Of a stretch of 35,680 bases of DNA, positions 1-35,680 are shown piece after piece. The stretch spans positions 1 through 35,680 of IMG/VR virus record IMGVR_UViG_3300043395_000082. One strand, 5' to 3'. Each line of letters starts with the position of its first letter. Positions within the stretch are counted from its first letter, which is position 1. Below the pieces are notes generated by a model. It was not told the origin of the DNA, searched no databases, and saw nothing but the letters and a program-made list of their open reading frames with translations. Origin of the DNA: a virus. The translations under genes and the position numbers were made by a program.

Positions 1-1
1 T

Positions 2-577
2 AGAATTGAAGACTCGGCTGGTGTTGCGGTTGGTAGATTACAAGCCAATGCTGGAGATGGAAATATTAATTTATTTGAGCAGAGCGGTTATGCGTTAACA
101 TTCGGAACATCTAACTCCGAACGAATGCGCATCACCTCAGGCGGCAACGTTGGGATTGGGACGAGTTCGCCGACTGCTCCTTTACAAGTAACTGGTCAAA
201 GTGCAAGTCCAAATAATGGGTTTTTCCTTAGTACAAATTCTTTTACCTTACTTTCTTCAGGCTCATTACTTAGAATGGGACACGTTGCATCTTCTGGCAA
301 CACAACCGCAATTATTGAAAATCTAGGTTCTGGAGGCCAATCGGCTGCAAATATTGCATTTCCAGGCGGCAACGTCCTGATTGGAACGACAACAGACGTA
401 GGCGCAAGGCTACACGTTAACGGCGCAGTCAGAACAGGAACACTTACAGCAGGTACACAAACGGCTGCTGTTGATTGGAGATTAGGTAACGCTAGAGGTG
501 GGTCTGCTACAGCAAACGCACTTGTAAGAGTACAAATAAATGGGGTATTAGTAGACTTAATAGGTAATTACGTATAA
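2..577 (+). CDS. Tail fibre protein, C-terminal part (5' end outside the window)
   Basis: The reading frame is open from base 2 to the TAA at 575-577, so the gene starts before the window; the ATG at 125 is internal. The visible part has two copies of a beta-rich module, GGNVGIGTSSPTAPLQVTG and GGNVLIGTTTDVGARLHVNG. The first is preceded by the phrase ERMRITS. This 'ERMRI..GNVGIGT.P...L.V.G' pattern is typical of phage tail fibres and other trimeric beta-helical surface proteins. No C-terminal endosialidase-type chaperone domain follows; the protein ends about 40 residues after the second module. The product is inferred to be a trimeric host-contact fibre. Receptor specificity cannot be read from this piece. 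Small genes with tail-like sequence follow directly. Confidence 0.7.
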   Translation, partial: RIEDSAGVAVGRLQANAGDGNINLFEQSGYALTFGTSNSERMRITSGGNVGIGTSSPTAPLQVTGQSASPNNGFFLSTNSFTLLSSGSLLRMGHVASSGNTTAIIENLGSGGQSAANIAFPGGNVLIGTTTDVGARLHVNGAVRTGTLTAGTQTAAVDWRLGNARGGSATANALVRVQINGVLVDLIGNYV

Positions 578-590
578 ACAAACAAACAAT
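578..590 (+). promoter_or_regulatory. A-rich translation leader (AAACAAACAAACA type)
   Basis: The 13 bases between the fibre stop codon and the ATG at 591, together with the As of the stop, read AAACAAACAAACAAT. There is no purine-rich Shine-Dalgarno sequence. Very similar leaders precede the capsid gene and the 62-aa gene on the opposite strand, so this looks like the translation-initiation context of this phage. Confidence 0.45.
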
Positions 591-920
591 ATGAAAACAA
601 TCTCTCCAGTCTCAATCTGGGACAACGGACAAACAGTAGAAGCTAAAATCTTAAACGCTTACGCTGTAAATGTTACACTAGGTACAAGTGCGACATTTTA
701 TTATTCACTACTTTCTGAAACAGCAGAGGGTTATGTAGGTCAACAAGTGACTCAAGGAAACTTGAACATGACTGGTGAAGCTTATCAAGAATGGAATCAG
801 GATGAGTTTGCATGGGAATGGGTGGCAGCACAGCTGAACCTAACCATCACAGGTGACTATGTTCCACCAGTACCTCCATCTCCTGAGCCAACTCCTGAAC
901 CACCTGTAACCGCAGAATAA
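591..920 (+). CDS. Small probable tail-associated protein, proline-rich C-terminus
   Basis: A 109-aa protein of unknown family. It starts 13 bases after the fibre gene with an A-rich leader. The first 85 residues look like a small beta-sandwich (alternating hydrophobic and polar residues, for example ATFYYSLLSETAEGYVGQQV). The last 20 are a low-complexity Pro/Glu/Thr tail (PPVPPSPEPTPEPP) likely to be flexible. It has no signal peptide or membrane segment. Its place between a fibre gene and another small tail-type gene suggests an accessory tail or fibre protein, but that is inference from position only. It ends two bases before the next ATG, so translation is probably coupled. Confidence 0.6.
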   Translation: MKTISPVSIWDNGQTVEAKILNAYAVNVTLGTSATFYYSLLSETAEGYVGQQVTQGNLNMTGEAYQEWNQDEFAWEWVAAQLNLTITGDYVPPVPPSPEPTPEPPVTAE

Positions 921-922
921 TC

Positions 923-1165
923 ATGGCAAATATTAATTCATACCCTACAGACGGAAGCGTATCTTACGCTGACAAGTTGATTGGTACTGATGCTGAGGAC
1001 AGCAACAAGACTAAGAACTTTACAATTGGAAGTATTCTATCTATGCCACTGCCTAGCGTTCCTGTATATGCTAATAATGCAGCTGCTATTGCTGGTGGCC
1101 TTGCTGTTGGACGTGTGTACAGAATCACAGGGACAGGGCAGTTAGGGATAGTTTACACTCCTTAA
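923..1165 (+). CDS. Small tail-fibre-associated protein (VYANNAAAIAGGL motif)
   Basis: An 80-aa protein starting two bases after the previous stop. The N-terminal half contains DKLIGTDAEDSNKTKNFTIG. The C-terminal half contains PSVPVYANNAAAIAGGLAVG followed by RVYRITGTGQLGIVYTP. I recognise this C-terminal phrase ('vP.vYannaaAiagGL..G.vYr.tGtG.l.iVy') as recurring at the ends of small or fibre-like proteins in many marine and freshwater phages. Its function is not known to me. It may be a small spike or attachment module. The sequence is compact, has no Cys, and no signal peptide or membrane segment is visible. Confidence 0.65.
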   Translation: MANINSYPTDGSVSYADKLIGTDAEDSNKTKNFTIGSILSMPLPSVPVYANNAAAIAGGLAVGRVYRITGTGQLGIVYTP

Positions 1166-1189
1166 TCATCCCTACTTAAATCAAATCAA

Positions 1190-1417
1190 ATGGACATAAG
1201 AAAAATATCGGTAGGACCAGATTACAAGGGTAGCTCAATGCACTACATCGTAGGGCAGAAGGTGCTTGGCGATTCATACGAAATAGAGGCTATCCTTTTT
1301 AATATTGACTTAGGATCAATACGTGTTTATATTAGAAACGAAAAGAATGAGACTTTGATGTGGAAGGAATTCAACCACAACATGCCCATTGCTATTGAAT
1401 ACAATATAAATTACTGA
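1190..1417 (+). CDS. Conserved small phage protein of unknown function
   Basis: A 75-aa protein (MDIRKISVGPDYKG... ending EYNINY). The leader is AAATCAAATCAAATG, again A-rich with no Shine-Dalgarno. The sequence alternates short beta-strand-like stretches (IEAILFN, SIRVYIRN, IAIEYNIN). It resembles a family of about 75-aa proteins that I recall from Bacteroidota phages next to terminase genes, but I know no function. The TGA stop overlaps the ATG of the next gene by one base (TGATG), so the two are probably translated together. Confidence 0.6.
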   Translation: MDIRKISVGPDYKGSSMHYIVGQKVLGDSYEIEAILFNIDLGSIRVYIRNEKNETLMWKEFNHNMPIAIEYNINY

Positions 1418-1980
1418 TGCAGTCACCATTCGACTTTATCGTAAGACCTGTGAAGGGTGAGCGATACAATAACACCAAGGAGGTTGGTGGCATAGACCTT
1501 ATTGTCAATACCTCAGAGGAGGACCACAAGTTCTCAAACCGATATGCTGAGGTGCTTGAGGTACCGTATGGATACGATGGTCCTATACGGCAGGGTGATA
1601 TCCTACTCGTGCACCACAACGTGTTCAAGTTTTACAACGACATTCAGGGTAGACGAAAGAGCGGTAGGTCATTTTTTAGAGACGATAAGTTCTTCATTGA
1701 GCCTGACCAGTTCTACCTATATAAACGCTTGGATAAGTGGAACACTTATTCAAGGTATTGCTTTGTCAAGCCCATCCCTGCTATCGAGAGTTACATCATG
1801 AAGCCATTTTCCCATGAACCCCTCATGGGAACTATGGTTTACCCGAACGCCTATCTCATATCGCAAGGAGTAAATGCAGGAGACAAGGTGTGCTTCAAGC
1901 CAGACAGTGAGTATGAGTTTGATGTGGATGGAGAGAAGCTATATAGAATGTTTGATCATCAAATAACTATGGTGCTATGA
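1417..1980 (+). CDS. GroES-like co-chaperonin candidate (two GroES-like units)
   Basis: A 187-aa protein. Residues 5-104 start with a strand, FDFIVRPV, then a mobile-loop-like stretch holding GGIDLIV (24-30), where GroES has GGIVL. They continue through a strand (YAEVLEVP, 43-50) and GDILLVHHN (60-68), where GroES has 'GDKVLF'. Residues 114-187 repeat the plan: CFVKPI, then NAGDKVCFKPDSEYEFDVDG, then a terminal ITMVL. The latter is the GroES 'vGDkVlf..y.g.e...dGe.y.i..e.dilav' ending. Length is about twice that of Cpn10. By analogy with T4 gp31, it could work with host GroEL in folding the capsid protein; that is inference. It overlaps both neighbours by 1-4 bases (TGATG, ATGA) and lies just upstream of the terminase genes. 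Confidence 0.55.
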   Translation: MQSPFDFIVRPVKGERYNNTKEVGGIDLIVNTSEEDHKFSNRYAEVLEVPYGYDGPIRQGDILLVHHNVFKFYNDIQGRRKSGRSFFRDDKFFIEPDQFYLYKRLDKWNTYSRYCFVKPIPAIESYIMKPFSHEPLMGTMVYPNAYLISQGVNAGDKVCFKPDSEYEFDVDGEKLYRMFDHQITMVL

Positions 1981-2270
1981 GAGATCCGAAAGAAATAAAA
2001 CTGAAGATTATTGAGGCAGGTCACCAGGCTGTTGAGCAGTTGATTAAGGTAGCTAAGGAGGCAATCATTAAGCCTGAGGATGAGAGTGAACTATCTGCGG
2101 ATAGGCTGAAGAATGCGGCTGCTACAAAGAAGCTGGCCATCTTTGATGCCTTTGAGATTCTCAATAGGATAGAGGCGGAGCGTGAGGCTCTTGAGATGTT
2201 GGATAAAGGAGTAAACAGAACAGATACTAAACAAGGTTTTGCAGAGCGAAGGTCTATATCGAATCGTTAA
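1977..2270 (+). CDS. Probable small terminase subunit or terminase-associated helical protein
   Basis: A 97-aa, strongly helical, charged protein. Its start overlaps the previous stop (ATGA at 1977-1980), and its 3' end overlaps the start region of the large terminase by 32 bases. There is no recognisable helix-turn-helix motif. Residues 5-80 look like two or three amphipathic helices (for example AVEQLIKVAKEAI and AFEILNRIEAEREALEMLD). Size, helical content and position immediately upstream of the large subunit fit a small terminase subunit, which forms a ring and recognises packaging sites. There is no sequence motif proving this, so a coiled-coil accessory protein is the alternative. Confidence 0.45.
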   Translation: MRDPKEIKLKIIEAGHQAVEQLIKVAKEAIIKPEDESELSADRLKNAAATKKLAIFDAFEILNRIEAEREALEMLDKGVNRTDTKQGFAERRSISNR

Positions 2271-4476
2271 GGATCATGTTCCACAGAACGCTATCAGTAA
2301 AAAGAATAGCGGAAGGTCATGGCTGTACGGCTACAATGAGCAGTACGACATGGTGGTCATATCTAGGACTGGACAGATTGGAGAGATAGTCAACATACAG
2401 GGCCTGACTGTGGCATTGCCACTTACCCCTAAGGAGTGCTATCAAAGAAGCAAGACTTCTTCGATGCAGTACTGGGAGAGGGAAGAACTGCCAAAGGAGC
2501 TATCTAAGATTCAGTCAATATTCCAATGGAACGAGATGCCTACTGAGTTTAAGGACCGGTGGGTAGACTACATTGAGGGCGAGTTTAACAGGCGTGAGGA
2601 AGGGATGTGGTTCATGAATAATGGAACACCTACCTACATTACTGGAGCCCACTACATGTACCTGCAATGGTCTAGTATTGACGTTGGATACGCAGACTAC
2701 CGTGAGGCTAATAGAATATTCTTTATCTTCTGGGAGGCATGCAGGGCAGACCCACGTTCGTTTGGTATGATATACCTAAAGATTAGACGCTCAGGGTTCT
2801 CGTTCATGTCATCCTCAGAGTGCGTCAACATAGCAACTCTTGCTCGTGACTCTCGTGTTGGTATACTGTCTAAGACTGGTGCTGATGCTAAGAAGATGTT
2901 CACTGACAAGGTGGTCCCCATAAACAGCAGGCTACCTTTCTTCTTCCGTCCTATCATGGATGGTATGGACAAGCCGAAGACTGAGCTTGCGTATCGTATA
3001 CCTGCATCAAAGATTACAAAGAAGAACATGGCCACTGTTGAAGACGACAGTGTAATTGGTCTTGATACCACCATTGACTGGAAGAACACTGAGGAGAATT
3101 CTTACGATGGTGAGAAGTTACTATTCTTAGCACATGACGAGAGCGCAAAATGGGTCAGGCCGAACAACATCTTAAATAACTGGCGAGTAACAAAGACCTG
3201 TCTTAGGGTAGGTAGTAAGATTATTGGCAAGTGCATGATGGGATCTACATCAAATGCTTTGAGCAAGGGTGGTGATAACTATAAGAAACTATATGATGAC
3301 TCAAACGTACTTAGCAGGAACGCTAACGGACAAACTAAGAGCGGTCTATACGCTTTGTTTATACCGATGGAGTGGAACATGGAGGGCTTTATCGATAGGT
3401 ATGGGATGCCTGTGGTTCGAAAGCCTGTTGCTCCTGTTCTTGGTGTTGATGGGCAGATGATAAAGAATGGGGCGATTGACTACTGGGAGGCTGAGGTTGA
3501 GTCATTGAAGAATGACGCTGATGCACTCAATGAGTTCTATCGTCAGTTCCCACGCACGGAGTCACACGCATTCCGTGATGAGAGCAAGTCATCTATCTTT
3601 AACCTCACCAAGATTTACCAGCAGATTGACTACAACGATTCAGGTATTGAGGGGCAGATGGTTACACGTGGGTCTTTCCACTGGAAGGATGGCATCAAGG
3701 ATAGTAAGGTGATATGGACACCTGACTCTAGGGGCAGGTTCTTAATTAGCTGGGTGCCACCAGTGTATTTGCAGAACAATGTACAAGTAAGGAATGGCGT
3801 TAAGTACCCTGGTAATGAGCACCTGGGTTCATTTGGTTGTGACCCTTATGATATCTCAGCAGTAGTTGGTGGACGTGGATCTAATGGAGCATTGCATGGT
3901 ATGACTAAGTACCACATGGACGATGCTCCTGTCAACCAGTTCTTCTTGGAGTACATCGCAAGACCGCAGACAGCAGAGATATTCTTTGAAGAAGTATTAA
4001 TGGCTTGTATATTTTATGGCATGCCTATGCTTGCGGAGAATAATAAAGCTCGTATATTATATCACTTTAAGAATAGAGGGTACAGGGCATTCAGCATGAA
4101 TAGACCTGACCGTACATTGAATAAGCTTAGCAAGACAGAACGAGAGCTTGGTGGTATACCTAACTCATCCGAAGAAGTTAAGCAGTCACATGCTTCTGCG
4201 ATTGAGTCTTATATCGAGAAGTTTGTAGGATTTGATTTAGCTAGTACGTATAGACCATCAGATGAAATAGGCACAATGCCGTTCACTAGGACGCTTGAGG
4301 ACTGGGCAAAGTTTGATATTAATGATAGAACAAAGCACGATGCGTCAATCAGTTCAGGCTTAGCTATAATGGCAAATCAAAAACACGTATATTTACCGGA
4401 GAAAAAAGAGTCGAAAATTAGTGTTAATTTCGCAAAGTACGCTAACACTGGAAATCAAAGTCAAATTATTAGATAA
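2239..4476 (+). CDS. terL: Terminase large subunit (DNA-packaging ATPase and nuclease)
   Basis: A 745-aa packaging motor. The ATPase part has a degenerate P-loop, KIRRSGFS (181-188). The Walker B is LLFLAHDE (D300, E301), with a GSTSN stretch downstream as coupling motif. The C-terminal RNase H-like nuclease shows D535 (FGCDPYDIS), E600 (PMLAENN) and D701 (HDASIS), the usual acidic triad. The earliest reasonable start is a TTG at 2239, inside the preceding gene; the first in-frame ATG is about 37 codons further on and would cut into sequence that looks coding. No Shine-Dalgarno is present. The TAA overlaps the ATG of the homing endonuclease by one base. The last 100 or so codons are more AT-rich than the rest. 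Confidence 0.93.
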   Translation: MQSEGLYRIVKDHVPQNAISKKNSGRSWLYGYNEQYDMVVISRTGQIGEIVNIQGLTVALPLTPKECYQRSKTSSMQYWEREELPKELSKIQSIFQWNEMPTEFKDRWVDYIEGEFNRREEGMWFMNNGTPTYITGAHYMYLQWSSIDVGYADYREANRIFFIFWEACRADPRSFGMIYLKIRRSGFSFMSSSECVNIATLARDSRVGILSKTGADAKKMFTDKVVPINSRLPFFFRPIMDGMDKPKTELAYRIPASKITKKNMATVEDDSVIGLDTTIDWKNTEENSYDGEKLLFLAHDESAKWVRPNNILNNWRVTKTCLRVGSKIIGKCMMGSTSNALSKGGDNYKKLYDDSNVLSRNANGQTKSGLYALFIPMEWNMEGFIDRYGMPVVRKPVAPVLGVDGQMIKNGAIDYWEAEVESLKNDADALNEFYRQFPRTESHAFRDESKSSIFNLTKIYQQIDYNDSGIEGQMVTRGSFHWKDGIKDSKVIWTPDSRGRFLISWVPPVYLQNNVQVRNGVKYPGNEHLGSFGCDPYDISAVVGGRGSNGALHGMTKYHMDDAPVNQFFLEYIARPQTAEIFFEEVLMACIFYGMPMLAENNKARILYHFKNRGYRAFSMNRPDRTLNKLSKTERELGGIPNSSEEVKQSHASAIESYIEKFVGFDLASTYRPSDEIGTMPFTRTLEDWAKFDINDRTKHDASISSGLAIMANQKHVYLPEKKESKISVNFAKYANTGNQSQIIR

Positions 4477-5138
4477 TGGCATGCGTCTATAGGCACATAA
4501 GAACGGACTTGAACATTCCTTTTTACATTGGGATAGGCAAAGAAGTCGCTAGAGCATACTCAAAGACTCATAGGAATGCGCACTGGAATTACATAGTTGA
4601 TAAAACCAGTTATGAGGTTCACATTCTTTTTGACGATGTAAGCTACGAGTTTGCAAAAGAGAAAGAAAAAGAGTTTATTGAACTCTATAAAAGAAAAGAA
4701 GATGGAGGAATCCTTTGCAACCTTACCAAAGGTGGTGATGGAGTCCTTGGCATAAAACATACTGAGGAATCCAGAAAGAAAATGGGAGAGCCAAACAAAG
4801 GCAAGACCATATCAGAGTGGCATAGACAGAGGATATCTGAGTTTCATACAGGGAAAATAGTTTCTGAAGAGACGAAGAAAATAATGTCTGAAAAATTTAT
4901 GGGTGAGAACAACCATAGATATGGGGTAAAGGCTTCTGAAGATACAAGAAAAAAGATGTCTGAGTCAGCTGTAAAAGGAGAGGGCCATCAGTTCTCTAAA
5001 CTTAAGCAATCGGATGTATTAGAAATAAGAAGATTGAGTTCAGAAGGTATGAGTCAAAGAAAGATAGCCAAATTATTTGGAGTAGTTAAGTTTACTATAC
5101 ATAGTATAGTAAAAGGAATTACTTGGAAACACGTATAG
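4476..5138 (+). CDS. Free-standing GIY-YIG homing endonuclease with NUMOD3 repeats and HTH
   Basis: A 220-aa protein. Residues 1-90 form a GIY-YIG nuclease of the variant type: VYRHIR (the GIY strand), PFYIGIGK (the YIG strand), a catalytic-type Arg in RAYSKT, and a Glu in KEFIELYKR before the NLTKGGDG exit. Three NUMOD3-type DNA-binding repeats follow (KHTEESRKKMGE, VSEETKKIMSEK, ASEDTRKKMSES). Residues 173-220 are a helix-turn-helix unit (SDVLEIRRLSSEGMSQRKIA, then KGITWKHV). Such enzymes cut a cognate site in phages lacking the gene and spread by repair. It sits exactly between the terminase and portal genes, sharing one base with the former and one base away from the latter. Intron splicing is not involved, since both neighbours are intact. 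It is AT-richer than the structural genes. Confidence 0.85.
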   Translation: MACVYRHIRTDLNIPFYIGIGKEVARAYSKTHRNAHWNYIVDKTSYEVHILFDDVSYEFAKEKEKEFIELYKRKEDGGILCNLTKGGDGVLGIKHTEESRKKMGEPNKGKTISEWHRQRISEFHTGKIVSEETKKIMSEKFMGENNHRYGVKASEDTRKKMSESAVKGEGHQFSKLKQSDVLEIRRLSSEGMSQRKIAKLFGVVKFTIHSIVKGITWKHV

Positions 5139-5139
5139 A

Positions 5140-7575
5140 ATGAAAGACGTAACAATAAATATCCCATCTACAACATTCCCTAGTCAGTTTGTACCTGACT
5201 CTGAAAAGGCTACTCCTGAATACGGATTATTAATAGGACAGGCAATCAGCGCGGAATGGTTCAGAAGAGAAGGAAGCTCTTGTAGATATTATAATCAATG
5301 GGGTGAGTTTAACCGACTGCGTTTGTACGCGAGAGGTGAACAATCTGTTCAGAAATATAAGAATGAGCTAGCCATTGATGGTGACTTATCTTATCTAAAC
5401 CTTGACTGGACTCCAGTTCCTATCCTACCTAAGTTCGTTGACATTGTTGTCAATGGCATGAGCGATAGACTCTTTAAGGTAAAGGCATACGCACAGGATG
5501 CAATGTCTCAGGCAAAGAGAAGTAAGTATCAGGACATGATTGAGAGCCAGATGCTTGCTAAGGATCTGTTGCTAAAGATACAGAATGAAACTGGCGTTGA
5601 TCCATTTGTGACTAACCCAGAGGAGTTGCCTCAGACTGATGAGGAGCTATCACTATACATGCAGCTTAAGTATAAGCCTGCAATTGAGATTGCCGAAGAA
5701 GAGGCTATCAATACTATTTTTGATGAGAACCACTACCAGGATACACGCAAGCGTATTGACTACGACTTAACTGTGTTAGGGATTGGTATTGCTAAGCATG
5801 AGTTCTTGCCAGGGGCTGGCGTACAGGTGTCCTATGTTGACCCTGCTAACGTGGTGTATAGCTACACCGAGGACCCATTCTTCCAAGACTGCTTCTACTG
5901 GGGTGAGATTAAGACTGTACCAATGACTGAGCTGTTGAAGATTGACCCTACCCTTACTCGTGAGGACTTGGATGAAATATCCAAATACTCTCAGAGCTGG
6001 TACGATTACTACAACACTGCTAGATTTTACGAGAACAGTTTGTTCTATCAAGATACCTGTACTTTGATGTACTTCAATTATAAGACCACAAAGAAGATGG
6101 TCTATAAGAAGAAGATTCTTGAGAACGGATCTACTAGAGTAATTGAGAAGGACGATCAGTTTAACCCTCCATTAGAGATGATGGAGGATGGTAAGTTCGA
6201 AAAGCTTGAGAAGACCATTGACGTATGGTATGATGGTGTAATGGTGATGGGTACCAACTTCTTATTGAAGTGGCAACTATCTGAGAACATGGTGAGACCA
6301 AAGTCTTCTTCTCAGCATGCATTGCCTAACTACGTTGCAGTAGCACCACGTATGTATAAGGGTGTTATTGAGTCGTTGGTTAGAAGGATGATTCCTTTTG
6401 CTGACTTGATTCAGTTGACTCACTTAAAGCTACAGCAGGTTATTGCCCGTACAGTTCCTGATGGTGTCTTCATTGATGCTGATGGATTGAATGAGGTTGA
6501 CTTGGGCACAGGTGCAGCATACAACCCTGAGGATGCGTTGAGACTATACTTCCAGACTGGTAGTGTTATCGGACGTAGTTACACTCAGGATGGTGAGTTC
6601 AACAACGCTAGGGTACCTATCCAGCAGTTGACATCCAACTCAGGAGCGTCTAAGACTCAGATGCTTATTGCTAACTACAACCACTACCTTGACATGATTC
6701 GGTCTGTAACTGGACTGAACGAAGCAAGAGATGGTTCTACTCCTGATCCAAATGCATTGGTTGGTGTACAAAAACTAGCGGCACTTAACTCAAATACAGC
6801 TACTAGACATATCCTTGAGAGTGGGCTATTTATCTATCGTTCACTTGCTGAGGCACTTACGTATCGTGTTGCTGATATATTGCAGTATGCTGACTTTAAG
6901 GATGACTTTGCAAATAAGATTGGAAAGTACAACGTGTCTATATTGAATGACATTAAGGATTTGTACATCTACGACTTTGGCATCTTCATTGAGATTTCTC
7001 CAGACGAGGAGCAGAAGGCACAACTTGAGCAGAACATTCAGGTTGCATTGGCTAAGGGAGACATCAATCTTGAGGATGCAATTGACATCAGAGAGATTAA
7101 GAATCTAAAGTTAGCGAACCAGTTGTTGAAACTCAAGAGAGTTAAGAAGCAGGAGCGTGAGGATAAGATGGCTATGCAGAAGCAGGAGATGGCAGCAATG
7201 CAGCAGATGCAGTCTCAGGAACTAGCAGCACAGACTGCTATGCAGAAGATTCAGTTGGAGGCTCAGGCTAAGATGCAGTTCAAGCAGGCAGAGGTGGCAT
7301 TCGATATTGAGAGATTAAAGGCTGAGGCTGAGATGAAGCGAATGTTGATGGCTGAGGAGTTTAGTTATAGCATGCAGTTAGCAGGTGTAAAAGAAACCTC
7401 TCTTGCTGATCGTGAGAAGATGAAGGAAGATTCTAAGGCCAAGAGAATTAGCCAGCAGAACACTGAGCAGTCGAAACTCATAAACCAAAGAAAGAATAAC
7501 CTACCTCCAATGAGCTTTGAATCTAACGAGGATACGCTTGATGGGTTTGACTTGGCAGAGTTTGAGCCACGATAA
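5140..7575 (+). CDS. Portal protein
   Basis: An 811-aa protein following the terminase module, as portals usually do. The core (about 30-640) includes YVDPANVVYSYTEDPFFQD, a membrane-distal beta region, and the helix-rich stretch IPFADLIQLTHLKLQQVIAR followed by TVPDGVFIDADG and SVTGLNEARDGSTPDPNALV. These match the clip/stem/wing pattern of podovirus portals and are closest in style to portals of Bacteroidota podoviruses (recollection). Residues about 668-790 are a long Gln/Met/Ala/Lys-rich coiled coil (MQKQEMAAMQQMQSQELAAQ and onward), which would form a barrel pointing into the capsid. The last 30 residues are acidic. Twelve portals are expected at one capsid vertex, bound by the terminase during packaging. 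Confidence 0.88.
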   Translation: MKDVTINIPSTTFPSQFVPDSEKATPEYGLLIGQAISAEWFRREGSSCRYYNQWGEFNRLRLYARGEQSVQKYKNELAIDGDLSYLNLDWTPVPILPKFVDIVVNGMSDRLFKVKAYAQDAMSQAKRSKYQDMIESQMLAKDLLLKIQNETGVDPFVTNPEELPQTDEELSLYMQLKYKPAIEIAEEEAINTIFDENHYQDTRKRIDYDLTVLGIGIAKHEFLPGAGVQVSYVDPANVVYSYTEDPFFQDCFYWGEIKTVPMTELLKIDPTLTREDLDEISKYSQSWYDYYNTARFYENSLFYQDTCTLMYFNYKTTKKMVYKKKILENGSTRVIEKDDQFNPPLEMMEDGKFEKLEKTIDVWYDGVMVMGTNFLLKWQLSENMVRPKSSSQHALPNYVAVAPRMYKGVIESLVRRMIPFADLIQLTHLKLQQVIARTVPDGVFIDADGLNEVDLGTGAAYNPEDALRLYFQTGSVIGRSYTQDGEFNNARVPIQQLTSNSGASKTQMLIANYNHYLDMIRSVTGLNEARDGSTPDPNALVGVQKLAALNSNTATRHILESGLFIYRSLAEALTYRVADILQYADFKDDFANKIGKYNVSILNDIKDLYIYDFGIFIEISPDEEQKAQLEQNIQVALAKGDINLEDAIDIREIKNLKLANQLLKLKRVKKQEREDKMAMQKQEMAAMQQMQSQELAAQTAMQKIQLEAQAKMQFKQAEVAFDIERLKAEAEMKRMLMAEEFSYSMQLAGVKETSLADREKMKEDSKAKRISQQNTEQSKLINQRKNNLPPMSFESNEDTLDGFDLAEFEPR

Positions 7576-7594
7576 AAAAAAATCTATAAATTTG
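7561..7594 (+). promoter_or_regulatory. Candidate Bacteroidota-type promoter before the scaffold/capsid genes
   Basis: TTTG at 7561-7564, a 22-base spacer, and TAAATTTG at 7587-7594 match the Bacteroidota sigma-A pattern TTG/TTTG-N17-23-TAnnTTTG. The predicted transcript start near 7601 leaves a short leader before the ATG at 7615. The -33 element lies in the last codons of the portal gene. It would give extra transcription of scaffold and capsid genes. Confidence 0.45.
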
Positions 7595-7614
7595 TAAACA
7601 TAAAATTTAATTAA

Positions 7615-8712
7615 ATGGAAATCAAAGTAAGATCACTAGATGCAGTTGAGCCAAAGAGCATGCAGGAAGTTGAACAAGAGCTTCTTGAAAAACATGAAAG
7701 GGAAATCAACGGTGAAGTACAAGTTGGCTTGGATACTTCTAATATTGACAATGCAGTTCAAGATAGTCAGCCTGAAGAGGATGAGCTATCGGAAGAAAAG
7801 GTTCTTTCATATATTGGTAAGAGATACAACAAGCAGATAAACTCATTTGATGAGTTGATGGAACAGAGACAAAGCAATGAAGAGTTGCCTGAGGATGTCG
7901 CTGCTTATTTGAATTATAAGAAGGAGACTGGGCGTGGCTTCGATGACTTCGTGAAACTCAAGAAGGATTACGATGCTATGGACCCAGATACCTTGCTTAG
8001 AGAGTACCTTGCAGATACGCAGCAGAATCTTGACGCTGAGGATATCGATGTCTTAATGGAGGAGTATACCTTCGATGAGGACTTGGATGAGGAGTCAAAG
8101 ATTAAGCGTACAAAGATTGCAAGAAAGAAAGCTATTGCCGAGGCGAAGAATTACTTCAACTCTCAGAAAGAGAAATATAAGTTCCCGCTTGAGTCAAGTG
8201 GAATGGGCTTGTCTCAGGAAGAGAAGGAGGAGTTTGAAGCCTATCGTCAATATACAAAACAGTCAAAGACTGTACAGGAGGAGAGTGATCGGAAGCGTAG
8301 ATGGTTCGACCAAAAAACAGATGAGGTCTTTAGTAAAGACTTTAAAGGATTTGAGTTCGATGTCAACGATAAGAAGATTGTATTTGCTCCGGCATCTGCT
8401 GCTGAACTAAAGTCAATTCAGTCTAGTCCAATGAACTTCGTTAATAAGTTCTTGGATGACAGTGGTTTGATTAAGGATGCAGCTGGATACCACAGGTCTT
8501 TGTCTATCGCTATGAATCCTGAGAAGTTTGCCAAGTTCTTTTATGAGCAAGGCCAAGCGGATGCTACTGATGACGTTTTACGTAAGACCAAAAATATAAA
8601 TATGTCTGAGCGTAGAGCTCCAGAGGTTGCTACTAAGGGAGGAATGCAGGTGAGGGCGGTTGCTCCAGATTCTGGAAAGGGTCTAAAAATCCGCAGTATT
8701 AAAAAAATGTAA
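7615..8712 (+). CDS. Probable scaffolding protein
   Basis: A 365-aa, very acidic and charged protein placed between portal and major capsid protein, the usual place of a scaffold. It is rich in Glu, Asp, Lys and Gln and predicted to be largely helical. It has acidic stretches (SQPEEDELSEEKVLSYIGKR; EYTFDEDLDEESKIKRTKIA) and a basic C-terminus (KGLKIRSIKKM) of the type that contacts capsid protein in other scaffolds. Residues 250-330 (FEFDVNDKKIVFAPASAAEL and onward) look more folded. No protease motif is seen, so it is not a protease-scaffold fusion. Scaffolds diverge fast, so the call rests on composition and position. A candidate promoter lies just upstream. Confidence 0.65.
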   Translation: MEIKVRSLDAVEPKSMQEVEQELLEKHEREINGEVQVGLDTSNIDNAVQDSQPEEDELSEEKVLSYIGKRYNKQINSFDELMEQRQSNEELPEDVAAYLNYKKETGRGFDDFVKLKKDYDAMDPDTLLREYLADTQQNLDAEDIDVLMEEYTFDEDLDEESKIKRTKIARKKAIAEAKNYFNSQKEKYKFPLESSGMGLSQEEKEEFEAYRQYTKQSKTVQEESDRKRRWFDQKTDEVFSKDFKGFEFDVNDKKIVFAPASAAELKSIQSSPMNFVNKFLDDSGLIKDAAGYHRSLSIAMNPEKFAKFFYEQGQADATDDVLRKTKNINMSERRAPEVATKGGMQVRAVAPDSGKGLKIRSIKKM

Positions 8713-8734
8713 CAACTAAAAACAAAACAAAACA
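8713..8734 (+). promoter_or_regulatory. A-rich translation leader of the capsid gene
   Basis: The gap between the scaffold stop and the capsid ATG reads CAACTAAAAACAAAACAAAACA, with no Shine-Dalgarno. The repeated AAAAC/AAAC pattern is the same type as at 578-590 and 33259-33270 and probably gives strong initiation for the most expressed virion gene. Confidence 0.45.
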
Positions 8735-10156
8735 ATGGCAGTATTAAATACCCCGGGATATCAGTTGCAGCCAAGTGCTGAGCAAGTCCCTTTATCAACT
8801 AATTACATTACCAACTTTGACTTCTTGAACCAGTATCTTCCTGATACTTATGAGAAAGAATTCGAGCGTTATGGTAACAGAACAGTAGCTTCATTCCTTC
8901 GAATGGTAGGTGCTGAGATGCCGTCTAACTCTGACATGATCAAGTGGGCTGAGCAAGGTCGTTTGCATACCAAGTATGTAAACTGTGATTCTAACGCAGC
9001 TGCTGCTGCTGACACCGCTACTATCACTGTAAACGATTCTAACGTAAGTGGAATTGCAATCCGTGTTGGTCAGACTGTATTCATTTCTGAAAACTCTACA
9101 GGTCTTTCTAACAAAGGTATTGTTACCGCTGTCAACACTACTGCTGACACATTTGATGTAGCTTACTACGAAGCTGGTGGACAGACTTTCCCTGGAACTA
9201 ACCCTCTTTCTGTTTGGATCTACGGTTCTGAATTTAAGAAAGGTACTCTAGGAATGATTGGTTCTTTGGAAGCTGAAGACGAAATCTTCGACAACTCTCC
9301 AATCATCATCAAGGACAAGTACGCTGTATCTGGTTCTGACATGGCTCAGATTGGATGGGTAGAAGTAACTACTGAGAATGGTGCTACTGGATACCTTTGG
9401 TATTTGAAGTCTGAGCACGAGACTCGTCTACGTTTCGAGGACTACCTTGAGACTGCAATGATTGAAGCAGTTCCTGCTGAGGCTGGTTCAGGTGTAGCAA
9501 CTCAAACTGCTAACTCTCAGGTTGGTAACAAAGGTTCTGAAGGTATCTTCTACGTTGTGAACAATCGTGGTAACGTATGGGGTGGTGGTAACCCAACTAC
9601 TCTTGCTGACTTTGATAGCATCATCTCTCGTCTTGACAAGCAGGGATCTATCGAAGAGAACGTAATCTTCGTTAACAGAGCGTTCAGCTTTGACATCGAT
9701 GATATGTTGGCATCTCAGAACAGTTACGGAGCAAATGGTACCTCTTATGGTTTGTTCAACAACGACAGAGACATGGCTTTGAATCTTGGATTCACTGGCT
9801 TCCGTAGAGGTTATGACTTCTATAAGTCTGACTGGAAGTACTTGAACGATCCTACTATGCGTGGCGGTTTGCCAACTGGTGGTTCTGCTTCTGGCACTGT
9901 AACCGGTCTATTGGTTCCTGCTGGATCTACTACTGTGTATGACCAAATCCTTGGTAAGAACGCTAAGCGTCCATTCTTGCACGTTCGTTACAGAGCTTCT
10001 GAGACTGAAGACAGACGTTACAAGACTTGGATTACTGGTTCTGCTGGTGGAGCACAGACTAGCGATCTTGACGCAATGGAGGTAAACTTCCTATCTGAGC
10101 GTTGTGTATGTACCTTGGGTGCAAACAACTTCGTATTGTTCAGATACGGATCCTAA
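8735..10156 (+). CDS. Major capsid protein
   Basis: A 473-aa protein following the scaffold candidate. The N-terminus (TNYITNFDFLNQYLPDTYEK, then FERYGNRTVASFLRMVGAEM) and the C-terminus (YKTWITGSAGGAQTSDLDAM, then FLSERCVCTLGANNFVLFRY) have the alternation expected of an HK97-like shell protein. Residues about 95-165 (ADTATITVNDSNVSGIAIRV, then SNKGIVTAVNTTADTFDVAY) look like an inserted small beta domain. Codon use is strongly biased to a limited set (GGT, AAC, GCT, TCT, CGT), different from neighbouring genes and typical of the most highly translated phage gene. It is followed by a strong hairpin at 10168-10189. There is no sign of proteolytic processing, and no separate decoration gene that I recognise. 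Confidence 0.88.
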   Translation: MAVLNTPGYQLQPSAEQVPLSTNYITNFDFLNQYLPDTYEKEFERYGNRTVASFLRMVGAEMPSNSDMIKWAEQGRLHTKYVNCDSNAAAAADTATITVNDSNVSGIAIRVGQTVFISENSTGLSNKGIVTAVNTTADTFDVAYYEAGGQTFPGTNPLSVWIYGSEFKKGTLGMIGSLEAEDEIFDNSPIIIKDKYAVSGSDMAQIGWVEVTTENGATGYLWYLKSEHETRLRFEDYLETAMIEAVPAEAGSGVATQTANSQVGNKGSEGIFYVVNNRGNVWGGGNPTTLADFDSIISRLDKQGSIEENVIFVNRAFSFDIDDMLASQNSYGANGTSYGLFNNDRDMALNLGFTGFRRGYDFYKSDWKYLNDPTMRGGLPTGGSASGTVTGLLVPAGSTTVYDQILGKNAKRPFLHVRYRASETEDRRYKTWITGSAGGAQTSDLDAMEVNFLSERCVCTLGANNFVLFRYGS

Positions 10157-10167
10157 TTGTAAATAAT

Positions 10168-10199
10168 GGAGGGGCCGATTGGCCTCTCCTTTACCTTTA
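10168..10199 (+). terminator. Hairpin after the capsid gene (terminator or transcript-end processing site)
   Basis: GGAGGGGCC (10168-10176), loop GATT, GGCCTCTCC (10181-10189), then TTTACCTTT. The 9-bp stem is complete if one G-U pair is allowed, which works only in plus-strand RNA. The T run is interrupted by two Cs, so partial termination or mRNA 3'-end protection is more likely than full termination. Confidence 0.6.
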
Positions 10200-10212
10200 A
10201 ATAAACAAGACA

Positions 10213-10437
10213 ATGGCAAAGAAAGTAATCGGACCAGGTCCAAAGAAGGCTGTGATGCCAGGACAAAAGTTAAAAGAAAGTGCTACCGCAGTATTGGCTG
10301 CTAAGAAATTGGTAAGCGATAAGAAGAAGGCAGCAGAGTTGAAAGCAGCTAAGATGATGGTTGGAGCAGCGTCTACTAAAAACAAGCCTGTTCTAAACAC
10401 CAAGAAGGTTGTTATCAAAGCTAAGTATCCATATTAA
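10213..10437 (+). CDS. Small lysine/alanine-rich basic protein
   Basis: A 74-aa protein with about 19 Lys and only three or four acidic residues. It starts MAKKVIGPGPKKAVMPGQKL and ends KKVVIKAKYPY. It lies between two hairpins, 57 bases after the capsid stop, with leader AAATAAACAAGACA before the ATG. The middle is an Ala/Lys helix (AVLAAKKLVSDKKKAAELKA). The very high charge suggests nucleic-acid binding, for example a small capsid-internal protein, or a ribosome- or DNA-associated one. No family is recognised. The presence of a real start context and of flanking terminator-like hairpins supports a genuine, separately dosed gene. Confidence 0.6.
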   Translation: MAKKVIGPGPKKAVMPGQKLKESATAVLAAKKLVSDKKKAAELKAAKMMVGAASTKNKPVLNTKKVVIKAKYPY

Positions 10438-10443
10438 TTAACT

Positions 10444-10473
10444 GAGGGGGTCGCTGTGACTCCCTCTATTTTC
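10444..10473 (+). terminator. Hairpin after the small basic gene
   Basis: GAGGGGGTC (10444-10452), loop GCTGT, GACTCCCTC (10458-10466), then TATTTTC. This is a 9-bp stem with one G-U pair in plus-strand RNA. The stem design resembles the hairpin at 10168. The weak T run again suggests partial termination. Confidence 0.6.
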
Positions 10474-10492
10474 AAATTTTAAATTTAATCAA

Positions 10493-11242
10493 ATGAAAAA
10501 AAATGTCACTAGCACGGACAAAATCTATAAGTTAAAAGGAGAAGCTGCTCCGTTATCTTATACGTTACCATCAAGAAACACAAGAAGATATCCTCTTCTT
10601 TATTTTGATGAAGAGAATAATGTAAACAGACCGCTGAGATACGCTATCAACCAGAGGTCTCCATTTGAGGATGAGCAGGATGGTAATGCCATCGTTGAGC
10701 CAGTAATCTTCGAGAATGGATTTTTAAGTGTACCAAAAAATAACCCAGTCCTTCAGCAGTTCTTACACTATCACCCACTTAATGGCAGAGCCTTTATTGA
10801 GGTTGACAATGAGAAGGATGCTGCTACTGAGGTAGAGAGACTTACATCTGAGGTTGACGCATTGATTGAAGCAAGACAACTTAGTATCGATCAGCTTGAG
10901 GTGGTATCAAGAGTACTATTCAATAAGGACCCAAATAGATTTACTACTGCTGAGTTAAAGCGTGATGTATTAATCTATGCCAAGAGAGACCCAAGAGGTT
11001 TCCTAAATATCTTAAATGACCCTATGCTTAAGTTGCAGTCAAATGTTCACGTGTTCTTTGAGCAAAAACTATTGACTTTCAGAAATGGCAACAAGGAGGT
11101 TTGGTTTAACACTGGATCTAATAAGAGAAAGATGTTGACCGTTCCTTTCGGTGAGGACCCATACTTCTGTGTTGCTGAATATTTAAAGACAGATGAAGGA
11201 ATTACTGTTTTGAAAATGTTAGAAAATAACTTAGATTTGTAA
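10493..11242 (+). CDS. Virion-module protein of unknown function (249 aa)
   Basis: It lies between the capsid and neck genes, isolated by terminator-like hairpins on both sides. The leader is AAATTTAATCAAATG, nearly identical to that of the scaffold gene (AAATTTAATTAAATG). The N-terminus is basic (KYKL-type start, then YTLPSRNTRRYPLLYFDEEN). The middle (about 105-175) has coiled-coil character (ATEVERLTSEVDALIEARQL), followed by RFTTAELKRDVLIYAKRDPR, which looks like a SAP-type or helix-hairpin element. The C-terminus is a mixed alpha/beta region. I do not recognise a family. A capsid-associated or head-completion protein is plausible from position. Confidence 0.6.
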   Translation: MKKNVTSTDKIYKLKGEAAPLSYTLPSRNTRRYPLLYFDEENNVNRPLRYAINQRSPFEDEQDGNAIVEPVIFENGFLSVPKNNPVLQQFLHYHPLNGRAFIEVDNEKDAATEVERLTSEVDALIEARQLSIDQLEVVSRVLFNKDPNRFTTAELKRDVLIYAKRDPRGFLNILNDPMLKLQSNVHVFFEQKLLTFRNGNKEVWFNTGSNKRKMLTVPFGEDPYFCVAEYLKTDEGITVLKMLENNLDL

Positions 11243-11282
11243 CGTAGTTTTTCATGGTTCACATAGATAGATGATTAAAAAT

Positions 11283-11311
11283 GGGGGTGTAATAACACCC
11301 TCTTTTTTTTT
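11283..11311 (+). terminator. Intrinsic terminator between capsid and neck gene groups
   Basis: GGGGGTGT (11283-11290), loop AATA, ACACCCTC (11295-11302), then nine Ts (11303-11311). The 8-bp stem has one G-U pair. Of the three hairpins in this region it is the only one with a long uninterrupted T run, so it is the best true rho-independent terminator in the window. A TATATTTG box follows at once. Confidence 0.8.
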
Positions 11312-11314
11312 GTT

Positions 11315-11322
11315 TATATTTG
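11315..11322 (+). promoter_or_regulatory. Candidate -7 element (TAnnTTTG) before the neck genes
   Basis: TATATTTG matches the Bacteroidota -7 consensus and lies four bases after the terminator's T run, 13 bases before the ATG at 11336. No TTG is found 17-23 bases upstream, so only half of a promoter is visible. Confidence 0.3.
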
Positions 11323-11335
11323 TAAAAAGACTAGA

Positions 11336-12079
11336 ATGATCAACTCAGTTAGAAATACCGTATTGGCAATTCTGAACAAGAATAATTACGGATACATCTC
11401 ACCTTCTGACTTCAACCTGTTTGCCAAGCAGGCACAGCTAGAAATCTTTGAAGAGTATTTTTCTGGGTATAACGACTTGATTAACAAGGAGAATGCTCGT
11501 GTATCTGGTACAGATTATGCTGATCAGAAGAAGGCATTAGAAGAAGCAATCGAAACGTTTGTAGTTACATCAACACTTACTCAAGTTGCTCCAGCGACAA
11601 ATAGATTTTATCTGCCATCGGTTACTACGACTGGCTTTGATTACTTCATGATTAACAAGGTCTTGTGTTACGATGCATCTGGTGTTACTAGAGTATTCAA
11701 GGCTGAGGCTGAGAAGGTTACACATGGAAAAATTACACTGCTAGTGAACTCTAACTTGACTGCGCCTACGGAGAACTTCCCTGCGTATACTCAAGAGGGT
11801 AGTATACTAACGGTATACCCTACGACAATCAACTTGGCTAACGAGGTGGATGCCAATTACATAAGATACCCTAAGGACCCTAAGTGGACGTTTACTACGT
11901 TGACTAATGGCGAGCCTGTGTTCAATCAATCTCCAGGGCTGGGATACCAAGACTTCGAGTTACCTATCGAGGACGAGATAAAATTAGTTTCAAAGATTCT
12001 TCAGTACGCTGGTATGTCTATTCGTGAGATTGAGGCAGTGCAGTTTGGTGGTGCTGAGGAACAAAAACAATCTGTATAA
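11336..12079 (+). CDS. Head-to-tail adaptor / neck protein
   Basis: A 247-aa protein, first gene after the terminator at 11283-11311. The N-terminus (YGYISPSDFNLFAKQAQLEI) is a helical bundle of the type found in podovirus adaptor proteins. The centre carries beta-structure with TEGSILTVYPTTI-like strands (residues QEGSILTVYPTTINLANEVD, then NYIRYPKDPKW). The C-terminus (FELPIEDEIKLVSKILQYAG, then MSIREIEAVQ) is helical. This 'ELP..IEDEIK.VSKIL.YAG' ending is a pattern I recall in neck proteins of Bacteroidota podoviruses. It would dock under the portal and hold the next ring. There is no catalytic motif. The next gene starts two bases later. Confidence 0.65.
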   Translation: MINSVRNTVLAILNKNNYGYISPSDFNLFAKQAQLEIFEEYFSGYNDLINKENARVSGTDYADQKKALEEAIETFVVTSTLTQVAPATNRFYLPSVTTTGFDYFMINKVLCYDASGVTRVFKAEAEKVTHGKITLLVNSNLTAPTENFPAYTQEGSILTVYPTTINLANEVDANYIRYPKDPKWTFTTLTNGEPVFNQSPGLGYQDFELPIEDEIKLVSKILQYAGMSIREIEAVQFGGAEEQKQSV

Positions 12080-12081
12080 TC

Positions 12082-13008
12082 ATGGCATACATCACTCAAT
12101 ATCAGTATTACGAAAACGGTGGAAATCAACCAGTAGATAAGAACTGGGGGTCCTATCAGTACGTTAGCCTTCAGGATATTGTCAACAACTACTTGTTGAT
12201 GTACGCTGGCAACCATTCTTTGGTAAATAACGAGGAGCGGTATAAAATTCTATTCCATGCTAAGAGAGCAATACAGGAACTAAACTACGATGCATTTAAG
12301 CAAATAAAAGTTCTTGAATTAACTGTTGACGATACGCTGAAATATATCTTGCCATCTGACTACGTGAACTGGGTTCGAGTTAACCTATACAGAGATGGCT
12401 ACTTGAGACCACTTACTGAGAACATTCAGGTGCTGTCTGCTAAGGCTTACTTGCAGGATCAGACAGGGAAGATTCTTTTTGATCAGCAGGGTAATGCATT
12501 GTCTCCTGAGTATTCAGAGATTGACTTGCAGAGATTGGCTGGTACCAAGAAGAGTATATACTTGAATCCAGATAGCCGTTACGATGGCGAAGAAGGATGG
12601 GACTTGGGTGATGGCAACTGGTGCTTTGAGTATGGACTAGGACAGAGATATGGTCTTAATACTGAGACTGCCAACTTTAATCCTACGTTTAATATTGATA
12701 CCAAGAGTGGTGTGATTAACTTCAACTCAGACATGTACGGTCAGTCAGTTATCCTTGAGTACATATCAGATGGTATGGAGAATGGTGATGACTCAATTAT
12801 TAGCGTGAATAAATTGTTTGAAAAGTTTATTTATGCGTACATTACGTATGAGATTCTAAACGCTAAGCTTGGAGTTCAAGAGTACATTGTGAATCGTGCA
12901 AGAAAAGAGAAGACTGCACTATTGAGAAACTCTAAAATCAGATTAAGCAACATTCATCCGGGTAGACTATTGATGAACCTACGTGGTATGGACAAGTGGT
13001 TGAAATAA
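12082..13008 (+). CDS. Neck/tail ring protein (tail tubular A-like)
   Basis: A 308-aa protein. Helices at 45-75 (ERYKILFHAKRAIQELNYDA) are followed by KVLELTVDDTLKYILPSDYV, where 'LPsDYV.wVrV.ly' is the recurring phrase of podovirus tail-tubular-A/gp11-like ring proteins. The middle includes two Tyr/Asp/Gly-rich loops (SRYDGEEGWDLGDGNWCFEY). Strands (VINFNSDMYGQSVILEYISD) and C-terminal helices with KLFEKFIYAYITYEILNAKL end the fold. It starts two bases after the previous gene and is followed one base later by the large tail protein, so the three are probably one translation unit. Position equals T7 gene 11. Confidence 0.68.
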   Translation: MAYITQYQYYENGGNQPVDKNWGSYQYVSLQDIVNNYLLMYAGNHSLVNNEERYKILFHAKRAIQELNYDAFKQIKVLELTVDDTLKYILPSDYVNWVRVNLYRDGYLRPLTENIQVLSAKAYLQDQTGKILFDQQGNALSPEYSEIDLQRLAGTKKSIYLNPDSRYDGEEGWDLGDGNWCFEYGLGQRYGLNTETANFNPTFNIDTKSGVINFNSDMYGQSVILEYISDGMENGDDSIISVNKLFEKFIYAYITYEILNAKLGVQEYIVNRARKEKTALLRNSKIRLSNIHPGRLLMNLRGMDKWLK

Positions 13009-13009
13009 T

Positions 13010-16000
13010 ATGGCGAATATTACTAGGAATTTCATAGCTGGCAGAATGAATAAAGTCGTTGATGAGCGACTTATTCCTGATGGAGAGTATATCGATGCTC
13101 TTAATGTTCGCATGGGTTCTACTGAGAACTCAGAGATTGGTGTGATTGAGAACACTAAAGGGAACACCAAACTAACCACGCTAAAGTACATTAATGGAAC
13201 TGCTCTTAGTACATCCGCTAGATGCATAGGAACGATTACTGATAGCAGCAAGGAGACTGTATACTGGTTTATCCATGACTCTAACTTTGGTGTTGGAGCC
13301 ACTGGTAAATTGGACATGATTGTTTCATTCAACGTGTACAATAATATACTAACGTACCACGTTATTAGTATTAATGATGGTGGTGGGGATAATACCACGC
13401 TGAACTTTAACCCAGGCTATTTAATTACTGGTGTCAACATTATTGACAACCTGTTATTTTTTACTGATGACTACAACCCACCACGGGTAATTAACCTAGA
13501 TAAGAACTATCCAGATCCTGTAGGCAACATTGACCAGTTTAGTGCTGAGTCTATTCTTGTTATCAAGAAGCCACCAGTTGAGTCTCCTAGTGTTGAACTT
13601 ATCAATACTGGTAATGAAGAGAACTACTTAGAGAGTAGGTTCATTTGCTTTGCTTATCGGTATCAGTATGAGGATGGTGAGTACTCGGCTACATCTCAGT
13701 GGTCTGCTCCTGCTTTTGAGCCTAAAGCTTTTGACTTTAGCATCAACAGCTACTTGAATGATGGGATGCAGAATAAATTCAATACTGCAATTGTAACGTA
13801 CAATACTGGTGGTCCACTAGTGAAAGGTATTGATTTGTTGTTTAAGGATACCACAACTAATGTCATTAAGGTCATTGAGAAGCTTAACAAGGCTGACCTA
13901 GGTCTGGTTGATAATAAGAACGAAAAATTCACATTCACAAATAGCAAGATATTCACTATCCTTCCGGAGAGTGAGTTACTTAGACTATTTGACAACGTGC
14001 CATTGCTTGCTAAGGCTCAGACTATTATGGGTAATAGGCTAATGTATGGCAACTACGTTGAGGGATACGACATGTTAGATGAGAATGGTAATCCAGTACA
14101 ACTTGATTATAGCACTGAGCTAATATCAGAAGATATTGGAATTGCTCAATTACCAAATACACTTGCAACAGGTACCTATAATTTTGGAGTTACTCAGACA
14201 ATTAATGATTCAGTTGTTTATATAGATTTAGGATCTGTAGATTTGGTTGAAGGTTCATCTATAAATGTTGAGCTAAGATTTGATCACGATTCATTTGCTG
14301 GTGATACTCCATTCCCTACAGAAACAACTGACAATATTTCAATTACGTTCTTATTTACTTTACCTACAAATTATAATTCTGTATATGAACTTGCAACCAG
14401 CGTAGAGTTTCAAAATGCAGTAGGTGATTTAGCAAATATACAGCCAGTAGCTACTTCTTGTAACGGTGTAACGCTTACTGATCAGTCTAATTGTGCTATC
14501 CCAAATAATCTAGATGCACTTATTAAGTATCAAAGTGGTATTAGTGCATCTGGTCAGGGCATAGGAATAATTACATCTCCTGCTAGTTCATCAATTGGCT
14601 TTCAGTTGTTGACAATGAGATATGTAAACAATACTACTACACCTACATTTAATGTGTATGAGTACTATTCCATATCTTATGTAGATGCATTCTATCAAAA
14701 AATAAACTCATCAAGAAGCTTACATAGCAACAGAGGTTATGAGATTGGCATAGTGTACATGGATGACTTCAATCGGTCAACTACTGCATTGGTTAGTTCA
14801 AACAATACTGTTAACGTACCATGTTCCGCATCTGATACAAAAAACTCTATTCAAGTTACAATTCCTATAGAACAAAAGCCCCCATATTGGGCCACAAGAT
14901 ACAAGTTTGTAATTAAGCCAGATGAGGAAAATTACGACACAATATATACTAGTATATACTTTAATGACCCTCTTACTAACAATGCATACTTTCTTTTAGA
15001 AGGAGAGAATGCTAGAAAAATTGAGACTGGGGATAGACTTATTGTAAAGGCAGATACTGATGGTCCAACAAATACCTGTACGTATGCTACAGTACTTGAG
15101 AAAGAATCTAAGGCTTCTGACTTTATTCAGATACCAAGTGAACTAGATCCTAACGTTGATATTCCTGTTCCATCAGGTGTTTATATGAAGATTAATCCTA
15201 ATAACTTTTCAGTTGTTGTGGATGAGCTTGCTTTAATTGCTCCTGGTACTATTGAGGCTGAGGAAAATAATCCTGGAGATTACCCTGTATTACAATACCC
15301 AATGAATAGATATGATTCAGTATCTTCTTCATGGGTAGATTATGATGTTCCAGCTGGTAGTCGTATCAGAATGAAGATTGAGTTTGAAAGGCTTGGAGCT
15401 GGTCAAGGTAATGGAGATTGTGGAAGACGTATATATACTCTTGAGAAAGAATTCATTGCATCTGAATCATATAACAATATGAAAGACTGGTGGGATGGAG
15501 ACAATGTGTTTCAAGTATTAGATGATGGTACATCAGAGTTAGGAGCAGGACAAAATCCTATTGAAAATGTTTATGATGATTCGCTTGCAACTGGATCTAT
15601 ATCAACTGCTATACCATCGATTGACAATGAAACTAAAAACTATTACAGATTCTATCAATACCCAAGTACTCCTGGTCCAAACAAGGATAAGATTGTTCTT
15701 TTAATATCTGGAACAATTAGATGTAATGGTGCTACACAAAAGAAAAAAAGAAGATCAAGCGTTACTGCAACATTTGAGGTATTCAGAGCTGATACTACGT
15801 TGATATTTGAAACTGAGCCATCAAATGCATTGCCAGACGTATTCTTTGAAAATGAATTATCATTCCCTATTATCAATGGTTTCCATACTGGTAATGTCCA
15901 AACTCAAACAGGAGGCCAGCCAGCTATAATAGATACTAAATTCTTTAACTGCTTCTGCTTTGGAAATGGAGCTGAAAGTTATAAGATACGTGATTCAATT

Positions 16001-17419
16001 GTAGGAAGGACATTTAATTTAGGAACAAGAGTTACATCTGTAGCTGCTCAGGACTACCAGCAAATCAGAAGGTTTGCTGATATAACCTATAGTGGTGTGT
16101 ATAACTTCGAGTCAAATGTTAATAAGTTAAACGAGTTCAACCTTGGCCTACTTAACTACAAGTACCTTGAGGTTGCATTTGGACCTATCTATATTCTAGA
16201 TACAAGGGAGACTGATATACTTGTGTTGCAAGAAGATAAGATATCTTATGTGCTTGCTAGTAAGAACTTGATATCCGACTCTGCTGGTGGTGGTGCAATA
16301 TCATCTGTTCCAGAAGTTCTTGGAACTCAAATAGCTAGACTAGAAGACTTTGGAATTAGTTTCCACCCAGAGAGTTATGTTCAGTGGGGTCCTGATAGAT
16401 TCTTTACTGATGTGAAACGTGGTGCTGTACTCAATCTAAAGGGTGACCAGTTGATTGTGGTATCAGAGTTCGGTATGCGTACATGGTTTAGAGATGAGTT
16501 CATTGAGTCATTCAATACTCAGAAACTAGGTGGCTACGATCCGTATCTAAATGAATACGTTTTGACTACAAACTCTGAGGAGTTACCTAGACCACTAGAG
16601 TGTTTGGCTTGTGGAGTATCTCAAACGTTTACTATACCTGATGGGGATACCTTTACTTACTGCGTTGACTTAGGTCAGCCTGTTGGTACAACAACCATTA
16701 ACTACAGTGTACCTGCTGGATCTACTGCTCAATTTACTATATCAGTAACTTATGATGGTACTACTGAGACATCTGGTCTTGTGAGTGCATCTGGAAGTTT
16801 GCAGTTTGAGAAGGACAAGAACAACGTAAATGTAGCGACTATTACTATTGTTGCTAGCGATCCTCTTGAAATTACTGTAGTGCCTAACTGTCCTGTTAAG
16901 GAGACTTTAACTATTGTGAGAGTTACATTGACTAGCGTTGTTGACTCAGGAAAGACAATTCATAATGAATATAGATATACTGATGGGACCTATGTGTCAC
17001 CATTGCAATCTACTTTTGTTACCTTTGCTGTAGATGATTCAAGCCCGGTGGTATCTCAGTATGATACAGTATCAGGTCCTCAAGGATTTGGAGGTATACC
17101 AACAGATGGGTCTAGCCTTAAGATGATATCGAATAAGATTGTACCGGATACATTTGATTTTGTATTAGGTCAAGACAAGTTTAGATATCTTCGTAGCAAT
17201 ACGCTTTATGCAAACAATCCTGCTGGGATATCTTCATTGCTTGCAGCATCTACAGTAGTTGCTCCAATCACAGGAGGATCAGGAGTTTATTCAGGATCAT
17301 TCACCGTTCCTAGTAGCGGTCAGTACCTTTACTTAATTTGGGATTATAGAAATTCATTACCACTAACACTATGCTATTCTGCGACAACAACTCAGGATGC
17401 ATGCTGTGGATGCGATTAA
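13010..17419 (+). CDS. Large tail stabilisation / tail tubular B-like protein
   Basis: A 1469-aa protein. The N-terminus (MANITRNFIAGRMNKVVDER, then LNVRMGSTENSEIGVIENTK) and TDDYNPPRVINLD look like the beta-propeller start of podovirus stabilisation proteins. SNRGYEIGIVYMDDFNRSTT lies near residue 565-590. The region around 1040-1180 (DTRETDILVLQEDKISYVLA; ESYVQWGPDRFFTDVKRGAV) looks like another propeller-type part. About 1200-1290 is a Cys-containing beta domain (LECLACGVSQTF...TYCVDLG). The protein ends DACCGCD. It is roughly twice as long as T7 gp12, so extra domains are present. Bases about 14100-16020 are more AT-rich than both flanks. The role is inferred: tail tube below the neck rings. 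Confidence 0.7.
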   Translation: MANITRNFIAGRMNKVVDERLIPDGEYIDALNVRMGSTENSEIGVIENTKGNTKLTTLKYINGTALSTSARCIGTITDSSKETVYWFIHDSNFGVGATGKLDMIVSFNVYNNILTYHVISINDGGGDNTTLNFNPGYLITGVNIIDNLLFFTDDYNPPRVINLDKNYPDPVGNIDQFSAESILVIKKPPVESPSVELINTGNEENYLESRFICFAYRYQYEDGEYSATSQWSAPAFEPKAFDFSINSYLNDGMQNKFNTAIVTYNTGGPLVKGIDLLFKDTTTNVIKVIEKLNKADLGLVDNKNEKFTFTNSKIFTILPESELLRLFDNVPLLAKAQTIMGNRLMYGNYVEGYDMLDENGNPVQLDYSTELISEDIGIAQLPNTLATGTYNFGVTQTINDSVVYIDLGSVDLVEGSSINVELRFDHDSFAGDTPFPTETTDNISITFLFTLPTNYNSVYELATSVEFQNAVGDLANIQPVATSCNGVTLTDQSNCAIPNNLDALIKYQSGISASGQGIGIITSPASSSIGFQLLTMRYVNNTTTPTFNVYEYYSISYVDAFYQKINSSRSLHSNRGYEIGIVYMDDFNRSTTALVSSNNTVNVPCSASDTKNSIQVTIPIEQKPPYWATRYKFVIKPDEENYDTIYTSIYFNDPLTNNAYFLLEGENARKIETGDRLIVKADTDGPTNTCTYATVLEKESKASDFIQIPSELDPNVDIPVPSGVYMKINPNNFSVVVDELALIAPGTIEAEENNPGDYPVLQYPMNRYDSVSSSWVDYDVPAGSRIRMKIEFERLGAGQGNGDCGRRIYTLEKEFIASESYNNMKDWWDGDNVFQVLDDGTSELGAGQNPIENVYDDSLATGSISTAIPSIDNETKNYYRFYQYPSTPGPNKDKIVLLISGTIRCNGATQKKKRRSSVTATFEVFRADTTLIFETEPSNALPDVFFENELSFPIINGFHTGNVQTQTGGQPAIIDTKFFNCFCFGNGAESYKIRDSIVGRTFNLGTRVTSVAAQDYQQIRRFADITYSGVYNFESNVNKLNEFNLGLLNYKYLEVAFGPIYILDTRETDILVLQEDKISYVLASKNLISDSAGGGAISSVPEVLGTQIARLEDFGISFHPESYVQWGPDRFFTDVKRGAVLNLKGDQLIVVSEFGMRTWFRDEFIESFNTQKLGGYDPYLNEYVLTTNSEELPRPLECLACGVSQTFTIPDGDTFTYCVDLGQPVGTTTINYSVPAGSTAQFTISVTYDGTTETSGLVSASGSLQFEKDKNNVNVATITIVASDPLEITVVPNCPVKETLTIVRVTLTSVVDSGKTIHNEYRYTDGTYVSPLQSTFVTFAVDDSSPVVSQYDTVSGPQGFGGIPTDGSSLKMISNKIVPDTFDFVLGQDKFRYLRSNTLYANNPAGISSLLAASTVVAPITGGSGVYSGSFTVPSSGQYLYLIWDYRNSLPLTLCYSATTTQDACCGCD

Positions 17420-17420
17420 T

Positions 17421-18629
17421 ATGGCAACATCAGGAACATTTTATTTAGACGCACCATCACTTAGTACCGCTACGGTGGTATACTCAAATGCAGCACTGAC
17501 AACAGTTGCTCCTAATGGGTTTTATTCTGATGGATCAATTGTAAGAGAGCAGGTATCTGGAGTATTATTACCATCAGTTATTTGCCCTGCATGTTCAGTT
17601 CCATGTGGTGAAAATATTAATGCTAGTGGGGCTCAGGGTATATACTATTTAAGTACACAATTAGGTACAGCTACTGGTGCTGTTGTTATTAGATTTAATC
17701 CACAGACTGTACCAGATGGAATACTTGCAGTTTATGATGGAGATATATACAATGGAGTATCTTCTCCTACATTTGGTTGGCTTCAGGGAACAGTAGGACT
17801 ACCAACTTATATAGGTGCAACAAGTGGAGACTGCGGAATAGTTGCAGGATCTCCGTACACTTTGAATGAGTTCCAATACAATGGGTCTACATTCGCTTCA
17901 TTAGGAACAACCACAAGTGTATCAGTATTGTCAGGTCAATTAGACTTTACTGCATCTCCTCCTGGTAATACTGTAATGGTAATACCAAAGACTGCTGCCG
18001 CTCCAAGTATATTGGATCTTACTTTAATAGGGCCATGCGTTGCTACTATATTTGACATATCTGTTGCTTGTCCAGTAGCATTACCATCTTTTGCTTCTAG
18101 TACAGTAAATGCAAATAGCACAGCAGCATGTGCTGCTACTGTGAATCAGACATACTACGTAGCCTATGTTACTGGTGGATCAGGAGTTCTTGGATTGTAT
18201 GACTTGGTGTTTAGCGATGCCAATGGAGAATTTAAATTAGGGGCTGGATACTATAATACCACTGCTGCTGGGACTAATGAATGGTTTCAAGTAGACTCTA
18301 ACGGTGTTATTATTGCATTCGGTGATTGCTTGTATTCTCAATTCGCAGTTTACTTCGATGTAACAACAGCTCCTAATACATTTGGATGGGCTAGTTCAGT
18401 AGCTGCTTGTGCAGGAACAGGTACACCTTTGACAGTATATATTGTAGGAACAGAAGCATCATTATATGATGTGTTCCTTGCAGGTAAAGTGCTATATACA
18501 GATCCAGGGCTTACTACACCATTGAATGGTAATAATACACACTATAAGACTGTATCAGCTCCAGCTTCAGGACAAACTTTATTAATTGATGGAGTTGGAG
18601 TAATTTCAAACTTTGGAGGACCTTGTTAA
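17421..18629 (+). CDS. Cysteine-containing beta-rich tail protein
   Basis: A 402-aa protein. I choose the ATG at 17421, one base after the previous stop, because it matches the TAA-T-ATGGCA junctions of neighbouring genes; an ATG at 17397 would overlap the previous gene by 23 bases. The N-terminus (MATSGTFYLDAPSLSTATVV, then YSNAALTTVAPNGFYSDGSI) and the C-terminus (SLYDVFLAGKVLYTDPGLTT, then LNGNNTHYKT) are two copies of one small beta module ('FyLd..sL..Atvvytda.Lt...p.g.y.'). Between them are domains with 10 Cys in all (CPACSVPCGE; SGDCGIV; GPCVAT; ACPVALP). Disulfides or metal binding could stabilise it outside the cell. It may be a tail tip or receptor-binding protein, inferred from position and composition. 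Confidence 0.65.
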   Translation: MATSGTFYLDAPSLSTATVVYSNAALTTVAPNGFYSDGSIVREQVSGVLLPSVICPACSVPCGENINASGAQGIYYLSTQLGTATGAVVIRFNPQTVPDGILAVYDGDIYNGVSSPTFGWLQGTVGLPTYIGATSGDCGIVAGSPYTLNEFQYNGSTFASLGTTTSVSVLSGQLDFTASPPGNTVMVIPKTAAAPSILDLTLIGPCVATIFDISVACPVALPSFASSTVNANSTAACAATVNQTYYVAYVTGGSGVLGLYDLVFSDANGEFKLGAGYYNTTAAGTNEWFQVDSNGVIIAFGDCLYSQFAVYFDVTTAPNTFGWASSVAACAGTGTPLTVYIVGTEASLYDVFLAGKVLYTDPGLTTPLNGNNTHYKTVSAPASGQTLLIDGVGVISNFGGPC

Positions 18630-18632
18630 GAT

Positions 18633-19439
18633 ATGGCAAACTACACACTATCATATAGCGAATCAAGTCAGGGGTGGCCATCGTTCTACTCCTTCATTCC
18701 AGACTACATGGTTGGGATGAATAACTACTTCTATAGTTTTAAGGGAGGTAACTTATATCGTCACAATGTAAATGAGACTAGAAATAATTTCTATGGAGTA
18801 AGCTATCCGTCTCGAATTCAAAGCGTGTTTAACACATCGCCTCTTGAGAATAAGATATTTAAGACCATTAACCTAGAAGGGAACCAGAGTTGGGCAACAC
18901 TTGCTGAGACTGATATACAGACTTCTGGCTTCATCGAAGCAGCATGGTATGAGAAGAAGGAAGCCTCATGGTTTGCGTTCGTTAGAAACGCTGGTACGGT
19001 GCCTGCGCAGCCTTCAGAGTATGCGCTTAGATCCGTGAACGGGATTGGCCTTAGCCAGAACGTAACTGGTTCTGCATCTGCATTGAACGTGTCATTCCCT
19101 ATCAGCCCAGACCTAACTGAGATTGGTAGCATTGTAAGTGTTGGGGACTACTTATATTATAGTTTGCCATCTACGTATAGCACACCAATATTATGTGGTC
19201 AGATTACAAGCATTGTGGTTGACTATCCGGCAGGGAATAACAGGATAGTTGTGAATGCATCAATAGCTGGTGGCAGTGTTCCACCTATAACTACGCCATT
19301 CTTTATGTATATTAAGGGGTCCGTAGCAGAGTCACATGGGGTATTAGGCCACTACTGTGTATTCACATTGGAGAACAATAGCACTACTAAGGTTGAGCTA
19401 TTTGCAGTTGAGTCAGAAGTAATGAAAAGTTATCCTTAA
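18633..19439 (+). CDS. Tail protein of unknown function (268 aa)
   Basis: Starts three bases after the previous stop. It is rich in aromatic and polar beta-strand sequence (MANYTLSYSESSQGWPSFYS; NNYFYSFKGGNLYRHNVNET; YGVSYPSRIQSVFNTSPLEN). The phrase 'SYSe...GW.SF.Sf.P.y......YfyS.k.g.LY.hN' is one I recall from tail proteins of Bacteroidota podoviruses, where it lies near the stabilisation protein. The second half (PISPDLTEIGSIVSVGDYLY) resembles a small beta domain. There is no enzyme motif or membrane segment. It is likely an outer tail or muzzle-type component. Confidence 0.6.
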   Translation: MANYTLSYSESSQGWPSFYSFIPDYMVGMNNYFYSFKGGNLYRHNVNETRNNFYGVSYPSRIQSVFNTSPLENKIFKTINLEGNQSWATLAETDIQTSGFIEAAWYEKKEASWFAFVRNAGTVPAQPSEYALRSVNGIGLSQNVTGSASALNVSFPISPDLTEIGSIVSVGDYLYYSLPSTYSTPILCGQITSIVVDYPAGNNRIVVNASIAGGSVPPITTPFFMYIKGSVAESHGVLGHYCVFTLENNSTTKVELFAVESEVMKSYP

Positions 19440-19449
19440 ATTTGCATAT

Positions 19450-19860
19450 ATGGGAATCTTAGTAAGGGCTCTAAATGCAAATGACTACGATGAAATCCTA
19501 GTAGGATGGTGGAATGATTGGGGGTTTGATGCTCCTAGTAGAGACTTCTTGCCTCAGGATGGGGCTGGAGGTCTTATTGTATTTGATGGGGATGATCCAG
19601 TGTGTGCTGGGTTTATGTACGCCACCAACTCAAAGGTTGCTTGGATAGAATGGATAATATCTAGCAAGACTTACAGAAAGAAGCCAACAAGAAGAGAGGC
19701 AATAGATTTATTGATTTATACCTTGACAAATATCTGCAAGAATAAAGATGTAAAATACGTGTACTCAAGTAATGATAATAAAAATTTGATAGACTGCTTT
19801 ACTAAAAGTGGGTTTAAAAAAGGTTCAACAAATTTAACAGAGTTAATAAAAATATTTTGA
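19450..19860 (+). CDS. GNAT-like acetyltransferase-fold protein at the T7 gp13 position
   Basis: A 136-aa protein. LVRALNANDYDEILVGWWND is a GNAT-type first helix. LIVFDGDDPVCAGFMYATNS and VAWIEWIISSKTYRKK are the central strands, with the K-[PR]-T-R-R stretch where GNATs have the acetyl-CoA pyrophosphate loop. The segment AIDLLIYTLTNICKNKDVKY and SNDNKNLIDCFTKSGFKKGS gives the final helix-strand. The acetyl-CoA loop is not a clean Q/RxxGxG/A, so catalytic activity is doubtful. Position between tail and ejection genes matches T7 gene 13 (138 aa, an assembly factor for the internal core, which I recall being linked to this fold). Its role is therefore probably virion assembly, not metabolism. 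Confidence 0.6.
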   Translation: MGILVRALNANDYDEILVGWWNDWGFDAPSRDFLPQDGAGGLIVFDGDDPVCAGFMYATNSKVAWIEWIISSKTYRKKPTRREAIDLLIYTLTNICKNKDVKYVYSSNDNKNLIDCFTKSGFKKGSTNLTELIKIF

Positions 19861-19861
19861 T

Positions 19862-20827
19862 ATGGGACTAGCGGCATCATCTATAGTTGCAATAGCCACT
19901 TCGCTTGGTAGCGCAGGTGCATCATTTACTCAGGCTGGAAAGCAAGCAGGTCTAGCTAAGAAAGCTAAGGCTGAAGGAGAACGAGCATTTGAAGAGGCTA
20001 AGAAAAATCTTGAAGTAAACTTTTACGAACAACTTGGTATACAAAAAGAAGCCTATGAGTTAGAACGTGAAGCTATGTTGTCTTCAGGTGCTCAAGCTAT
20101 TCAGGCTGGAGTAGAAAGCGAAAGAGGTGCTGCTGCCACTGCTGGTAGGGTTCAACTTGCACAGCAACAAGGACAAAGAGAAATTGCTGGAGCAATGGCT
20201 AAAGAACTAGCTGGCCTTGAATCGCTTACTGCTGAGGAGCAGTCAAGACTTGCTGCACAAAGAGCTGGGCTTGATTTAGCAAGAGCCGAAGGATCTCAAG
20301 CAGCAGCAGCGCAAGCTCAAGCCATTCAGGCTGCGGCTATAACTGGAGGATTCCAAGGATTAGGAAGTGCAGCACAATCATATCTTCAAGGAAAAGAATT
20401 GTTCAAAGCAGAGCAAGGACAAAAAGAATTAGAGAGACTGAAGAAAGAATACGAAAGAGCTGTAGCTGATGGTATTATAGGTAGTAAATTTAAAGATCCA
20501 TCAACTGGTCAAGCTCTTCCATTTAACTTAGCAATATCAAAATTGTCAGGATACGGGACAGATTTGTCTAAGGTACCTACCATGGATGATTTAAGAGCTA
20601 CTGATTTCTTGACTGATAGAGCAGAATTACTTAAGTCAATAAGAGAGAATGCTTTTAATGAAGGCGGTGCGTTTAGAGAGAACATTGCACAATCAGCAAA
20701 TCCAGCATCTAGACAGAACTTAAATCAATTGAAGAATTTTCAAGTTCAAACATTTACTCCAAAATTCTCTCCTTTAGATCAAATAAATTATTTCAGCTCT
20801 AATCCTTTTACAGTTTCAGGAAAATAA
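19862..20827 (+). CDS. Internal virion (DNA-ejection) protein, T7 gp14-like position
   Basis: A 321-aa protein. The N-terminus (MGLAASSIVAIATSLGSAGA) is a small hydrophobic, glycine/alanine-rich helix of the kind that inserts in membranes. A long helical Ala/Gln/Glu-rich region follows (residues 25-200; AQAIQAGVESERGAAATAGR), with a second small hydrophobic patch (AAAITGGFQGLGSAAQSYLQ). The C-terminus is loop-rich. This matches the layout of T7 gp14 and equivalent ejection proteins, which form the outer-membrane part of the DNA conduit on infection. It starts one base after the GNAT-like gene and is followed by the second ejection-protein candidate three bases later. Confidence 0.65.
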   Translation: MGLAASSIVAIATSLGSAGASFTQAGKQAGLAKKAKAEGERAFEEAKKNLEVNFYEQLGIQKEAYELEREAMLSSGAQAIQAGVESERGAAATAGRVQLAQQQGQREIAGAMAKELAGLESLTAEEQSRLAAQRAGLDLARAEGSQAAAAQAQAIQAAAITGGFQGLGSAAQSYLQGKELFKAEQGQKELERLKKEYERAVADGIIGSKFKDPSTGQALPFNLAISKLSGYGTDLSKVPTMDDLRATDFLTDRAELLKSIRENAFNEGGAFRENIAQSANPASRQNLNQLKNFQVQTFTPKFSPLDQINYFSSNPFTVSGK

Positions 20828-20830
20828 AGA

Positions 20831-22294
20831 ATGGAGACTTACTACAAATACGCTGAAAGGCAAGCAGATAGTTTTGTTAACTGGGGAGAAATCGGTAAGA
20901 ATCTTACTGACATGCTTCAGAAAGAATTTCAAATCCGGGAGGAAAAGAAAGATGCTATTGACAAAGCCACCAGAGAGAGTTTAAAAACTTTATCTGATCA
21001 ACCGACTGGGCAACATGAGGGACTAAACACATGGTCTTTAAAGTATGCAGATGAAGCTAGAGAGGCTATTCTTTTGCAGGATAGACTGTTGAAAAAGGGA
21101 GCATTAAAACTAAAGGACTATACCATTATGAGACAGAATCTCAACGATGGTACAGATGAATTATATTCAGCTATAAAGGGGTATCAAGATATCTTTAAAG
21201 TAAAGATGGATCGCCTTAGAAGTAGTGACCCAAAAAATAAATCTCAGCAGATTGAAGTAGACTTAATGTCTATGATAGAAGGGTTCTCAGATTTTTCTAA
21301 GTCAAAAGTTTTAATTGACCCAACAAACTTTACAGTAAGCGTTGGTATTATGGAGCCTGACCCAGAAAATGAGGGTGTAATGAGGGTAAGTAAAAATGTA
21401 GCTACTACAAGTTTCCTTAAGAAGATTCAGGATACAAGGTTTGATTACTTTGATTCTGAGGCAGCGGCTACTGAGACTGCTAAAAGCATAGGTAGTTATT
21501 TAACTACTGTAATTGGACAGGGGACTGGTTTAGAAGGACAAACTCTTACTGTGGAGAATGCATTAGCAAAGCCTGCTACTGAAAAATATATTCGCCAAAA
21601 AATAAAGTCTTACTTAAGCAATCCATATCATGTAACTTCAATACTAACTGAGGATCTTATAGAAGATGACAAAGAAAATCAATACGTGTCTAGTATATCT
21701 GGCAAGGAAGGCAATGTAATCAAATATGTTTTTGATGGTCAATCAAATCTTCCAATTGCTGTTCCAACTGAAGAGCAAATGAAGGCTGCTGAAGACTACA
21801 TGTATGGAATGATTGTTGCTAAACTTGACTACAAACAAATAGAAGGAAGGTATTCAAAGCCTCAACCAAATATTGTAAAGGCTGATGAAACTCCTAGTGG
21901 AGGCGCAAGTTACGCTGAGAATATCCAGAAGTTCAAGGCTAAATTAAAAGCAGTTAAGCCTAAGAGAGACAACTATGTGTTTACTGGTACTGAAGCAATA
22001 ACTGTTGGAAATATTGAAAATCTTTTGAGCTCAGATCCAGCAACAATTGGTAAATTTAAAGTGAGTTCAGCAAATAATGTAGTAACAATAACTGATAATG
22101 ATAATGTTGTTATTGGATCTTATGACTTATCAAGAACTCAGGGAACAGGTGACTTGAAGCAAAGAGAAAGATATTTAGATGACTTACTTGATAAGGTAAC
22201 AAATTACTCAATCTCTAAAGACCCAACAATTATTGGTGTATCTTTGATGACATCACCGCAACAGCAGTCGGGAGGAGTTGGATCAAAATATTAA
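20831..22294 (+). CDS. Internal virion protein, T7 gp15-like position
   Basis: A 487-aa, mostly helical, charged protein with no enzyme motif that I recognise. The start METYYKYAERQADSFVNWGE resembles the N-termini of other internal virion proteins. Residues 20-130 are coiled-coil-like (LQKEFQIREEKKDAIDKATR; AREAILLQDRLLKKGALKLK). Residues 360-480 are more mixed and end in a Gln/Gly-rich tail (SPQQQSGGVGSKY). Together with the preceding gene and the giant gene downstream it forms a three-gene set, as in T7 gp14-gp15-gp16, that would be packed in the head and ejected with DNA. The assignment rests on position and composition. Confidence 0.55.
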   Translation: METYYKYAERQADSFVNWGEIGKNLTDMLQKEFQIREEKKDAIDKATRESLKTLSDQPTGQHEGLNTWSLKYADEAREAILLQDRLLKKGALKLKDYTIMRQNLNDGTDELYSAIKGYQDIFKVKMDRLRSSDPKNKSQQIEVDLMSMIEGFSDFSKSKVLIDPTNFTVSVGIMEPDPENEGVMRVSKNVATTSFLKKIQDTRFDYFDSEAAATETAKSIGSYLTTVIGQGTGLEGQTLTVENALAKPATEKYIRQKIKSYLSNPYHVTSILTEDLIEDDKENQYVSSISGKEGNVIKYVFDGQSNLPIAVPTEEQMKAAEDYMYGMIVAKLDYKQIEGRYSKPQPNIVKADETPSGGASYAENIQKFKAKLKAVKPKRDNYVFTGTEAITVGNIENLLSSDPATIGKFKVSSANNVVTITDNDNVVIGSYDLSRTQGTGDLKQRERYLDDLLDKVTNYSISKDPTIIGVSLMTSPQQQSGGVGSKY

Positions 22295-22307
22295 TTAAAG
22301 AATACAC

Positions 22308-25300
22308 ATGAACGAACAGGCGATTATTGACTCATACAATTTATTTGTACAAAGTGGGTATAAGAAATCATTACAAGAGTTCAAGCAATTGCTTGCGTCT
22401 AATCCTGAGGCAGTTAATGATTCATATGGATTGTTCCAACAGAATGGATATAGAAAATCATTAGATGAATATAAAACCCTTATGGGTATTGGCACTACTG
22501 TAGAAAGTCCTGTAGCAGAAGAGCCAAAAAAAAAAGAAGCTACGGTTTCACCATTTGTGGCTGGTGGATCGGGGCTTACGAAGTTTGACCCACGTACTGG
22601 TCAGGTTGTACAGGATTCTCCAGCGTTTGCTCAGCCTAAAGAGAGAGACTTTAGTGGCCTAGAAGTTAAAGTACAAGATGAAAAGATATTAACTAAGCCA
22701 GCAAGACAAGATAAGCCTTTAGTAGCTGCTGAATCTACTAAAGTTGTTACTCCTAAAGTTGATAAGGTTGAAGAGCCTGAGAAGAAAGGTGGTAAGAGTT
22801 ATCTTGAAAACATAGCCCTAAACCTTGGTCTTGGTGCGTCATACGCTAATGAAGCAGTTGCGTCTATACCTGAGAGTATTGTAAATCTTTTAGCTATCCC
22901 ACAGAACTACATTGCCGAGAAGACTGGCTTGCCCATTGGCGTAACGGCTGAAGGTATAAAAAAGTCTTGGGGTATCACTAACCCATTACTTGACTACGTT
23001 AAGGAAGACCAAAAGATATTAAGCGGTGAAGTATCTAAGTTCATTGCAGATAGGTATGAGGACCCTAGTATTGTAGGAAATTTTGAAAAGGGTAACTATA
23101 AAGAAGGGTTTGAACTTTTAGGGTCAGCCATTACTCAATCTGTTCCAGTTAGTATTGGTCTAATGATAGGAGGAGCATATACTTCTCCAGGAAAACTAGC
23201 AACTGTAGCAACATTAGGATTTACAGAAGATCAGAGAGAAGAGCTGGCGGCTATGGACCCAACAATGTCTGAAGCCGAGAAGACTCTTAAAGCTGCTGGT
23301 ATGGCAGGTGCTGAATCAGTGTTCTCGTCAATAGGTACTGCCACTATAGGTAGGGTTTACAGAGACATAGCAAAGAGAGAAGGGGCAGAGGCTGCTAAAG
23401 GAATACTTAGAAATGGTCTTATAGAAACTTACAAGAAAGCTATAGAGAAGACTGGTGTAGTAGCTGGTTTTGTTGGAGAAGGAATTGAAGAGGCAGCTAC
23501 TCAGATTACTCAAAATGTTATATCAGGCAAACCTGCTTTTGAAGGAGCGGCTGATGCTTTTGTTACAGGTGCTGGAAGTGGTGTGGTATTTACTGCACCT
23601 ATATCAGCAGTTAATGCAAAGAGATATGTTGATAACAAAGTACAATCCTATCAAACAAAAGGAAAGGTAACTGAAATTTTAAAGGATAAAGGTACTGACA
23701 TTTCTCAGGTATACAATGTACCTGTATCTTCCGAGATAACTACTAGCCAGCTAGAGATTAGCAATCTTCCAAACTCTAGAAACTTACTGGTTAATAATTT
23801 AAAGAAGAGTGTATCTAATGGTCAAATCACAGATGCTGATGCTAAGCAATCTTTATTTGTGTTTGATAAAATACAGCAGGTATCTAATGCTGTTAAAGAT
23901 TTAGACGTAAGTCAAGAGGACAAAGCAAGAGTTGCTACTCTATTAAGACAGAGAGATGATCTTAGAACTAAGATTCAGAATAAGGATGATGTATTAGTCG
24001 TACAAGAGAAGCGACAGATTGAAGATATTAATAATCAGATTCAAGAGATAATCACTAAACCAAAAGAAGATGCCATTCAAGAGCAAGCAGCAGGTCAAGT
24101 ACCTGTACAGCCAGGAACCGGAGTTAGCCAAGAAGTGGCGCAAGGAGAACCCAAAGCAGAACCTCAAGGCGTTGCCCAAGAAGGTCAAGTCCAAGAAGGG
24201 AAGTTAACTCAAGAAATTAAAAGAACACTTCCAGAACAAACTAACCTGACTGATAAAGAGAAACAAGTTCTTAATAATTTAAGTAGCACTGAGAACATAA
24301 GTCTAGATGAGGCTGAGAAAATTTTCAGAGGGTACAAGGTAAATGATTATTCTAAGTTTAATAATTTGCTTAGAAAAGGATTGCCTATAACTAAGGAGAA
24401 CCTTATTAAAGAGGGTGTTAAAAACGAAGAACTAGCTACCTTATTAGAGGAGGACTATAATAATTTATCAAGAGTATTATCTAATTCTACATTTTCTCCT
24501 CAAGAGCAGACAACTCTTTATAGAGTAATGTTCGATGGAAAGAATATACTAGATGAATATAATGAAGGAGATATAATATCAGACAAATCTTTTGCATCTA
24601 CAACCATTGATGAGAACTGGGTCAAGGACGCTAATCGTCCAATGATAAAATTTGAATTAGAGAAAGGTGATCAGATAAATGGATTCTATGCAGGTGGTGT
24701 TGAGAAAGAATTTATAATTAATAAAGACACTGAGTTTGTTGTAAAAAAGAAAGAGGTTATCGATGGCAATACCGTTCTTACAGTAAGTCTACCAAAACCT
24801 CAAGGCGTTACCCAAGAAGGTCAAGTCCAAGAAGAAGTAGTCCCTACTACACCTATAGATGTAGAAGGGGAGGTATCCTTACTTGAGAAATTACTTGCGC
24901 AGGAGGAGACTGCACCTACTAAAGCCGCTGGTATATCAATATCAAGCGAGACTGATGTTGAGGATTTGAGAAATAGAACTCAGTCAAGGTCTCAGCAGGC
25001 CACAACAAAAGAAGAGAAGGAATCTGCCAATACAAGGGTAAAGATTATTGACACAGCGAAGAAGGCTATCAATACATTGAAGTCTGTATTCCCTGATGTT
25101 GATATTGTAATCCATGATGATGAGGGTAGCTACAATTCTGCTATGTCAGAAATAGATGGCGTTGCTGGATCTAGAGGAAACTTCTTTATTGACACAACTC
25201 CTGATGGTAAGACAACAGGAAGGATTGACATCAATCTATCTAAGGCTAACTCTAGAACAGTAGCCCACGAGATTGCTCATGGTATATTACTAAAGACCTT

Positions 25301-28300
25301 TGGAGATAATAAGAACTTGTTCAATGATTTCAGAACAAGAATGTCTAAGGTTCTTAAAGGTGATGTGAACCAGCAGCTAAATGATTTTGCTAATCAGTAT
25401 GTTGACCCTGCTACAGGTGAGTTGCTAGATGTAAACCACGAAGAGTTCTTGGCTGAACTAACTGGTATACTAGAGCAGCAAGAGGCTAACGTATCTGTTA
25501 CTACAATGCAGAAGGTTGCTGCTTTGATTAATGAGTTCGTGTCTAAGATTACTGGTGGTAAGTTCAAACCATTTGAGGATACTAAGAATACCAAAGATGT
25601 AGTTGACTTCTTTAACACCATATCTAGTGCGATAAGAGAAGGTGGTGAAATACAAGAGCTAAATGGAGGAGGAGAGGTAGGTACATTTAACTTTACTTCA
25701 AGAAGTAGTTTAGATGTAAAAGAAGCTCCAAGTGTAGCGAATGACAGCAGGACTTTCATTAGAGATTTAGTCGAGGATGTCGACATGGTAGACTTCAATG
25801 GAAGAAAGTTTGTCACCAACATGTATGACTACACTACTGCCGGAACTACTGACTTGGGAAATGGTCTAACTATAAATATGCTTGGAGGTAAGAACTACGT
25901 TCCATACATGATGTCCCTACAGGATAAGAAGATAGGAGACGTTTCTAATCTAGCAGCATTCAATACCAAAGCCCAGGCAGAATCCTTTGCACGAAATGCA
26001 ATAAAAGGAGATGCATCATTGTTTGCTCCACACTCAGGTACATTGTCTGAGTCTTGGCAGTTTCAGCAACACACGTTTGCTGAACTTGTTAACTTGATTT
26101 TAGATAAAAAGATAATGAGTGATGCTGAATTGATTGATTTATTTAATAAAACAATCAGTTCAAAAGCTAGTAAAAAGGCTTTTAACGCATTTAAATCTAA
26201 GTATGGGAAAGATATATCTAACTTTGATTCATTTAAGAATGATCCTAAAAAAATAGTAGAGCTATTAGATGTTAAAAATAATTATTCTCCAAACTTAAGA
26301 AAGGCTCTAAACAATGCTATATCAGCAGACAAGACTTTCCAAAAAGCGATAGGTGTAAAAAACAAAGAAGAGTTTTTCAAAAGAATAATGGATCCTCTCA
26401 ATGATGGTGTTCAGGGTGGGGAGATAATTAACGTAGTTGAATTTGATCCTAAAACATTTCAAATAGTTCAAACAAAGCCAGGAGCCATAGACCATCACCC
26501 ATCATTTGGATGGACTATTCTTTCCAAGATAAATGGAATATATCAGCCTACTAAATTTTACCAATCAAGTAATGTAACTGAAAGTTATGTTAAGTATAAT
26601 AAATCTGGTGAGCAAGTATCAAGAAAGGCTGAAGAGAGTAACTTTGAGAAGAAGAATGTATCATCAAGTGCAGGTTCAATTCCAAAAGTTGCAGAATTTG
26701 TAGAGCCATCAGAAACAGAAGCACCAGCTACAAAGCGAATATCAAGATCTCAAATAAATGATGCGTTATCAAAGGCATCTGGAACAACTCAGGTTGCAAC
26801 AACAACAGGTAGTTATGTTAAGGCTGCAAATATTCTAAAAAATAGTGGAGTAGAGGGCGACATATTAGACTATGGGGCTGGCCTAGGATTAGGTTCAGAT
26901 GCAATGAGTGATGTTCTTGGTAAGACTGTTGATTCATTAGAAGTAAATCCAGAAAGATGGAAAGGGAAAACTCCAGTAAAGTATACTGATGCTAATCAAA
27001 TAGACAAGAAGTATGATGGAATAGTATCATTGAATGTGGTCAATGTAGTTCCTAAATCAATAAGGGACTTTATTATAAAGGACATATTTAATAATCTTAA
27101 AGATGGTGGCACAGCTATAATAAGCTCAAGAGGGTTTAAAGGTGATATTGATCAAGCTAAAAATTTTGTACCTGGTCCTGAAGAAAAGAGTTACATAATT
27201 AAAAGAAAACAGGATGGTGAAATTATTGATGTATTCCAGAAGGGGTATGATGGTAATGAACTAGTTGAATATGTTCAAGATTTATTGGGGGACTCTGCCG
27301 AAGTAGTTTCAAATAATACATTTGGAAATAAAGGTGTTATAATAAAGAAGTCTTCTGGAGTAAAAAGTAGGGCTCAATTGGCTGCTAATGATGCACAGAG
27401 AATCGTGAATCTAGGGCGTGCTAATGGCTTATCTGAGCAGGCGATATCAACTGTACTACAGAAACGTGGCTTCACTCAAGAGGCCATTGATACTGCATTG
27501 GGTAAGGTTGAGCCTGCTGCTAAGAAGGTTGAGGTGACTGAGGAGTTTGCTCCGGGTTACGACAGAGTTCTCAATAACATGTTCGGTGAAGAAGGTGTGG
27601 TAGCTAAGTCACGTAAGCGTGGTGTATCTAAGGAAGGTATACTAGAAAATGCTATTAACTACTTGCGTGGCACCAAGGTATACGAGAACGCTACTGAGAT
27701 TCAGCGTGATGCCATGGAACGCAATGTTAACAAGGAACTAGGTAAGCGTGAGAAGGATGCGCCTAGTGCGGAGAAGGTAATAGGCAAGCCTAAGAAGAAG
27801 CAGGTCACTATCGATGAGATGGCTGCACTTAAGGACCAGATTAAACTGGAGGCTCGTGCTGCTCGTGAAGCCAAGGGAGACTTGAACACCAAGCGAAAGG
27901 CATTGGCTGCTAGAATTATTGCTGCCAGAAGGAAGGGTACAATTACTGCTGTTCAGGCTAGAGCTCTAGTGAATAGAATCAGTAAAGTGAATCTTGATAA
28001 TCCTATCATGGTAGATAGGTTACTAGAATATACTGATAAGGTATTCGATGATGCCAACTATGCTGCTGATATGGCTGAACTAAGAAAGTTACAGAAGCAG
28101 GCTAAGTCTAGAAACCACACCTCAATGACTAACGTAGTCAATCAATTTACATCTATTAATCCTGAGGATATCCCAATAGATAGAATACAAGACTACAAGG
28201 AAGCACTTGACTTCTTGAATACAAGGACTCCATTCTACGGTAACATGAATGAAATCTTTGATGAGATGTTGTCATATAAGGTAGCTGAAAAGTTTGATGC

Positions 28301-31300
28301 TGTTAAGACAAAGGATGCGCTTATGGATAAGTACAAGAGCATCATTGCAAATGAGGTCAAAACCGTTGAAGACTATGTGGCCCTAATTAAAGACCTCAAT
28401 GCATTTAAAAGAAAAGCATTTCAACTTCTACAGAATGATGCTATCACTCAAGAAGAATATGACGACTTGATTAATGGTGCTGGAGAAACTCAAGCAGTTA
28501 TAGAAAAGAAGTTTGCAGAACAAATTGCTAAGATAAAGAAAGACTTGATTGCTGAAATAAAAAAGCAGCGACCAAGGGTAAGCAGAGACTTCAGCAAGGA
28601 GGAGAATGATTTGATTCGCAAGTACTTAGAACTTAGTGATGCTGACCTTGAGAGTCTATCTCCTGAGGACCTATTCATCTTGAATGATTTGCTAGATAAC
28701 ATAAGCAATGGAGAGATTGACAACTTCAGGTTCAATGAGATTATATCCAAGGCATATACAAGTGATGGTGCCAACAGATTGGCTAAGCAAATTGATGATT
28801 CAAAGTTTGATATGACTCCTGAAGAAGGAATGAAAGAACTATCTGAATATGAAAGTTCATTCTGGGAAGGTTTACTTGGTATGGGAAGAGCTAAGTCAGG
28901 AGCACTACAGAAGTTCGTGGTATCTGTGTTCAACAGAGCCATTGCTTCCTATGAGAACTTGACTAGAGATGGATACAATGAATTCTCAAAACTTAAGAAT
29001 AAGTATAAGATGTCTGATAAGGACATGCATAAGTTAGGTATCCTAACCACATACCTTCAGGAGTACATGGCTCAGTTTGACCCTAAGAATGAAGGCATAA
29101 AAGATATTGGTAAGCGTGACTGGTTCAAAGAAATATTGAGCAGCAAGTCAATGAGAAGCAAGTACTCTTCTGGTAAACCATCTATCCTAAAAGTTATTGG
29201 ACTAGGTAAATCTGAGATAGATATCATTGAGGAAATCTGGAACAGCCTACCAAAAGATAAGGATGGTAACGTAGATCCTAAGGCTGTATACGATAGTTAT
29301 ATGGCTAACGATGGGAAGTTCTTTACTAAGAATGAGAAAGGATTCTTTGATGATGTAATGGCTTACAAGACATCTGAGATTACACCGAAGCAGAAGTTTG
29401 CTAATGAGATTAATGGTGCTTCATTCAAGGAGATTCCATTTCACATGATGCGAGTTAGACTTGATGGAGGTAAGACTCAGATTACACCAACTGCATCTTC
29501 TGATAATGGTGTAGTACGTATTAAGGCTGGTACAGGGAAGGAGAGAGTTAGTGAAGCTGTTGGTCCTATCATGACTAACTTCGAGAAACTATTCATAAAA
29601 AACCTTGAGCAGACTGGTCGTGACTACTTCTTATCTGGTGCACTTAAGGATATCAATAACACTTTGTCAGGTGCTAAGAAAAAGATTAATCCAGACAAGA
29701 TGCCTCTTCTTGATACCATATCTGGTGCATTATCCGAGGCATTAGGATATGAGTTTGATAGAACTCAGAGCAACTTTATATTTAGAAACTTGCTATCAGC
29801 GAGAGCGGCCATTACATTGTTAAGGCCAATTAGAACTGTTGCTGAACTTGGATCAACACTTTTATCTTACCCTGTTAGAGCTAAAACTTTATCAGGATAC
29901 AAGTCATTGTTCGGTGAACAAGGGGCGATGAAAAAACTTCTTGAGTTTACAAATAGTCCTATGTTGTTAAGAGATAATATAAACAAGGCTATTGATATCA
30001 ATGATGGAAGGATTGAGCCACAAAGCAGATTTACTAAGGCTACAAATTATCTATCTGGTCTGCCAGAAAGAACAATGATGATTACCTCATGGATGCCAAC
30101 ATTCAAGTCTGAGTTTAAGAACATCACTGGTATAGACTTTGATATAAATAAGTTTAATAATAGCGAAGCGTACAGAGAAAAGTATGGAAAGGCTATTAGG
30201 GAATCATCAGCAGCGGCTGATGCTCAGACTGAGAAGATTATTGGACCAACCACTAAGGCAGGACAGAGAAGAGAGGTTAGGATAGCACCAAAGGTATTGG
30301 CAAATATTATAGGTCTTGAAGGAACTGTATCTAAGAACACTGCTGCTGGTCAGATACTTGGCTTCTTTAGTAACTATCCTTACCGAGAGGTGACTGAATT
30401 CATAAATGGATTTAAGGAGGCCGCTGAAGTTATTAAAGATGAAGGAGCATTGAGTTCATTAAGCCAGTTACAGAAGCCGCTGGGTATTGCATTGAACGTA
30501 GCTGCTTATGGATTTCTTGGAACTCTAACCTATGCAGGACAGCTTATATTGCTTGGAGATGAGGATGATGAGGAGAGAGGAATTAAGATGCTCAAGGATA
30601 TAATGACTACAGAAGGTTTATTAAATGAGCTTGCGTCCAATGCTATATCGCTTGCTGGTAGTAAGTATGCAGCTGGAGGTAAGGCTTTACTTCAGTTAGC
30701 TGCTACTATAGCAATTGAATCTACAGATGATGAGGAGCAGAAGGCCAAGATAAAGAAGTTACTAAAGGATAGTGTGTTTGTTGATCCACTTCCAGTTGAA
30801 CAGGCTGCTAAGTTTGGAGGAAGAGAGAAAGCCTTGAGTGCTATAGGAATGTACATCCCTCAGTTTGTAATACTAGCAGATAGATACGCTGACTTTATTG
30901 GAGGTATTAATGAATTTGAGGCCATATACGACAAGGTAGAAAGTAAAGGTGTAGAGAGTTTAACTCAAGACGAGGGTACAAAAATCCTGGCTTTGAACAC
31001 AATTATAAACGCATCTCAGATATTACTAAACGTATTTGGTGGCACATCTTTGCCTGAATACAACAACATCAAGACTTACATGAATAAACTAAAAGAAGAG
31101 GCTGGAGTTGCTGATGTGTACAAGGGAGAGGAACCTGCTAAGAAAAAGTCATCCGGAGGCGGAGGTGGTAGTAGAGGTGGAGGAATGAACAAGACCGACC
31201 TGAAAAGATATAATCGTGAACTATACGATCAATTGTATGGAGAGGGGTCGGCTACTTACGAGATAGAGCAGGAGGTAAAAGCCTTCGAGAAGGAGCAACG

Positions 31301-31349
31301 AGAGTATAAAAAGAAAATCAAGGATCAGGTGTATGGGGGCAAGGACTAA
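22308..31349 (+). CDS. Giant ejected 'polyvalent' protein: ADP-ribosyltransferase, Zn-peptidase and SAM-methyltransferase domains
   Basis: A 3013-aa protein in the place of T7 gp16. Visible parts in order: two 30-residue tandem repeats (7-59; NDSYGLFQQNGYRKSLDEYK is the second); helical region with weakly hydrophobic stretches (about 150-460); an ART domain (about 640-825; LYR739V, FAS764TT, E799KE801); a zinc peptidase HEIAH (987-991) with acidic ligand candidates E1045/E1046/E1050; a conserved unnamed domain with DHHPSFGW (1395-1402); a methyltransferase (DYGAGLGLG from 1521, LEVNP at 1544-1548, YDGIVSLN from 1569); a UBA-like helical segment (about 1690-1735); long coiled coils; and a C-terminal region with hydrophobic helices (about 2725-2752) and a Gly-rich basic tail. 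This is the layout of polyvalent proteins described in phages and conjugative elements. Targets are unknown. It is probably injected with the DNA. Confidence 0.8.
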   Translation: MNEQAIIDSYNLFVQSGYKKSLQEFKQLLASNPEAVNDSYGLFQQNGYRKSLDEYKTLMGIGTTVESPVAEEPKKKEATVSPFVAGGSGLTKFDPRTGQVVQDSPAFAQPKERDFSGLEVKVQDEKILTKPARQDKPLVAAESTKVVTPKVDKVEEPEKKGGKSYLENIALNLGLGASYANEAVASIPESIVNLLAIPQNYIAEKTGLPIGVTAEGIKKSWGITNPLLDYVKEDQKILSGEVSKFIADRYEDPSIVGNFEKGNYKEGFELLGSAITQSVPVSIGLMIGGAYTSPGKLATVATLGFTEDQREELAAMDPTMSEAEKTLKAAGMAGAESVFSSIGTATIGRVYRDIAKREGAEAAKGILRNGLIETYKKAIEKTGVVAGFVGEGIEEAATQITQNVISGKPAFEGAADAFVTGAGSGVVFTAPISAVNAKRYVDNKVQSYQTKGKVTEILKDKGTDISQVYNVPVSSEITTSQLEISNLPNSRNLLVNNLKKSVSNGQITDADAKQSLFVFDKIQQVSNAVKDLDVSQEDKARVATLLRQRDDLRTKIQNKDDVLVVQEKRQIEDINNQIQEIITKPKEDAIQEQAAGQVPVQPGTGVSQEVAQGEPKAEPQGVAQEGQVQEGKLTQEIKRTLPEQTNLTDKEKQVLNNLSSTENISLDEAEKIFRGYKVNDYSKFNNLLRKGLPITKENLIKEGVKNEELATLLEEDYNNLSRVLSNSTFSPQEQTTLYRVMFDGKNILDEYNEGDIISDKSFASTTIDENWVKDANRPMIKFELEKGDQINGFYAGGVEKEFIINKDTEFVVKKKEVIDGNTVLTVSLPKPQGVTQEGQVQEEVVPTTPIDVEGEVSLLEKLLAQEETAPTKAAGISISSETDVEDLRNRTQSRSQQATTKEEKESANTRVKIIDTAKKAINTLKSVFPDVDIVIHDDEGSYNSAMSEIDGVAGSRGNFFIDTTPDGKTTGRIDINLSKANSRTVAHEIAHGILLKTFGDNKNLFNDFRTRMSKVLKGDVNQQLNDFANQYVDPATGELLDVNHEEFLAELTGILEQQEANVSVTTMQKVAALINEFVSKITGGKFKPFEDTKNTKDVVDFFNTISSAIREGGEIQELNGGGEVGTFNFTSRSSLDVKEAPSVANDSRTFIRDLVEDVDMVDFNGRKFVTNMYDYTTAGTTDLGNGLTINMLGGKNYVPYMMSLQDKKIGDVSNLAAFNTKAQAESFARNAIKGDASLFAPHSGTLSESWQFQQHTFAELVNLILDKKIMSDAELIDLFNKTISSKASKKAFNAFKSKYGKDISNFDSFKNDPKKIVELLDVKNNYSPNLRKALNNAISADKTFQKAIGVKNKEEFFKRIMDPLNDGVQGGEIINVVEFDPKTFQIVQTKPGAIDHHPSFGWTILSKINGIYQPTKFYQSSNVTESYVKYNKSGEQVSRKAEESNFEKKNVSSSAGSIPKVAEFVEPSETEAPATKRISRSQINDALSKASGTTQVATTTGSYVKAANILKNSGVEGDILDYGAGLGLGSDAMSDVLGKTVDSLEVNPERWKGKTPVKYTDANQIDKKYDGIVSLNVVNVVPKSIRDFIIKDIFNNLKDGGTAIISSRGFKGDIDQAKNFVPGPEEKSYIIKRKQDGEIIDVFQKGYDGNELVEYVQDLLGDSAEVVSNNTFGNKGVIIKKSSGVKSRAQLAANDAQRIVNLGRANGLSEQAISTVLQKRGFTQEAIDTALGKVEPAAKKVEVTEEFAPGYDRVLNNMFGEEGVVAKSRKRGVSKEGILENAINYLRGTKVYENATEIQRDAMERNVNKELGKREKDAPSAEKVIGKPKKKQVTIDEMAALKDQIKLEARAAREAKGDLNTKRKALAARIIAARRKGTITAVQARALVNRISKVNLDNPIMVDRLLEYTDKVFDDANYAADMAELRKLQKQAKSRNHTSMTNVVNQFTSINPEDIPIDRIQDYKEALDFLNTRTPFYGNMNEIFDEMLSYKVAEKFDAVKTKDALMDKYKSIIANEVKTVEDYVALIKDLNAFKRKAFQLLQNDAITQEEYDDLINGAGETQAVIEKKFAEQIAKIKKDLIAEIKKQRPRVSRDFSKEENDLIRKYLELSDADLESLSPEDLFILNDLLDNISNGEIDNFRFNEIISKAYTSDGANRLAKQIDDSKFDMTPEEGMKELSEYESSFWEGLLGMGRAKSGALQKFVVSVFNRAIASYENLTRDGYNEFSKLKNKYKMSDKDMHKLGILTTYLQEYMAQFDPKNEGIKDIGKRDWFKEILSSKSMRSKYSSGKPSILKVIGLGKSEIDIIEEIWNSLPKDKDGNVDPKAVYDSYMANDGKFFTKNEKGFFDDVMAYKTSEITPKQKFANEINGASFKEIPFHMMRVRLDGGKTQITPTASSDNGVVRIKAGTGKERVSEAVGPIMTNFEKLFIKNLEQTGRDYFLSGALKDINNTLSGAKKKINPDKMPLLDTISGALSEALGYEFDRTQSNFIFRNLLSARAAITLLRPIRTVAELGSTLLSYPVRAKTLSGYKSLFGEQGAMKKLLEFTNSPMLLRDNINKAIDINDGRIEPQSRFTKATNYLSGLPERTMMITSWMPTFKSEFKNITGIDFDINKFNNSEAYREKYGKAIRESSAAADAQTEKIIGPTTKAGQRREVRIAPKVLANIIGLEGTVSKNTAAGQILGFFSNYPYREVTEFINGFKEAAEVIKDEGALSSLSQLQKPLGIALNVAAYGFLGTLTYAGQLILLGDEDDEERGIKMLKDIMTTEGLLNELASNAISLAGSKYAAGGKALLQLAATIAIESTDDEEQKAKIKKLLKDSVFVDPLPVEQAAKFGGREKALSAIGMYIPQFVILADRYADFIGGINEFEAIYDKVESKGVESLTQDEGTKILALNTIINASQILLNVFGGTSLPEYNNIKTYMNKLKEEAGVADVYKGEEPAKKKSSGGGGGSRGGGMNKTDLKRYNRELYDQLYGEGSATYEIEQEVKAFEKEQREYKKKIKDQVYGGKD
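24161..24198 (+). repeat. 38-bp direct repeat, copy 1, upstream of the ART domain
   Basis: Begins ACCTCAAGGCGTTGCCCAAG and continues to the G at 24198. It differs from copy 2 at one base (G against A). Copies are 636 bp apart, an exact multiple of three, and encode the linker phrase PQGVAQEGQVQE. It lies in a low-complexity Q/E/G/V linker. Confidence 0.9.
24797..24834 (+). repeat. 38-bp direct repeat, copy 2, downstream of the ART domain
   Basis: Begins ACCTCAAGGCGTTACCCAAG and encodes PQGVTQEGQVQE. Homologous recombination between the two copies would remove 212 codons in frame, namely the complete ADP-ribosyltransferase cassette. Confidence 0.9.
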
Positions 31350-31356
31350 AAGTCCT
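31342..31356. terminator. Small bidirectional hairpin over the convergent stop codons
   Basis: AGGACT, loop AAA, AGTCCT. The plus gene stops with TAA at 31347-31349 and the minus gene stops with TAG read from 31348-31346. The stem is only 6 bp and no long T run follows on either strand, so termination strength is uncertain. Confidence 0.3.
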
Positions 31357-31537
31357 CCTCATATTCTATGGTCTTGATGATATCTCTCAAATCTTTTATC
31401 AGGGACTTAACGTCTTCCTTAACTGATTCGTACTCACGGTCTACTAGCTTCTCGTAGATCATGGCAACGCTAGCGTGGAAGCCTTCTGTAGTGAAGGCTA
31501 TCCTTGCTGCTCTTTCTTCTTGGACTCTTCGATCCAT
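31346..31537 (-). CDS. Small helical protein at the end of the early module (63 aa)
   Basis: Sequence MDRRVQEERAARIAFTTEGF, then a helical segment and an acidic end (IKTIEYEEDF). It starts 40 bases inside the 3' end of the DnaA-IV-like gene and ends overlapping the stop of the giant virion gene by four bases. I recognise no family. The composition (many E, K, D, R; helices without a hydrophobic core segment) suggests a small regulatory or partner protein. A purely accidental open frame is possible but less likely because it continues the overlapped minus-strand gene series with a normal ATG. Confidence 0.5.
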   Translation of the reverse strand: MDRRVQEERAARIAFTTEGFHASVAMIYEKLVDREYESVKEDVKSLIKDLRDIIKTIEYEEDF

Positions 31538-31977
31538 TCTTTCTCTGTTATAAAATTGTATACTGGCTTCATTCTCTCCTTGAGTAATCTAAGTTCATGC
31601 TTAAGTGCCTCATTCTCTTGTACTAATCTACCAACAATATTGTAGGAATCAACAGGTTCATCTCTAAATTTATTCATGATTACCATTTCTTTGCACTTAA
31701 GATACAAACTTCTGAATTTTGAATCGAGTTCAATTGTGTCTTGAAACTTCTTTAGGTAGTACTCAGCAGTGTATCTGCTCTTCTTCATACTAAGCGCAAT
31801 GCTCTCTACATGAAGGCCAATGTCCTTGAGTAGCGAAGCTAATATCATTCTGGCTTCGACCTCACCTCGGTACCTTGTAACGGATAGAGTCCGTTCTCCA
31901 GTCACCATTTCAACGATGTTGCGTAGGTGTTCAATCTTCTTTCTCTCTTCCATAAAAGAGTTCTGCTTTGATTCCAT
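31498..31977 (-). CDS. DnaA domain IV-like DNA-binding protein
   Basis: A 159-aa protein. Residues about 22-80 (IVEMVTGERTLSVTRYRGEV, then EARMILASLLKDIGLHVESI, then ALSMKKSRYTAEYYLKKFQD) follow the plan of the DnaA C-terminal domain: 'R.R..v.aR.i...ll......l..Ia....r..yt...y..kk.'. This is the part that binds DnaA boxes. There is no AAA+ ATPase domain. A coiled coil follows (about 118-145; VQENEALKHELRLLKERMKP). The usual DHT of DnaA is replaced by SRYTAEYY. It could bind the repeat block just upstream of this gene pair as origin or operator, or act against host DnaA. The first 16 codons overlap the nuclease gene. A second ATG (residue 9) is an alternative start. Confidence 0.6.
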   Translation of the reverse strand: MESKQNSFMEERKKIEHLRNIVEMVTGERTLSVTRYRGEVEARMILASLLKDIGLHVESIALSMKKSRYTAEYYLKKFQDTIELDSKFRSLYLKCKEMVIMNKFRDEPVDSYNIVGRLVQENEALKHELRLLKERMKPVYNFITEKEWIEESKKKEQQG

Positions 31978-32185
31978 GTTTCTGTAGTTCTTTGATTCTA
32001 TATTCCTGTAGTTTACTTGGCTTACCTGTAGGTCTCTTGACTTCGTAGAACTCTACATCAGACCCTTTAGGTATGGCGATAAGGTCAGGGATACCATTCT
32101 TGTTGGTCTTAATCAACTTGATTACATAGTACCCCTGATCCTCAAGGTCTTTCATTAACTTACTTTGTATCTGCTGCTCGGTCAC
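31931..32185 (-). CDS. VRR-NUC nuclease
   Basis: An 84-aa protein, the usual size of a minimal phage VRR-NUC. Motifs: an N-terminal EQQIQSKLMKDL helix; NGIPDLIAI with D34; FYEVKRPTGKPSKLQ with E48 and K50 (the D...ExK PD-(D/E)XK core) and Q60 after it; then a final IKELQKHGIKAELFYGR. The family cuts branched or flap DNA, and phage members are linked with replication and recombination. The start is a GTG at 32185; there is no in-frame ATG upstream before a TAG at 32216-32218. The upstream codons hold the TTGATT repeats. It is the first gene after the repeat block. Confidence 0.85.
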   Translation of the reverse strand: MTEQQIQSKLMKDLEDQGYYVIKLIKTNKNGIPDLIAIPKGSDVEFYEVKRPTGKPSKLQEYRIKELQKHGIKAELFYGREKED

Positions 32186-32212
32186 TTGATTGTAGTTTTG
32201 ATTGTCTTGATT
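32186..32212. repeat. TTGATT direct repeats (3 copies, 12/9 spacing)
   Basis: TTGATT at 32186, 32198 and 32207 on the plus strand, immediately upstream of the nuclease start. The spacing of 12 and 9 matches that of the neighbouring TTACCGCC family. Confidence 0.65.
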
Positions 32213-32218
32213 TTTCTA

Positions 32219-32262
32219 TACCCTAAACATACCCTATTTATACCCTAAGGGTACCCTATTTA
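32219..32262. repeat. Four 11-bp iterons TACCCTANNNN
   Basis: TACCCTA starts at 32219, 32230, 32241 and 32252, exactly 11 bp apart. Units 2 and 4 are identical (TACCCTATTTA). Units 3 and 4 create a dyad AGGGTACCCT at 32248-32257 and the inverted repeat TACCCT-A-AGGGTA at 32241-32253. Eleven-bp spacing puts every copy on about the same face of the helix. Candidate protein-binding array of an origin or operator. Confidence 0.85.
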
Positions 32263-32317
32263 TTACCGACATTACCGCCAGGATTACCGCCGTTACCGCC
32301 AACATTACCGCCGTTAC
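32263..32317. repeat. TTACCGCC direct repeats with alternating 9/12-bp spacing
   Basis: TTACCGCC or near copies start at 32263 (TTACCGAC), 32272, 32284, 32293, 32305 and 32314 (TTAC only). Spacings are 9, 12, 9, 12, 9, so every second unit is 21 bp apart, about two helical turns. The rightmost copies touch the stop codon of the 67-aa gene. The block is adjacent to the 11-bp iterons. Confidence 0.85.
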
Positions 32318-32517
32318 TTTTTGTACGGCCTGAAGTTCTTCTTTGCTATCTGCAATGCCTCTGCTTCAGTGTCAGCAACACCTGTGTCGTAGGTGAACCC
32401 ATCGCTGTACCAGTACAGCCAGTCACCTCCAATAGATTGGAACACGCCTATTGATTCAACAGGAACTTCCCTCATGTAGAATAGGCTCTTTGCTTGTTGT
32501 CCTAGATAGATGTTCAT
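32314..32517 (-). CDS. Small early protein of unknown function (67 aa)
   Basis: Sequence starts MNIYLGQQAKSLFYMREVPV and ends IAKKNFRPYKK. The aromatic middle (GGDWLYWYSDGFTYDTG) suggests a small beta sheet followed by an AEALQIAKKNF helix. It overlaps the preceding gene by four bases. I know no function. It is the last gene before the repeat block, and its stop TAA lies at the edge of the TTACCGCC repeats. Confidence 0.6.
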   Translation of the reverse strand: MNIYLGQQAKSLFYMREVPVESIGVFQSIGGDWLYWYSDGFTYDTGVADTEAEALQIAKKNFRPYKK

Positions 32518-32705
32518 TTGACTATCTCTTTTAGTTGATTATAAATATTCATTTGATTCTCTCCCCAGTACATGTCGCACTTTCCATCCTTGATGGGTGA
32601 GTTTGTGAAGTACGCCTGCCTGTACTCATTAGGTTTTGCTGTGAACCTGTAACAGGATTCTTTGTGGGGACAATCTGTCCCTACGCACATCGTGATATCA
32701 GCCAT
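32514..32705 (-). CDS. Small cysteine protein, probable zinc ribbon (63 aa)
   Basis: MADITMCVGTDCPHKESCYR gives C7, C12 and C18, and a fourth Cys lies in GKCDMYWGENQ (C43). The spacing suggests one metal-binding site. The phrase 'iTmC.g..CP.k..CYRf.A.p...rQ.YF..sP' is one I associate with small proteins of Bacteroidota phages and mobile elements; no function is known to me. It overlaps the previous gene by eight bases and the next by four, so the set is probably translated as a unit. Confidence 0.65.
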   Translation of the reverse strand: MADITMCVGTDCPHKESCYRFTAKPNEYRQAYFTNSPIKDGKCDMYWGENQMNIYNQLKEIVK

Positions 32706-33066
32706 GGGTTATAAGATATTTAAGACATTCTAACTCTGCTTCTTCGTAACTATTGTACAAGTTCTCAGAGAGAGTCATCGCACCAAATGAGTTAACGATT
32801 CGGTAGGTAAACTTTGGGTGTCTGTTTATGTCCACCTGAATCTCTTGATACAACTCACGTTCTCTGAACCATCGGAACGCCTGCTGATACAAGGGAGCAG
32901 CTACCATCTCGCTGTTACTATTGGTATGAATAGTCACCAGTGTAACCTTAGTTGCGCTAGGTCTCAGACCTGAGCCACCGACTTGATACCATGCTAAGCA
33001 TGGCTCATCAAAGCCCTGCACCTTAAGTGATAGAGCCTGTTCGTAGGGAATGAACTCATTTTCCAT
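32698..33066 (-). CDS. Conserved phage/mobile-element protein of unknown function (122 aa)
   Basis: Contains FIPYEQALSLKVQGFDEPCL near the N-terminus, APLYQQAFRWFRERELYQEI in the middle, and YNSYEEAELECLKYLI at the end. These three phrases recur together in a family that I recall as widespread in Bacteroidota phages and mobile elements, usually in small-gene clusters. The fold appears alpha+beta. No catalytic motif is seen. It starts three bases after the previous gene's stop. Confidence 0.7.
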   Translation of the reverse strand: MENEFIPYEQALSLKVQGFDEPCLAWYQVGGSGLRPSATKVTLVTIHTNSNSEMVAAPLYQQAFRWFRERELYQEIQVDINRHPKFTYRIVNSFGAMTLSENLYNSYEEAELECLKYLITHG

Positions 33067-33069
33067 TGA

Positions 33070-33258
33070 TTAATAATTTAAAACTTGTTTTTTAACTTCC
33101 ATCCAATATTTCATGCCATCATTGATGTCCTTGTCAAAAGGAAACTTTGCTTTCATTTTTGAATAATGGTCAAGAGATTCTTGTATATCCTTGATTATTA
33201 AATTCTCATTACCCTTGTAATAGTTTACTAGTTCATTTGCTTTCTGAATTGCATCCAT
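33070..33258 (-). CDS. Small helical protein (62 aa)
   Basis: MDAIQKANELVNYYKGNENL, followed by a second helix (IQESLDHYSKMKAKF) and a final one (INDGMKYWMEVKKQVLNY). No family known to me. It is more AT-rich than the helicase genes upstream. It has the strong A-rich leader AAACAAACAAACAG directly before its ATG, which supports a genuine, well-translated gene. Confidence 0.6.
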   Translation of the reverse strand: MDAIQKANELVNYYKGNENLIIKDIQESLDHYSKMKAKFPFDKDINDGMKYWMEVKKQVLNY

Positions 33259-33270
33259 CTGTTTGTTTGT
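33259..33270 (-). promoter_or_regulatory. A-rich translation leader (AAACAAACAAACAG) of the 62-aa gene
   Basis: On the minus strand the bases between the helicase stop and the ATG read AAACAAACAAACAG (the first As belong to the stop codon). It is nearly identical to the leader at 578-590 on the other strand. Confidence 0.45.
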
Positions 33271-34659
33271 TTAGTTGTTAAAGAAATCTTTTTTAAAGTG
33301 ATTAATAGTATAGTCCTTCTTTTTAATTACCGCCTTGTAGATGTCATGCTCAATACCACCCTTACTGAATACCCAGTACACGTGGTTGAATGACCTCTCC
33401 TTGGTTGTCATCCTGTCCCTGCTCTGCCAGTAGCTGGTAGCACTGAAGTCAATGTTGTAGTACACCAACGCCACTGCATTGCGTAGGCTGATGCCCTCTC
33501 TTCCACTGACAATCTGCAACGCTATGCTCTTGTCAGTCTGGTCAAACACTGCTAGGTCAGTAGTCAACTGGTCCCCATACACCTGCTTCAGGGCAGACAG
33601 CTCCTCCTTGAACTTGTAGAAGATACCTATCTTCTGAGTACAGAAGTTGTCGTAAATGAACTGAGCCTTCGTGTTGTCCAGCACCATGCTGTTGCCACTC
33701 TCAAACTTAATCGTTCCACTGCACAACTGGTGTACCTTCATCATCAACTTGACTGGAGTATCTGCAAGGATCACCTCCTGCTTCCCCTCCACAACTAGGT
33801 CCCTCTCAAGCTTTCGTATCAGACTCTTGACCGAGTCCTTTATCTCTACCTCTAGGATCTCCTCAGTAACTGATGACACGAACCCTGCCTCCTTCTGTGA
33901 GAAGCTTATCATGTAAGGCCGCATTGCTTCGATGATGCTGTCCATCCCTTGGCTGTAGTCATTTACGTACAGGCCATTGATGTTCTTCTGCTTCACCTTG
34001 ACATGCACATCAGCGAACCTGTAGAAGTTAGGGAACTGCCGGAACGGATTGTTAGGTATGCCGTACACCTGATGGTACATCTGAGAGTAGCTCTCCGGAG
34101 TTGGCGTACCTGATAGCAGTATCACCTTGGCCTTGTGCTTAGCAATGGCGTGTCGAATCATTACAGCCCGATTGCTGGGCTTTGGGAATGCACCTATGCT
34201 GTGAGACTCATCGATAATAATTAAGTCAAATTTGAGGCTGTCTACCACGTGGTGGAGGCTCTCGTAGTTGACCACCTTTATGGTGAAGCTAGGCTTTAGC
34301 GTATCGTAGTCCTTCTCGATACTGCCTATGGCCTTCTTCTTGGTAACGAACAGCACTGACTTAGCACCGCATTCATCTGCGATACCTAGGCTGGTCAGTG
34401 TCTTACCTGTCCGTACCTCCATTGCTAGGAACACGAAGCCATACTCATTTAGGATCCTTGACCCTTGGTCAATTATATCTTTCTGGTATGGTCTAAACTC
34501 CATGCTCTTTGATCCGTAGTGGGTGAAGCTATTCTTAATTCGTTCCAGTGCATCGGCATCTGAGTAACTGCTCTTTGATAATACATCGTATAGTAAACCG
34601 CAGTACTCCAACATATTCCTGTCAGAGTACGCTGGTATCCGTTCAATTATCTTGCTCAT
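33271..34659 (-). CDS. SF2 (Snf2/DEAD-like) helicase
   Basis: A 462-aa protein with a complete motif set. Q-motif-like FRPYQKDI (55-62); motif I MEVRTGKTLTS (80-90, K86, T87); motif II DESH (150-153); motif III SGTPTP (183-188); motif V SGREGISLRN (385-394); motif VI WQSRDRM (411-417). The pattern 'RPYQ...mEvRTGKT...DEsH..k..........sGTP' is that of phage Snf2-related helicases that act in replication or recombination. It overlaps the upstream SF3 gene by 17 bases, so co-expression is likely. No nuclease or primase domain is fused. DNA substrate polarity cannot be inferred. Confidence 0.9.
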   Translation of the reverse strand: MSKIIERIPAYSDRNMLEYCGLLYDVLSKSSYSDADALERIKNSFTHYGSKSMEFRPYQKDIIDQGSRILNEYGFVFLAMEVRTGKTLTSLGIADECGAKSVLFVTKKKAIGSIEKDYDTLKPSFTIKVVNYESLHHVVDSLKFDLIIIDESHSIGAFPKPSNRAVMIRHAIAKHKAKVILLSGTPTPESYSQMYHQVYGIPNNPFRQFPNFYRFADVHVKVKQKNINGLYVNDYSQGMDSIIEAMRPYMISFSQKEAGFVSSVTEEILEVEIKDSVKSLIRKLERDLVVEGKQEVILADTPVKLMMKVHQLCSGTIKFESGNSMVLDNTKAQFIYDNFCTQKIGIFYKFKEELSALKQVYGDQLTTDLAVFDQTDKSIALQIVSGREGISLRNAVALVYYNIDFSATSYWQSRDRMTTKERSFNHVYWVFSKGGIEHDIYKAVIKKKDYTINHFKKDFFNN

Positions 34660-35680
34660 GAATGATTATCCATCTGCCCATCATGTCTCTTCCCTCCTCA
34701 GGTGGGACACCATACTTGAACATGCCATATGCAATCAACCACTTATAGAACTTGGTCCTGCTAATAGTCATCTTGGACTTAGGTCCGTAGTCAGGGTACT
34801 CGTTTACGAAGTCATTGTACAGGTCATTCTTATAAAGCCTCTGCCCAGGCTCTAGCGAGCTGTTCTTAGGCTGACCCTCAACTAGTCCGCACCACTCGAT
34901 GAAGTCATGAGAAGTCTCAGCAGACAGCTGTCGAATCTTTAGGTTCACGAACTTACTTCTCACCAGTCCAGTGTGGAGGTATCCTCTCAGGCACGTGATC
35001 ATGTAATTGTCAAACTCACACCAGTCATCATCATTCCAGTCCCCAAACATCAGCTTACCGAACTCATCCAAAGGCGTGAATGATTTGCTGTAGTACTGGT
35101 GTAGCTCCAGCTCCCACTTCCTTCTTGCAAAGCTATTGCCTGACCCCTTGATGGCGTAGTTGGTAGTGATTGCAATCTTTGGGGACTTGCTGAATGGTAT
35201 CTTGATGGCGTCCTTGTTCTTCTTCTCTAGGGTCAACCCTTCAGTTACTACACTGAACAGTCTCTCGAAGTCAAAGTACTTCTTCACGTCATCGAACACC
35301 AGTATCTGGGTGTCTGCTGACACCAGCTGGTAGGCGAAGCTTCGCTCGAATGTAAAGGACTTGCCATCGATAGTCACCACCTTCTTCATCTTGGCCAGTG
35401 CGTTCATGAATAGACCCTTACCGGTACCACCCTCAGGGTTGTCACTGATGACCTCGTCATTTAGGATCACCGCTGGGCAGAAGCTTAGGTTCTTGTACCC
35501 ATGCATAAGGAACCCAATGGTACTCTCCATTGACTCGACCCTCCCATCGTCATTGCCACAGATGTTGCGAATGAACTGCCGATAGTTGCAGGCAGATGTC
35601 ACATCGCACATGTTAAAGTTTCGGTCAATCACGTGGTCCTTCCACACGTATCCACCTAGGTCTAGGTAGTCAATAGACTT
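34643..35680 (-). CDS. SF3 helicase / D5-like primase-helicase, C-terminal part (5' end outside the window)
   Basis: The frame is open to the window edge: 11 codons (KSIDYLDLGGY) precede a GTG at 35647, so the gene is cut and any primase part would lie outside. In the visible 345 residues, Walker A is PEGGTGKG (82-89), Walker B ILVFDDV (126-132), and motif C/sensor is AITTN (about 170-174), followed by NSFARRKWELEL with the arginine-finger candidates. The C-terminal 100 residues look like a winged-helix-type domain (KMTISRTKFYKWLIAYGMFK). This is the phage SF3 replicative helicase pattern, a ring ATPase that unwinds DNA at the fork. It is followed in operon by the SF2 helicase. Confidence 0.85.
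   Translation of the reverse strand, partial: KSIDYLDLGGYVWKDHVIDRNFNMCDVTSACNYRQFIRNICGNDDGRVESMESTIGFLMHGYKNLSFCPAVILNDEVISDNPEGGTGKGLFMNALAKMKKVVTIDGKSFTFERSFAYQLVSADTQILVFDDVKKYFDFERLFSVVTEGLTLEKKNKDAIKIPFSKSPKIAITTNYAIKGSGNSFARRKWELELHQYYSKSFTPLDEFGKLMFGDWNDDDWCEFDNYMITCLRGYLHTGLVRSKFVNLKIRQLSAETSHDFIEWCGLVEGQPKNSSLEPGQRLYKNDLYNDFVNEYPDYGPKSKMTISRTKFYKWLIAYGMFKYGVPPEEGRDMMGRWIIIHEQDN

What the first reader, a model, noticed from the sequence alone, without database searches (positions are those of the whole stretch)
22308..31349. 3013-aa ejected protein carries three different enzyme domains
One gene holds an ART-like domain (R739, S764, E799xE801), an HEIAH zinc peptidase, and a DYGAGLGLG methyltransferase, between helical and hydrophobic regions. 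It sits in the T7 gp16 position, after two ejection-protein-like genes. This fits the polyvalent-protein idea (Iyer, Aravind and colleagues): an injected multi-tool against host defence or host machinery. The order ART, peptidase, DHHPSFGW domain, MTase, UBA-like segment is, to my knowledge, not functionally described. The peptidase could also cut the polypeptide into separate effectors after injection.
Basis: partly seen in the sequence, partly recalled or inferred. Interest (0 to 1): 0.85.

Follow-up and report, generated by a model that had tools for sequence, protein, structure and literature searches.

The report
Swappable-cargo phage protein with hidden gene
A virus of bacteria makes a giant protein, probably sent into the host cell with its DNA, whose middle holds interchangeable enzyme modules, and just before that cargo zone the same DNA also encodes a small, strongly conserved second protein in another reading frame.

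Summary
The 3013-aa ORF is real. Its ART domain is confirmed (PF03496, above the gathering score; R739, S764, E799xE801 as stated). It also holds an anthrax-lethal-factor-like zinc-peptidase domain with an invariant active site, and a class I methyltransferase family that is almost confined to phages. It fits the 'polyvalent protein' class of Iyer et al. 2017, but its ART is R-S-E type, which they did not find in genuine polyvalent proteins.

The enzyme order is not a fixed design. Across 56 related giant genes the region between one N-terminal landmark and the C-terminal core runs from 20 to 2575 aa. Backbones 92-96% identical carry different cargos; one relative is naturally empty. The ART cassette is flanked by a 42-nt direct repeat. 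The peptidase is common, not universal (28/56).

The landmark is dual-coding. In the +1 frame it encodes a 45-aa ORF (window 24070-24207). Among 46 distinct copies, 62% of codon differences are silent in that frame and 4% in the giant's frame, so the hidden gene is the constrained one.

Injection, processing, enzyme activity and translation of the nested ORF are inferred. Novelty: new variant of a known kind, with a probable unannotated overlapping gene.

The parts
22308..31349 (+). giant virion/ejection-type polyvalent protein gene, 3013 aa
   Evidence: homologues in elemo phages annotated 'structural protein'
22308..22721 (+). N-terminal repeats (aa 1-138), conserved in many relatives
23754..24188 (+). 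NB block (aa 483-627), leads into the dual-coding landmark
24070..24207 (+). nested ORF in the +1 frame, 45 aa: MPFKSKQQVKYLYSQEPELAKKWRKENPKQNLKALPKKVKSKKGS*
   Evidence: silent-change share 61.8% in this frame vs 3.6% in the giant frame
24157..24198 (+). direct repeat, upstream copy (3' end of nested ORF), flanks the ART cassette
   Evidence: 95-97% identity; none in 100 codon shuffles
24793..24834 (+). direct repeat, downstream copy, 636 bp away, in frame
24195..24797 (+). bay A cargo: R-S-E ADP-ribosyltransferase domain (aa 630-830)
   Evidence: PF03496 above gathering score; residues checked
24864..25517 (+). zinc peptidase domain, HEIAH at aa 987-991, third ligand E1046
25593..26699 (+). 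DHHPSFGW domain (aa 1096-1464), weak YTH/ASCH-like fold resemblance with helical insert
26760..27350 (+). bay B cargo: class I methyltransferase of a phage-associated family
27519..31346 (+). C-terminal core (aa 1738-3013), conserved chassis
19862..20827 (+). upstream virion structural gene (gp14-like position)
   Evidence: PHROG_13764, E 3e-14
20831..22294 (+). upstream gene (gp15-like position), 13 bp before the giant gene

Best explanation
This is the ejected polyvalent protein of a podovirus related to Elemovirus, Pachyviridae and Pervagoviridae. A fixed N-terminal part and C-terminal core form a virion/ejection chassis. The stretch between them is a cargo zone in which phages exchange enzyme modules (here ART, lethal-factor-like peptidase, DHHPSFGW domain, methyltransferase). 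The protein is probably made late, packaged, and injected with the DNA, so that the modules act on the new host at once. At the upstream edge of the cargo zone lies a nested gene in the +1 frame encoding a small basic phage protein; purifying selection on that frame keeps a ~135-nt block nearly identical in DNA between very different giant genes. That block is therefore a natural homology anchor for cassette exchange, and the ART cassette was inserted at its 3' end, leaving a 42-nt direct repeat. Shown: domains, cassette replacement, the empty chassis, the repeat, and +1-frame constraint. Inferred: packaging, injection, enzymatic activity, translation of the nested ORF, recombination through the block. 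The peptidase may release cargos or be a cargo itself.
For: Domains. Cassette replacement at 92-96% backbone identity: L001/L062 and L041/L042/L043. Identity reversal: L001 PEP 90%, MTase 81%; distant backbones PEP 26-54%, MTase 53-74%. Variable zone 20-2575 aa in 56 genes with one empty chassis. PolyVal/LPD domains in relatives: ART-PolyVal 2e-16, LPD23 1e-10, Kinase-PolyVal 3e-12, GNAT 1e-9. 42-nt repeat around the ART. DNA island: 48 of 53 contigs match the window gene around the landmark only over that block. Nested ORF. Structural annotation and synteny of relatives.
Against: No virion proteomics read here; 'structural protein' is annotation in relatives. No enzymatic or translation data. 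The ART was seen in this contig only (1 of 50 records), so its junctions rest on one assembly. Recombination through the block is inferred from repeats and homology, not observed. No strong membrane segment supports a gp16-like membrane role.
Confidence: 0.7

Rival explanations
1. The zinc peptidase is a dedicated processing enzyme that cuts the polypeptide into separate effectors before or after injection.
For: Active-site residues invariant in 24 relatives; lethal-factor-like fold; zincins are the hub domain of polyvalent proteins and autoproteolysis has been proposed, e.g. for P1 DdrB (PMC5512222).
Against: Only 28 of 56 giant genes have a HExxH between landmark and C-core. The ten shortest cargo zones have none, but by length alone only about 1.2 would be expected, so this is not informative. 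N4 vRNAP, with a zincin domain, is packaged unprocessed (PMC5512222).
Confidence: 0.35
2. The landmark's DNA conservation reflects a recombination site or RNA element, and the +1 ORF is not translated.
For: Sharp 135-nt island and direct repeat at the ART cassette. The homology-anchor role is compatible with this.
Against: Substitutions are distributed as in a protein gene in the +1 frame: 61.8% silent there, 3.6% in frame 0; ATG to stop kept in diverged copies whose DNA differs widely; stand-alone CDS relative URG13095.1 in a head-gene region of another phage.
Confidence: 0.12
3. The enzyme-like domains are inactive structural filler of a large virion protein.
For: The chassis exists without any cargo.
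Against: Catalytic residues of peptidase and ART are retained; the methyltransferase keeps its SAM motif across backbones; cargo classes are mostly enzymes or effector-type domains.
Confidence: 0.1
4. The mosaicism is partly an artefact of metagenome assembly.
For: All close relatives are metagenomic contigs; the window's ART is unique and bounded by a 42-nt repeat.
Against: L062 and L063, from two different metagenomes, are identical over the swapped region; three metagenomes give L041-L043; all junctions stay in frame across 3000 codons.
Confidence: 0.06

Closest known systems
Polyvalent proteins of phages and conjugative elements (Iyer et al. 2017, PMC5512222)
   Same: several unrelated activities in one large phage protein; zincin peptidase; MTase and ART; terminase-portal phage; relatives carry ART-PolyVal, LPD23 and Kinase-PolyVal
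   Different: ART is R-S-E (PF03496), reported there as absent from genuine polyvalent proteins; exchange zone bounded by a nested overlapping ORF, which I did not find described
Flavobacterium phage elemo gp18 'structural protein' (NC_055854, 3694 aa)
   Same: syntenic giant gene, same peptidase family (25-26%), same landmark with an intact nested ORF
   Different: different cargo (DUF3293), no ART, no detectable DHHPSFGW or MTase
Coliphage N4 virion RNA polymerase gp50
   Same: giant ejected podovirus protein with a lethal-factor-like HExxH domain (VIA Z 3.4 to 9pnt)
   Different: carries an RNA polymerase; no relation by sequence found
T7 gp16 / P22 gp16 ejection proteins
   Same: third in a row of virion/ejection-type genes; mosaic evolution (PMC8954989)
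   Different: no sequence match; no transglycosylase detected
Small basic phage protein (PHROG_1375, weak; URG13095.1 in phage 023Pt_psg01)
   Same: weak profile match over residues 3-43; stand-alone relative similar over its first 23 residues, in a head-gene region
   Different: there a stand-alone CDS; here nested in +1 frame inside another gene

Membership tests
Polyvalent proteins (Iyer 2017) | two or more domains with disparate biochemical activities in one polypeptide | tested here: met
   ART above Pfam cut-off, zincin, class I MTase
Polyvalent proteins (Iyer 2017) | zincin core: three-stranded sheet, helix with HExxH, following helix with Glu | tested here: met
   predicted elements E80-85, E106-112, E118-125, H133-147 (HExxH), H194-206 with invariant E195 of the model; moderate confidence in this region
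Polyvalent proteins (Iyer 2017) | encoded by a phage of the terminase-portal class, near virion genes | tested here: met
   TerL PHROG 6681 (E 1e-179), portal PHROG 6547 (E 4e-148), structural genes
Polyvalent proteins (Iyer 2017) | ART of the H-Y-D (Tox-ART-HYD2) clade, the type reported there (typical, not defining) | tested here: not met
   R739/S764/E801, PF03496
Polyvalent proteins (Iyer 2017) | injected with the DNA | not testable with these tools
   only annotation of relatives as structural
ADP-ribosyltransferase exoenzyme (PF03496) | score over gathering threshold and R, S, E residues | tested here: met
   25.8 vs 23.4 bits, residues
Anthrax lethal-factor-like peptidase | same fold and zinc ligands | tested here: inconclusive
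   VIA Z 6.3, 166 residues, 5.6 A; Foldseek has no significant hit
Class I SAM methyltransferase | Rossmann-type profile match | tested here: inconclusive
   Methyltransf_23 26.7 vs 27 bits; PDB profile hits E 0.0045; fold not predicted
YTH/ASCH (PUA-like) domain for the DHHPSFGW region | shared fold | tested here: inconclusive
   top 18 rows are all YTH or EOLA1, best Z 5.6 (138 residues, 3.9 A), next unrelated 3.6; no Foldseek hit
T7 gp16-type ejection protein | homology and membrane-active segments | tested here: inconclusive
   position fits; no strong hydrophobic segment; no fold of the C-core predicted
PHROG_1375 (nested ORF) | profile match | tested here: inconclusive
   E 0.012, 17 bits over residues 3-43

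The most novel reading that the evidence does not exclude
A small, conserved phage gene has been overprinted inside the giant ejection gene of aquatic podoviruses; because its +1 frame freezes the DNA, it acts as a built-in recombination port through which the phages swap injected effector cassettes.
Probability: 0.4. Interest if true: 0.88.

Novelty: new variant of a known kind. Interest (0 to 1): 0.74.

Why it matters
Polyvalent proteins are known mostly as one-off architectures. Here a single syntenic chassis can be followed through dozens of phages, from empty to four or more modules, with near-identical pairs that differ by one cassette. That makes cargo function testable by comparing natural variants, and turns the chassis into a catalogue of phage effectors, many with no Pfam match. 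The nested ORF would be a conserved overlapping gene that annotation misses, with a codon-level signature strong enough to find others like it, and it suggests how a homology anchor for domain exchange can arise as a by-product of overlapping coding.

Tried and rejected
A universal peptidase: HExxH was in 67 of 67 giant proteins, but these had been found through peptidase, DHH or MTase; in the set found by landmark plus C-core it is 28 of 56. Peptidase going with large cargo: not significant once length is considered. The landmark as a mere disordered linker or protease site: rejected as sufficient by the codon statistics. Host or prophage copies: no DHH relative in 84,980 genomes by pattern scan. 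ART relatives by direct search in viral contigs and phages: none convincing. Variation among elemo isolates: giant gene length identical in the six sampled. Whole-protein Pfam and PHROG scans missed the domains; scanning bays separately was needed. Foldseek against PDB gave nothing significant for peptidase+DHH or DHH alone. Papers: no virion proteomics of elemo phages was found in the held library.

Full report
What is there. The ORF at 22308-31349 (+) is 3013 codons without a stop. It follows terminase (PHROG 6681), portal (PHROG 6547) and a row of virion structural genes and starts 13 bp after the preceding gene. TerL relatives are Flavobacterium elemo phages (44%), Cellulophaga phages of Pachyviridae and Pervagoviridae (37-39%), and an uncultured podovirus from Manatee Spring (77%). 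In elemo phages, phi38:1 and the Manatee Spring phage a giant gene closes the same structural row. In elemo phages it is annotated 'structural protein'; I found no proteomics paper to confirm this.

The enzyme domains. Scanned alone, the stretch 24156-25046 hits PF03496 above its gathering score (25.8 vs 23.4 bits), and R739, S764, E799 and E801 are in place. The E-x-E pair would suggest arginine as acceptor (established knowledge of R-S-E ARTs, not tested). The peptidase motif HEIAH and E1046 are invariant in 24 relatives. An AlphaFold model (pLDDT 75.9; about 60 around the zinc site) gives a zincin-like order of elements, and the second-look aligner ranks anthrax lethal factor, PPEP-3, SprT and N4 vRNAP zincin domains (Z 6.3 to 3.4). 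These are modest scores. The methyltransferase (aa 1485-1681) is just under the Pfam cut-off, but belongs to a family with at least 367 viral and only 7 bacterial-collection matches. Of 85 ORFs carrying it, 61 exceed 800 aa. In Roseobacter phage CRP-738 and Mycobacterium phage Myrna it lies inside large proteins of the head region. The DHHPSFGW region is a separate domain (pLDDT 86, pTM 0.80) whose best structural resemblances are all YTH or EOLA1/ASCH-type (Z up to 5.6); this is a lead only.

The order is not a design. Pairwise comparison of relatives showed blocks that match at 60-90% next to blocks that do not match at all. L001 and L062 are 93% and 95% identical in DNA on both sides, yet the DHHPSFGW domain (L001 about aa 1105-1463) is replaced by an unrelated segment of about 437 aa; L063, from another metagenome, equals L062. 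L041, L042 and L043 share about 90-95% DNA identity, but carry respectively a GNAT-like cargo after DHH, an unidentified ~280-aa cargo before DHH with nothing after it, and a third unidentified cargo. In close backbones the peptidase (90%) is more conserved than the MTase (81%), while in distant ones the peptidase falls to 26-54% and the MTase stays at 53-74%. That reversal is expected if the MTase moves between backbones. Other cargos found in the zone are ART-PolyVal, GNAT, LPD23 and SprT-like, LRR, L5 gp82-like, DUF3293, and Kinase-PolyVal. PF03496 occurs only in the window among 50 records.

The landmark. Just before the first cargo lies a Gln/Glu/Pro-rich segment (aa 583-626) found in 24 copies by profile, including elemo and the Manatee Spring phage, and in 80 loci by pattern. 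Measuring from it to the C-terminal core in 56 non-redundant genes gives a cargo zone of 20 to 2575 aa, median 925. L172 is a naturally empty chassis. HExxH is present in 28 of the 56. The earlier 67 of 67 was an ascertainment effect.

The cassette scar. The strongest direct repeat of the gene, 42 nt at 95% identity, brackets the ART exactly (24157-24198 and 24793-24834); none of 100 codon-shuffled genes has a repeat of 30 nt or more at 85%. Relatives without the ART have the segment once. Shorter repeats of a similar kind occur in L008 and L021.

The hidden gene. A 23-mer of the landmark occurs exactly in 53 contigs. In 48 of these the match over the landmark is an isolated island of about 135 nt ending at the same place. 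Where amino acids of the giant frame agree, codons agree in 98-99% of cases, against 31-74% in the other domains. Third codon positions are the most conserved and first the least (one row, the window, is out of register by one codon there, which lowers maxima to 0.98). Reading the +1 frame explains this: it encodes a 40-52 aa protein starting MPFKSK, in the window 24070-24207. Among 46 distinct segments the +1 frame has 87.2% amino-acid identity and 61.8% of its codon differences are silent; the giant frame has 67.0% and 3.6%. Two of 46 have an early stop in the +1 frame (after codon 29), against 37 of 46 in the third frame. In the 15 diverged copies listed the ORF is kept from ATG to stop. 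A profile finds 185 copies, 174 nested in ORFs of 700 aa or more, all in the +1 offset; note that many of these loci were fetched by the giant-frame pattern and some contigs are represented more than once, whereas the 53 were fetched by DNA. A stand-alone relative, URG13095.1, lies in the head-gene region of phage 023Pt_psg01; PHROG_1375 is a weak match. The window contig has no other full copy; the second match is the repeated 3' end beside the ART. The sequence before the ATG is A-rich rather than Shine-Dalgarno-like, which fits Bacteroidota (established knowledge).

How it most likely works. The N-terminal part and C-core package and eject the protein; the cargo zone delivers enzymes early in infection, as proposed for polyvalent proteins (PMC5512222). 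Constraint on the nested frame keeps one block of DNA alike in otherwise different genes, which would favour homologous exchange next to it; the ART with its repeat is the clearest trace. Steps not shown: packaging, injection, activity, cleavage, translation of the nested ORF, and the recombination event itself.

Comparison. It meets the class features of polyvalent proteins that could be tested. It differs in its R-S-E ART, which Iyer et al. [quoted passage not shown] a later paper notes Alt/VIP2 ARTs fused to MuF). I found no description of an overlapping gene at such a site in the papers I could search, which is no proof of absence.

Noticed in passing
L147 (MW202828.1) 741-12320, - strand: 3859-aa syntenic giant protein annotated 'reticulocyte binding/rhoptry protein' (UOF82488.1), evidently a misannotation; it has two other zincin motifs and its own nested +1 ORF.
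   Followed up: partly
L026, L028, L029 (CRP-738 gp40, HTVC103P gp52, Myrna gp97): The window's methyltransferase family is embedded in large proteins of unrelated phages, in CRP-738 and Myrna within the head-gene region; Myrna gp97 is labelled tape measure.
   Followed up: partly
L042 aa ~1254-1536; L043 aa ~1632-1878: Two cargo segments without a Pfam match (one with HDFFGHAERG, one with SYGSVAWATD) in backbones about 90% or more identical to L041.
   Followed up: no
L006 aa 2401-2627; L007 aa ~1990-2106: Cargo zones with repeats: a 20-aa 'LGNLQSIGG' repeat array (LRR-like by eye) in L006 and BspA-type LRRs in L007, possibly adhesive rather than enzymatic.
   Followed up: no
L052 and L053, about 14901: Here the small MPFKSKAQ gene is not nested but overlaps the 3' end of the giant gene, a possible intermediate between stand-alone and nested states.
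   Followed up: no
L021 aa 1430-1901: The DHHPSFGW domain is interrupted near its start by a ~450-aa insertion.
   Followed up: no
L230, L231, L237, L240: The dual-coding block also lies near the start of 400-430 aa ORFs of other viruses, so it is not confined to giant genes.
   Followed up: no
window 31346-35680: Minus-strand genes after the giant gene include a helicase-like gene (33271-34659, PHROG 62), marking the end of the structural module.
   Followed up: no
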